Shown here piece by piece: positions 1 to 64,000 of a stretch of 64,000 bases of DNA. Location: positions 47,588,521-47,652,520 of the forward strand of contig NC_088302.1 of assembly GCF_032854445.1 (NCBI RefSeq), written 5' to 3'. The stretch's first letter is position 1; each line of letters begins with the position of its first letter. A program made the position numbers and the translations under genes. The notes under the pieces were generated by a model. It had not been told where the DNA came from. It saw only the letters and a program-made list of their open reading frames with translations, and searched no databases. The stretch comes from Liolophura sinensis (taxonomy: Eukaryota; Mollusca; Polyplacophora; Chitonida; Chitonidae).

Positions 1-1093
1 ATTTGACAGTAAGTTTGAAGTAATGAGCTGAACAACTCTAATGTAGGCCTTCAATTATCTGGGAAATTAAGTTAGACAGCTGATTTGAAATACAGCTTAC
101 ATACAATATTTATATGCATAGGTTTCATCCTTGAGCAAATCGAAACTTTTAATAATATTTATGACAACCTTCCCAAAAAATATATTTCGCTTAGAGGAGA
201 ATTATGTTATGCCAAAGTTATGCCTTTCTAGGTGTATAAGCAAATTAATCTCACTGAAATGGCATTATAAAGGTGCATCCAGTTCACACTACGTACCGTG
301 GTATAACTATAATATTGTGTATGCTATAACTACATGTGTTGTAAACAGGCACGTCTCATGCTATCATTGTTTGTGGCCTGGTATGTTTTGAAAATCGTTT
401 CATGTTGTCGGACAGAATAGTTAATTACAGACCAGATTTATGAACCAAGTAGTCGTCTTTTAAATACTTTCTTACTTTCCCACAACAATGAAGACAAGAT
501 ATGTTAAGCTTATCATGAAAACACGGCGCAGTCTTGTCTCCCTCCAATGTAATTTTGTGGCAAAAGCAGAGAGTTTCAAGAGATTTTTAACTAGAACGAT
601 GATTTGCAATGTAGTGAATGTGTAAAAATGTTAAAACTTTACATGGGGGCCGTTCTGTATTATCTTAATACCTATATTAAATAGCTTCAATTGATTCAAG
701 ACCGCTTCGGTGGCCTAATGGTTGGAGCACCTGCTTCGAAGTCGGGACATACCAAAGTCTATAAAAATGGTACTTGTTGCTGCTTCGCTTGGCACTCAGC
801 ACTGAGTGGTTAGAACAAGGAAAATGACTGGTTGGCCTGGTGTCAGTATAATGTGACTCGATGGGGTGGCACATCTTGTGTCTTCAGAATTATACTTCAG
901 TAGCAGCAGCAGATTGGCGGCATGGATTCACCCTGCCACAAGAAGACACATTATGTGTACACACACCTAATGAATTTTCGTCGTCATATGACAGAAAATT
1001 AGTTAAAACACGACGTAAATCCCCAAGCATTCATTCATTCAATTGATTCCACTTATCTACTTTGTCATAAACATACACCCGACTAACTGTGAA
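1..1093. other. 3' flank of nAChR copy A, no gene seen
   Basis: The only structured element is the tRNA-headed SINE at about 695-1045, listed separately. Open frames here are short, without domains or splice context, and one is made of SINE sequence. Confidence 0.6.
695..1045 (+). repeat. tRNA-derived SINE, 'CATTCATTC-tail' family, copy 1
   Basis: It starts with an A-box-like TGGCCTAATGG in a tRNA-like head. The body shares blocks with copies at 31.77 and 54.70 kb: AAAAATGGTACTTG, a TTGGC..GGTGTCAGTATAATGTGA block, and ACAAGAAGACACA. The 3' end is a CCAAGCATTCATTCATTC simple tail. Three copies sharing the whole layout within one window establish it as an interspersed element. Confidence 0.75.
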
Positions 1094-1099
1094 TTTATT
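1094..1099 (-). promoter_or_regulatory. Candidate poly(A) signal of nAChR copy A
   Basis: AATAAA on the minus strand, about 60 bp after the stop codon at 1158. Position and sequence fit a poly(A) signal. There is no transcript evidence. Confidence 0.4.
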
Positions 1100-1157
1100 A
1101 AAATGAACAACTTCACGTCATACTATTTTTAAGTGACGTCAGAATTTTCCTTGCACT

Positions 1158-1343
1158 TCAGCTGCTTACAATGGTGGTGTAGCATATCTGAGAGAGGTCA
1201 TCTCCTAGCATCGGTTCACGGGCGTCATATAAAGACGGTGCTGTTAAAAATATGCACGTGGCTCCAAGGAAACAGGCAAGCGTGAATATGTATAAAAATA
1301 ACCTATCCATCACCATAGCAACGTACTTCCAGTCCCGTTTTTC
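1158..1343 (-). CDS. nAChR copy A exon 5 (M4 and C-terminus)
   Basis: The acceptor TTTGTAG precedes GAA AAA CGG GAC TGG, read as [15 protein letters not shown]. This is the highly conserved start of the M4 region, which continues through [16 protein letters not shown]. The frame ends ...YTTIVSS with TGA at 1160-1158. It is the same length (186 bp) as the matching exon of copy B. No single-exon ORF shows it as a coding unit because it is short and lacks an initiation codon. Confidence 0.9.
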
Positions 1344-4300
1344 CTACAAAAGAAACATATAACTACTTTAGTCAGATGTATAAAATTTTATTCATTTTTT
1401 TTAAAAATCGCAAAACAAAACTTGAAGCAAAGTTACACTTTTATGTTTCCCTAATTTTACAAGAAGGAGTGTCAACCTTTATTCCTTGATAGTTCAGACC
1501 TACACGTAGTTCTAAACTGGCACGAGTCAGAGGAGAGATAGCATCGGTCGACGGAGGTGTTGGAATGCTACGCTTCTAATCCAAACCATTAAAGTTTTTT
1601 CTTTGTTTAATGGATTCCAGATGTGGCTGAAGCAGTACTTCTAACACACATGTATGTACCTATAATACAGCCTTAGAGGTAGTTCTATGTCTTCACACAA
1701 CAGCTGAGAGCAATAGATAATAAAATAGCTATCCCGTTAAAATATCATGAAAATCTAGCTTATATAGAGTTCGCTCAAAGGCAAATGATAATTATTTTAT
1801 ATGAATAAAATAAGTTCCATGTGTTTTTATCTCGGCAATATCACTGAGGAAGACTAATTGTTTTCTTGTTGGCAGAGGGTGGCAAAAAAGCAATAGCACA
1901 TGTCGATTTCTCAAAAGGACGGCTAACATTTTTTGGCCTATCTAAAGAGACATACAAATTTCATACCGGTACGTTTTTAATCTTACCGCGAAATAATTAA
2001 ACACTTTTGGTTTTGTAGTGGCTTGTAAAATCAAATAATTGGGGGGATTTAAACTTCGTTTCAATTCCCATTAACAGTCCAAAACAAGACCATTTCAACC
2101 AACGCTGCCTCTGATTGAAAATCCTTCTATGCTGTAGCCAAACTTCATTTTACATCGTTAGGATAAACCCCCCGTTCAGATAAGGTTGCAAATGGTTCAG
2201 TTTTTAAAAAAGCACACAAAAGGATATCTACATATACTGCCCGATTCATCAGTGTAGTTGTTGCTAGTCCTAAAGATAAGGTCGGAAAACGACACGATTT
2301 TTAGCAATGGTAGACGATACGATATCTACAAAACAATGCCTCAAATGAAGTCCAAATGGGGAATAATTTACTAAGCTTTGAATTATTTTCCAAATAGCAG
2401 ATCTAGCTGGATCAGTCCAATTCACAGTTCATATTTTTACTATAGTTTCCGTATATGAGAATTTGCACAAACATTCTGCCTTTCCCCTCATAGAGAAAAT
2501 TTCGAAAGTCGAATTGGTACAGTTTGCTACATTGTAATGCAAAAATCACCATGTTTTCTAAGATAATATCCGAAATAAGAGACAGTTTTTGTTCAAACTT
2601 GATTTTATCTTTAGTTAAATTAGGAATACTGTCTATTTTGTTTTCCAGGATTAATTTAGCAGGATTAAACATTTCAAATTTATTATTTCATTATCATTGC
2701 AGAAAAAAAACTAACATAACATTTCAAAATAAAGGCTTCTTCCATCTGAAACGGTCAACAAACAAAGTTGACCTGATAAGTAGCATTCGGGTTTTTTAAA
2801 ATTTGATTTATTCTTCTTTTGTTTGCTCTTCACATTTTCAAAACTTAATTACATATTTGCTTACCTCTTCCTCCTCGTCATCTTTTTTCATCCTATCGAA
2901 GATAAAAACAACCCCTTTTAAAGCTTCATCCACTTCTGGTGGATAGCGTTGAACCTGTCTAAGTTTTGTGTAAGTCCCGTCATCGTCCCTCTCCTCATCT
3001 GAGTCGGACTTACGATGCCGACTAAGAGTTGCATTGCGTATTTCCGGTATCGGCGAAGGTTCCCGAAGGTCCGTACCGTTACACGCGCCACGTTCGATGA
3101 CGGTTGACTGACGTTTCATATCCGGTCGGCGCATCAACAGAATTTTGGGAAGAATTTCCGTAAACACCCGTTTCACCCAGGGCGACATGGTGTGAGTAGA
3201 CGGAGCTCGATTGTGAATACTTAACACAAATACCGTCAACAAAATCGACAACGTCACCACAACGCTTGTGAAGAGAAGGTATTTCCCTATTAACGGTACA
3301 ACCAACGACGTTGGTGGAATCAGGTCTGATAACAACAGAAAGAACACAGTGAGCGCCAGTAAGATGGATATAGACAGCGTGATTTTCTCACAACTGTCGG
3401 ACGGAAGGTAAAACACTAAAACACAAAGGCAGGATATCGCCATACATGGAACGATGAGGTTGACGCTGTAGAACAACGTCCGCCGACGCAAAGTGACGTT
3501 AAACGTAATATCCGGATAGAGTTCTTCGCAGCACAAGTATTTTTTTACCTTACGCCTGGCTGTGACATTGATAACGTCCCACTCGACGTTAGGGTAAAAT
3601 CCATCCAGACTTATTCCCCTCGCAATCACGATGGTTTCGTTGTACTGGGGTTCCGTTTGGTTCCAGGTGCAGTTATGGTGAAGGTTGACTTGTCGCCCGT
3701 CATATGACCACGTCCCGAACTTCATAAAGCACTCTTGTAGATCAAAAGGGAAGAATTCCACGTCGATTGGGCAGTAACTCTTGATGATGGCTGGCGGTTC
3801 CCAAACAAGCCTGCCGTCATAGTGCACCGTAGCTTTCGTGAGCAAAGTTATGGCAAAATCACCATCAGCGCTATGAAATATAAGTATAAAATTATAGTGA
3901 GAGAGTGAGTCAGTGAGTGCATGGGGTTTAATGTAGTACTTTACAATTTTTCAGTCATATGACGACGAAGGAGTCTTGTAGTATAAAATTATATTTGACA
4001 CATATGAAGCAAAATTTTGATATCAATTTGACACATTTCAAATGTTTCAAATACAAGAGTTTAAAAAGGTTTCCAAATGTAAAGAAACTTCTCTCTTTTA
4101 TTATTTGTTTTGCAATAACACTCACTTGTTGTACAAAACAATGTCTGGTCTCCAGAGATCCTCTGACGGCAATTTGAGAAGACGGACGCCACTGTACTCT
4201 TCTGGATCCCACGTCAGCCGGCTATCGTACCACTCCTAAACATTTAATAGTGACATCTTCATCATACAGTGTCAAGAGACTGATAACGCATGAATGATCT

Positions 4301-7300
4301 ACGTGTAACTGTTTTAATTGCCCATGCAGTATTAGACGGTTATATTACAATGACCTGTCTTTCATATTGATCTTAGGGGGAGTGTAATTTGCTACTATGT
4401 GTGCATTTACAAGAACAGTTAGAATAAAACACTAACTGAGGCACTAACTTGACAAGAGGCCGTTTTCATCGGCTACCCGTACGTTTAACCATTTGCCAGT
4501 TATCACACTGTCATCGGTGCTCTGCTTTTTCGCTCTATGTTATGTTTTCGCTCTATGTATCTTAATTGTATTACAAGGCCCACGCTTACAAAGTATATAA
4601 TTGTTAATACGGTGAAACATGGATTCCCGACATCAAATGAACACTGTGTCAATCAGTCCTTACTTTTGCTTATAGTTCAGACCAAGAAGTCAGGAGGTCA
4701 TTCTTTTAGTCTTAAGTATAAGAGTGAGGACAAAAATGTTGCACACTGAGGCCACTTCCAAAAAGCAAACCTGACGGCAAAAACTGAGAAATTTGCAAAC
4801 ATTCCTAACAAGCACAGACATGATACCTGAGAATAAATGACGTCTGGTTGTGGGTATATAATCTAAACGGTAAAATACCAGGAAAACATTGCTCTCCGCT
4901 GTGGAAAAAGAAACTACATTGGCTGAGATAAGTAGCCCTGATCAGTCCGTCACTGATAACAAAACATTTATTACAACAAATAAACCTATACAACTAAGGA
5001 AATAAATCTACTTACATGCCGGAGCCAGACGCTGGTCGTCATGATTTGGTTCTTCTCATCCTGTCAGACAAATGAAAATTAACGAGAGATGAATATAGGC
5101 TGATTGTTAACAAATGTGTCTGGAAGAAAATCGCCTGATGCGTTGTCTCCCACACTTAATTATACTGCCTTACACTTTTACTCTGTCTGCTTGAATATTA
5201 TGTACTGTCAGTGGAGACAAAAGACAGCTTCTCTTTTTCATGTCATAAACCTTGTTTTATACGTTTGTCGAACTTTATTTGTTTGAAATCTGACGCATTT
5301 ACTTCCCGAACGAGTGGTAACAAACGATCGAATATATAGGGATGTTATAGGAAACCTCAAACTTACCAACTAACCAGTTTTGTTTTCCTAGATAATATAG
5401 GCATTGTATTTGTTATATCAACACAATCTTATTTAATACAATAAAGAGCAAAAACAAGCAGACTAGCGATCGCGGTATCGTGGATGGCACATGGTGACAC
5501 GCAACAGGTGAAATCTGGCCTCTTTATCTATTTGCGTTAGTTAGGGTCTTATTCAACAAGTTGAGCAGGTTTAAGTAAAAAAAAAATGCAGTGATGTTAA
5601 TTGCAATTTATAAGACGTCACTAGTCACACATTTAACAAACAATCAAATGAAAACTTATGCCATGAATATCAACTTCAGCATCCTGGTGTCCATGAACGC
5701 TGGTGATAATTTGGTTCTTTAACACATGCCTCGTTTATCCAATATAGTTTTTTAACCAGTAATTCAAGGTTTAGTAGTTTCGTTAACAAATGTGTTTAGT
5801 TATCACTAGTACAGTGGATGCTTTGAGAAAACACGCACACGTATCTGGTCTGATACTGGTCTACCGATGCCATGCTGTGTGCATTACGCCATGAAGGAAG
5901 AAAATCATAAATTGGGTTAACTTTAAGACCTGGAAAGGAAACCATTCTTTTAACAGGTCAAGCTTGAATTGTTCTCTAATTGCCTCACAAATTCAATTTC
6001 AACGTCTTTTTGAAAATTAAACTAATCGCTACTCGATGGTGTGGTTGGACGACAAGCAATACCGTCACATTTCTAGCGCTGCCTCAGTGTAACATCATGA
6101 CGGAAAAATGACACGAAATGACACCTCCAACCGAGAAGATTAGTTCAGTAATTAAGTGCCGAGGACAAAAATTCCCAAATCCCAAATCCGTGTGTCTTAC
6201 TATCGATATGAATAATCCCAGGGTTATTATTATGAACGGTACATTTTTCATTGTTCTCGAAAGTCCAGCGAATATCCAGAAAAAGTTATACCAAGGATCT
6301 GTTTTATGTCTGCAGTACTTGATGGTTTTTACAATGACATCGTCAAAGAGACAGCAGCATTTCATCTCCAAATATTATTTGAGCTTTGGGCAATAAATTC
6401 GCATAGGTAGTTTTAAAACGAACCATTCAGCACAAATGCGTAAATGGTGCATGTTGTTACAATGTATAGCTAGCGACTCCCGATCCCCCATATCTCATAA
6501 GAGCGTTTTTAATCACGTTAAACCTTACGACTCCCAGAGATGATGAGATACCGTTATTCAGATATTAAGTTTAAATTCCAATCCAGAATAACATTTATTC
6601 CCGATCAAACGTATTGTGGTGATTTTAATCTGAGTAAGCTGGACCAACTTATTGACTGCATGGCACCAGATGTAAAGCCTATAATCCTATCAGATTTGTC
6701 CTAGAGACCCTCGCCAGTGAAAATCCAGCGAGCATTAAATCAATCTTGTTCCTAAATAACAGAGGTAATGTGAATATGAATACATCTTTCAGAGTAAGGG
6801 ATTTAGAGGTATTATAATACATGAAATGGAATTTATAAGGAGTAAATTGAAGAATGTTGCCCCTATCATTGAAGAATGTTGCCCCTTTCCCTGGAATAAT
6901 GCTTTAATACGATAATTCCGATTATTCACATTAGTATCATTTATAATTAATACAAAAATTCAAATTACAATTAATTACTTATTTTAAATGAAAGCTGCAA
7001 AATATCTACCTTCTTAAAACAATCAAGATGCAAATTAAACACATCATTAATTTCAACCTGCAATATATTTTGTTAATGTTTTGTCTGCAATAATGCCAAT
7101 ATGCCTTTAAACGTCAACCATTCATTCACTAAAATTCCAAATCAGCAGTATGTTACATATGCCGCCAATTCTCTCCGCCCCATACTTTAACAAATAATCA
7201 TAAAATGTTTCTCTCGCCTTTTGCAGTTAAGAGGCATAATCTGGAGAATTATGTGGAGCTTACAATACGGATTTAGAATTCTTTGAGCCAGGCGTGATTA

Positions 7301-10126
7301 TTGTGAGCACCCCCCTCACACACACACCACCACCACCACCACCCGCCGTCCCCAACCTCTGCCCAACAATCGGGTAGCAAGTCAGGTATTCAGCGACAAC
7401 CATGATCCTTCTTACAACTTTTGTAAAACTGACCACCAGTTTGGATGATTAAGCCCGAGAATACTAGCATACGGACATGCCATGAAAAAAAAAACAACAA
7501 TTGTCAGACAACCTTCATTCCAATATGTACATAAATAAATCTATCGTGCATGCTGAACAGCAGGAGAAGAGCTGAAGATGTCACATTCAAGACGAATGTC
7601 CTTTGGTATGGAATTCTATATGGAAATTCATTGATTCGGCTGACTCAAAAAAGGAGAAAACTTTTCTGACTAATGACATTTTCCGGAAAAACCGAACGTC
7701 GCATGTCAGTTTGTGTGGAGCAACATGACCAACGCAAAAGATGAATCGATGTGATGGAAAATCTCGCATGAATATTCAAACAAGATGGCGCCAACCGAGC
7801 TAAGCGGTGTCGTTGTTACTTCATATAATAGTATACGCTGCAGCATGACCGAGAAGCTCGGGCCAAACTCACGCATTATAGGACACAAGAATATGCATGT
7901 ATCACATGGCAGGCATTTTATTGGCGTCAGTCAACTAAATCAACCAGGGAATCATGCCGATTGTATATGGCAGGCGATTTACGCTTGCGCACTAGGGAGA
8001 CTACCACAAGCAAGGCGCCTACTCGCCGTCATTTGGGGATAAACATTAGCCCAGTTCGATATTGATGGTATTGACGAGATTGACCTAGATATCGGCATAC
8101 TCCAACTTTCCTCCTGATCATGCATCTACAGTCCAAAAAAAAACTCGCGGCATTATAGTAGTTTATTCAAGTGTGCACAATACATTTGCTCTTGTTGATA
8201 AATATTTTGATATATCAACACTTCATAAAACACTTCTGGGCTTACAAAGTTTAAAATTTAAAAGCTATTACATGTCAATAAGCATCCGGAGAGGTTCTGT
8301 AGACAAAACATTTGAAACTATGCAGTATGCAGTGTTATTTACTTATTATTTATTTGGCTAAATGATGCTATAGACGGATAGAGACGACCATAACTATTCG
8401 CATGCCAATCGACAACCACAATGGACATTCCAGATCAGCCAATAATCACAAGGCCAATTTCTAAAACAACAGTTATCGCAAACTCCCAATGAACTAAAAA
8501 GGTATTAAGATGAAGAAGGACGGAATCATATTAAGAGAAAAATTCAACAGTTTTCAATGGTACCGGAAAGTTGCAGGGAATGTTCTAGTTTGGTAAATTG
8601 AATCAGTATCAGTTAAATCATGTACCATATATCATAACAACTTATGGGTGGTTTGCGATGGCAGCCGTCTTCGATGTAAGATTAAATATTGCACACTGAG
8701 TGTTTACTGTTAGAGGTGTCATAAGCTGGGCAGAGGCCATTGGCTGCTGAGGGCATACAATGGGCAATATACACAAACTTACCTCAAAGATGGCTGCCAC
8801 TGCAAAGCATCTGTAAACAAGCACGGTGCCAGATTTGGATACTGATTCAATTTACTTACACTGAACATTCCCTGAGTGTATAAATACATGCAAAGTTTTA
8901 TTCATGTGTCAAACACGGTGTATATACAAGCCCTATCCACGAGTTTAACAAAGCTAAACATAATAATTATGAAGCAGAGTTACGCTCATTGCCGACATTT
9001 AAGAAACTTAAAATGAAGGAGTGTGATGGATATCTTTGACACTGTACCTTTTGTACTTTTAACTTATGACGTTGATTGCTGAAACCGTTGCACACCTCAC
9101 ATGAAGGATCTAAGAAATTCGAGATATACGTACACGACATGGGTTGCGCTAGATCCTTCGGTATATTGTTGTCTGAGTAAGGGTGATTAACATTATCCAA
9201 AATGAACCTACTTCTGTGTTACTTCTGTGTTAAGATCTGCTATAACGGTAATGTATACCTCCTAATAACTTTGCCTTGCATGCAAATATTTAGGAATGGA
9301 AGCATAAGGTTAAGTGTAATCCATGGCAATGGACAGGCTTTCACCGGCAAGAACACAATATACACAGTGACACGTTCGTCAGCCAGTGCTGTGTAGAATG
9401 ATACAGACAATCCCCGTGTCAAACTGGGCTGGCATACACTTGGCAGTGCTTACATGTTCTCTTGAATGATATATGTTAGCTAAGCATGACGTTAACAAAA
9501 CTGAATTGGTGGTGTTATGTCATGGCATGACATGCACAAAAAATAATAATTAATAAAAAGCTATTGGAGAAAATCTACTAAAATCGATTCCAACTGCGGT
9601 TTGACACAAATATTAGCGTTGTACGTATATACAATACACTGAGAGAATCATGTATTATGTATTTAGCTAAACATTTATTTGGAATTCACATAAATCAAAT
9701 AGATTTATGATAAAGGTAAATTATGTTGGTAATTGATGTTCAGATTTGTGTAAATGATGATGCACGGTAATGTGAAAATAAATTGTCTATATCATATGTT
9801 GTAGTTGCATTTTAAACTTTCCGCGTCGGGAATATTAAATATACACGCCGTTAAACTGGCGTGGTTTTACAAAGATAACACAAGAATGATTTAATACTTA
9901 CTATTGACAACAGCTGGGCTATGCGCATGCTCAGTCGGACAATAAGGGCAGCTTTCTCTTTTCCAGATGGTCGAATGAGTTTCTCGTATTTTCGTTTCTG
10001 AAACAAGTCGTAATGTAGCCGCTTGGCCGGCATTTCCTCGTGCTTGTGGAGTGAGGATATCATACTTATAGTCCATGTCCAACACGTGAAAAACAGTCCC
10101 ACGTTACATAACATTCGGCAGTGCAT
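1158..10126 (-). CDS. Nicotinic acetylcholine receptor alpha-type subunit, copy A (5 exons)
   Basis: Exons in transcript order are 10126-9902, 5060-5016, 4235-4126, 3870-2865 and 1343-1158. All five have AG/GT borders and compatible phases, giving 523 aa. The product is a cation-selective Cys-loop receptor subunit of the plasma membrane, gated by acetylcholine as a pentamer. Residues 1 to about 25 form a signal peptide. The binding domain shows loop D Trp ([10 protein letters not shown]), loop A (LYNNADGD), the Cys-loop C160/C174 with 13 residues between, loop B Trp181 (TWSYDG), and loop C Tyr238, vicinal Cys240/241 and Tyr245. The vicinal cysteines make it an alpha-type subunit. M1 to M3 lie at about 261-345, followed by a charged cytoplasmic loop, and M4 is in the last exon. 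The 45-bp and 110-bp exons are typical of the family. NCT, NQT, NET and NVT are possible glycosylation sites. Copy B is the paralogue. The exact ligand and partner subunits cannot be read from sequence. Confidence 0.93.
1344..2864. other. nAChR copy A intron 4
   Basis: This intron lies between the long exon 4 and the M4 exon. It is AT-rich. The overlapping ORFs at 2412-2799 on both strands show no recognisable motif. I see no repeat family shared with the rest of the window. Confidence 0.6.
2865..3870 (-). CDS. nAChR copy A exon 4 (ligand domain, M1-M3, cytoplasmic loop)
   Basis: The acceptor at 3871-3872 completes the split Asn codon of the LYNN motif. The exon runs 335 further codons and ends at donor GTAAGC (2859-2864), directly after a Glu-rich stretch. 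It carries the Cys-loop, loops B and C, M1-M3 and most of the M3-M4 loop. The M2 entry reads PSDSCEK where most alpha subunits have PSDSGEK. M2 has Leu at 9' and Asp at 20', and Glu at -1' supports cation selectivity. Translation would run on past the donor to a stop at 2838, but M4 homology in the 1343-1158 exon shows that splicing is needed. Confidence 0.93.
4126..5060 (-). CDS. nAChR copy A exons 2 and 3 (45 bp and 110 bp)
   Basis: Exon 2 (5060-5016) reads [15 protein letters not shown] between CTGACAG and GTAAGT. Exon 3 (4235-4126) reads from [14 protein letters not shown] to the split Asn of VLYNN, between TTTAG and GTGAGTG. Together they hold loop D and loop A of the agonist site. Lengths of 45 and 110 bp with phases 0 and 2 are the usual nAChR arrangement, so these exons are firm although each is too short to stand out as an ORF. 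The intron between them (4236-5015) shows no further feature. Confidence 0.92.
5061..9901. other. nAChR copy A intron 1 (4.8 kb)
   Basis: Contents seen are a short CA/CCA microsatellite at about 7315-7342 and a dispersed repeat with foldback arms at about 8400-8880 (listed separately). The rest is AT-rich, with short ORFs on both strands that lack motifs or splice context. No nested gene can be supported. Confidence 0.6.
8400..8880. repeat. Dispersed repeat with an imperfect foldback structure
   Basis: The segment at 8400-8612 resembles 58875-59105 (shared ATCRCAAGGCCAATT and AGTTTTCAATG blocks). Its right part forms an imperfect inverted repeat. AGGGAATGTTC near 8577 and AATTGAATCAGTATC near 8598 recur inverted near 8835-8875. 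GATGGCAGCCGTCTTCGATG near 8660 pairs with an inverted relative near 8785-8805. The layout resembles a foldback or MITE-like element. No transposase is present. Confidence 0.5.
9902..10126 (-). CDS. nAChR copy A exon 1 (signal peptide and N-terminal helix)
   Basis: This exon encodes 75 residues from ATG 10126 to the donor GTAAGTATT at 9901. A hydrophobic signal segment ([18 protein letters not shown]) is followed by the N-terminal helix with [10 protein letters not shown], close to the YNKLIRP-type motif of the family. It ends in phase 0, which matches the 45-bp exon 2 at 5060-5016. A second in-frame ATG four codons downstream could also serve as start. The 4.8-kb intron 1 follows. Confidence 0.85.
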
Positions 10127-12479
10127 CGTGATTTTATGTCACAGCTGAAACCTTCTCGAAAACGGCTGGTATCGATTCAAACTTTTACAACAACACCCAC
10201 ATAAAGTTAAAATAAAACTGTTATATCCCAACGCGGAACAGTCAACTGTCGACATCCAACGACGAACTCCTCGCAAATTAATTAATCTGTGTTCATTTGA
10301 GGCCGGTTATAATTCGTTCAGTATAATTAAGTTCACAACATTCTCTTTCCTTCCCGTAGTCGCCATGGCTACTTTTCGAACCTGCGCATAAACTGATATT
10401 CTGCCCGAAATTCCCTGCCGTTGCTCATAAAATCAAACTACAAATGTTAATCCCAAGGTATACAACACGGATCACCTTTCCCTTTCGAGGGTATATGAAC
10501 TCAAGGTAAACCTCTTATCGATTGTAGCCAACCTTGAAAAGTTTTGGCTGCTTGGTACCGTACTGGTTAAAACTGATCGACTGGTCGTTTACAAGGGAGT
10601 TTCTAGGTAGGGTTAACCAGTGGCACGTGCGCAAGCTATGAGACCCCCTCTAAGTGAGGAGTAAACAGCACTGACGTGGCTGCAGCGAACCGAAACCGGC
10701 CTGCGATAGACTTCCTGCTTTAGCTGTAGCATCAGAGATATGTACAGAAAAGTCTGGCAAGGACGAAAGCTTACCTACCGTACGAGATGGAGTATGTGCA
10801 GTGCACGGAGGGTAACACACGGTGGCTAGGCCTGCTGTACTGCACCGAGTGCTCGCTTTGACAGGGGAGTTGATTTGGGCACAGCTGTTGCTGGATCGCA
10901 TTGACAGGAGTGAATGTAATGGACTCGCCATAGACGGCTTTACGTGTCATGAAACACTATACAGTACCAGTAGCCTATGTAAGAGATCAGAAGTTTGTTC
11001 AGGATTTATCAAGATACTGATGGTTGTACTCATTATGTTATTCTACAGTCATAAGATATGCACCAAAGGCATTATGGGGAGAAACACATCCCGCTAAAGA
11101 GGTCTGTTACATAATTAAAAGACCCTTAAAATCAATAGTACAGCTTAAAGTATACTTTTCTACGAAAATGAAGGGATAACAAAAACGTTATCTACCATAG
11201 ACCACAAGAGTATGTAGCTTCATGAGCAAGTCCAGGCCGGAGAATAAGGGAGTTTCGAACTCTTTTATCGTTTAAGGTAAAAACAGTCCTACTGTATCAT
11301 GCGGCTTGTGACAAATGTTTGGCAAGCTTTGTTGACATGAGTTTACCGATCACTTGTCCCGCTATATTCCAGAGACAAAACTGACAAATGACATTCCTTT
11401 CCTTTAGGAATTTCTCAAGTTCATAAACGTTTAACTCCTGAAGTTTCTCCATCGTTCGTCTACTCTAAATTACTTTTGAAACTTCTTTCAGATGCCTATG
11501 TAGTAGCGATGTGATAAAAAAAAACTTTTAAAAGATTTCAAACTCAAAACTCCCGCACTAGATACATGTACCCTCCATTCTATAGCCTATCTGATTCGAT
11601 TCTGCAGATGTACTGAAGTGTAATCAAGAGGTGTGTTATATATATATGACATTCCCGCTGCAATCACCAAGCCTGTGGAGATCATTGATGGGTGTTGCGT
11701 CCGTTTTTATTTATTTACTTGCTTGTTGTTCAACGGAATACTGATTTACTTTTTGGTTTTTAGTTCAGCCTTACATGCTAAAATGTGCCTTCCGTTGCAT
11801 TGGTTATCTTGCAGTTTATGTATGATTTCATTTCTGCGCAAAGCACTCCATAACATAAGCGATGAATATGTTATTGAACTGATCATCACGCACTACATGC
11901 CAATCCACTCGGTTATTTGTGGCGACATGAACGCCACGCTCAAATATAAGCAAGTACATCCCTAACCAAGCCGTAAAGAGGCGACGTCATTTAGCACTAC
12001 AAAATGTGTCGCATTGTTGTTGTAATGCCATGACTGGTAAACTGCGTATTATGTGACAGTGATAAGACTCATCGGTAATCTCAGTGTCTATGTGGAAAAA
12101 ATACGAATGGCAAGTAAATCAGCGAATTCATACTAGGATTAACTTTATTTCTTTGACTGGTTTTAAAAGCCGTACAAATGACAACGCCCAGTATTATGGT
12201 GGGAGCAAGGATACATTTTGAGTGCTTTTCAAGTTAACAGTATATCTAAGCATGGCATATCTTAATTTTTGGTTCAAAACTTGGCGCCGCCAGTGATGCT
12301 TTAGCATCAACACTTTTTCTTGTATTAGACAATGTCGTGTACGGTGTCAACAAAGCTTGCCAAACATGGTAGAAATGTGATGTACATTACAATTCAGTAT
12401 AATGTACACTACAAAACCATTATATTCTGGAAAGGCAATACCATGTGATATGCCTCCGTTGTCCTGGCGTCACATGCTG

Positions 12480-12680
12480 CCTCACTTACGCATTATACCG
12501 AAACCGCAGTCATATACTTACAAATTATACTGAAACACCAGTTACATAATTACGAAACACATGCCGAAACCCCAGCCTTATACATACACATTATCCTGAA
12601 ACACCAACCACATAATTACACATTGTATACCAAAATACCATTTACTTACGCATTATATATACCGAAACACTAGTCACATA
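12480..12680. repeat. Degenerate short tandem repeat
   Basis: About five irregular copies of a 35-40-bp unit of the form TTACGCATTATACCGAAACAC plus CAGTCACATA. Copies are diverged and differ in length. Confidence 0.55.
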
Positions 12681-12809
12681 CCAAAGCAAGCAGTAGCCCT
12701 TGAGTATCTTACAGTATACACTCAAAGCAATCAAATGGCACCACTGGATTATTTGAGCCAACTGTAGCAAGACAAATTGGCCTAACATGATTCATGAGAG
12801 CTCCCGTGA

Positions 12810-13056
12810 CCTATACTGGTTAGCGTGATAGCGTGGCACAATCACCCAGGATCCTCTCAGCAATACGATCGCTGTGAGTTCAAATCCTGATGGCTTCCTC
12901 TGGCGGCCGTGCGTGCTAAGGCCTTGGATCAACGTGGGGATGGTCGTGATTTTCCCCTGGCTGTGCCTGGTTTCCTTTCACCATAATTCTTGCCGCCGTC
13001 GTAGGCGTATAAGTGAACTTTTCTTAAGTACAGCGTAAAACACCGATCAAAGAAAT
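12810..13056 (+). repeat. tRNA-headed SINE, 'GCGTAAAACACC' family, full copy
   Basis: A tRNA-like head with B-box-like GAGTTCAAATCC at about 12878 is followed by the body: TGGCTTCCTCTGGCGGCCGT, a TTTCCCC..GGCT..TGCCTGGTTTC block, a CACCATAATT..GCCGCCGTCGTA block and ATAAGTGAA. The 3' end is AGCGTAAAACACCGATCAAAGAAATAA. The same body occurs more than ten times in the window in both orientations. Confidence 0.75.
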
Positions 13057-14876
13057 AATGGTTCATCTAGGTGTCATACGTATGCTTAAAAATGGACATC
13101 CACAGACACGAGAAAGTCGCTCCTTCATGTTTCTCAGATTAAATGTTGTTATTTGACTAAAGGAGATTTTGGTTGGAGGAATCAGAGGAGCAGTACTCCT
13201 CATAATGGTCATATAGCCAGAAAGCATATAGCACAAGGCCACGATCAGTGTATAACACAGGAGCGTGTGCGCATATATTAACAACCAACAACAAAAATAT
13301 CGTTATATATTTATAATTATAACACAATTAAGAAAATTAACAAAATAATAAATATGTGCCTATAATAGCGTACAGCAGTTTCGACAAACTTTTTCATACA
13401 TAGCATAAAGACACTAAAATACATATCTGACATATTACAAAAACCTTTATGTAGTTTTTGGCCTTTTTTAAATATACAATTTGACATACACTTACAATGG
13501 ACTTGTCCAGTTTGATGAAATATCATCTTTTCCGCACAAATGTCTGTGTTTGGCGAAATTATCTACAATCAAAGCTGACTAAAACTGGACAGAAGAACAC
13601 ATTTTCGTCGTACGAGAGCGAAAAAAACCTTTAGAGTACGATTTCTTTTTGAAACAAATCCCAAACACAAGTTTGAAGTTTATTAAATTTTGCAAAAAAC
13701 AGGTGTCAGATTTAGAAATTTTTAAAAACGGAATTTGGAAAACTGCTGGACCCGCTCCAGGAACACAACAGCTTAAGGCCGCATTTACACATGGCCATGT
13801 GTCGTACCGGCTTCCACAATTCAAAATAACTGAATCTTGTGAAATATTATTATACTCTAGTCGAGAGCATGCATGTCGACCGCATCCGAGAATTTCTATA
13901 TATCTTTATATACTTCTTCTTTTCACATTTCTTATGTTTTAATGAACGAAACAATAGCCTATAGTTATTCTGCTCCATGCATTTCTTTTGCATTAAAGAC
14001 AAAAAATACAACTTCGTTGAGAATCATCCATATCCATTTTCCAGTCATTTTCGAATAGCCTTTTCAATTTTCCCCGATCTTTATCAGCTACCTCCATACA
14101 TATCACCTGAGCTTGAGTTTCTTGAAGACATGCAATTTCATTTGATCTTATCCCGACCGCACCCCGGACAGACGTTATAACATTAGAAACGATATTTGAT
14201 TAAATCCTGCCAAGTAGTTCAGGCGATATCTCACAGACAATCATGTAGGTTTCAAATTCGAACCCTTTTGTCGTCAAAGGTGAGAACAGTTCTGCTGTAT
14301 TATGTAACTTGTGGAAAATGTTAGGCAACCTTTGTTGATACATGTACTAATTTACCGATCCCCTGTTTCACTGTGTTTCGAAGGTACAAATGATACCTTT
14401 TTCCATGAGGAACTCCTCAATTTTCTTCTTCGTTCGTCTACTCTAAATTAAATGTACATTTGTGAAGCTGCTTTCAGACGCCCATATTAGTAAATATGAT
14501 CAAAACTAGTTGCTGAACATTTCTGACAGGTCACATGATATAGGTACACTTTCTACCATTAGCAATAAAACCGTTAGAAATTGAAACTCAACCTCTGGCT
14601 AAAACGTGGCCCAGTCGTCAAACCGACAAAAACCAAAATGATAATCATAAGAAAACCTGAAGCCAAATTTGATTAAACAGTCAGGCATCTCCCGGGATAT
14701 CTTGCAGGCAAACATTGGTCGATGAGAATCGCTAAAACGAACAGCCAAACGAACAAAAGCGCAAGCAGACAGTGTCTCCCCACAGCAACACAGGATGTGG
14801 GAGACATAACTCAAGTACAGTCAATGACAACGTCATGAAAACCCCTATTTCTTTGTTTTTCAGCTACCTACAACTA

Positions 14877-15062
14877 TCAGTTACTGATTAACGTTGTAAC
14901 ACAGGCGTTAGTCTGATCATCCCCACCCAGTGGTTCCCGGGGGTCATATAAAGATGGCGGTGTTACAAATATACAGGTAGCTCCCAGGAAACACGCCAGC
15001 GTGAATATGTACAAAAATAGTCTATCCATCACCATGGCAACGTACTTCCAGTCTCGTTTTTC
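14877..15062 (-). CDS. nAChR copy B exon 5 (M4 and C-terminus)
   Basis: After CGTACAG the frame reads [19 protein letters not shown], an M4 segment, then [11 protein letters not shown] and a tail ending ISN with TGA at 14879-14877. It is 186 bp, the same as in copy A. The pseudo-copy at 22997-22824 is close to it except for one deleted base. Confidence 0.9.
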   Translation of the reverse strand, partial: EKRDWKYVAMVMDRLFLYIFTLACFLGATCIFVTPPSLYDPREPLGGDDQTNACVTTLISN

Positions 15063-18000
15063 CTGTACGAAAAAAAAGAACAAAAGATAGGTAACATGAC
15101 ACATATTTTTTGTGTTGCATTCTAAATTTGTATTTATTTATTTACTCATTAAATTGTTGTTTATAAGGGTGTACACTGGGTCAGCTTTGTTGTCGGAGGA
15201 CATTGCAGTTACCGCAGTAAACTAACTCTTGACAAAGGCCAGAATGAAAGCCGCAGCCAAACCTGCTCCTCATCAACCAAACATACACTCTATGCAGCAA
15301 GACATCTCAGACGACAGGGCATGATTTATTAGCCCTTTACAAGGCAACATCTTCTGCCAAAACATATAGCTGGTGGCATTTTGGAACCTGCTGGTACATG
15401 TATACGCCTTGATGATGTTATAAATGAACCACTGTACGTAAGATACTAACAAAGCAGACCTCCTGTAGCATTTACTGAATGCTTGTAGGTCGTGCTTTCT
15501 AATAAAACTATAGTCAAGTGCTCAGTTTAATCATGACAACTGGTCTTCAGTATGACCACTAACTTTTGCCTCAACAAGCAGGTGACAACATGACAAGAGA
15601 AATCTAAATTTCCAGAAAACGACCACCTGCAAGCCAGTATGTTGGTATTGTAGTCATTTGAAAATAGCTTCACGACAAAGTCCCCTTTCGATTTTACGAT
15701 TATCTGGCTCCGTGGTATTTGTGCACCATGGGAATCTTTTAAGTACCGGTATAAGGCTATCGATTGTTACGGATATATAGGTATCGATCGTCTTAGTCAA
15801 ATAAAAAAAAAACCCAAAAAATCCAGATTTCAGGAAACCAACCTTTTCCCTCTTAACCTCTGGATTTCTCTTAGTATTTTAGTTATTTGAATATTCATTC
15901 AAGGCAAAAATTGCCCTTTTGAGTTGTACAATTAGCGGGCGCCGTGACATCTGTTGGAGTCTTTCAAGTACATACAACTACCTATCGTTAAATCGTTATT
16001 AGTAACGATCCATGAAATATTCTTGTATTTTAACTATAACATTATCGATCTTGTAAATCAAACATTCGTTTAACAATAACAATATAGCTAACAGTGATGA
16101 GACCTGTACAACAGCTACAAGTGTTAGCGCATGTAGATGATATCTTCACACAGATAACAAACCATCGCCATGGAGTACCGTTAACGCTGTTTTAAGATCC
16201 CGGATAGTGCTGCAGCTAAAGGTACAATTAAGAGTTTACAAGGGCGTCTATAAATATAGGCGAGACGATTTACTCGAACTAGTTATCTACTTCCCTAGAC
16301 AATTCAAGTGAGGCATACTGCTATTTCATATCATCAGCTCTCGCTGGTCTCCATTTCTTCTCTGTAGCTTTGTCTTAGGCTTTAGTCAGTACAGGCCGCT
16401 TTTATGTCCCTCTTGTGACTTAAGGGGTTGAGTACAAAACTATATATCTCAGTCAGACGGGTTCGGTTATAACTTTTAAGTGATACTTTGAAAGTTGGAG
16501 AAACATGATAGCAAGCCTACACACTTCCACATCAAGACTATTGTGTTTTTGTTGTTCAACAAATGGTTGCAAGAGATCTCATAACTACTAACTGATGCTG
16601 ATAGAAATTTAACAAATCACGGGCACGGAAACACCGCGACCACAATTCACTAACAATGGCCAAAAAACTTCAACATATCAGGCAAGTCATCTTTACTATA
16701 AAACCTGTCATGAAAAGCCTTAGGCGGGTATTTATTTCATTTCTTGGATTTAGGGGGAATCTGTGCTTGAATGACGTGGTTTGTGTGCCAGGTCGGCGCA
16801 TTGACCCAGCAGCCTCTCACCAATGTGGTTGCTCTGCGTTCAAGTTCAGCTAAAGCTGGCTTCCTCTCCGGCCGCACGTGGGAAGATCTACCAGCAGCCT
16901 GTTAGTGGCCGAGAGTTTCCCCCGGGCTCTGTCAGGTTTCTTCTCACCATAATGCTTACCGCCGTCGTATAGGTGAAATACTCTTGAGTTCGGCGTAAAA
17001 AACCATTTAAGTCAATAAATAAATAAATATTGGCTTGATGTTTAACATCACACAAAAGAATAAATCACTTATACGACTAACATTTAGCGAGTTATTAAAG
17101 AACTTTCCCTCGTGTGGTGCACAGATATGCAACCTATAAACTGGTAAAAGTACGGCGTAAAACAACAGTCAAGTAAATATATAAATACATTCGTGATAGA
17201 CAAGTGCTCTTCAACGAACGTTAGACAGCATCTCACGAACAGTGAGATCTGGTGAAAGGGAACTAAGACTTGTACTGAACAAGTACATCGTATGTCCTGG
17301 AAATTGAAGTGCCTTTAATTTATTTATTTATTTATTTATTTGATTGGTGGTTTACGCCGTACTCACCGTATGCCGTGGAATTTTTCACTTATACGACGGT
17401 GGCCAGCATTATGGTCGGAGGAGGAAACCGGGCAGAGCCCGGGGGAAACCAACGACTATCCGCAGGTTGTTGGCAGATGTTCCCATGTACGACCGGAGTG
17501 TAATCCAGCATAAGCTGGATTTGAACTCCTAGCTACCGCACAAGTGAGAGGTTCCTGGGTCACTGAGCTGCGCTGGTGTGCAAGCCGCATCGGCTCCAAA
17601 GCGCCTTTATTCACTCGACCACGGCCCGCTTCTGGAGACGTACAGCCCGGTCAAAGGTGCCATGTCAATTTAGTCAACCCTTGAAATGAACACATGTCTT
17701 AATGCATAAAATAAATATCTTTTCTTTCTTTCAACGCCAGGCAAAGCATTCTTCAATATATGTAACTAACTTGAGTTAGTGGAAAAGTGCAGATCTATAT
17801 AGGCCTATATCAGAAGCCTCCTACCAACCTCTTCATCTTCGTCGTCCTGTTTCATGCGGCTGTATATGAAGACTACACCATCCAGCGCTTCGTTCACTTC
17901 CTCACTGTACGGCTTGGCGAGACGGGTGTAAGTTCCCGCCTCGTCTCCGTCATCCTCCGAGTCCGCTTCGGCTTCCCGATGTCGAACTCGATTCCGATCC

Positions 18001-21000
18001 AAACTTGCGTTACGTATTTCCGGTATCGGAGACTCTTCCCGTTGGATGACGGTCGACTGACGTGGCATATCTGGCCGACGCATCAACAGAACTTTTGGAA
18101 GAATTTCCGTAAACACCCGTTTCACCCAAGGTGACATAACATGTGTGGATGGAGTTCGATGGTGAATGCTTAACACAAATACCGTCAACAAAATCGACAA
18201 CGTCACCACAACGCTTGTGAAGAGAAGGTATTTCCCTATTAACGGCACAACCAACGACGTTGGTGGAATCAGGTCTGATAACAACAGAAAGAACACAGTG
18301 AGCGCCAGTAAGATGGATATAGACAGCGTGATTTTCTCACAACTGTCGGACGGAAGGTAAAACACTAAAACACAAAGGCAGGATATCGCCATACATGGAA
18401 CGATGAGGTTGACGCTGTAGAACAATGTCCGCCGACGCAAAGTGACGTTGAACAGAATATCAGGGAATAAGTACTCGCAACACAGGTATTTTTTGCGTCT
18501 TAGTCTGGCAGTGACGTTGATTACGTCCCACTGGACGTTGGGGTAAAATCCATCCAAACTGATCGATCCATTACTGATGACGAGGCTTTCGTTGTGGTCC
18601 GGCACTTTCATTTGTCTGGTGCACTTGTGATGAAGATTAACGTGGCGTCCGTCGTATGACCACATCCCAAATCTTATAAAGCACTCCTGTATGTCAAAGG
18701 GAAAGAATTCCACATCAATAGGGCAATAACTCTTGATGATGGCTGGCGGTTCCCAGACAATCCTTCCGTCAAAATGTACCGTAGCTTTGGTCAGCAGTGT
18801 TATGGCGAAATCACCATCTGCGCTGTGAAAACATAGATATAGCTTTACACTTACATATTTACAACGACAACATGATGCGGCTGTAATTTATAGATCTTCG
18901 ACGAGACGAAGGTACGATGGTTTACTCCTGGTATTTCCGTTTGCCACCCATAAACCTGACCTTCGTCACAAAATTTGAAAATTTTTGAGCACAGCGATGA
19001 ACCAGTCCAATTTACCAATAATTAAACCACAGGTTGATTCCACAAAGGCGTTTCTGACTTCAGTCGAAACTTTAAAAAAAATCTTTGCGTGCGGTGGTAA
19101 AAGTTTTAACTTCTGAAGCCCAAAAATAAGCTTTAAAATCGTATTTCAAATTTTGATTTAAGTCACAAATGGCTTTGTGGAATCAGAGCCTGGAGAAAAA
19201 CCACCGCCCCTCGGCAAGTACCTGACGAACTTTTTGACTTGCCAGAAAACTGAACTTCAGTGTCCGATATGTAATGCAATGTGGTGGGCAGCTACAGGGG
19301 ATTTAAATCATTTTACGATTCCACGTACTGTAAGACACAGTCTTATCCAAAACATGGTAATAATTCATTTAATTGAATAATTTCATTTATTTATTTGATT
19401 GGTGTTTTTCGCCGAATTCAAGAATATTTCACTTATACACGACGGCGGCCAGCATTATGGTGGGAGGAAACCGAAAAGAGTCTGGAGGAAAGCCGTGACC
19501 ATCCGCGGGTTAATGCAGACCTTGCCACGTTCCCAACATCCTTGAACTTACTTATTGTACAGAACAATATCCGGTCTCCAGAGATCCTCTGAAGGAATTT
19601 TTAGTAATTTCACACCATCATATTCCACCGGGTCCCACGTCAACCGTCTGTCTACCCATACCTATAAGCAGTCAAAGGTGAATATTACTTATTCCACCAA
19701 CCACTGCTTATAATAACATACAAATCGAGGGCTCCTTTAAAAAAAATCCAAAAAGTCATCCAAAATACCAGATGGGTCGTAACACCCTTGTATTGCACAC
19801 CAATAAATCTGTTCTCCAAAACATGTGTTAGTGTGCCACTAGAGCAGAGAATGGCCTGGAAAGAGTATCGTTAAATTCTCTGGGAAACACACAGAGGCCT
19901 TCGGTAAAGAATATAATGGTTTTACAAAAAACACTATAAGAAAGCAGGAAGGCCTGAGTCCATTTTATTATTTACCAAGGTAACTGCACTTACATGTCTA
20001 AGCCAGATGCTTGTAGTCATGATTTGATTTTTTTCATCCTGGAAAAACAAATGCAAAGATAATACTTTCACTGTACTATGTAGTACGATGACTACAACCT
20101 GTAGTGAAAGAACCTGACAATCGTTTTACAGATGATTTGAATGAAAGAGGCAAAGAGGCGAATACTAGTAATCACTTACGGCATTCGGATATGGGAGACT
20201 TCATGCGATATAACATGTGCATGCTTACCGAAAACAAGCATCGAATGTGTCCAGAGAGCGGATTCTGGTCGAATGTACTTGGGTTTGAATAACCGGCTCC
20301 CATGAGACTTGGGTTTAAGCCTGTGCGAAATTTTTCCTGCCTTCATAGTTTTAGGGCCCCAATGGCAATAAGTGATCTGCGGTGATTCTGGCACCATCTC
20401 GTGTAGTCTTACATGAACTTCGCTCTTCCCTCCCCTCCCCTCAATATGACATAGCGGCGTAAAACACCAATCAAATAAATAAACAAGTATGACATATATG
20501 TCACACGTGGAAAATTTCACCTAACTAGCTTACCAAAGTGCGGTGGTAAGGTAAAATATCTGAGTAGTGCGTTAAACAACAATGAAAAAAAAATGCTATC
20601 GTAGACAAATATTCCTAAGTTCAAAACCTGGAGTCCTCTGGGTTTTCCCACTTCAGATCACCAGCCAATGACCACAGAATTCACGAGTTCTATTCTAGGT
20701 CACGCTGACTCAGTTGTGACTTTACGTCAGGAGGCTTGTCAGGTACCTGACAAGATGTGGTTGTCTCCTGCAGCTTGAGTCGTTTTATTTTTAAACATTC
20801 ACCTTGTTCCTCGAGGAACTAGCGCTGTTACATCATTTCATATCCTATCTCATTTCATTTAATACCTCCAACAAAATTGCAGTAACAAAAGTATCAAGGA
20901 TAAATGAGAGAGTACACTTAGAAAACATACCCTGGTTTAACTCAACGTTATCTGAGTGGTGCTAAAATATATTCTGTTATTATAACGTTTATATTAGTCC

Positions 21001-21733
21001 TGGGGATAGCAGAGGTTTATCGGACATGTCACGTACGGCGAATATTTTTACTAAAATATACCTTGAGGTAAGCTGATTATGAAATGTTAATTCTTAAGTT
21101 CCAAATCCATGCTTAAAACAATTTAAGAAGAAATCAAAAATCAATATTTGGGCTAAAATACCTTAAAACAAGGGTTTCACCAATTTGACGTTTTCACCTA
21201 TGTTTCTGTATGTTCAATGTGTCAAACCTTTCGTACGCGACCTGACCGATAAATCTCTGCTATCTCCCGTACTATATACCGTCATATTCTTTCAGTTTAA
21301 TACAATGTTGGATTAACAGAGTATGTCGATCATATTTAACAGAATGCAAAACAGGAAATGTTCTAGCATCGCTCAGACAACCGACTTTCCCATAACAGAT
21401 TATTCAGTAGTAGGAAATAGTTTTTCCTTAGGCGAATCTCTGTTTGTGCAAAGAAGTGCACAAACAGAAAGTTTAAACTCAAGCATTTTAAAGTAAAATA
21501 CTCACAATTTTCAACAGTTGAGCAAGCCGCATGCTCAGCTCTACCACCAGGGGCTCCATTTCGTTCTTACCAGCAGGTCGGATCAGCTTCTCGTAGCTCC
21601 TCTTCTCAAACAAATCGTAATGTAGTCGTTTTGCTGGCATTTGCTCGTGACTATGGAGAGATGAGGCCGTGCTTACCATCAACGTCAAACTGGTAAACGC
21701 CAGTGCCATGTTACACTTTCCCTGGACTGTCAT
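14877..21733 (-). CDS. Nicotinic acetylcholine receptor alpha-type subunit, copy B (5 exons)
   Basis: Exons are 21733-21506, 20038-19994, 19661-19552, 18822-17829 and 15062-14877, giving 520 aa with all phases compatible. The architecture is the same as copy A: signal peptide, [15 protein letters not shown] in the 45-bp exon, loop D Trp (VWVDRRLTW), loop A (LYNNADGD), Cys-loop, loop B Trp182 (MWSYDG), vicinal Cys242/243, M1-M3 and M4. The second loop C aromatic is Phe247 where copy A has Tyr245, so agonist sensitivity may differ. The exon 4 donor is GTTGGT, weaker than GTAAGC in copy A. M1-M3 are nearly identical to copy A at DNA level, while the N-terminal domain and cytoplasmic loop have diverged. 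It probably co-assembles with other subunits, which is an inference. Confidence 0.92.
16768..17030 (+). repeat. tRNA-headed SINE, 'GCGTAAAACACC' family
   Basis: The head has a B-box-like GCGTTCAAGTTC, then GGCTTCCTCTCCGGCCGCAC, TTTCCCCCGGGCTCTG and CCGCCGTCGTATAGGTGAAA. It ends in an AATAAATAAATAAAT tail. It lies in intron 4 of nAChR copy B. Confidence 0.75.
17318..17600 (-). repeat. tRNA-headed SINE, 'GCGTAAAACACC' family, inverted full copy
   Basis: Read on the plus strand it begins with the TTTATTTATT tail, then TTTACGCCGTACTCACCGTA, TTATACGACGGTGGCCAGCA and GGGCAGAGCCCGGGGGAAAC. It ends in the tRNA-like head around 17520-17600. It lies about 230 bp from exon 4 of nAChR copy B, in intron 4. 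Confidence 0.75.
17829..18822 (-). CDS. nAChR copy B exon 4 (ligand domain, M1-M3, cytoplasmic loop)
   Basis: The exon begins after TTCACAG at the split Asn codon and carries 331 codons. Positions 18449-18170 (M1 to M3) match 3500-3221 of copy A with only two differences in 280 bp, both silent third-position changes. The M2 entry again reads PSDSCEK. The cytoplasmic loop is acidic ([12 protein letters not shown]). The codon at 18467-18465 (TTC) gives Phe in loop C in place of the usual Tyr. Confidence 0.92.
19380..19538 (-). repeat. SINE of the 'GCGTAAAACACC' family next to the exon 3 donor of nAChR copy B
   Basis: The TTTATTTATTTGATTGGTG end, ACGACGGCGGCCAGCATTAT and GTGGGAGGAAACC blocks identify it. 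The tRNA-head side is truncated. Its end lies roughly 10 bp from the donor of exon 3 (GTAAG at 19551-19547), so intron 3 begins almost directly with SINE sequence. Confidence 0.7.
19552..20038 (-). CDS. nAChR copy B exons 2 and 3 (45 bp and 110 bp)
   Basis: Exon 2 (20038-19994) reads [15 protein letters not shown] between TTTCCAG and GTAAGT. Exon 3 (19661-19552) reads [20 protein letters not shown] and on to VLYNN, between TTATAG and GTAAGT. They hold loop D and loop A. Lengths and phases are the same as in copy A. Confidence 0.92.
20300..20495 (+). repeat. Diverged or composite SINE fragment
   Basis: The right end carries AGCGGCGTAAAACACCAATC and AAATAAATAAA, as in the main SINE family. The left part (CTCGTGTAGTCTTACATGAA) matches the other SINE type seen at 27.2-27.5 kb. 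It therefore looks like a composite or a related family. It lies in intron 1 of nAChR copy B. Confidence 0.5.
21506..21733 (-). CDS. nAChR copy B exon 1 (signal peptide and N-terminal helix)
   Basis: ATG 21733 opens 76 codons, ending at donor GTGAGTATTT (21505 downwards). A hydrophobic stretch ([16 protein letters not shown]) is followed by [20 protein letters not shown], nearly the same as in copy A. The first codons (MTVQGKCN) differ from copy A. The exon and about 700 bp of its 5' flank have a degraded counterpart at 28.1-28.97 kb. Confidence 0.85.
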
Positions 21734-22823
21734 TATGATGCTTAAGTAGATCTCGTCAGGGTGCCGGCATTCGTGAAAATGGACTGGAACAATGACTGAA
21801 CCGACAATGAAACAATGTGCACATAAATACGTTTGTTTCCGATTTCTGATGGAATTACATACCGCTTTTTTCTTAACCGTACCTTGACGGAAGTTAAACG
21901 AGGTCCACTCCCTCGTGATGCCAGACTTTATGTACCGCAGTGGCTACAAAAAACGTTCTGCTTAGGTATATATCTAGTACCCAGTAGCCACCCTCGCGCG
22001 CAGAGCTCACACTTCCCAAGGTCACCAACCCAGACTGGCGATGAGCCCCACTCCAATAGAATAAGGGAGTTCAGAATGGACTTTCCCTTTCAGCTTAATC
22101 ACAGGTGAGCAAAATCAGTACGCCTGCAATAACAGACTTACAGGTAAGGTAACGGTATTCAGCACTGCCGTCCGTAAAGTGTTTTACCTTCTCTTCCGTC
22201 CCTGATTAGCCATTGATGCTGACGTAAGAGGAGAGAAAAAAGTAGCGTTAACTGAAAGCACGTGAAGGTCCCCTGGGAACAACAAACATGGATGTGTACT
22301 ATTAACGAGTTTGGAAGGAAGACAAGAATAACCAAAATGCAAATTCTGCCAATAAAACTGGTAATAAGGCAGGAAGATGTTAGTATGGGCCTGTATGTGT
22401 GTCTGATACACCATTAAAGTCATTAAAGAAAGTTTGATTAAATCCCGTCAATTCTATTTCAGACGATAGGTGAAGATAAAAAAAATCAGAAGGAACCTTG
22501 CAAATTTTATTCAGCCCTGGCAAGATGTTCTGGTGATATCTTGCAAACATGCATAGGCTCTGAGATTTGTTAAAATGGATAGGACCCAAAATCTAACTAG
22601 CTATTAGTGTCCTAAAAAGCAAGCTTGAAACCAAATTCCGTCTACTAGTTTTGAAGATATCTTTCAGGCATGCTGGTGTGATGCAAAGTTCAAACCCACT
22701 ATGTCCCCATACCAACTTAAGTTGGGGAGATGTAAAAGTCAGATGAATATATTTAATAACAATGTAATGAACACTTCAAATTCCTTCTTTGTTTTCCAGC
22801 TACACACAGGTATGAGTTCCTGA
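21734..22823. other. 5' flank of nAChR copy B and 3' flank of copy C
   Basis: The part from 21734 to about 22450 is paralogous to 28332-28970: shared CAATGGACTGGAAC-like, AGAATAAG and AAACATGGA blocks and a gene-proximal GGTGTATACC-like stretch. A minus-strand ATATATACC near 21974 could be a TATA box about 230 bp upstream of ATG 21733. From 22440 to 22730 there are several copies of a block resembling ATTAAATCC..AGATATCTT..CATGC, also present at 14.19-14.73 kb. Confidence 0.5.
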
Positions 22824-22997
22824 TTAAAGTTGCAATGGGAGCGTTAGTTTGATCAATCCCACCGAGAGGTTCCAGGGGTCGTACAAACATGGAGGTGTTA
22901 CAAATATGCACGTGGCTCCCAGGAAACACACGAACGTGAACACATACAAAAATAGTCTATCCATCACCATGGCAACGTACTTCCAGTCTCGTTTTTC
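22824..22997 (-). pseudogene. nAChR copy C exon 5 (M4), frameshifted
   Basis: After TGTACAG the frame reads [19 protein letters not shown] and on through M4 to CLYDP. One base is then missing relative to copy B (CCCCTGG for CCCCCGGG), so the tail becomes WNLSVGLIK and stops at 22824. The M4 part is well preserved, so the loss is recent or the exon could still be spliced as an alternative terminal exon. I think the latter is unlikely because its own gene is broken. Confidence 0.85.
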
Positions 22998-24123
22998 CTG
23001 TACGGAAAAAATAAAATACAAACGAAAAGATTGGTAATGGAGTACATATATATGCTGTTATACTGTACATTTTTATCTACTTTTTTATTTACTAATTAAA
23101 TTAAGACCATATACACCGTCAAGTCTACAGGCAGAGGAAACTCGCTGGAGAACGTGGAGTAAACTGCTGCCCGACGCCAGGTACCTGACAAACTTCTGAC
23201 TTGAAGACGCATCCAAATCTGCGAGAGATGCATTCGAGCTTACAAGCCCCTCACACTCCTCCCCGCACCCCACACACTATAGTAAGACATCTCATACGAC
23301 AGGGCATGATTTATCGGCCCTTCACAAGGCTGCATCTGGTGGCATTTTGGAACCTGCTGGTACGTGTATACGTCTTGATGGTGTTATACAGGGACCACTC
23401 TGCGGAAGATATTAATAAAGCAGACCATCTCCAGCAGCATTTGTTTGTGGGTCATACTTCATAATTCATTTCTGAGGAATATTTTATATTTTTAATAACC
23501 CCTGTATTTCATGAACATTTTCGGTCAACGTTTGGAAGTGTTCAGAGATAACGTCGTGGATGAACATACTGGCAAAGCGGAAGAAACTAAACACGCCGGA
23601 TTCGAGCTCTTCCCCCAACAAAGTTGTTTGTTACCGCTGACATCACCACAGCACAGTATATGCCTGGACTGACTGTTGGGGCCTTTGTTAAGAAAACTGT
23701 AGTTTTAAGCCAATTTTACGCTCCACGAAGAAAGATTTATTGTACTTTTATATGTTATGCCACATCATATATCCCATGTTAACTTGCAACTGACATGAAA
23801 ACATCACAAGAAAAACTCAGATTTCCCAAAATCAACCTTTTCCTTCTTAACGTTTTGATTTTCCTTAGTTTTATAGTCATCTAAACATGCATTCACGGAA
23901 AAGACACTTGTGAATTTCACATTTAGCTGCCTGCATGACATTTGCTGGAGTCTTTCATGTATTTGCGACAATCGGTGGTTTAAATCGTTTCTAAAAAACA
24001 GTAATTTAACGATAATCAGAATTTTACGACAGCAGTTGTTAACGCTGTTAGCATATGGTGCATACAGTTAGAGAGTTTGCAAGAGCCCCACAGATATATA
24101 GATATATAGCTGACACGAATCAC

Positions 24124-24485
24124 TCAAGCTGGTTTTTCTGCTTTTACTGCAGCCTGAGTATTAGTCGCTTCCCTCAACGTAATTCTTAACGCGAAATCAC
24201 GTCCTGAAAGGCTGAACCACATTAGATCCCCAAGGAGCCCGCGCGAGAATTCTACAACAAGAGGGAGGGGCGAATGGAAATGTTTACTCACGTGATCGCT
24301 GTACACGATGCCGGAAGGTAGTCATGCTTGGGCACCCGATAAAAGATTGCCTCATGGTAAATGCCAAGGTCGTGAAGTATATGTTTGCTTTGTGACAGTG
24401 GTATTTCTGTCACGAGGAGAAGCTGGGGAAGAACGTTTATCAACTGCAGCAGTGACTCGGTGATAACCGTATTGCTCAACGCCAT
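24124..24485 (-). other. Unassigned small ORFs inside the deleted part of copy C
   Basis: A 65-codon frame starts at ATG 24485, is rich in Leu, Ser and Thr, and ends just after a GTGAGTAAA donor-like sequence. A second short frame overlaps its end. I do not recognise either protein. The region has no counterpart in copy B. It may be a single exon of something unrelated or chance coding. Confidence 0.15.
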
Positions 24486-24764
24486 ATAGATCCACGAGTG
24501 AAGCTGACACCAGCTTTAACACTATACTGTAACTGCTTGGCGCGTCAGTGAATACTTAATAAGCCAGTTCAATGTCCTCAGGTGGCGCACAGACTTCTGG
24601 GAACGCCCAATGACAATTCCACACACAAGCAACCTACGTCGAGCACACATAGGAGACGTTCTGCAGTCGTTAAGTCAGACCATTTTAGCTGGGCAGATGG
24701 ATTAACATAGCAAATATAAAGGGGCCTGCTGCTTATACTACCATTCACGCGTTGTGGCAAGGTT

Positions 24765-24880
24765 TATGTATTTATTTGATTGTTTTGGTTTTTTTTACAC
24801 CGTACCCAGGAATATTTTACTCATACGACCACGAACAGCATTATAGTGGGAAGAGTCCGGCAGAGCTCGGGTTCAATGAA
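24765..24880 (-). repeat. Truncated SINE, 'GCGTAAAACACC' family
   Basis: TTTATTTGATTG, ACACCGTACCCAGGAATATT and ACGACC..AACAGCATTATAG are recognisable. The tRNA-head side is missing. Confidence 0.6.
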
Positions 24881-26539
24881 TGTGGCAAGAAATGAAGGCC
24901 AACAGAGTAATGGAAGCATGCCTGTTAATATCCTGATAAGGCTTTGTTATAAGTAAGTCTATATATAATATTTATAGGCCTAGACGATTATTTGAGAATT
25001 TGAGAATTTTTTTTATTCAAAGGAACAGGTAATCGATCAAAACCATCTTTCATACTTTTTTGGGAATTCTGTCAGGATCTGAAATATGGGTTAGATTATA
25101 ATTACATTTGTCCAGGTGTTTTTTCCAATAATGCCTTGTTAACAATTTATAATTGAATATATGTTCAAATGTTCCCTTTGTCGCAAAGTCTGTAATATCT
25201 ATATAATGGTATTCTAAAATGTGTAATATTTATATATATAGACACTCTAGATTAATAAATTTCTCGCACAGCCTATAGGCATGTATGTATTTCATTTATA
25301 TCAGATACTCGACAGGTGCATGTTTATATGGGCTACTACAAAGGAAACTGGAGACACAAAATTTAGAAGAAGATATATACGAGATGGCCGACTATGTTAT
25401 ATACTGCATTGTGCTTTTGTGCGTTTTACATGCTCGTAATACAATCATTGTGATATACATGGTATGTCATAATTAACATTTTTTCTAAAACGGAAGAGTA
25501 ATAAAATACAAAGTCACTAATAGACATATGTGTTGAACTTTACGAATAACTGATATCTTTTAACCAAAAAAGGCAAGTTTTTATCCTCGCAGTAATTTGA
25601 TTTCCGTCGTTATTTGATCGCAAGTCTGTGTCAGGTGACCCCTACTGTCAGGCCATATATGACCGATACTCTGGGTTCAGAGGTCAATCCAATTTTCAAT
25701 CCCTCAACTGACCATCGACTCTTGCAGGACTCCCGATGTTAAAATCAGTCAGAATTTTGTAAATGACATCTGATCGCAGCTAGTTTTTGACATGCACAGA
25801 AAAACGCATGCGACCACTCCGACAGGAAGAAACCGTGCAGAGCCCGTCTGTAGGTTGCTGCAAGACCTTCACAGGAACTATAGGTCTTCTTGAAGGTTTT
25901 GCTGTCATGCTGGGACAAAAGCACATGCACATCACACTATGGAGAACATTTTGCAGCCAGAAACAACAGAATCTCAGAAACAACAATCAAAGCACAAACA
26001 GCACATTCATCAGGTGTTTAATTTTACTTCTGGGGCTACATAGCTCTCTCCATGTCCTCCGCTCCAAAAGTAGTAGAAATGTACTTAAAACAATCCTTGG
26101 AATACTGTCTACACGATGCTACCAATATAGATATAAAGTAACTGCCCCAAAACCTTGAATGAACACCTTGTAACTTCCAAACAGCTACACTAAACACCAT
26201 TTCACCAATAAGGACGCGCTATATTGGATTTGCGATCACATGGTGTGCTATGTTTACAATGTCAAAGATGCACTGGGCGCAGTTCAGGTCACGGCCACGG
26301 GTTTGTTCGTTAAGCAATGTTTTTCACAACAATAATAAACAATATTTGTTTATAAATGAGACAAGTTGGGGACAACAGTTTGGTTTAGAAAGGAACACTT
26401 AATTCCACCATGCATGTTGTTTGGAGGACGCTGTGGAGTATGAGTGACGAGGGGAGTAGACCTATCGCTATTTGTATTTTTGGTTTTTTCTGTGTGTATA
26501 TATTGGTGGACAGTGTTCCGCGAATTGCTTCAAATATAT

Positions 26540-26862
26540 GTTCATTTATTTGATTGGTTTTACGCTGTACTCAAGAATATTTCACATATACGACGGCGAT
26601 CAATATTATGCTTTAGGGAAAGCTTGTTTCAAATACATTTAAATTTCTGTTCAGGCTGAGGACTTGGATAAATCTCTAAGCAATCAAAGGTAAATATTAC
26701 TTGTGCCAGGCAATATAAATCATGGACTCAGTTAACAAACTTTTTTTATACCCATAACAATCGGTTTATTTATTTAATTATTTGACTGGTGTTTTACGCC
26801 GTACTGAAAAATATTTTACTTTTACGACGGCGGCCAGCATTATGCTGGGAGGAAACCGTCCT
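26540..26862 (-). repeat. Two truncated SINE copies, 'GCGTAAAACACC' family
   Basis: One lies at about 26540-26610 (TTTGATTGGTTTTACGCTG, ATATACGACGGCGATCA). The other lies at about 26763-26862 (TTTTACGCCGTACTGAAAAA, ACGACGGCGGCCAGCATTAT, GGGAGGAAACCG). The exon 3 acceptor remnant of copy C lies between them, so SINE-mediated deletion of exons 3-4 is possible. Confidence 0.6.
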
Positions 26863-27103
26863 TACCAAGCATATAAATCGTTTCAAATTAGGGTTCTTAG
26901 TGTACGGACGAAGTGTGCGAAGTCTTTCTTGAGAACCGCATGTTAATTAATCTTAATATCTTGTGATAACATGTACCAGCAGGTACTCCAGAAGAGAAAG
27001 TCCTGGGAAAAGAACCTCAAACTTCTCAGATTGTGGCTTTATGCAATATAGTATTACAAAAAAGAACACACACACACACTTTCACTGTTCTTCAATAAAA
27101 ACC

Positions 27104-27148
27104 GTACTTAAGCCAAATGTTTGTCGTCATGATTTGATTTCTTTCATG
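27104..27148 (-). pseudogene. nAChR copy C exon 2 remnant
   Basis: The acceptor TTTTGCAG is intact and the reading HERNQIMTTNIWLK is clear (copy [15 protein letters not shown]). The last codons and the GTAAGT donor are replaced by AAGTACGG, probably through a small deletion. Confidence 0.75.
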
Positions 27149-27194
27149 CTGCAAAACGTGAAATGCAAAACGTGTTTTACAGAAGGTCTAAATG

Positions 27195-27485
27195 AGAGAG
27201 TAGCTGGTCGTGGCCGAGTGGTAAAGGTTGGTCACACACGCGCCATCACAAATTTACCCTCCCCCACCCCCAGTCTCGGCCCCATCCCTTTTGGTCACAC
27301 GAGATGTGGGTTCTGTGTCATTTTCGGAGAGGGAGTTTTCAAGATTTCCAATGTTTCATTGTTATCGGGACTTTGGTGATTATAAGCGAACGACATTGTC
27401 CTCTCGTGTAGTTTTACATGAAGTTCGCTTTTAATTGCCTCCCACCAGTGAGAGCTATCACACGTGGGCTTGCCAAAGGTCGGTG
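27195..27485 (+). repeat. SINE with tRNA-like head GTGGCCGAGTGGTAAAGG
   Basis: The head resembles a tRNA A-box (TGGCCGAGTGG). The body has GAGAGGGAGTTTTCAAGATT, TTTCATTGTTATCGGGACTT and CTCGTGTAGTTTTACATGAA. The 3' part CACACGTGGGCTTGCCAAAG resembles the unit of the 43.2-kb minisatellite. This family differs from the other two SINE types. Confidence 0.6.
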
Positions 27486-28105
27486 ATATAAATGAAAAAC
27501 TCTTTCTCATGAAGTAAAGAACATAATAAAAGAAAATTAAAAAAATCAGGAGGATACATACACGGTTTCCCAAATTCAGGTTTAACTTAAAGTACTAAGC
27601 TACAGAAAACCTAGCCCTTCGCCGACTGCTCTAGACTTCCCCATGTTTTACCACCATTGCGCCCTTGACCATAGAGTTTCTAATTTAGGTCACGCTGACT
27701 CGACTGTGACATTGCGTCAGGAAGTTTGTCAGGTACCTAGTTAGGTGCGGTGGTTTCCTTGAGTTTGATCCTGTTTTCTCACACTAACGTTACCTCGTTG
27801 AACAGGCAGTGTTATTTTTGAGTGACAACTCTGTACTACCAGCCAAATTCAAAGAACACAACTTGAATCTAAAAATTTAGCCTAAAGTAAGCTCTCTTAA
27901 ATAGCAAATGTCCAAGTGTTAAGTTTTTCTAAGTGTTAAAATGATACGTCTTTATGGCTGCAAAATGTGACAGTTCAGCGTGGTAAGATTATGTTAGATT
28001 TTTAACATTTATCCCACAACTCCTAAAAATATCGGATTTACCTTTATGAACATTTTATTCAGCGCTTCAGCTTTAAGGCAGAATGAAAATGTAAAGAATA
28101 TTCAC

Positions 28106-28331
28106 AACATTTGAGCAAGTCTCTTGCTCAGCTCTACCACCAAAGGTCAGAGCTCGTCTTCACCAGCAGGTCGGATCAACTTCTCGTAGCTCCTCTTTTG
28201 AAATAAATTGTAAAGTAGTCGTTTTGGCGGCATTTCGCAGTGCTTAAGGAGAGACGAGACGGTGTCTACCGCTAACAACTAACAGGTAAATACCAGTACC
28301 ATGTTAGATACTTCCCAAGGACTGTTATCAT
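28106..28331 (-). pseudogene. nAChR copy C exon 1 remnant
   Basis: Aligned by eye to 21733-21506. The start ATG survives, but the frame soon meets a stop in the signal-peptide region. The segment matching YEKLIRPAG is still readable, and another TGA follows at the GEDEL position. The donor is changed from GTGAGT to GTGAAT. Confidence 0.75.
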
Positions 28332-28339
28332 GGTGATTA

Positions 28340-31300
28340 AGTATATCTTATCAGGGTATACCGATGTTTATGACAATGGACTGGAACTATGCCTGAACAG
28401 ACAATCGGACAGTAAACACACAAATAGCTCTATATTTCAGATTTGTGATGTTGCAATTACTTTTACCGTTTTTGGAATGGTTCCTTAACGAAAGCCAAAC
28501 GTGTATCATTCCGTCTATCATGCCAGATCTTATAGCGCTGCGGCTGCAAATTCAGGTGTACACATGTATCTAGTATAGGGCCTACCGTAGCCACCCTCGC
28601 GTTCGGTGTTCTTTTGTCTCAAGGTCACCGACAAAGATTGGCTTTGCGCCCTACTCTAAAAGAATAAGAAACTTCCGAATGGCCCTTTCCTTTCCCCTTA
28701 ATCACAGTTGAACACGGTGAGTACACCTGCAATAAGGCACTGGCAGGTAAGCTAACGGTATTCAGCACTAGTGGTCTTAAAGTGTTTTAGCTTGTCTTCC
28801 GTCCCTGTTTTAGCCATGGATGCTGGCGTTAGTGAAGAGAAAATAATGAAGCGTTAACTGAAAGCATGTGTAGGTCCCCTGTAAACAACAAACATGGACG
28901 TGTAGTACTGTAAACGAGTTAGGAAGGAAGACAAGATGAACAAAAATGCAACTTCTTTCAATAAAACTGGTAAAACTATGTTCGAATGTACTGACTATAC
29001 ATCTTCACATGTTTGATGAGCCAGTTAAGTCGTAATCACTCATTCATTCATATGTTTGAATATTGGAGGAAGAAATGCTGGTGGTGGCTTTTGGAAACAA
29101 AAGGAGAACGAGGTGTGGGGGGCTTAGACATGGTTTGAAAATAACTCCAGCATAAGGTCATATCGAGTTCAAATGACTCGTTCACGCATTGGGTTAGTTT
29201 GAATGAAGCCAACACGATGTACATGGTAACTTCAATGCAAGCAGGTCACTGACAGAATCATTCTCTACCCAATGCTGAAGTAACGTGTAGTCTTCCTTGT
29301 AGAGAATTAAGGACTGAGTTCTGGCCTTCAGACGAGTTAGAAGTGAAGATATCGAAGACAAAAAATGACAACCAAAATTAAACGATAAGGTCAAGAAAAA
29401 CAAAAAATGCCTGCACCAAACAGCAAGTGACCAAGCTAGACAACAGAGACTATCACACCTTAATACCGGATCAAGCCTCGTACCTATAATGCCTGAGAAT
29501 GTGACTAGGGATACAGGGATTTTCCATAAAGAGTCCACTATTTTGGGCAACAATTTCAACTTTGAATCTCATAATCCTGCATTTAATTGGTCATATTCGC
29601 ACACAATATATCTTATCCAGTGAATGGACGTTCTACCTTTTCCTATAATCGTTCATTTCCCTCTTTTAACATCCATTGAAACCAGCTAAAACAAAATATT
29701 TACGAATTCGTTGTTTAAAAATTAAACTAAATCTACCTCAATGTCCCATCTATCCAAGATGGCCACAACAACAGAACAGAACAAGCAATATATCCCCATC
29801 TGAACCAGGCACTTTGGTCAAAGCTAGGCACTTCAATTAAGACAAGTTTTGCAACAATAGCTCGTCACGCGTTTGCACATGTGCATGTACTTTCTACTTA
29901 AATCTTTCACACATGTTAATTTAAAAACATTACATTTAGTTCGAAGGAATTCGGTTTCAGTATTTACAACCATGTTTACAGTACGTTCATTTGTTCAGAA
30001 CAGCGACCATTCCTCGAACATTTCTTCAAATAAACAATACAATGTTTTCTGTAATATCTTAGGATTTATTTCATAGTCTAAACAAGAAACATATGGAATC
30101 TAGGTTACAACAGCTTCGACTGACTTATTGTAATATTAAATGGTTCCAAGAAATTTGTTTTAAATGATCAATTAATTTTGGACCAAATTTGCTTTTTTAA
30201 CTGGTGCCTTTCGCCATAAGTACACGTGCGTTGTAATCCCGAGTGGCACACTCAGCCAACGAGACTTTAAACGCTCTATGCAACTGCATTATGTGGCATG
30301 AAAGTGTTACCTAACACTCACATGTTAACATGACCATTACGGTCATGAAGTTCATATTGTTTGTATAAACAATTTAGGTCATTGTATGTCTTGAGATAGA
30401 ATAAAAAGTGTCTCATAATAAATAGCAGAACTCCTCATCACTGTACATTCCACGCAGCTTAAGACGACCATCTTAACGAAATGTCGCGAATGTCCCTTTA
30501 ATATGTCCACTGAAATGAAGTTTAGAATAGTTACAGAAATTAAGCCGATTGATTTTAGGCACATGCGTTATTCTCTATGATCATCTGCACAATAGTTAGT
30601 AATATGGCGTCACCAAAATGAGTAGAGAAACCAGCCAGGCGTACAGAGCACTGATGATACTCTGTTTCGCTCCAGAAAGGGCATTAAATCGTACCGATAA
30701 CATTTTTGAAACTTTTAATCGTTATTTGTCTGGGAGGTTACATCGGATAGGAACGACATGACAGACGAAGTCCTCGATAATACGGCTGAAGTCAAGAGGC
30801 CTGTCTGGTCTTCCTCCCTAAGGGCTTAAGTTTACCACAGCTTCCTCTACATACAATCTTGAATCTGACCTTGATCATATATAAGTGAAAAATTACGGCA
30901 TTTAACACTAATGAAATAAATAATTAAATCCTTAATCCGTTTATTGGACAGAGTAGCCATACTAAAGATAAACTAATCGTGACATTGAAATCCATACATA
31001 TGAGTAAAAACAGACAAAATTTTGGTGTTACATCGAGAAGATACATCGTTAGATGTCACGGAAATAATACTCATCAACTTCGCGCGTGCATATTTAATGT
31101 ATACTGGTACTGCGCAAACAAACGGATTCACGAAAAGCTAGATTTACACATACAAAACACGCATGCTATACAGTAAACTAGTTCGTTCATGAATGCTTAT
31201 CTAAACAAGCACGCCGCCACACGAAAACCATGTCTGAAGGAAACAGGGCAATGTTAAAGAGGGGCCAGGAGAGATCTAAAAATAAACGAGCGAACTTTAA

Positions 31301-33404
31301 AGAGCAATTGCTCAGAAGGTCTCATCAGGGCTGACAGGCTGACATGTAAACTCCAGGAATCTCCCCCTACTGCTTGGTTTGAGAAGGGCAGACGCCGCCC
31401 CACCGAGCACGTGTTGAGTAGGTAGGCCAGCTGTTGATGAGATCCTCAATTACCCAGCACTTCATCGCCTATATAACTCTGTACATCGAACGTTCAGACT
31501 GTGATAAAAATCAAGACACGTCCTATTGCTAGTCCTCCATCGTGTATATTACTCTGTAAACAATGGCGTACACTGTATAGGTGAACTTTTAACGATAGCA
31601 TATAAAGTATCATACTTGTCAGACACCAGTTATTCTTGGGTGTTGGAAGGGTGATTAGGCCAACCCTTCTGTAAATCTGATTTTTAATGTATAAGACATA
31701 GTATACCGTTATAATTTCGTCCTCAGCTAACAGCTGCAAACCTGGGCCAGGTCAAACCGAAACCTTTAAAAATCGTACTTGTTGCCGCCTAGCTTGGCGC
31801 TGAGCACAGAGGTTAGAGCAAGGAAACAGGACCAGTTGGCCCGGTGTCAGTATAATGTGACAAGGTGTGGTGTCATGCTTGGTGTCTTTCGTATGACATT
31901 TCAGTGGCGGCAGCACTTTGGCGGCCCTGCCACAAGAAGACACAGTGTACCAGTGATTCCTCGTCGTCATATGGCTGAGCAATTGTTGAGTACGACGTTA
32001 AACCCCAAGCATTCATTCATTCAACATTTGTGAATACATGGGCAATTCATTATAATAAGCACGTAGAAGTGATGAAAAAAAAAAGTAACAGGTCTTGATC
32101 ATTGTTATATGAGCTTTTATTTATGGAACATACAAATAAGCATACGTCAGTCATCAGATTTACAGCGTACAGGTTTTATATTGTGATCATTCATATCCGT
32201 GTATGTCAAGATTATAATGATGAAAGGCATGAAAATCATTATCCAAAACTTGTTATCTTCCTGTTTCCAGGGAACAGACTAGAGGCTCCACCACTCCCAT
32301 TTCCAGGAATATGTAGGGTTGTGAAGTTCCTCTGTTCAGCAGTCTTGGTATAGGAATCACTGATTGGCTAAACTCAAGTATTTTGTTGACCATGTTAAAG
32401 TGATTGGTCCAAACTACACGCTGGTTAAGAGTTTTGCAGCTATAGGCTGGTACTATACCGTATTACTTTATTGACAAGCTAAAGGAACATTTTAGAGAAA
32501 TGCATATATATAATAACTCATGCCAAGTGGTAAAGTTTACACCTTAACTTCTGGACCATGCAGTTTATTTCACGAGATATTTACAACATATTTGCATTAA
32601 ATGACAGATGGAAAGGGCACGAATAAAACCCCTGCTGGCTTGGTGTATCCCTGTTATAACTTTAATAAAATTTGTTTTAATGGAATTGAGATAACGGTGA
32701 AACTCAGTAGGAATGTTATGTCTGTACAAATGCTACTGTCTGTGGAGTATACAAAAAATATATTAGTAGACTATTTAGGGGAGTTGATTACTATCATACG
32801 AAACTTTCACAAAGCCTTTTACAAACAACCTGTTTCTTCCTCCGTGAAAAATTGGATCTCTCCGACATGTCGAATGTAACATTTCAACATGGTGCAAAGA
32901 GAGATCACCATATAACACACCCCCTCAAATCACTGGAGGTTTGGTAAAGTAGGTTTGACCGTTAAATATTGAAGAAATATGGCCAGTCCATGTTAATATG
33001 CGAGAATGGTTACAATGTCTGAGAAGCATTGTTCTGCAGAGCTGATGACATCATCTGTAAAACCCTACAGCAATTTTCTCCCGACATCACTGATGACAAC
33101 TATTGTTCTGCTCAGCTAATAACAGCAGTATTCTGAAAACATCATTGGTGACTTAGCAGAAAATCTGACAATATACACTTGTGCTTCTAAGCAGTCACCA
33201 AAGCTCAGTGAAAACTAACATAAGCTTTACTGCTAAGACAACACTGGTTTTATTTTGTGTGTTACAGACAAGCCAACACTAAAATATCCAAAAATGGAGA
33301 GAAAAAAATACTTTGAAAATCCACCTTCATCCACCATGATTTTGCAGAAATAACTGCTGGGCAATCCACATTTCCCACAAATCAAATGATTTTTCGGTTT
33401 CATT
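28340..33404. other. Intergenic region between nAChR copy C and CTC1
   Basis: 28.34-28.97 kb is the decayed 5' flank of copy C. A SINE lies at 31.77-32.03 kb. A plus-strand GCCTATATAACTCTG near 31472, with a GTTCAGACTG start-like segment, looks like a core promoter, but no gene follows. The minus-strand frame at 29559-29194 (121 codons) has no motif or splice context. No gene is supported. Confidence 0.5.
31765..32025 (+). repeat. tRNA-derived SINE, 'CATTCATTC-tail' family, copy 2 (5' truncated)
   Basis: Shares AAAAATCGTACTTG, CCGGTGTCAGTATAATGTGA, GGCGGCAGCACTTTGGCGGC and ACAAGAAGACACA with the other copies. It ends with GTACGACGTTAAACCCCAAG and a CATTCATTC tail. Confidence 0.7.
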
Positions 33405-33410
33405 TTTATT
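33405..33410 (-). promoter_or_regulatory. Candidate poly(A) signal of CTC1
   Basis: AATAAA on the minus strand, about 340 bp after the stop codon at 33749. It is the nearest canonical hexamer I found downstream. Confidence 0.35.
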
Positions 33411-33529
33411 CCCCCCTCAAACATTGGAAAAAAGATTCATTCTGTTATTGTCATGTCCACTTAACACTGCTAAAAAGTCACAGCACTAATTTAAGAATTT
33501 CCAATAAGAAAAGGTCTGATAAAATCAAC

Positions 33530-33872
33530 TCCATGTTGTTGAGGTGGTGCAGAACTAAGGTGCATGGCTTCCACACCACACAGTTCAGTTGTAGGAATGG
33601 CAGACACCTGGTCTCTACTTGTTTACTGCTTGTGTTCAGGACTCCTTGTTGTTGAGGTGGTGCAGAACTAAGGTGCATGGCTTCCAAACCACACAGTTCA
33701 GCTGTAGGAATTGCAGACACCTGGTCTCCACTTGTGTACTGCCTGTGTTCAGGACTCCATGTTGTTGAGGCGGTGCAGAGCTAAGGCGGTGACATCCACA
33801 GCTTCCACGCCCACACAGTTCAGCTGTAGGAATGGCAGACACCTGGTCTCCACTTGTTTACTGCCTGTGTTC
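33530..33872 (-). repeat. Tandem triplication of the CTC1 terminal coding segment
   Basis: Three direct copies begin at 33872, 33750 and 33637 on the minus strand, with spacings of 122 and 113 bp. Each reads GAACACAGGCAGTAAACAAG or close to it, then GTGGAGACCAGGTGTCTGCC and a CAGCTGAACTGTGTGG block. The first copy is coding (NTGSKQVETRCLPFL and on). Its last codons run straight into TGA at the junction with copy 2. The 9-bp length difference is a multiple of three. Confidence 0.85.
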
Positions 33873-34050
33873 AATGTCTTTAATGAGAAGTCTGCAAACA
33901 AGAACATGGAAAAGAAATCAGGGATTATTACACGAGTAAACCATCTCTGAATTAACTCTCCAAAGGCCATTTCACTCAGATTCCAAATGTGGTTTTTGTT
34001 GTTTGTTGTCAACTGTACCAGTAGGCCTTTGGGGTCATATACTGAACAGG
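33749..34050 (-). CDS. CTC1: CTC1 exon 23 (C-terminus)
   Basis: After the acceptor TACGCTTCAG the frame (phase 1 in) reads ACSVYDPKGLLVQL and on to ...HRLNNMES, with TGA at 33751-33749. The last 40 codons are the first copy of the tandem triplication. The match to the vertebrate C-terminus is weak but position and phase fit. Confidence 0.7.
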
Positions 34051-37000
34051 CTGAAGCGTACAGGGGCATAAATGTAACAGATATTTGTTCTCAACCCAGA
34101 AGACATGAATCTAACTGTTAAATTTCCACATTAAGAAATGATGTAGTGCTACTTGGTTAGGTATGCTTTAGCTGGCTAAAAATGATGGAACCTCAACCCT
34201 TATTTGCATTTTTTGGCTGTAAAGAAAAATCATGAAAACTGTGTTCTGAATCAGCTCAAAATGGCCTTTCAGAAGATGTTTATTGGGTGCAGATGGTCAT
34301 GGGTTTCCTTGATTTTGACAGACCTTCCACATTTTTTTTAAAGTCGTATTAAATACTCTATTAATGTTTCTACATGTAGCTTAACTGATTCCAGAATTAT
34401 GAAAACAGGAAAACACTTCAGTAGGGCCTGATCATGATTACATAACATCACTTCCTACAATTACTAGGAAACTAGATGAAAAACAAATAAGCCTGCCTCT
34501 AGACTGAGGTATAAACAATCAACATTAATTAGCCTTCAGAACACTCTGACATTATAAACATGTAGCTTCCTTCGTAAAATGGATAAGCCAATAAAGCTGA
34601 TTTTGCATTTTAATGTTATATTTTTGCCCTTTACCTTCTAATGCCATGTTGTCTATGTTAGACACTGGGTTGTTGTCGCATCTACTGGTGCTTAGGTACA
34701 TCTTCCACTGTCGCTTGATGACAGTGCTATCACTGAGAGCTGAGAAGAAGGGAGAGAGGGGGTGATCACCGTCCTCATGGGGCTTCTGTCCACTCTGAAG
34801 TGAAGACAGAAACAACACTTCAGATGAATGAAGCTTGAAACAATAGAAAAAGAAGGAGCATGGAGAGTGGTAATGTGCTCAACTTAACTCCAAGAGATGT
34901 GGGCTCATTATCTCTGCCTAGATTATAGAAATGACAACACCAAATATCCTCGCCTTAGAAAGGGAACTTCTAGATTATAGAAATGACACCACCAAATATC
35001 CTCGCCTTAGAAAGGGAACTTCTAGATTATAGAAATGACAACACCAAATATCCTCGTCTTTGAAAGGGAACTTCTAGATTATAGAAATGACAACAACAAA
35101 TATCCTCGTCTTAGAAAGGGAATTTCTAGATTATAGAAATGACAACAACAAAATGTTAATGTAATGGTCTTAAAAAAGTTTTACCAACATAAAAGGCAAA
35201 GCTGTCTACCAAGAAGCTTGTATCATACATCCTTCTTGGTGCTGTGCTTGAAGTATGTCTTCATGGTGTGTCTATTCAGCAGCATTTCTGGAGCTTCTTC
35301 TGTCTAGACTGATACAATGGCATAAAAGCCATTAAAATGATCCTGAAAATCATTAATCTAGTCTGTGAAGCTTTATCTCTAAAGTCAAACCATAAAAATG
35401 CAAAAGTTACAATTGATCTTATATGTACAAAAGACAATAAATCTTACATATGCAACAGTAATATCCGGTTGAGGACAGAACTATCCTGGTACTCTCCTTC
35501 CCTGAAGGAAGGAAAAGTTGAAGAAGATTTTACCTGCTGGATGAAGAGTTCTCCATACTGGGCAATCTTGTTATCAACGACATCTAGCTGACTTGGGGAC
35601 AGACCTAGTAGCTGAGCGACAACGTCCCCCTGGCAAGACACCACAGCTGTACTAGAGCCATCATCTACAAGGAGCCTGGGGAGGGGCAACACAGACAGGT
35701 GAATAAATGAATGAAATAATGAAAGATATTACGGGATATTTAGACCAAGAATACTCAGACTGTATGGCACATGATCATACCTGACATGTTCAGCACGGCA
35801 TTTAGAAGGAGCGACACAAGAAGTACATGCGCACGTACATTGGAACTGGCCTACTACAACTCAGATCTGGTAGCAAGGCTACCAAAGAAAAACTGAGCTC
35901 AATACATGCATTACTTTTTAAGATACCACCCCTAACATTTACCTCAACATTGCTAGGCCAGTTATTGCACGACAATGCCAATTCTTGGGTTATAACATTA
36001 GCTATGCCTGTACATTGTAGAGGTGAGCTGAAAAGCCATTGAAATAATATCAAAACTGACTTAAGTCAAGACCTTCAATTCTCTTCCCATCCTTACACAA
36101 TGAAAAAGCAAATAAAATAACCATTCCATTTTTTAGTCATTAATTTTGGTCATGACCAACAATGTAATTTTTTAAGGGCTCCAAGGTATGATTTAATATA
36201 CATTTATTTCAGGTATATATACTGATGTGGCATACTGATTAACTTGGAACATATCCCCCACAAATGTCTACAAGGAAATTACCTTGCCCTGGCCACGAAG
36301 TGCCTGCCCTGCCCAGAACAGCCAGCAGAGTTACACGCACCACCCTGGTACTGCCGGCCACACCCGTCACAGACGGACTTCAGTGAGAGGCGCAGAACTT
36401 GTAACACATCACATACACTGTAGAAAGGGGAAGCAGCAGAACTCCCAGAATTCCACAAATCACCTAGGAAATGTGGTTGGTAAGTTGACAAATCCATTTG
36501 TTCTGGCTGTTTAAAGGGCTTACATCGATTCCTGCAAAATGTAAAAAAGATCATACTTATAGCAAAAACGATTTGCTTGTTTAAAGGGCTCACCACTAAT
36601 GTTTAATGCTATCAATAACTTCCATTCTTTTCTTAAACCTTCTAGTCCACAATAAGTTGACTATGAGTATAACCCTCACATATGGGTCTGTATAAATCTA
36701 TAATCTGGACAGGGACACCTTTCCAGATGAAGCAGATAGATGGACTGTGCCTTGTGCCCTACAGCAAAGGTTTATTACATTAATTATTACAGATCAGCAA
36801 AAACCCTTCTTAACTGAAACTACTGATTGTTTTTGAAAAGAAATGATTAAATTATACCCAGAATCAGGGGGAGTAACTCCGTCAGCTCCTCCTCCAGTCT
36901 GTAACACCTTGACAGTTGACACAGCAATATACTGACAGTACACGGATCCCTTCCTAGAAACACGCCTCTCTAAACGTGCAAATTTCACCATTACGCCAGG

Positions 37001-40000
37001 AATGAGGCCCAAGGGGAGAGTACTCTTGTGTAAGTTCATGTAGACTGTCAAGGAGTGAAGTCCCCCTTTGTCAGTCACTTCCAGCTGGATACATTTGTTC
37101 TCCAAGGTGGAAATTCCTGCAAATACAAAAGCGTATGACTTTTATATATTTTACCCCCATAATTCACACATTACCAAGAATTATTAACACTATTAATTAA
37201 GGAATATGACTAGAATCTGATATGATACATTTGATCATGTACATGGTTTGGTGTCTTATTATTTGACATACATTGTATATCCAGATTGAAGAAATGAACA
37301 TAAGTCATGTCCCCCACACATACGTATTATACCACACGTTATGTTGCTGCGTGCTTATCAGTATGTTCAGTGCTATTCCATCCCGATCATGGGTCCATTT
37401 AGCGGAAGGGATCCAACGAGTGATTTCTGAGAGTAAAGCCACTAGAGCCAGGAATGTGTTCATTTACACAGAACATATATACACATGTACATACATTGTC
37501 ATGTGACTGCCTGGAGTCCAGTATACCTAATCCAGTAATGGCATTATCAGTGTCCAATAGTTACAAAACACTACATAAAGTGTGATTTTTTATCTTTGAA
37601 AAGTTGCTAAACCAAGATACCACATCCAAAAAAGTAAGCAAAACTATAATGAACATAAAGAAAATTGAGAATGTCACCATGTTATCAATTTTAACCAAGA
37701 ACCCAAGAACGCAGTTTCCTCCAACATTGCGAGAGCAGGCTTTCGCCTGTTGTCCATATGTGCACAGTGCGCCAGTGATGTTTCTGGTCTCTCTAACATG
37801 GTGTGCCCCACAGCCTCATAAGAATTCCAGATTAAAAGTTGATTCACCGGTATAGGGTTACTATGACATGTAAGTGCATCAGAAAAAATGGCACCTCTGT
37901 TTCCACTCCTGCTCCAAAACAACTGATCTTATATTATTTTTTGTATTCTTTTTTAAACTAATGTAATTCACATGTAACAAAAGGAACATATTAGAATTGA
38001 GGCATTTAGAGGCATTCTGAGTAGCTAACCAAATTCAGTGTATATTCTATGATGTTTGTCGATGCTCTATGATGCTGAAATTCTATTTGCAGAAAGATGT
38101 GTCTTGCCTCAGGGACAAAAGCGCCTAGGAGTGTTATGTCATAGCCTATATTTATTTATTTGATTGGCGTTTTACTCCGTACTCAAAAATATTTCACTTA
38201 TAAGACGGCGAACAGCATTATGGTGGGAGGAAAACGGGCAGAGCCGGAGGAAAATCCACGACCATTTGTTGAAAGGCCTTCTAATGTACGGCCGTTACGT
38301 CATGTAGGATATGACGACAAACAAACACACTAAGACTTACAAAGAGGTAAATACTACGCAGCTGTCAAAACTTTCCATGTTAATAAACTGACGTCCAGCT
38401 TCAGTCTAAATTGTTTTTCTGGTTTTTGCTATTACAATAAAACAACTGTTGACTCTATCAGTCGATTCAAAGACTTGAAAAACACAAATACCCTCGGTCA
38501 ATATTACTTTTCTCAGGTTGACAAATTCATGACTTATCATTTTACCAATAAAATATATAATGAAACAGCCCACTGTTCATTTCCATTACAATAAAAGGGG
38601 AATTCAACTCATGCTTGAACAAATTTCTTCCGTTTATATAATAGATACAGGAAACTATGCAATTTGATAATTGGTGAATCATAGGCAACTGTGGAAAGGT
38701 GTAATACATTGTCACCTCTTTGTATTTCTACCAAAAAGTCAAACTGCACAACATGCGAGACAACTGGACCAAATCGCAGTAGGCTACCATAATACCACAC
38801 ATGGGAATATAACATTGAGCGTATAAAAATCAGATAGGAAACTAATGCAGGAAATATATCTACATACCTAGGTGAGTATTAAGCTGCTCCTCTCTTTCCC
38901 CTGGGGTGACGGGCCCCTGCCTTCTACTGGAGGGGAGCTCTGGATCCAGGTGAGTCCGTGACGATATCACACCTGTCACACTGACCAGTATCAACAGACA
39001 TCTGACAACACACGTAACACAGAGGTCCTTGTAACTGTATATATACAATAAGGTCATTCAAAGTATTTTATACCTGTAACTACTGGTTTTCCACTCGGCA
39101 AATTTACACATCATTTTGTGAGATAATCCTTGTCTGCTGGTTTAACACTATACATGTATGTATTCTGACAGCACCAGCATTATTAACTAGCTGAAATATA
39201 TTATCCAGATAACTCACAGAGATATTCTTTATATGCAATATCAATTAATATAATGAGAGCTGTTAAGAGATTAACTCATCTGCAATATTCCTCAAAAGTT
39301 ACTTAACTAGACACAACCACTACATAATTCATAGAAAGATTATGAAAGATGGCACATTTCTTTTTTGCAACATCAGAGAAACAATGAGTTCATAAATTAA
39401 TATTCTTGCAGTTCTTTTACTTCATGATTTCTATACATCAAACATATTGGTACCTGACTTTATTCTTAGAGTGATTATTCATACTGCTTGCCTTTCTATC
39501 ACTGGGAAACATCCTGTGGGTTCAAACCTTGGCCTGGACAAGAAACTTGTACATTAATTTTATTTCTATATTCACTGAAGAAGATAACATGGCACGCTTT
39601 CAGCACAGAAATTTGTAATATTTGGTTTAAAGAATCACAATGACTTCTAACACAAGATCTGTAATGCAGGTTACACATTTCATGCATGACCTACCTTTCT
39701 GAGAGCACCTGTTCTATTGTACAACATTTCTCTTGCATGCCTGCACGATACTTCTCCCAGGTGGCCACTGATACTTCCATATAACCCCCTTGTATCTGGA
39801 AAAGCAGGAGTGAAAATGAATACAGATCAGACATGTAAATAAACTGAGGACGACTGAACATATTCACCTGAAGATTAAGGGAAACAGGAATGGGATCCTC
39901 AATGCCTGGTGTACCTAGAAATATATATGTGAAGACATTTTACACGGTTACCATATGATGCCATGGGATACCACAATCTAAATTCCAACAATGGGTAACT

Positions 40001-43000
40001 TGAAGTCTGCATCACATAGCTCAACATTCAAACCAGCCCAAAAATAGTAAAAGGATTGTCAAGCCATTTATAAAAAAAAAGCACTTTTTAAAGGAAGGTA
40101 CACAACCGTTATGAAAATGGTTCCCCACGTGATCATGAAACGCTGATTTTCAACTGTAAATTTGCATCCAAACAAGTACTTTATTTATTTATTTATCTGA
40201 TCAGTGTTTATGCCATACTTAAGAATATTTCAGTTACATGATAGAGGTTGGTTGATGATGGAAATCAAACCAGGCGGAACCTGAGGGAAACGCATCTCCA
40301 TAGAACACCTTCCCATGAACGACCAGAGAGGAAGCCTGCATGAGCTGTACTTGAACTCACAACAACGGTACTGGTGAGACAAACCAAAGTCACATACATG
40401 TACATCAGAAAGAAGTGCAATACACACCTGCTTGGCAGAACTGGTATGTTCTTCAGAACTCTGCGATATCCTCACATGTAAACGCTGAAGTCTGACACTA
40501 GACGGCAGCATTATACACTGGGTAGCCTTAAATTTCTCCACAGCTGTCTTCACTGTTGAGGATATGTACTTCGGTTGGAGTTGCATTTCATCACATTTTG
40601 GAACAGAAAGTTGATAAAAATGACCTGTATGCAACACATGGTAATTTGACACTGTTTCTCCTTGGAAAACCAATAGTACATTATTGTCTTCCACGGGAAC
40701 TTCAGAAGTGTGTTCTTTGCCAGAATTCAGATGACAGGCATCAGAGTGAATGACTGGGTTGGTGGTCAGGGAGTGTGCTCCAGAGTCCATACTGTGACCA
40801 GCCATATTCTGGCCACAACAGCTTGACCTCAAACACTTCTCATTGGCACATTCACATGGGGCTGTTTCACTTAAAGTCACAAAATTTCCCAATGCACAGA
40901 ATCGTAACCTTGGTTGTCTGGCCACATGACTGTCCATCATTAATGATTCTTTTTGCGCCAGGAAAAATGTTTTACGAACAAAATCATTTTGCAGATTAGC
41001 GTGACCGTTGCAAACATTCCTCTCGGCTCCTGCACTCAGATACAAACACTGTTTATGACAACTACTGTTATTGCTGTTTTTGTTAACCACCATGTCTTTC
41101 TTCTCACTCTGTCCAAAGCCCATGCAGCTGTCATGTTTACTTCTATGATACTGCTCCGCTGAAGTATCCAGACATGTGTAGCATTGACTGTTATCATTGT
41201 TGCATTGGTTGCTACCGTTACACCTGCTACTTTTGCTATCTTTGCTACTCTTGTTGCACTGGTTATTACATGCATTGCTGTACAAGTTACCTCTGGGATA
41301 TTTGTGTTTATCACACTCATAAACAGCGTAAGAACCCGAGGAAGATTGATTTTCAGACCCGTGTGATTTTGCACTTTGCATGACATGCACATCTTGCATA
41401 GAAAACATCAAATATGGCTGGATCCTCGACTGTTTAACATACTGCGGATCTCCTATATGTTTGGTGCTCGGGAAATTAGCTGTCATGAAGCGTTCTGTGA
41501 CAACACAATATCTATCAACACGAACAAGATTTCCACAATCAGAGGTTTGTATAAATGGACAGCTGGAGCCTCTGCTCAGATTTTGGTCACTATGATTACA
41601 GTCTTGATTATCACAGGTATGTGTTTGTGAGTTTTCTGGATGAGGTGCAACAACAACATCAATGGCTCCGGTGTTGTCCACAAGCTGTAACTGTCCAGTC
41701 TTGCAGGAGGGCTTGAGAACTCCCACCAGTACCTACAAGATAAAAAGTTCACACACCTGTATCTCTAGTACAAATTAAAATCTATAATTTTCCTATTTGC
41801 TTACTAAATATTCAAATGATATTACGAGAACAAAATCCTTATCTGAACAAATGTAAAGGATCTGGTACGATAAGGTGGAGAATCAGCCCCAGAGAGGTAC
41901 AATAAAATAGCCCAAATTTCAAAACAACAGAACAGTTCTGTAAATTTCCAAATCAGAAGTATAAAATTTGTTCCAATCACCCAAATAAGTTATATGACCA
42001 TAAAAAAGATGCTGCTTATTAACTAGCCACCAAAAATGCACACACGATCAAAACAGTTTTGTTCTGGTTAAAACTAGTCTTCATATGTAAAAAATACACT
42101 TTATAATGTATTTAGTTTTCTTATCTTTGGTATTTTTTTTTTTTTGATTGGTGTTTTACGCCGTACTCAAGAATATTTCACTTATACGACGGCGGTCAGC
42201 ATTATGGTGGGTGGAAACCGGGCACAGCCCGGGGGAAACCCACGACCATCCGCAGGTTGCTGGCAGACCTTCCCACTATTATACTGATGCCTGACATAAT
42301 ATGGCTGAAATATGAATTTTAAAGTTATACTTTGGTAAGTTTAAAATTCATATTTCAGCCATATTATGTCAGGCATCCTTCATAGTACAATGAACTGACG
42401 AAATCACTATGAAGAACAGGTTGCATTTTAGAAAGAGTTTGAATCATTGTTGTCCTTTTTTTCTTTGGCAACATACTTTTTGTGTGAGAAAAGATAAAGG
42501 ATGTTTTGCATTAAACAAGTGTTATCATGAATTAGAATGGATAACTGGTTAAGTTATGGTATCATATGATGTGTGGCAACTATAGTGAAATCATACGCAA
42601 ATCCTGGTTGAGAGCACGTGGTCCTCTAGCTATCATTAACATTAACATATTACATGTATGCATGCCTGTAGCAGAAGTATAAGGCTGAACATTTGCCATA
42701 AATGCTATATACTTGCTACTGATTGGTGCATAACTGCATACTCAACAGTTTCCAGAAAGTTACATTTGTAGTGCAGTGATTTTTTTCCCACTCTACAGTG
42801 TCTGATGTAAAAAAGATACTTCAGCGCGACTGAAGCAGTCTACCATTTTTTGATTTTATGACCTATACATTGCTTCAGTGTATGTTTGGTGCTTTATAAG
42901 TGGCATGTTTGCCATATAACAGGAATAAAACAGAACTGAAAAAGAAGTAGCCTCACAAGTGTGTCAGCAGCTGTCACTCACGGCTAAAGTCACTTTCGAC

Positions 43001-46000
43001 TGAGGTGCACAGTTTCTTGCACTAGGGCCGATCCCTTACAATACCAGGTCCTATAGACATTCACATTAGTAAATAAATGTATCCCCACGTCAAAGAATAC
43101 TACACACTCTCAGAGAAGAAGTTTTCAAGGTTTCCATCTTGGTTGGGGGCCTTTCTGCCACAAAGTGGTCTATTGGCTCTCTCTAGTATGGGCTTACATG
43201 GAGTTTGCTAGAGGTTTGCCTTCTTCCAGTTTGACATGTGTCACACACTGGAAAGTTTGCTCAAGGTTTGCCTTCTTCCAGCTTGACATGTGTCACACGC
43301 CGGAAAGTTTGCTACAGACTTGCCTTCTTCCAGTATGACACGTGTCACATGCTGGAAAGTTTGCTTGAGGTTTACCTTCCTCCAGCTTGAAACGTGACAC
43401 ACGCCTCAAAGTTTCCCTTTCTCTAGCTTGACATGTGCCACACACTGGAAATTTTGCTCAAGGTTTGCCTTCTTCCAGCTTGACATGTGTCACACGCCGG
43501 AAAGTTTGCTACAGACTTGCCTTCTTCCAGTCTGACATGTGTCACACGCCGGAAAGTTTGCTCGAGGTTTGCCTTCTTCCAGCTTGACATGTGTCACACG
43601 CCGGAAAGTTTGCTCAAGGTTTGCCTTCTTCAAGCTTGACATGTGTCACACACTGGAAAGTTTGCTCAAGGTTTGCCTTCATCCAGCTTGACATGTCACA
43701 CGCCAGAAAGTTTGCTATAGACTTGCCTTCTTCCAGTCTGACATGTGATACACACTGGAAAGTCTGCTCAAGGTTTGCCTTCATCCAACTTGACATGTGT
43801 CACAAGCCGGAAAGTTTGCTCGAGATTTGCCTTCTTCCAGCTTGACATGTGTCACACGCCAGGAAAGTTTGCTCGAGGTTTGCCTTCTTCCAGTTTGACA
43901 TGTGTCACACGCCAGAATGTTTGCTCGAGGTTTGCCTTCTTCCAGTTTGACATGTGCCACACACAGGAAAGTTTGTTAGTTACTCATCAAAAATCCATGG
44001 TTAATTGACAACCAGCACTGCACATTAAACTGGCCAACATTGTTCAAGAGAAAAACTCTGGAGCATGGTATTAATCACCAATCAAAAAAAAATATCAATA
44101 AATCAAAGTCTAGTCCAGAATTTGTTACTTAGGTCATCCTTAATTTGCTTACATGTTCATGAAGACCTCACTAACACAGACCAGAAATCCTATTTTCTCT
44201 TCTACGACTGAACACAGATATTAAAGAGACATGTTAGGGATAACGGGAATTATATATGAAGAGACAAAGACTGTTGTATAACTAATTACACAAGAGTACA
44301 TGTACCTGGTTATTTGTTTCTTGTGTGACATCCAGCTGCTGATCATAACCCCAATAAAGTCTCCCCTTCAGTTGTTCCCTGGACAACTGTAGATGACCAC
44401 AACACTCCCTAAGACGCTGGATTGCCGTGTCCATACTGGACAACTGCTCATGTAGATCTCCCAGTGTGAGGACTCTTGGTATATTCCTGTCATTCTGTCA
44501 AATAAATATTCTCTTCATCCATTTCCACAAAAAACCAATTCTGTAAACCAATTAAGGTTATTAGTTTAATATTTCAGGAGATACACTAGAGAGTGGCACT
44601 GTAGGAGAAGCATGGTGCTAATTTCAAATTACACATCAATGTATTAAAATAACAAAAATAAATGCAATGTATACGTAATTTTTTTGGCGACACAGCTTTC
44701 TAAAATTAATCCCAAAATGGTTACTAACCTGTGTGAATAGAGCACAGGTATGATCCCTTGGGAGGAACTGCTCTAAAGGGCTCCTGGCTCCTACCCATGG
44801 GCTGGCTGGACCAGTGGGCTCTGTCTTTGGGGTGAGGAGACAGGTCAGGAGCACACGAGGACTGGCAACACTTCTGTCAACACAAAGATCGTGTAATATC
44901 ATAAAAGGTGTGGCTCTCTTCAGTAAGAGGGGAGAGGAGACAGGTCAGGAGCACACGAGGACTAGCAAGATCTCTGTCAACACACAGGTCACCAAACATC
45001 ATATAAGGTGTGGCTGTCCACAGTGAGAGGGGAGAGGAGACAGGCCAAGGAGCACATGAGGGCTGACAACACTTCTGTCAACACACAGGTCACCAAACAT
45101 CATATAAGGTGTGGCTCTCTACAGTAAGAGAGGAGAGGAGGCAGGTCAGGAGCACATGAGGGCTGACAACACTTCTGTCAACACACAGGTCACCAAACAT
45201 CATACAAGGTGTGGCTCTCTACAGTAAGAGAGGAGAGGAGACAGGCCAAGGAGCACATGAGGGCTGACAACACTTCTGTCAACACACAGGTCACCAAACA
45301 TCATACAAGGTGTGGCTCTCTACAGTAAGAGAGGAGAGGAGACAGGCCAAGGAGCACATGAGGGCTGACAACACTTCTGTCAACACACAGGTCACCAAAC
45401 ATCATATAAGGTGTGGCTCTCTACAGTAAGAGAGGAGAGGAGACAGGTCAGGAGCACATGAGGGCTGACAACACTTCTGTCAACACACAGGTCACCAAAC
45501 ATCATACAAGGTGTGGCTCTCTACAGTAAGAGAGGAGAGGAGACAGGCCAAGGAGCACATGAGGGCTGACAACACTTCTGTCAACACACAGGTCACCAAA
45601 CATCATATAAGGTGTGGCTCTCTACAGTAAGATGGGAGAGGAGACAGGCCAAGAAGCACACAAGGGCTAGCAACACTTCTGTCAACACACAGGTCACCAA
45701 ACATCATACAAGGTGTGGCTCTCTACAGTAAGAGGGGAGAGGAGACAGGCCAAGGAGCACACAAGGGCTGGCAACACTTCTGTCAACACACAGGTCACCA
45801 AACATCATATAAGGTGTGGCTCTCTACAGTAAGAGGGGAGAGGAGACAGGCCAAGGAGCACACAAGGGCTGGCAAAACTTCTGTCAACACACAGGTCACC
45901 AAACATCATATAAGGTGTGGCTCTCTACAGTAAGAGAGGAGAGGAGACAGGTCAGGAGCACATGACGGCTGACAACACTTCTGTCAACACACAGGTCATC

Positions 46001-49000
46001 AATCATCATACAAGGTGCGGCTCTCTACAATAAGAGAGGAGAGGAGACAGGTCAGGAGCACATGAGGGCTGACACTTCTGTCAACACACAGGTCACCAAA
46101 CATCATACAAGGTGTGGCTCTCTACAGTAAGAGGGGAGAGGAGACAGGTCAGGAGCACATGACGACTGACAACACTTCTGTCAACACACAGGTCATGAAA
46201 CATCATACAAGGTGTGGCTCTCCACAGTGAGAGGGGAGAGGAGACAGGCCAAGGAGCACACAAGGGCTAGCAACACTTCTGTCAACACACAGGTCACCAA
46301 ACATCATACAAGGTGTGGCTCTCTACAGTAAGAGAGGAGAGGAGACAGGTCAGGAGCACATGAGGGCTGACAACACTTCTGTCAACACACAGGTCACCAA
46401 ACATCATACAAAGTGTGGCTCTCTACAGTAAGAGAGGAGAGGAGACAGGCCAAGGAGCACATGAGGGCTGACAACACTTCTGTCAACACACAGGTCACCA
46501 AACATCATATAAGGTGTGGCTCTCTACAGTAAGAGAGGAGAGGAGACAGGCCAAGGAACACACGAGGGCTAGCAACACTTCTGTCAACACACAGGTCACC
46601 AAACATCATACAAGGTGTGGCTCTCTACAGTAAGAGAGGAGAGGAGACAGGTCAGGAGCACATGAGGGCTGACAACACTTCTGTCAACACACAGGTCACC
46701 AAACATCATATAAGGTGTGGCTCTCTACAGTAAGAGAGGAGAGGAGACAGGTCAGGAGCACATGAGGGCTGACAACACTTCTGTCAACACACAGGTCACC
46801 AAACATCATATAAGGTGTGGCTCTCTACAGTAAGAGAGGAGAGGAGACAGGTCAGGAGCACATGACGGCTGACAACACTTCTGTCAACACACAGGTCACC
46901 AAACATCATACAAGGTGTGGCTCTCTACAGTAAGAGAAGAGAGGAGACAGGTCAGGAGCACATGAGGGCTGACAACACTTCTGTCAACACACAGGTCACC
47001 AAACATCATACAAGGTGTGGCTCTCTACAGTAAGAGAGGAGAGGAGACAGGTCAGGAGCACATGAGGGCTGACAACACTTCTGTCAACACACAGGTCACC
47101 AAACATCATATAAGGTGTGGCTCTCTACAGTAAGATGGGAGAGGAGACAGGCCAAGAAGCACACAAGGGCTAGCAACACTTCTGTCAACACACAGGTCAC
47201 CAAACATCATACAAGGTGTGGCTCTCTACAGTAAGAGGGGAGAGGAGACAGGCCAAGGAGCACACAAGGGCTGGCAACACTTCTGTCAACACACAGGTCA
47301 CCAAACATCATATAAGGTGTGGCTCTCTACAGTAAGAGAGGAGAGGAGACAGGTCAGGAGCACATGACGGCTGACAACACTTCTGTCAACACACAGGTCA
47401 TCAATCATCATACAAGGTGCGGCTCTCTACAATAAGAGAGGAGAGGAGACAGGTCAGGAGCACATGAGGGCTGACACTTCTGTCAACACACAGGTCACCA
47501 AACATCATACAAGGTGTGGCTCTCTACAGTAAGAGGGGAGAGGAGACAGGTCAGGAGCACATGACGACTGACAACACTTCTGTCAACACACAGGTCATGA
47601 AACATCATACAAGGTGTGGCTCTCCACAGTGAGAGGGGAGAGGAGACAGGCCAAGGAGCACACAAGGGCTAGCAACACTTCTGTCAACACACAGGTCACC
47701 AAACATCATACAAGGTGTGGCTCTCTACAGTAAGAGAGGAGAGGAGACAGGCCAAGGAGCGCACAAGGGCTAGCAACACTTCTGTCAACACACAGGTCAC
47801 CAAACATCATACAAGGTGTGGCTCTCTACAGTAAGAGAGGAGAGGAGACAGGCCAAGGAGCGCACAAGGGCTAGCAACACTTCTGTCAACACACAGGTCA
47901 CCAAACATCATACAAGGTGTGGCTCTCTACAGTAAGAGAGGAGAGGAGACAGGTCAGGAGCACATGACGACTGACAACACTTCTGTCAACACACAGGTCA
48001 TGAAACATCATACAAGGTGCGGCTCTCCACAGTGAGAGGGGAGAGGAGACAGGCCAAGGAGCACACAAGGGCTAGCAACACTTCTGTCAACACACAGGTC
48101 ACCAAACATCATACAAGGTGTGGCTCTCTACAGTAAGAGAGGAGAGGAGACAGGTCAGGAGCACATGAGGGCTGACAACACTTCTGTCAACACACAGGTC
48201 ACCAAACATCATACAAGGTGTGGCTCTCTACAGTAAGAGAGGAGAGGAGACAGGCCAAGGAGCACATGAGGGCTGACAACACTTCTGTCAACACACAGGT
48301 CACCAAACATCATACAAGGTGTGGCTCTCTACAGTAAGAGAGGAGAGGAGACAGGCCAAGGAGCACACGAGGACTAGCAACACTTCTGTCAACACACAGG
48401 TCACCAAACATCATACAAGGTGCGGCTCTCTACAGTAAGAGAGGAGAGGAGACAGGCCAAGGAGCACATGAGGGCTGACAACACTTCTGTCAACACACAG
48501 GTCACCAAACATCATACAAGGTGTGGCTCTCTACAGTAAGAGGGGAGAGGAGACAGGCCAAGGAGCGCACAAGGGCTAGCAACACTTCTGTCAACACACA
48601 GGTCACCAAACATCATACAAGGTGTGGCTCTCTACAGTAAGAGAGGAGAGGAGACAGGCCAAGGAGCACACGAGGGCTAGCAACCCTTCTGTCAACACAC
48701 AGGTCACCAAACATCATACAAGGTGTGGCTCTCTACAGTAAGAGAGGAGAGGAGACAGGCCAAGGAGCACATGAGGGCTGACACTTCTGTCAACACACAG
48801 GTCACCAAACATCATACAAGGTGTGGCTCTCTACAGTAAGAGAGGAGAGGAGACAGGCCAAGGAGCACATGAGGGCTGACAACACTTCTGTCAACACACA
48901 GGTCACCAAACATCATACAAGGTGTGGCTCTCTACAGTAAGAGGGGAGAGGAGACAGGCCAAGGAGCGCACAAGGGCTAGCAACACTTCTGTCAACACAC

Positions 49001-52000
49001 AGGTCACCAAACATCATACAAGGTGCGGCTCTCTACAGTAAGAGAGGAGAGGAGACAGGTCAGGAGCACACAAGGACTAGCAAGATCTCTGTCAACACAC
49101 AGGTCACCAAACATCATACAAGGTGTGGCTCTCTACAGCAAGAGAGGAGAGGAGACAGGCCAAGGAGCACACAAGGGCTAGCAACACTTCTGTCAACACA
49201 CAGGTCACCAAACATCATACAAGGTGTGGCTCTCTACACAGGTCAGGAGCACACAAGGGCTAGCAACACTTCTGTCAACACACAGGTCACCAAACATCAT
49301 ACAAGGTGTGGCTCTCTACAGTAAGAGAGGAGAGGAGACAGGCCAAGGAGCGCACAAGGGCTAGCAACACTTCTGTCAACACACAGGTCACCAAACATCA
49401 TATAAGGTGTGGCTCTCTACAGTAAGAGAGGAGAGGAGACAGGTCAGGAGCACATGAGGGCTGACAACACTTCTGTCAACACACAGGTCACCAAACATCA
49501 TACAAGGTGTGGCTCTCTACAGTAAGAGAGGAGAGGAGACAGGTCAGGAGCACATGAGGGCTAGCAACACTTCTGTCAACACACAGGTCACCAAACATCA
49601 TACAAGGTGTGGCTCTCTACAGTAAGAGAGGAGAGGAGACAGGCCAAGGAGCACATGAGGGCTGACAACACTTCTGTCAACACACAGGTCACCAAACATC
49701 ATACAAGGTGTGGCTCTCTACAGTAAGAGAGGAGAGGAGACAGGCCAAGGAGCACACGAGGGCTAGCAACCCTTCTGTCAACACACAGGTCACCAAACAT
49801 CATACAAGGTGCGGCTCTCTACAGTAAGAGAGGAGAGGAGACAGGCCAAGGAGCACATGAGGGCTGACAACACTTCTGTCAACACACAGGTCACCAAACA
49901 TCATACAAGGTGTGGCTCTCTACAGTAAGAGGGGAGAGGAGACAGGCCAAGGAGCGCACAAGGGCTAGCAACACTTCTGTCAACACACAGGTCACCAAAC
50001 ATCATACAAGGTGTGGCTCTCTACAGTAAGAGAGGAGAGGAGACAGGCCAAGGAGCACACGAGGGCTAGCAACCCTTCTGTCAACACACAGGTCACCAAA
50101 CATCATACAAGGTGTGGCTCTCTACAGTAAGAGAGGAGAGGAGACAGGCCAAGGAGCACATGAGGGCTGACACTTCTGTCAACACACAGGTCACCAAACA
50201 TCATACAAGGTGTGGCTCTCTACAGTAAGAGAGGAGAGGAGACAGGCCAAGGAGCACATGAGGGCTGGCAACACTTCTGTCAACACACAGGTCACCAAAC
50301 ATCATACAAGGTGTGGCTCTCTACAGTAAGAGGGGAGAGGAGACAGGCCAAGGAGCGCACAAGGGCTAGCAACACTTCTGTCAACACAAAGGTCACCAAA
50401 CATCATACAAGGTGCGGCTCTCTACAGTAAGAGAGGAGAGGAGACAGGTCAGGAGCACACAAGGACTAGCAAGATCTCTGTCAACACACAGGTCACCAAA
50501 CATCATACAAGGTGTGGCTCTCTACAGCAAGAGAGGAGAGGAGACAGGCCAAGGAGCACACAAGGGCTAGCAACACTTCTGTCAACACACAGGTCACCAA
50601 ACATCATACAAGGTGTGGCTCTCTACAGTAAGAGAGGAGAGGAGACAGGTCAGGAGCACACAAGGGCTAGCAACACTTCTGTCAACACACAGGTCACCAA
50701 ACATCATACAAGGTGTGGCTCTCTACAGTAAGAGAGGAGAGGAGACAGGCCAAGGAGCACACAAGGGCTAGCAACACTTCTGTCAACACACAGGTCACCA
50801 AACATCATATAAGGTGTGGCTCTCTACAGTAAGAGAGGAGAGGAGACAGGTCAGGAGCACATGAGGGCTGACAACACTTCTGTCAACACACAGGTCACCA
50901 AACATCATACAAGGTGTGGCTCTCTACAGTAAGAGAGGAGAGGAGACAGGTCAGAAGCACATGAGGGCTGACAACACTTCTGTCAACACACAGGTCACCA
51001 AACATCATACAAGGTGTGGCTCTCTACAGTAAGAGAGGAGAGGAGACAGGTCAGGAGCACATGAGGGCTGACAACACTTCTGTCAACACACAGGTCACCA
51101 ATTATCATACAAGGTGTGGCTCTCCACAGTGAGAGGGGAGAGGAGACAGGCCAAGGAGCACACGAGGGCTGGCAACACTTCTGCCAACACACAGGTCACC
51201 AAACATCATAAAACATGTGGCTCTCTTCATTAAGAGGGGAGAGGAGACAGGTCAGGAGCACACCAGGAGAACATATGGACCATCTTTCATGGCATATAAA
51301 GCTCCAATATGTTACAAATGTTTTCGTAAACATATGATGGCAGTAAAGATTATACCTAAAGATGGAGGAAACCAAATATACATGGTAGCGGAAACCCAAT
51401 AACCTTTTATGCTGTGCCTGACAAACATTCTTACGTATACTTAACGCTGCTGGCAGATTCCAGTATGCAGCAGCTGGATTTTAACCTAGCTGGTCAGAGG
51501 CCTAAACTGCAAGTGCTTGGCAAGCCACATGCAAAGCTTCAACACCATAACAAGAACCACAGCTCTGTAGACCTTACCCCAGTTTCTGCTGTAGAGCCTC
51601 CTCCGCTGTCCTTAACTGCTCAAACTGCCCCACGCTAACACTGTACTGCTGAAGCATCTGTAGACTGCCTCTCCTACTACTATCCATCCTCTGAAGCAGA
51701 AAAACAATGTCAGTGGTAACATATGAGAAATATGTTCAAAATTGTTATAAAAATTATGCCATATTACGCTATATAGTAATTGCAAATTTTCGACACTCAC
51801 ACAAGGGAGATAGCAACAGTACGTAAATGTCAATTTATTGTTGAGCTTCTTCAAATTTCTACTGATAGATCGTTGTTTTATGGCATAATCAAAACTTTTT
51901 TCACTTAAACAATGGCAGCCAGTTTTATGCATGGAGGAAACCAGAGCGCCCAGAGTGAACCAGTATCTTTTGCCGACTTAATGGCTAACATTCCCACATT

Positions 52001-55000
52001 TGACATATACCATAATGGTGGAAGGCAAGTGGTCTCCAGCCAACTTTTTCAAGACCACACAAGCGAACAGTCAACAACTAATTGCCATCAATCAGGACAA
52101 TTAAAGCAGAGCAATCTAGAAAATTCCAGTCTTCAATTTTAAAAGAGTTACAATGTTTCAGTTCAATTTAGAAATAAAATCCAACGAAGAACCTTCAATC
52201 ATATAAAACCAATTCTTCCCTGGCAAGTAGTCTAATCAGACAAGAATGGTTACCTGATGGACAGGCACTCTGATTATCATACACACAGTAAATAGTATTG
52301 TATTGTACAAGCAGCTGCAGATAAACATCACATCTGTCTGTTTTTCTTTAACTAACAACGCCTTAAAAATCAGAGAACTTACCGCACAAGTAACATTAAA
52401 GGGAGAGAACTCCACTATTTTCACACAGCTCTGTATGCACCCAAACAGACGAATCTTTGGAGGCTGAAAGAGACCAGACACTGGCTCTTACAGCTCCTCT
52501 GTCAGCCCAAATAGTCTTGAAAATACTTTACTACAAACCAGTTTAACAAAATCCTTGTGGTAGTACAAAGAGAAATGATACTGAAACAACATCAGATATA
52601 TTTTACAGGTTAGTCTTTGAGAGGTAATCCAAGTAAGAAAATAACAATGAACATTGTTTCAATCTGTTTATAACAATACTCTTTTCTAATAATCATCAGC
52701 AGTAAAGATCAAGACTTATGTTATAAAATACCCAGACCATTTCATTTGGCAAGATTCACAATAGTAGTTCTGTTACTTACCTGAGGTGATCCCTTATGAT
52801 GAGTGTTGCACAAAACAACTCTACAGCCTGGGCGCAGAGGCCAGAACTTACTGACAGCTGGGATATAACTCACATGTAAGCTGGGGAAATTGACACAAAG
52901 AAAATCAGTTAACATTGCATTTAAAACCAATAGTATCAACATAAAATAGACTCATTACACTTCTTTTTACTGAAAACATTCTTATAGATTGATATTGTTT
53001 TATATATATTGGTACTATTGTACAAATGCTGAGATGGTTTGTTTGTCAGCATTGCGGATTAACATCTGAATCGTTACAAAGTAGTCTCTGTTATTTTAGG
53101 ATGTTTCTAATGTCAGCAAATTAATAAAGCTGGAGTCAATTCCATAAAGCCATTTCAAAATCTGAGATTTTGACATATCAGTTATTAATGCCATTTAAGA
53201 CCAATGTTTCAAAATCTCAACTAACAGTACCAAAACTTACAGGTATAAAGCACTGAGGAAAAGTTCTAAATTTTGACAGATAAGAGAAATGGTCTTGCAG
53301 AACCTCACTGGGGTGTATATTATACAAAATAGTCACAATGCTGTGCTTCCAGTACATGTTGTCATGGCGCATGCTTTTCTTGACAGAGGCCTGCAGAAAA
53401 CCATGCCAGACATCACACCCTACCAAGTAACATAATAAACTTACTAAAGACTCTAATAATGCATGAATCAAGATTCAAGCATAAATAATTAAGATGAATC
53501 TATTCTAATTTGGACAACTTGTACAAGTCATAACTATATGTATATAATAACTTGAATGCATGCAATGAATTCAATGAATCATATCCTTTAAGTGTTACCC
53601 AATTTTGTTGTCTAGTTGATAAATTCCCACATCTGATTTGGATGCATCTGTAATTGTGCCCTGAAATAAAACGAGACTATGTGGTAGGCACACATTCCAT
53701 TGCTTCAACTGTTCAGGATGTAACCCGACTATCTAACAGCTAACAATTTTAAGACAAACTTTATATAATACAGAAGATACATGTATTTCACATGAAGCCT
53801 TAAATGACAAAGAGCAAAAACAACCACAAAGAAATTCAGGGTCTCTAATACAAACCTGAATATGTCTGTCTAGTTCCAGAGCCTACACAGTCAGTATTCA
53901 TATTAACAGAGCCTACACAGTCAGTATTCATATTAACAGAGCCTACACAGTCAGTATTCATATTAACAGAGCCTACACAGTCAGTATTCATATTAACGGA
54001 CCACTGTATACAGGAGCCAAAATGATTATTAAATAATATTCAAGAAATCGAAAAAAAGGCTCATTATTAAAACTGTAATATTAAATGTGATTACCTCAAA
54101 ATTTGGAGAGAATTCAATTACTGTAAATCTTCAAACTTTTTGAAACTTTGGAAGATGTTTATTAAAGCATATTCTGAATGTATTTTTCTTTGTTGACTGA
54201 TAAAATTATACTTTTTGTGAAACCCTGAAACTGGCCAGTCCAACCAAACAGGCTAAGTCTGGTCTCCAAAATGAAATTAAAAATGTGCATAAATTGCACT
54301 GAAAGTCGCTTTTTCAGTAGTGAAAAGGTTGAGGAACTGAAGCATTGTCTGTAAGCAAAACTGTGCGTTTTATCTTGTGTGGCATCAGTCAGATTTATGG
54401 ATGGAGGAAGTTGGAAGTTTGTGTGTAAACCAGGTATTGTCACCAGATACCAGACAAACCTCCAGTCCTGAAGCCTCAGCTAAACCAGCAAGCTCAAAGG
54501 CAAGAGGTGGGCTGAAATCAGTAAAAACAATACTTTGACCAAACAAGCATTTTTCAAGTATTGTGAATGGATGTTACACCAAGCAGATAATTTGTGACAA
54601 TCCCAGTACTCAACAATACTTGAATTCATCAACTGACTGAGTATTAGAATGCTAAAATCAGCCATTCATTTCAGCTCTGTAATTGCATTATGGCTTCAAA
54701 AGACCACTTTGGTGGCCTAATGGTTAAAGCATCCACCTCCAATTCAGGAGACCCCAAAATCAAACCTAGGTCGGGTCCAAAGACCAAAGACTTTAAAAAT
54801 GGTACTTGCTGCTGCCTCGTTTGGTGCTCACCACTAAGCGGTTAGAGTGAAAGAAACGGGACTGGTTGGCACAGTGTCAGTATAATATGGCTGGGTGCAA
54901 TGTCATTTTTGGTGTATTCGACATGTTACTTCAGTGGCGGCAGCACTTTGGCAGCATGTACACAAGAAGACACAATATATGTACACACACCTAATGACTC

Positions 55001-58000
55001 CACGTCATCAAATGCCTGAAAAATTGTTAAGTACAACGTTAAACTCCAAGCATACATATATATATACATATAACTTCAAAAAGAGAGAGAGACATAACTG
55101 CACAGGTGATTAGAGCAAACCTGGTATGTGTACAGACTCTGCTGTGTAGGTCTAGCTCCCTCCATATTGTCTGTCAGCACAGCAGCAGGCAGCTCTGGTA
55201 ACTCAAGCCAGTCCTACAAGTACAGGGTTCGAAGTTATCAAGCAACTTAAGTGATATAAAATTTCATCTGATTAAAAATCCAAACTCAGAGCAGGAAAGA
55301 ACTCAAAGTGTGGTTAGTACATTGCTCTGCAATAAAGAATCACTGTACAAATTTTAAACTTCCCATAGCAAACATTTCAATTGGAGCTGTGTTTAAATTT
55401 TTCCACTTAAATACATTTGATAAATTTGGACCCTGGATATTTCAGAATTATTTATTCATTTCACTAGTGTTTCGTAACTAGTAAGAATATTTCAATTCCG
55501 CCTTGATGGTTAGGTTTATAAACAATGCTAAAGACACCTAGAAGCCAGAGAAAATGGTCCCACCTTTTGAACTACCTAACAAACTTCCTGACCAAACACC
55601 TGTGCTGTCAACATGGTCAAGCCAAGAAAAACAGGGAACAATTCCTCAAAAGTTTTACTATATGCTGTGCAGTTTACAACCACTTAAGTTCAACTATGAC
55701 AAATTTAACTCCACATAAATATTTGTTCCTAATTTCACCACCAGGGGTCTCAAGATATTTATATACTTATAAATATTTGATTCTTATTGAACACTTTACT
55801 CCAGAAGTTTTCACTATAACTTTTCCAAAAAGCCTACTCATAGTTTGTCCTATGTACAACTACAATGTCACATCAGTGTCTTGCTTTCCCTGTCCAGTAG
55901 ATGATTGGAAATGCAATCTGAGCATGTGAGGGAGTAATCTAAAACTGTTTATTCTTCATAATCACCTAGATTTATTGAGACTGTTACTGATCTGGCCACA
56001 TCAGTTGCTAATAATCTTTAGTCTTCCAGATGAACACATGACACTGCTCAGTCAAATATATGTTTTAACATTTTGGCATGCATTCTTATATGTTATAAAG
56101 TATGATATTAAGTTTTACTGAGATAAGCCTAACATCATTTACAACAGAAATCTTAACCTTTCCTAAATAAAACAAATATAATAAAATTCCCAAAACACTT
56201 CTGAAAAGTACATCGTAGCATACATATACATTAAGATACACTGTTAATGACCTTCAGAGGCAAAATGTGACCTGTCCAGTGTGACCTTGAGATGAATGTT
56301 GACCCTTCCCAGGCAACGTAAATCACAGTTGGCAAGCTGGTACCCTGAAAACAGTGTTAAGAAGATTTCAATTAGCCCCACTTGTCTACTAATGACAACC
56401 ACATAAGATCCAAACACATTGCGATTTATTTTCGTTTCATATTTACTATTGGATATCATACTTTATTTCAGACATATTTAACATTCTTATTATTATATAT
56501 TTTTTTTGGATGCTTTATGTGATACAGAAGAATTTTGACCCAAGCATACACTGTATTAGAAGATGAATATAAAGCTGATTTGTTGATTGCTGAAATTATT
56601 TATAAAAAATACAGGGTGTGTGAAAATTTACTGCATTGAAATGAGTTTATTTTCATTTTCCTGAATTTTTTTTACAGCAGACTCAATAAACACAATAACT
56701 GAAGAAAACTAACATTTTCCGTAAAACCTTTAGTGTAAGACTTCTTCACAGGAGGCTCTCACACTAGATTTGTGATCTGATGGTTCAAAAGTCTATAAGT
56801 TAATATGGGTATTAAGTCAAAGCACATGTATATATTTACTCTTTTAACAAAACCCTGCAACAACTACAGTTGTACAGAGACCAAATCGAACAGCCGTTGT
56901 ACAGAGAGACCAAATGGCACAGCAGTTGTACAGAGAGACCAAATGGCACAGCCGTTCTACAGAGAGACCAAATGGCACCACAGCAGATTTAGTTAATATT
57001 TAATATACCGTTATGATTTTTGGGCTAAATACAAAACTGAAGACTTGGCTTAAAGTTAGATCTGGCAACAGTATTAAGTATAAAGACACTTTTGAACAAC
57101 CACGTCTAGAAGTACCAACCTTCTGTACAGTTGTGGCTCTCAGGTTTGTAATCACATATTCTTCCCCTGGGGTGAGGAACTTCTGCCAGTGTAGCTGATC
57201 TGCTCTCTACAAACACAGGAGCTACTATATCTCAACACCACCATGATCGCCCCGACCCAAATATACAAGCTATTCTGGTGCTTTCATTGTAATGTTTAAC
57301 AATACACAAGTGTGAATTTGTTCATTTCTTTCACTGTTATTTGATGCCATACTCAAAACTTTTCCACTTTATATATGATGGTGGTCAGCTTACAGGGCCC
57401 AGGAAATGCGAATGCTTGGGGTAAACCACCCACTTTTGACACGTTACTAACAAACTTTCCCATGTATGACGCACAGATATGCAAACCACACTGGTCCCAC
57501 TGGAAGATAACTGATCTTCATCAAACATTAGATTAATAAAGCTTGCAACCAAATTTTAGTAAATCCAATGGTTAAGGCAATATTTTGTTAAAAGCACAAT
57601 ACCAATCAGAACTGCTGAACACAGACAGACACACTAACAGACAATAAAATCTAATCTGTCATGGAGGTCCACTTAAGATAGCATGTAATCTTACATGACT
57701 AAACTCGGTCAAGTAGTTCAGGGTCTACACGTAGCCTGCAGAACAGCAGTACAGTCCATCACAAGTTTATAAAAGTGGTCAAACAGAGTGAAAGTTGGTG
57801 TCTCTATGAGCCACATGTCCAGTGAAATCTGAGAATTATTTCAAACATATCTCAACATTCAAACCTTGAAAAGTATGCTGACTTCTTTCCCTTCCTCATC
57901 TGTGAGTTTCACCAGGAACATGTGATCAGACTTCATCCTACAGGTTAATGTACAATCAAAGATCAGTTTCTCTATATTAGAATCATTTATTATATCAGAT

Positions 58001-61000
58001 ATTCAGCATCTGATTGGAGCACATATGCTTACTGAGCGTCTGATTGATTGATTTATTTATCTGATTAGTAATGTTTAATGCTGTGCTCAAAACTGTTCAC
58101 GGATATATATGAAGGCAATGAGGCTTCATGCCTGGAGAAAACCACCAGTCTCTGGCAAGTTACTTGTGAACTCTTCAACGTGTGGCATGTATGCCATATT
58201 GGTAGAAAGGAATACAAGTAGTTCCCAGAAAGCTTCATGTGAGTTCACACAAGAAAGCAACATTGAACAAATATTTGGTTTTCTCCCAACAATGTGACAC
58301 ATGAATGTGATCAAAGTTTTTAAAAACTGGCTCTGAGGACTCAATGATTGATTGACTGATTGATTGATTGACTCCTATTTAAGACCGTACACAATAATTT
58401 TTCACTTTTATGAATAATGTGCTCAGGAAACCAAAGTGCCCAGGGTACACCACAAACTGTGGGCAAGTTACCCATGCACTTTTCAACATGTGACGAACAG
58501 ACCTGTGCGCTATACATGTGGAAGACAAACGTTCTTACTGTAACCATGGTCCCCGTTAACAGTGAGGGTAGGGGAATTTACAAATTCCCTGTCCAAAGCC
58601 TTGATTGGCTGGCCCTAAAGATAATGACAGTCACGTACCTGAAGACTTCACTGAGGGTCGCCAGCTTCCCACAAACATTGAGTCGTCCTGGATGAAGCTC
58701 TGTCCTGAAAAAAAGACATCAGGTCATCAGAATATATGCACTATAATGAACACTTTATTTAATAGTGCCGCTCATTAAAAATGAAAATTTGAAAACTCAT
58801 CACTTGGAAATCAAAAGTTCAAATTTTACTGTTTACTAAGCAGCTCTTGAAATTTAACTCAGAATCTATGCATCAACATTTGTATACCAGCCGTCAACCA
58901 ATAAGAATGTCCCAGGTCAATAATCGCAAGGCCAATTCCCAAACCGACGTTTAACACAAAGTACCACAGAACTAAGAAAGTATATAAGGTATGAAAACAG
59001 GACTGAGTCATGCAAAGGGAAGCAGTCAGCAGTTTTCAATGATGCAGGAAAGACACAAGGTACATGTTTGTTCTAGGCGAATGAGTGAAATCAGTATTCA
59101 AACCATGCCAGCATGTAAGTTGTCCGTAATAAAATAATAAAGTAGTAAAATAATTACATGTACTCATGCCCTGCAGCAAGGCTCATTATTTTTTGTTGAT
59201 ATCCAACTTCCCTTTCCCAGTTCATTACTATGACATCACATTAAAGACAGCACAATGTTACACAAGAAACATTATTACATTAAGGCCCTTCTACTTATCT
59301 TATAAATATATCTGTGTTGTTTAGTGTGACCCAAGCAACACTCCAAAAAATTTTTATTCACCAAAAAATTCAGATAAATTTTTTCCTCCTCACATTGTTA
59401 GTTTCTATAAAATTCCTATCTTTTGCATGTGACAAAATGAAACACAAAAACATTACACTACTAATCTACCTGACAGGGTTACACCCAACAAAGAATTGTG
59501 TATTTAAAGTATTTGTATTTAAATTTACTTTTTAAACAAATGATTGTCTGATTTTGATTTCACATGCAACTGTAGGGCTAAATAAAATATGACTTTTTAA
59601 CAATACTTACATGTATGAACAAGCATTCAACCTAAAATATGGCACAAACCCTTCCCCACCAAAGTTACCTGTACTTTAAAGTGATCTCTGCATCCCGAAC
59701 ACAGATGGCATTGCATGATAAGGTTGCCTTGGACACTGTGCTTTTGCTGGAGGATGACAGTCTGATGACTCCATTCACTTCAATGTAGCTTTCTGACTCT
59801 GCCACAACAGGTGGAAAAATTAAGGTAATTAATATTTACACGTACTAACAAAGAACCACAGTTTTGATGTGTTGGAAGAAACTGGCTTACCGCAGTCATA
59901 TATGAGGAATATGATAGAGTGCAGTGATAACCCTTATCAATTAAATAAAATCAATAAACCAATAACACCTTAAAGTGCATAATATTCACAGAACAAAAGG
60001 CTGAAAACAGTAAAACAGATTACAAAACTTACCCAATGAAAGTTTACATACACCTGTCAAAATTAAGTTACACCAGCTGGTTGATTGGAATATGTACATA
60101 TGAAGAGAGTCATGTCTTGAAAAGAACCTATGAGCTCAGCATATAGATCATAATGGGGAGATACATTTACCACTGTGAGAAGTCCCTTACAATAATGAGT
60201 TATGGCAACATTTCACAATCAGTAACCAATTTTGTTAAATATGGTGTGTAAATGTGGATTTGTTAGCAACCATGCACGACCTTGGGCAATGTAGTTCCAG
60301 CCAGTCAGAAACACCTTCTGGTCCACAGTTTGGAAAACATCATATTCTCCCTGTGAACAGAAATCATTACAATAAAATGCTAGGGAAAGTTGTTATTTAG
60401 TTTCCCAGTTTTGATTGGTATTTATTTATTTTGTTAAAAATGAGAAAGTGTGAATTTCTTCCAGAATAACACAAAAATGAAAAACAAGAATGTATTCCAT
60501 GTACTTGTTTCAATGTGACCTCATAAATTGAGGACTTACAGCTTGTTATGTGCCACTTTACAACATCAAAACCCATGAAGAGAGTGAGAGAAAAAACGCA
60601 ATACAAAGATAAAAAGCCTACACTACAGATTTCTGGCCAAAATATGTTCCAAAAGACCCCAATGGACATCATATCTAGCCATCTGCAGTTTAAATCCAGT
60701 TAATCCACTCTTTTCCTCTTTTTATCCCACTATCAAGAACCTAATAGATACTAGGCTACCCAGTACCAATCCTAGTAGTCTGCAGGCAGTTCAAGTCCAG
60801 CCTATTCCATATCATACATATACATTTTTTTCTTTTTTGCATACAACATTTAGCAGTTTGAGGTTCAAATCCAGTTCACTTCGAAATACAACCAGAAAAT
60901 TTTTTTCTCCACAATTTTTAATTTTCAGCATGACCTACCACCATATTGTCACCAGCAGAATGCATTCGCATGGCTTTTCCTTGCGAAGCGGTTTACTAGC

Positions 61001-62595
61001 ATGTGATTGAGCAGATATGCAGACAGACCACAATGGGGCAAATGAAGCATGCAAAACTCATCTTTGAAACTAGAGTGAAAATGCACTGATTACCGAATTT
61101 GTCATGTGACCAAAAATTTTGTGAATTTAAATAGTTTAAGTATGCTACCCGAGATGGTTTGATGTTTTGATCACAAATCTGGTCTTTTTTTCTTTTCTGT
61201 GATGCATAGTACGTTGCAAATTGCGAATAATGTCAAAAAAAGTAGAATTTCTCCGACGTGTGGAGGTCACGTCACAGAAAACAGAAAACTACACTTGTAA
61301 AGGTGAAAATGGCTGAGCTAATAGCTATGGCTATATATGTTTATGTACTGCATGTGTGTCAAATATTGTTGAGGTGTCTCATGAAATGTACGACTTGCAG
61401 TGCTTGAAAAATTCTCCAAAGGCTGATTTACTCTATTTGGCACTTTTGGAGTCCATATGCTTATGATGCACTTACAATGCATTCATATCTAGGATGAATG
61501 AATGAATATTGTAAGTATGCTACAAGACGTAATTTGGCGTTCTCATCATGAATCTGGCCTTATTTCTTTTCTGCAATGTATAGTTTTGTCACAAATTGCA
61601 ATTAAATAGCGAAAAAAACGCAATATCCATCATATTTGGAGGTCACATGGCAGAAAACCTTTACAGCTATTAAGCTGAAAATCACTGACTGCAAATCGCT
61701 GTCTATGTGTGCCTAAATTCAATGAGCTGTGTTAATAAATACTACACTTATAGGGTGTAACAACTATACCAAAATGGCCAAATAAAACAATTAGCACATT
61801 CGCAAGTACAAGTTATATGCATGCAGTATATCTACCTCCACACTGATGGCTAGAATAGAAGCTTTCACATGAGCTGTGCATAACATCCAACTCCCTCAAG
61901 TGTGTTTATTTCACTACAAACACTTCAGTGTGAATTTTCCCTATATATGTCTTATGTCCTCTTTGAGAACTCTCTGTTCTCCATTGCACATTTTAACAGA
62001 ATCCGGCACAAATCTCGTTAATTCCTACCATCCTTTGTTCCACATTTTTTTCCTTTCCATTATCATGAACTTTATAGACATTAGGCTACCAGAAAAAAAA
62101 CTAGTTTCACAGACCTGCGCAATGCTATTAGATAACAGATTTAATTCGTATTTCTATCATTTCAGTGAGAATGCTTTCATGGTATATATCGTGCATAAGC
62201 TGGTTATATAACAGCAATCTAGAGGAGCTACACGTAGCCATATTCAATGTGCAACCATGCATGACCTTCAGTGAACAGAGAATACTGCCTGTTTCATCTT
62301 GAAGAAACATTTCTCCCGGGAGATATCTGTTGCTCTGATGTTTTAGCCATGGTGTCAAGACGCCAGTCAAAATGTAACTCTTGGGCTCTAAAAAACTTAA
62401 AGCCTTTCTTAAAGACACTACACTTTTATCTTCCCTGGGGGCCACCTTGAGGAAGTTGACACCAAAGCTGACACTTTGCTTCAAAAGCTGTGAGACAGTA
62501 ATCGTTTCAGCTTTCAAGATGCCTGCTCTGTCAAAACCTCCACTGGTTGCAACAAGTCTGTCACAAAGCTCTGCTTTTATATCACTGCACATCAT
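33749..62595 (-). CDS. CTC1: CTC1, CST telomere replication complex subunit (23-exon model)
   Basis: CTC1 is the large OB-fold subunit of the CST complex, which binds single-stranded DNA, recruits DNA polymerase alpha-primase for C-strand fill-in and limits telomerase. I identify it from order-conserved similarity to vertebrate CTC1. Exon 1 has ILTGVLTPWLKHQ and LQDETGSILCS. Exon 6 has QLHWQKFLTPGEEYVITNL. Exon 15 opens VLVGVLKPSCKTGQLQL and has LVRVDRYCVVTERF. Exon 19 has PLGLIPGVMVKFARLERRVS. Exon 20 has a CDGCG..C..C zinc-ribbon-like motif. Exon 21 has RLLVDDGSSTAVVSC. Phases of the exons agree and total 4347 bp, or 1448 aa, against about 1217 in human; much of the excess is in exon 15. 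Some donors are non-consensus (GTC) and exon 16 is uncertain. The start at 62595 is chosen because all frames upstream in that exon are closed. Confidence 0.88.
34635..35675 (-). CDS. CTC1: CTC1 exons 21 and 22
   Basis: Exon 21 (35675-35534, between CCTCCCCAG and GTAAAATC) encodes RLLVDDGSSTAVVSCQGDV and LLGLSPSQLDVV, one of the best matches to the last OB fold of vertebrate CTC1. Exon 22 (34794-34635, between CACTTCAG and GTAAAG) encodes SGQKPHEDGDHPLSPFFSAL and a following region with weaker similarity. Phases run 2-0-1. Confidence 0.85.
34921..35150. repeat. 52-bp tandem repeat in CTC1 intron 21
   Basis: About 4.4 copies of a unit beginning TAGATTATAGAAATGACAAC, followed by ACC or AAC, AAATATCCTCG and TTAGAAAGGGAACTTC. 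Copies differ by a few bases. Confidence 0.85.
36283..36531 (-). CDS. CTC1: CTC1 exon 20 (zinc-ribbon-like OB-fold segment)
   Basis: Between ATTTTGCAG and GTAATT, phase 2 in and out, this exon encodes 83 residues. It contains VCDGCGRQYQGGACNSAGC, a C-x2-C-x8-C-x4-C arrangement. The human protein has cysteines at the same place (CAYC...C...C), so this is probably a zinc ribbon of the C-terminal OB fold. The following exon continues directly into RLLVDDG, as in vertebrates. Confidence 0.9.
36858..37116 (-). CDS. CTC1: CTC1 exon 19 (OB fold with the GLIPG..LERRVSR motif)
   Basis: Between GTATTTGCAG and GTATAAT. The segment PLGLIPGVMVKFARLERRVS followed by RKGSVYCQY matches the human [20 protein letters not shown] type sequence almost residue by residue. 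It is the strongest single piece of evidence for CTC1. Confidence 0.93.
38150..38300 (-). repeat. SINE fragment, 'GCGTAAAACACC' family, in CTC1 intron 18
   Basis: TTTATTTGATTGGCGTTTTA, ATAAGACGGCGAACAGCATT and GGGAGGAAAACGGGCAGAGC identify it. The head is truncated. Confidence 0.7.
38868..39914 (-). CDS. CTC1: CTC1 exons 16 to 18
   Basis: Exon 18 (39034-38868) encodes YKDLCVTCVVRCLLILVSVT and ends phase 1 at GTATGTAG. Exon 17 (39795-39695) encodes IQGGYMEVSVATWEKYRAGM and ends at GTAGGT. Exon 16 is short. Its 3' end at 39868 (LNLQ, donor GTGAAT) is clear, but its start is not: a 30-bp form from 39897 (DPIPVSLNLQ) keeps phase with exon 15, whereas a 47-bp form from 39914 has the better acceptor but breaks the frame. 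Confidence 0.7.
40178..40385 (-). repeat. SINE, 'GCGTAAAACACC' family, just downstream of CTC1 exon 15
   Basis: It starts with the TTTATTTATTTATTTATCTG tail end, then CATACTTAAGAATATTTCAG. A diverged head lies near 40345-40385 (TACTTGAACTCACAACAACG). It sits about 45 bp past the exon 15 donor, and the open frame of exon 15 would run into it if the intron were retained, stopping at 40230. Confidence 0.6.
40428..41732 (-). CDS. CTC1: CTC1 exon 15 (1305 bp, central OB folds with Cys/Asn-rich insertion)
   Basis: Between TATCTTGTAG and GTGTGT, 435 codons in phase 0. The start VLVGVLKPSCKTGQLQLVDN matches the opening strand of a central OB fold, and LVRVDRYCVVTERF and the NVLLVFQG..YHVLHTGHFYQLSV part match further blocks of vertebrate CTC1. 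Between them lies an insertion rich in Asn, Ser, Lys and paired cysteines (CNNQC, CNGSNQC, CYTC, CHKQC, CECANEKC). This is not in the human protein as I remember it and explains much of the extra length. Confidence 0.92.
42130..42283 (-). repeat. SINE, 'GCGTAAAACACC' family, in CTC1 intron 14
   Basis: A near-consensus copy: TTTTACGCCGTACTCAAGAA, TTATACGACGGCGGTCAGCA, GGGCACAGCCCGGGGGAAAC and CCACGACCATCCGCAGGTTG. It is directly followed by the hairpin at 42286-42377. Confidence 0.8.
42286..42377. repeat. Perfect 38-bp inverted repeat (hairpin)
   Basis: The left arm 42286-42323 begins GATGCCTGACATAATATGGC. The right arm 42340-42377 is its exact reverse complement. The spacer is 16 bp. It lies in CTC1 intron 14. 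A transcript from either strand could fold into a long stem. Confidence 0.9.
43196..43975. repeat. 52-bp minisatellite in CTC1 intron 14
   Basis: About 15 copies of a unit of the form GAAAGTTTGCTCGAGGTTTG, CCTTCTTCCAGCTTGACATG, TGTCACACGCCG. Copies differ at a few positions. The flank at 43110-43195 (AAGTTTTCAAGGTTTCCATC, GGGCTTACATGGAGTTTGC) resembles the SINE at 27.2-27.5 kb, so the array may have grown from that SINE's 3' end. Open frames inside it are a by-product of the repeat. Confidence 0.9.
44306..44494 (-). CDS. CTC1: CTC1 exon 14
   Basis: Between TTTGACAG and GTACATG, 63 codons in phase 0. It has NDRNIPRVLTLGDLHEQLSS and LKGRLYWGYDQQLDV, matching the linker before a central OB fold of vertebrate CTC1 (pattern FPTLATLKEE ... 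LNRRLAWSW). Confidence 0.85.
44729..44873 (-). CDS. CTC1: CTC1 exon 13 (its 5' end is the last unit of the tandem array)
   Basis: After GTGTTGACAG the frame (phase 2 in) reads SVASPRVLLTCLLTPKTEP, then PASPWVGARSPLEQFLPRDH and TCALFTQ, with donor GTTAGT. The first 40 bp are homologous to every unit of the 100-bp array upstream; the rest is unique. Lengths and phases join exon 12 (out phase 2) to exon 14 (in phase 0). Confidence 0.85.
44830..51265. repeat. 6.4-kb array of about 63 tandem 100/101-bp units in CTC1 intron 12
   Basis: On the plus strand each unit runs CTTCTGTCAACACACAGGTC, ACCAAACATCATACAAGGTG, TGGCTCTCTACAGTAAGAGA, GGAGAGGAGACAGGTCAGGA, GCACATGAGGGCTGACAACA. The main variants are GGCCAAGGAGC (101 bp) for GGTCAGGAGC and ACAAGGGCTAG for ATGAGGGCTGA. 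In the transcribed sense each unit has TGTGTTGACAG followed by an exon-13-like AAGTGTTG, then CTGAC, a pyrimidine tract and CTTACTGTAG. Longer duplications of about 14 units are visible. Confidence 0.97.
51578..53660 (-). CDS. CTC1: CTC1 exons 9 to 12
   Basis: Exon 9 (53660-53599) reads GTITDASKSDVGIYQLDNKI and ends phase 2 at GTAACA. Exon 10 (52880-52781, after TTTCCCCAG) reads LHVSYIPAVSKFWPLRPGCR and ends at GTAAGT; it matches the human GLCLAYQ..MRPG stretch. Exon 11 (52463-52383) reads PPKIRLFGCIQSCVKIVEFS and ends at GTAAGT. Exon 12 (51690-51578) reads RMDSSRRGSLQMLQQYSVSV and on to ALQQKLG, ending phase 2 at GTAAGG. All four have clean AG acceptors. Confidence 0.85.
53879..53998. repeat. 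30-bp tandem repeat, four copies, in CTC1 intron 8
   Basis: Unit CAGAGCCTACACAGTCAGTA followed by TTCATATTAA. The four copies are almost identical, which suggests recent expansion. Confidence 0.92.
54705..55055 (+). repeat. tRNA-derived SINE, 'CATTCATTC-tail' family, copy 3, in CTC1 intron 8
   Basis: The head TTTGGTGGCCTAATGGTTAA carries an A-box, and CAAACCTAGG is near the B-box position. The body matches copies 1 and 2, and the end is CAACGTTAAACTCCAAGCAT. It is antisense to the host gene. Confidence 0.75.
55121..60350 (-). CDS. CTC1: CTC1 exons 2 to 8 (N-terminal OB-fold region)
   Basis: Exon 2, 60350-60281 (GEYDVFQTVDQKVFLTGWNY; donor GTCGTG). Exon 3, 59798-59669 (ESESYIEVNGVIRLSSSSKS; GTAACT). 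Exon 4, 58704-58639 (TELHPGRLNVCGKLATLSEV; GTACGT). Exon 5, 57937-57865 (RMKSDHMFLVKLTDEEGKEV; GTTTGA). Exon 6, 57206-57120 (RADQLHWQKFLTPGEEYVIT; GTTGGT). Exon 7, 56340 region to about 56248 (GTSLPTVIYVAWEGSTFISR; phase-0 donor GTCATT). Exon 8, 55213-55121 (DWLELPELPAAVLTDNMEGA; GTTTGC). Phases run 0-1-2-2-0-0-0-0. Similarity to human CTC1 is clearest in exons 2, 5 and 6. Confidence 0.83.
56868..56980. repeat. 29-bp tandem repeat in CTC1 intron 7
   Basis: Four copies of GTTGTACAGAGAGACCAAAT followed by GGCACAGCA or GGCACAGCC. The first copy is shorter and diverged. Confidence 0.85.
57320..58545 (-). repeat. Three degenerate SINE relics in CTC1 introns 4 and 5
   Basis: These lie at about 57320-57500 (CATACTCAAAACTTTTCCAC, GATGGTGGTCAGCTTACAGG), 58045-58200 (ATTTATTTATCTGATTAGTA, CATGCCTGGAGAAAACCACC) and 58350-58545 (TATTTAAGACCGTACACAAT, AACATGTGACGAACAGACC). 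All follow the order of the main SINE read backwards but are strongly diverged. Exon 5 (57937-57865) lies between the first two. Confidence 0.45.
58875..59105. repeat. Second copy of the dispersed repeat seen at 8.4 kb
   Basis: Shares AATCGCAAGGCCAATTCCCA, AACTAAGAAAG and GCAGTTTTCAATG with 8440-8600. It lies in CTC1 intron 3. Confidence 0.5.
61135..61730. repeat. Diverged tandem duplication (about 365-bp spacing) in CTC1 intron 1
   Basis: 61135-61340 and 61505-61700 share AAGTATGCTAC, AATCTGG, TTTCTTTTCTG, GGAGGTCAC, CAGAAAAC and similar segments in the same order. No coding signal was seen. Confidence 0.55.
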
Positions 62596-62641
62596 GAATG
62601 AAACCTCTCCTCAGTGGTGTCCAATCATGCTTAGTTCTCGT
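62266..62641 (-). CDS. CTC1: CTC1 exon 1 of the model (first coding exon seen)
   Basis: A good acceptor (ATTCTGTTTGCAG) ends at 62642, but all three frames are closed between it and ATG 62595, so 62641-62596 would be 5' UTR. From 62595 the frame reads MMCSDIKAELCDRLVATSGG and on to LQDETGSILCSLK. The only phase-0 GT is AAG|GTCATG at 62266, a poor donor, yet alignment with human CTC1 is continuous across it into exon 2. An upstream coding exon with another N-terminus cannot be excluded. Confidence 0.7.
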
Positions 62642-64000
62642 CTGCAAACAGAATAAAATTAAAATTAGTCATGATTCTGGTGAAGATAGTTGCCAGTTAC
62701 TACTCTTCTTCTCTCTCACAATTTTGGTAAAAGTTAATTCAACAACATTAAATATTACCTCCATATTTTATATTTTTTAACATTCATTCCACTGGGAGCC
62801 AGACACTTTCAAAAGGAATAATCCTTGTGTAGCCTACAGTGTACAACACAATAAAATATATAAACAAATAAATAAACATTTGTTTAATATTCGACTGGTG
62901 TGTATGTATGTGACAGCAGCCAGCATTATGGTGGGAGGAATTTGGGTAGCGCCCAGGGGGAAACATTGGTATTCATACATGATGATTAACTGACAGACTT
63001 TCATTTACTTCTACCGGTACCCTCATACATTGTCATATGGACCTAGTTTCATAAAATTAAAACTGTTAATTTGCAAAAAGTGAATTCTAATTTTTAACGA
63101 ATTATTGTAAAAGAAGTTTAACACAAGCATATTATTGTTGTCAACTGTCAAAGGAATCAACTAAAAAGTTTTGTTGCAACAGACGTGCTCTGCCATCCAA
63201 TGCCCGGGCATACCGGAGGACATGAAGGAGTCCACAATGGTGTAAATCCCAGATAGTTTGACTCATTTTATCACAAAGCTGACTCTTGAAGAATAAAATT
63301 TTTGTTGTGAAATGCATTCATGTGATGCTCATGGAGGAATGTTTTATAATACTGGAGTTCAGATATATACAGTAACAACTGTAAGTGTTTGCAAACAGAG
63401 CCAAACACCTATGGCACGCCAGTGGTGTTACAGACAAGTAGCTTGCCACACAGACAATTCCACACAAGGTAAATTAAATGTTACATCACAAAACACATTC
63501 TTTCTGGTAACCAAGTATGTGCAGCTTAGTCAAATATTTAAAAAATGGCAGTTATCCTGTGAGACACCTACTGTGATTACATGTTGAAAGTATAACACAA
63601 ACTGTTGAAGATTTAACCGGTTAAATTTATTTAAATTGAAAGAAAAAGCCACAAACTATTAGAGTATTCTTTAAATAAAACACAGTCCTCCAAACTACAG
63701 TTTTCACAGTTGGATACACCACTGACAAGGATGTAATGCCACTGAGCAACGTAACAGCACGGACAATTCTCCTACTCAACCCTTGTCAATATGAAGGTCA
63801 ACATGTCACTCCTTCATGTAACTAGATTTCTACAAGTGTGATATCAGAGTTTACTTCACTGCGTCATGATAATATCCCTTTACACTCCTGAAACTGCCAA
63901 CACTGGGGTATTAAATAAGGATTTGAAGGCAAAAAGCACCATTATGAATTAAGGATCGTAAAGAGTGGCGTCTACAACATCCCAAAGTACTTTATCTACC
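62642..64000. other. Region upstream of the CTC1 exon 1, no gene seen
   Basis: Apart from the SINE fragment it is AT-rich, with no recognisable exon, promoter element or repeat. If 62641 is a true acceptor, a 5' UTR exon of CTC1 should lie here or beyond the window. Confidence 0.5.
62865..62965 (-). repeat. SINE fragment, 'GCGTAAAACACC' family
   Basis: CGACTGGTGTGTATGTATGT, AGCAGCCAGCATTATGGTGG and GCGCCCAGGGGGAAAC remain. It lies upstream of the first CTC1 exon seen. Confidence 0.6.

Follow-up and report, generated by a model that had tools for sequence, protein, structure and literature searches.

A tandem array of splice-junction copies in intron 12 of CTC1 in the chiton Liolophura sinensis, probably a mirage-type minisatellite

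The CTC1 Locus

The window considered here, a stretch of 64,000 nucleotides of contig NC_088302.1 of the chiton L. sinensis, contains a CTC1 gene on its minus strand. Its relevant features, in window coordinates, are the following:

40230..62595, minus strand: modelled part of the CTC1 gene (Pfam PF15489, human CTC1 structures, exon model), with exon 1 from 62595
51578..51690, minus strand: exon 12, donor GGG/GTAAGG (exon model)
44874..51577, minus strand: intron 12, 6,704 bp, of which the array takes up ~6.4 kb
44834..51262, minus strand: tandem array (minisatellite) of 63 complete units of ~100/101 bp, with partial copies at the ends, that stems from the junction of intron 12 and exon 13 (TRF, segmentation, alignment)
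44729..44873, minus strand: exon 13, 145 nt, acceptor TTTGTGTTGACAG, donor CAG/GTTAGT (open frame, phases agreeing with those of exons 12 and 14)
44306..44494, minus strand: exon 14 (exon model)
41732-40230, minus strand: open frame of exon 15 (exon model)
36794-37141 and 35444-35728: further CTC1 matches (Pfam PF15489 / human CTC1 structures)

The identity of the gene and the exon coordinates, as proposed in an earlier reading of the sequence alone (the sequence-only reading), are right. Fourteen exons can be joined in a stop-free model with agreeing phases, exon 15 being next; the family is recognised by Pfam (PF15489, E=1.1e-43), and human CTC1 structures in the PDB match the modelled protein (E=2.8e-15). 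A wrong gene model was rejected on the strength of these open in-phase exons and of the Pfam and human CTC1 matches. At the start of exon 13, over its first ~15 residues, conservation in the alignment to human CTC1 is weak, and the Pfam CTC1 match that starts inside the exon reaches 22.1 bits, where the curated cut-off is 27.8. In its opening ~40 nt, exon 13 holds the end copy of the repeat on the exon side; to judge from this weak alignment, these nucleotides are probably ancestral coding sequence.

Architecture of the Array

The sequence-only reading placed about 63 copies homologous to the boundary of intron 12 and exon 13 directly ahead of that exon, and both the number and the homology are confirmed. 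TRF reports for 44834-51262 a period of 101, with 64.2 copies and 92% matches, while segmentation and alignment yield 63 complete units homologous to the boundary (35 of 101 bp, 23 of 100, two of 98, two of 97 and one of 82), which comprise 34 distinct sequences with a mean pairwise identity of 0.93. Array and exon are in one register at the junction, where they overlap by ~40 nt, and the best decoy reproduces 37/40 nt of the exon start.

This organisation is that of the amphioxus "mirages", published arrays of intron-exon boundary copies (PMC3087553; PMC3902484). As is characteristic of mirages, the unit spans the splice junction, comprising acceptor and exon start, and it derives from its own gene instead of being dispersed: a genome search with the unit, which skips very common words, returned 64 matches, 64/64 of them inside the CTC1 array. 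Also in keeping with a mirage, AG signals persist in most copies (64/64 for acceptor 1, 58/63 for acceptor 2), and the end units lie outside homogenisation, lacking the TAG acceptor and showing slightly lower identity. Three parts can be distinguished:

44874..45091, minus strand: exon-proximal end units, acceptor 2 being TGTGG or TGAAG, with no strong TAG acceptor
45092..51096, minus strand: homogenised interior, where acceptor 2 is of the stronger TAG form in most units
51097..51262, minus strand: distal end copies, acceptor 2 being TGAAG or TGTGG, as at the exon-proximal end

Two copies at either end thus lack the strong TAG acceptor, and the strong acceptor closest to exon 13 is at position 45118. 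Identity to the consensus is 0.921 for units 1, 2, 62 and 63 versus 0.955 for the interior, a small difference that comes mostly from unit 63 (0.84). Within the interior, runs of units recur at 14-unit spacing, which suggests past unequal exchange in the one haplotype represented.

Decoy Splice Sites

Two acceptors per unit had been proposed, and this is correct. The AG of acceptor 1 is intact in all 64 copies, the genuine one included; at acceptor 2, the 63 matched copies have AG in 58 cases and GG in five. The high conservation of acceptor 1 is indistinguishable from homogenisation, and selection keeping it as a functional decoy was rejected for this reason. The context with the branch-like CTGAC (CTCCTGACCTG), given for the unit in general by the sequence-only reading, stands in only 25/63 units; 37/63 carry CTTGGCCTG. 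Recursive splicing was also discarded, since it needs AG/GT at the acceptor and the decoys mostly read AG/AA and AG/AG.

Splice-site scores were obtained with an approximate matrix. On this scale, the genuine exon 13 acceptor scores 5.58 bits and is exceeded by 56/57 TGTAG acceptors of the array, so that most units carry a stronger-scoring second acceptor. Over the whole of intron 12, 58/393 AGs outscore the genuine acceptor, and the array accounts for 57 of them; the corresponding figure is 0-5 for each of the other 13 modelled introns (same approximate matrix). On the donor side, the matrix assigns 9.5 bits to the exon 12 donor, and 3.8-3.9 bits to the best donors within units versus 7.7 to the exon 13 donor; CTC1's own modelled donors span 0.2-12.7 bits on that scale, a range that includes the unit donors. 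Because array donors score within the gene's own range, cassette exons of ~80 nt could still arise, which weakens the case for exon definition.

The prediction that decoy use would introduce stop codons is upheld computationally. Joining exon 12 to the acceptor 1 decoys gives a stop in 63/63 cases, 64-94 nt on, and joining it to the TGTAG form of acceptor 2 gives one in 57/57, 16 nt on. The premature stop from an alternative site that is expected of a poison exon is thus a computed property of the array.

Junction Arrays Elsewhere in the Chiton Genome

The same kind of array is present at dynein, myosin and AMP-binding exons of this genome. Ten junction arrays were examined, the CTC1 array and nine in seven other loci; they range from 2 to 63 copies, CTC1 having the longest. 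In the acceptor arrays (CTC1, L013 and two in L022) the exon-fitting site is the last copy (4/4), and in the donor arrays (L030, L036, two in L039, L040 and L032) it is the first copy (6/6), that is, the exon-side copy in 10/10. Counting the genuine copy, the splice dinucleotide is intact in 19/22 copies of L013, 6/6 of L036, 9/9 of L040 and 2/2 of L032, and in 17/17 and 14/14 of the two L039 arrays, the latter including copies in an adjoining shorter-period array. Since the dinucleotides are largely intact in these loci and in CTC1, decoys are not purged as a rule. In three arrays the dinucleotide is often lost (AG kept in 7/22 and 14/21 copies of the two L022 arrays, GT in 5/9 of L030), and selection against decoys could be a cause.

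Units from three of the other arrays match the genome exclusively at their own locus (9/9, 22/22 and 14/14). Exon parts of other arrays either fall inside dynein or myosin domain matches or, as in the L040 unit (NLLLEPSEDR), read as protein, which argues for an origin of the array from the exon. In the second L022 array the acceptor has been copied with almost no exon. For the 98-bp array at 7769-8292 of locus L008, in which CACACAG and CTGTAG occur, no link to an exon was found.

Minisatellites make up 7.5% of 130 kb of chiton DNA, and a survey of 111 dynein and myosin exon matches found that 6/19 arrays overlap an exon edge, against a random mean of 1.8 (P = 0.0053, 0.023 and 0.048 at edge tolerances of 0, 15 and 25 bp). 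These six are not fully independent, because only 4/23 stretches hold them, with two each in L022 and L039. Expressed per exon match, the frequency of junction arrays is 6/111 (95% interval 2.0-11.4%), within a survey that covers two gene families, clusters chosen for exon density, and domain matches rather than annotated exons. The stretches taken included 85/86 dynein matches and 26/81 myosin matches, with the 109 PF00209 matches outside the survey. The count also omits the CTC1 window, L013, L040 and L032; of these, L040, whose exon is not among the matches surveyed, and L032, with 2.2 copies, are post hoc observations.

Relationship to Known Systems

In the literature searched, the name "mirage" is found for lancelets only, and a mirage in amphioxus Adh3 is reportedly the subject of Canestro 2002, NAR 30:2871. 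The globin genes BflGb6 and BflGb9 carry mirages, in which many, but not all, copies keep AG or GT and which occur on both acceptor and donor sides (PMC3087553), and another is described in PGBD5, with Adh and TnC cited alongside (PMC3902484). The layout of BflGb6, an intron 3′ end plus the 5′ part of an exon, is that of CTC1, and in both the array ends escape homogenisation; unit number, by contrast, is 63 in CTC1 versus 6 and 3 in two BflGb6 haplotypes (PMC3087553). Further differences are the host, a chiton rather than a cephalochordate, and the second, stronger-scoring acceptor of most CTC1 units, absent at the array ends. In amphioxus, splicing was followed by RT-PCR; the CTC1 array is described here from genomic sequence.

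Human genes offer more distant parallels. The VNTR in intron 18 of ABCA7, also a tandem array at a splice junction, begins at the exon 18 donor, which forms its first two bases, and consists of 25-bp units in up to about 427 copies and 10.7 kb, one of which can be retained via a cryptic donor; unlike the CTC1 array, it lies on the donor side and its length effects on exon skipping and expression have been measured (PMC5954066). In human genes within segmental duplications, variable internal tandem repeats that sit where exons and introns meet, averaging four 30-bp units, have been reported to activate cryptic splice sites; they resemble the CTC1 array as boundary minisatellites with possible cryptic sites, but they start from within-exon repeats, whereas the CTC1 array is intronic with ~40 nt of exon overlap (PMC2812944). 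The novelty implied by the sequence-only reading, which knew of no such system in a telomere gene, is thereby reduced (PMC3087553, PMC3902484, PMC5954066, PMC2812944). What is new here is a long mollusc example of a mirage, together with signs that the class is common in a mollusc.

Origin and Tolerance of the Array

The explanation that we favour, with good confidence, is that the CTC1 array is a mirage-type minisatellite seeded by the intron 12/exon 13 junction, whose decoys are mostly passed over by splicing. An intron-end plus exon-start segment would have been duplicated in tandem, as the homology of the unit and its presence only here indicate, and growth and homogenisation by unequal exchange or slippage would account for the repeated unit runs and the differing ends. 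The spliceosome would recognise exon 13 by exon definition, its acceptor pairing with the good donor that closes the exon 145 nt further on, the decoys lying near weaker donors only, so that the array would act as long tolerated intron filler. The view that the decoy acceptors are mostly unused is drawn from the amphioxus cases. Occasional use of a decoy would lead to the computed premature stop and leave the transcript open to nonsense-mediated decay. The CTC1 array is one of several of this type in the chiton genome, some at acceptors and others at donors.

A length-dependent brake, in which decoys capture CTC1 transcripts, cause premature stops and decay, and let array length set CTC1 and CST dosage, is quite unlikely. 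It would be in line with the scores of the TGTAG acceptors (56/57 above the genuine 5.58 bits, approximate matrix), with the stops after all decoys tested (63/63 and 57/57), and with ABCA7, where VNTR length correlates with skipping of the exon and with reduced expression. Those ABCA7 isoforms that retain a unit or use a cryptic site, however, do not vary with length (PMC5954066). Also against a brake, the two units adjoining exon 13 have no strong decoys, and amphioxus mirages seemingly leave regular splicing undisturbed by RT-PCR (PMC3087553). An arrangement specific to CTC1, whether brake or poison-exon system, is moreover unsupported given the similar arrays in unrelated genes, which also show that such an arrangement does not depend on a telomere gene. 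Among the options raised by the sequence-only reading, a neutral array tolerated by skipping is the best supported.

Arrival from outside is very improbable: a dispersed satellite or transposon-borne repeat would have landed in intron 12, and the start of exon 13 would have been exonised from it. This origin would suit an exon 13 that is only weakly conserved over its first ~15 residues and the single register of array and exon, but no other copy of the unit was found genome-wide in a search that skips very common words, and the exon part of the other junction arrays lies in a conserved domain, which indicates that copying ran from exon to array. Hardly to be expected, finally, is an intermediate of intron evolution in which the array supplies spare splice sites for recruiting new exons or intron positions. 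Such a model is laid out in the amphioxus globin paper (PMC3087553), and boundary repeats have been reported to form introns in human paralogs (PMC2812944); decoy acceptors and exon copies are also intact. On the other hand, the best unit donor has only 3.9 bits (approximate matrix), and stops follow all decoys tested.

On the preferred mirage-type reading, mirage structures exist in a mollusc, and the CTC1 case requires no telomere-specific story. It is a tentative extension that junctions are favoured birthplaces of minisatellites in L. sinensis, and maybe also in further molluscs with many minisatellites, with several per cent of exons (extrapolated from 6/111) having their own acceptor or donor array; if so, thousands of near-perfect decoys would be ignored in every transcriptome, and array length in CTC1 might affect expression. 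If splicing does skip 60 intact acceptors, many outscoring the real one, the array is a natural test of splice-site identity, posing the question of exon-spanning pairing versus site strength. Since one genome with public RNA-seq holds both acceptor-side and donor-side arrays, with copy numbers between 2 and 63, this question can be tested at once. The ordinary minisatellites of the window (at 33528, 43202, 53877 and 56869) have also grown in tandem in or near the gene but, unlike the array, include no splice junction of the CTC1 model.

CTC1 and Its Intron 12 Array

The minus strand of the window encodes CTC1, large subunit of the CST complex of telomeres; the window lies on contig C8 of the genome searched here (609,464,459 bases, 632 contigs). 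The 14 modelled exons join without a stop and in compatible phases, and once the beginning of exon 15 is added, the encoded protein hits Pfam CTC1 with E = 1.1e-43 and human CTC1 with E = 2.8e-15. The joined-exon model confirms the exon 12 donor (51577) and the exon 13 start (44873) proposed in the sequence-only reading. The assembly, GCA_032854445.1, was first published under Liolophura japonica, a name later corrected to L. sinensis (PMC12441733); excerpts of its description give 632 scaffolds and HiFi data with a mean read of 8.3 kb at 14x coverage (PMC11068029).

44834-51262, minus strand: tandem array, period 101 and 64.2 copies by TRF

Segmentation of this array at the acceptor yields 63 complete units, in agreement with the approximately 63 copies first estimated, comprising 34 distinct sequences with a mean pairwise identity of 0.93. 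The proposed homology of the units to the intron 12/exon 13 boundary is borne out, as the array reaches about 40 nt inside exon 13 and the closest decoy (an acceptor in an array copy) agrees with the exon start at 37 of 40 nt. Runs of units reappear at a 14-unit spacing (11-14 as 25-28, and 36-39 as 50-53), a sign of unequal exchange. In a genome search with the unit, in which very common words were skipped so that absence elsewhere is not proven, all 64 matches fell within the array. At 6.4 kb the array would fit inside a HiFi read of mean length, which makes its assembled length plausible.

Decoy Acceptors, Donors and Stops

The AG of acceptor 1, the exon-13-type acceptor of each unit, is kept in 64/64 copies; among the 63 matched copies of acceptor 2, 58 read AG and five GG. 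Splice sites were scored in bits with splice matrices, by which the genuine exon 13 acceptor reaches 5.6 bits and is outscored by 58 of the 393 AGs of intron 12, 57 of them inside the array and 56 of these being the TGTAG form of acceptor 2 (57 copies); such higher-scoring AGs number 0 to 5 in each of the 13 other modelled introns. The suggested two acceptors per unit are borne out, and the second outscores the genuine site in 56 of the 57 TGTAG copies; at either array end acceptor 2 reads TGAAG or TGTGG. Judging from this distribution, the strong TAG form probably arose in the array interior and then spread. The two units closest to exon 13 accordingly do not have this form, and the nearest TGTAG lies at position 45118. 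The CTGAC context ascribed to acceptor 2 fits the 25 of 63 units with CTCCTGACCTG, whereas 37 carry CTTGGCCTG.

Among donors inside the units, the top scores are 3.8-3.9 bits, against 7.7 for the exon 13 donor and a range of 0.2-12.7 across the 14 modelled CTC1 donors, so that the decoys are poorly paired, yet not plainly donorless. As anticipated, computed joining of exon 12 to the decoys gave a stop preceding exon 13 in 63 of 63 cases and, for the TGTAG form, in 57 of 57.

Junction Arrays Elsewhere in the Genome

In 13 random stretches of 10 kb, minisatellites (period at least 15, at least 2.5 copies) span 9,687 of 130,000 bases. Exons were surveyed by domain search, with 85 dynein (PF08393) and 26 myosin (PF00063) matches in 23 stretches totalling 113,122 bases. 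An exon-match edge is overlapped by 6 of 19 merged arrays, compared with a mean of 1.78 under random placement allowing the same overlap (P = 0.0053); the random mean rises to 2.39 with a 15 bp tolerance (P = 0.023) and to 2.80 with 25 bp (P = 0.048). Because the six arrays are confined to four stretches (two in L022, one in L030, one in L036, two in L039), this preference for exon edges is suggestive only. Three further arrays lie outside the 6/19 count, L040 and L032 having been noticed after the survey:

L013, 6480-7642, one of the minisatellites from the random 10-kb stretches: a 50-bp unit repeated about 23 times, with its end at the acceptor and opening bases of an AMP-binding exon
L040: nine 121-bp copies of an exon end and donor, the exon missing from the search list
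L032: donor of a dynein exon, duplicated to 2.2 copies

From its translation and its position between same-strand myosin matches, we take the L040 exon to be a myosin exon.

The ten junction arrays, CTC1 included, copy four acceptors and six donors, and in all ten the exon-side copy is the site fitting the exon reading. The weakest case is the second L022 array, in which the acceptor is copied with almost no exon and the exon-side copy has diverged. Counting the genuine copy, the dinucleotide is intact in CTC1 (64/64), L013 (19/22), L036 (6/6), L039 (17/17 and 14/14), L040 (9/9) and L032 (2/2), and is often lost in the first L022 array (AG 7/22) and L030 (GT 5/9), as it is in the second L022 array with the genuine copy left out (AG 14/21). 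A general purge of decoys is therefore absent, and the losses in L022 and L030 would fit selection in some genes. In the L022 dynein array at 1652-3097 (C1:95,579,051 onward), the acceptor AG has become AT in 15 of 22 copies, unlike in CTC1.

When the frame is continued beyond the genuine donor, it closes within 18 codons in L040, L036, both L039 arrays and L030; in L032 it stays open across the single extra copy, so stops are not universal among donor arrays. Three more junction-array units were checked, each private to its own locus. A 98-bp array in L008 (7769-8292; C3:7,007,768 onward) also has units with acceptor-like CACACAG and CTGTAG, and no adjoining exon was identified there.

Known Systems and Proposed Explanation

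The chiton array is a real and large mirage, as minisatellite-like copies of an intron-exon boundary are called in amphioxus, and hence of a kind already known. In excerpts of the amphioxus report, RT-PCR suggests that regular splicing is not disturbed, array ends escape homogenisation and an intron-gain model is proposed (PMC3087553); PGBD5 is a further lancelet case, alongside which Adh and TnC are cited (PMC3902484, in part). Beyond lancelets, the matches listed in open-licence PMC included two human reports, seen as excerpts, one on the ABCA7 VNTR (PMC5954066) and another on variable tandem repeats located where exons meet introns in duplicated genes, from which new introns may form (PMC2812944). 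No mollusc junction array was recognised among the matches listed, as far as their excerpts go. The evidence suggests that mirages are common in this chiton genome.

The CTC1 array originated from the junction, its units were found only at the locus, its decoys are intact and their use brings stops; such arrays are not peculiar to CTC1, the same pattern occurring in unrelated genes. Most probably, the array is a junction-born minisatellite which splicing passes over, a reading that the human boundary-repeat report (PMC2812944) makes slightly less sure. It would have grown via slippage or unequal exchange, exon 13 would be recognised as a unit between its own acceptor and donor while the poorly paired decoys are skipped, and rare mis-spliced products would decay. 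It is possible that the array acts instead as a brake on CTC1, since exon 19 skipping and expression change with the length of the ABCA7 VNTR, an array beginning at a donor, although the cryptic-site and retained-unit isoforms there are constant across lengths (PMC5954066, excerpts). If splicing does pass over the CTC1 array, the chief interest reaches beyond this gene: it lies in how so many strong decoys come to be disregarded, a question that public RNA-seq can test.

Other Features of the Window

43202-43975, CTC1 intron 14: second minisatellite, a 52-bp unit repeated about 15 times, 331 bp off exon 14 and spanning no junction
53877-53997, CTC1 intron 8: 30-bp unit in four copies with 100% TRF match, which looks very young
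About 42130-42330 and 38170-38300, minus strand, CTC1 introns: two copies of a repeat that terminates in TTGAGTACGG(C/A)GTAAAAC(A/G)CCAATCAAA, which we take to resemble a mollusc SINE
2838-3950 and 17805-18887, both on the minus strand: a pair of genes for pentameric ligand-gated ion channels, matching Neur_chan_LBD and Neur_chan_memb, with long unbroken frames, alike in sequence and 14 kb apart
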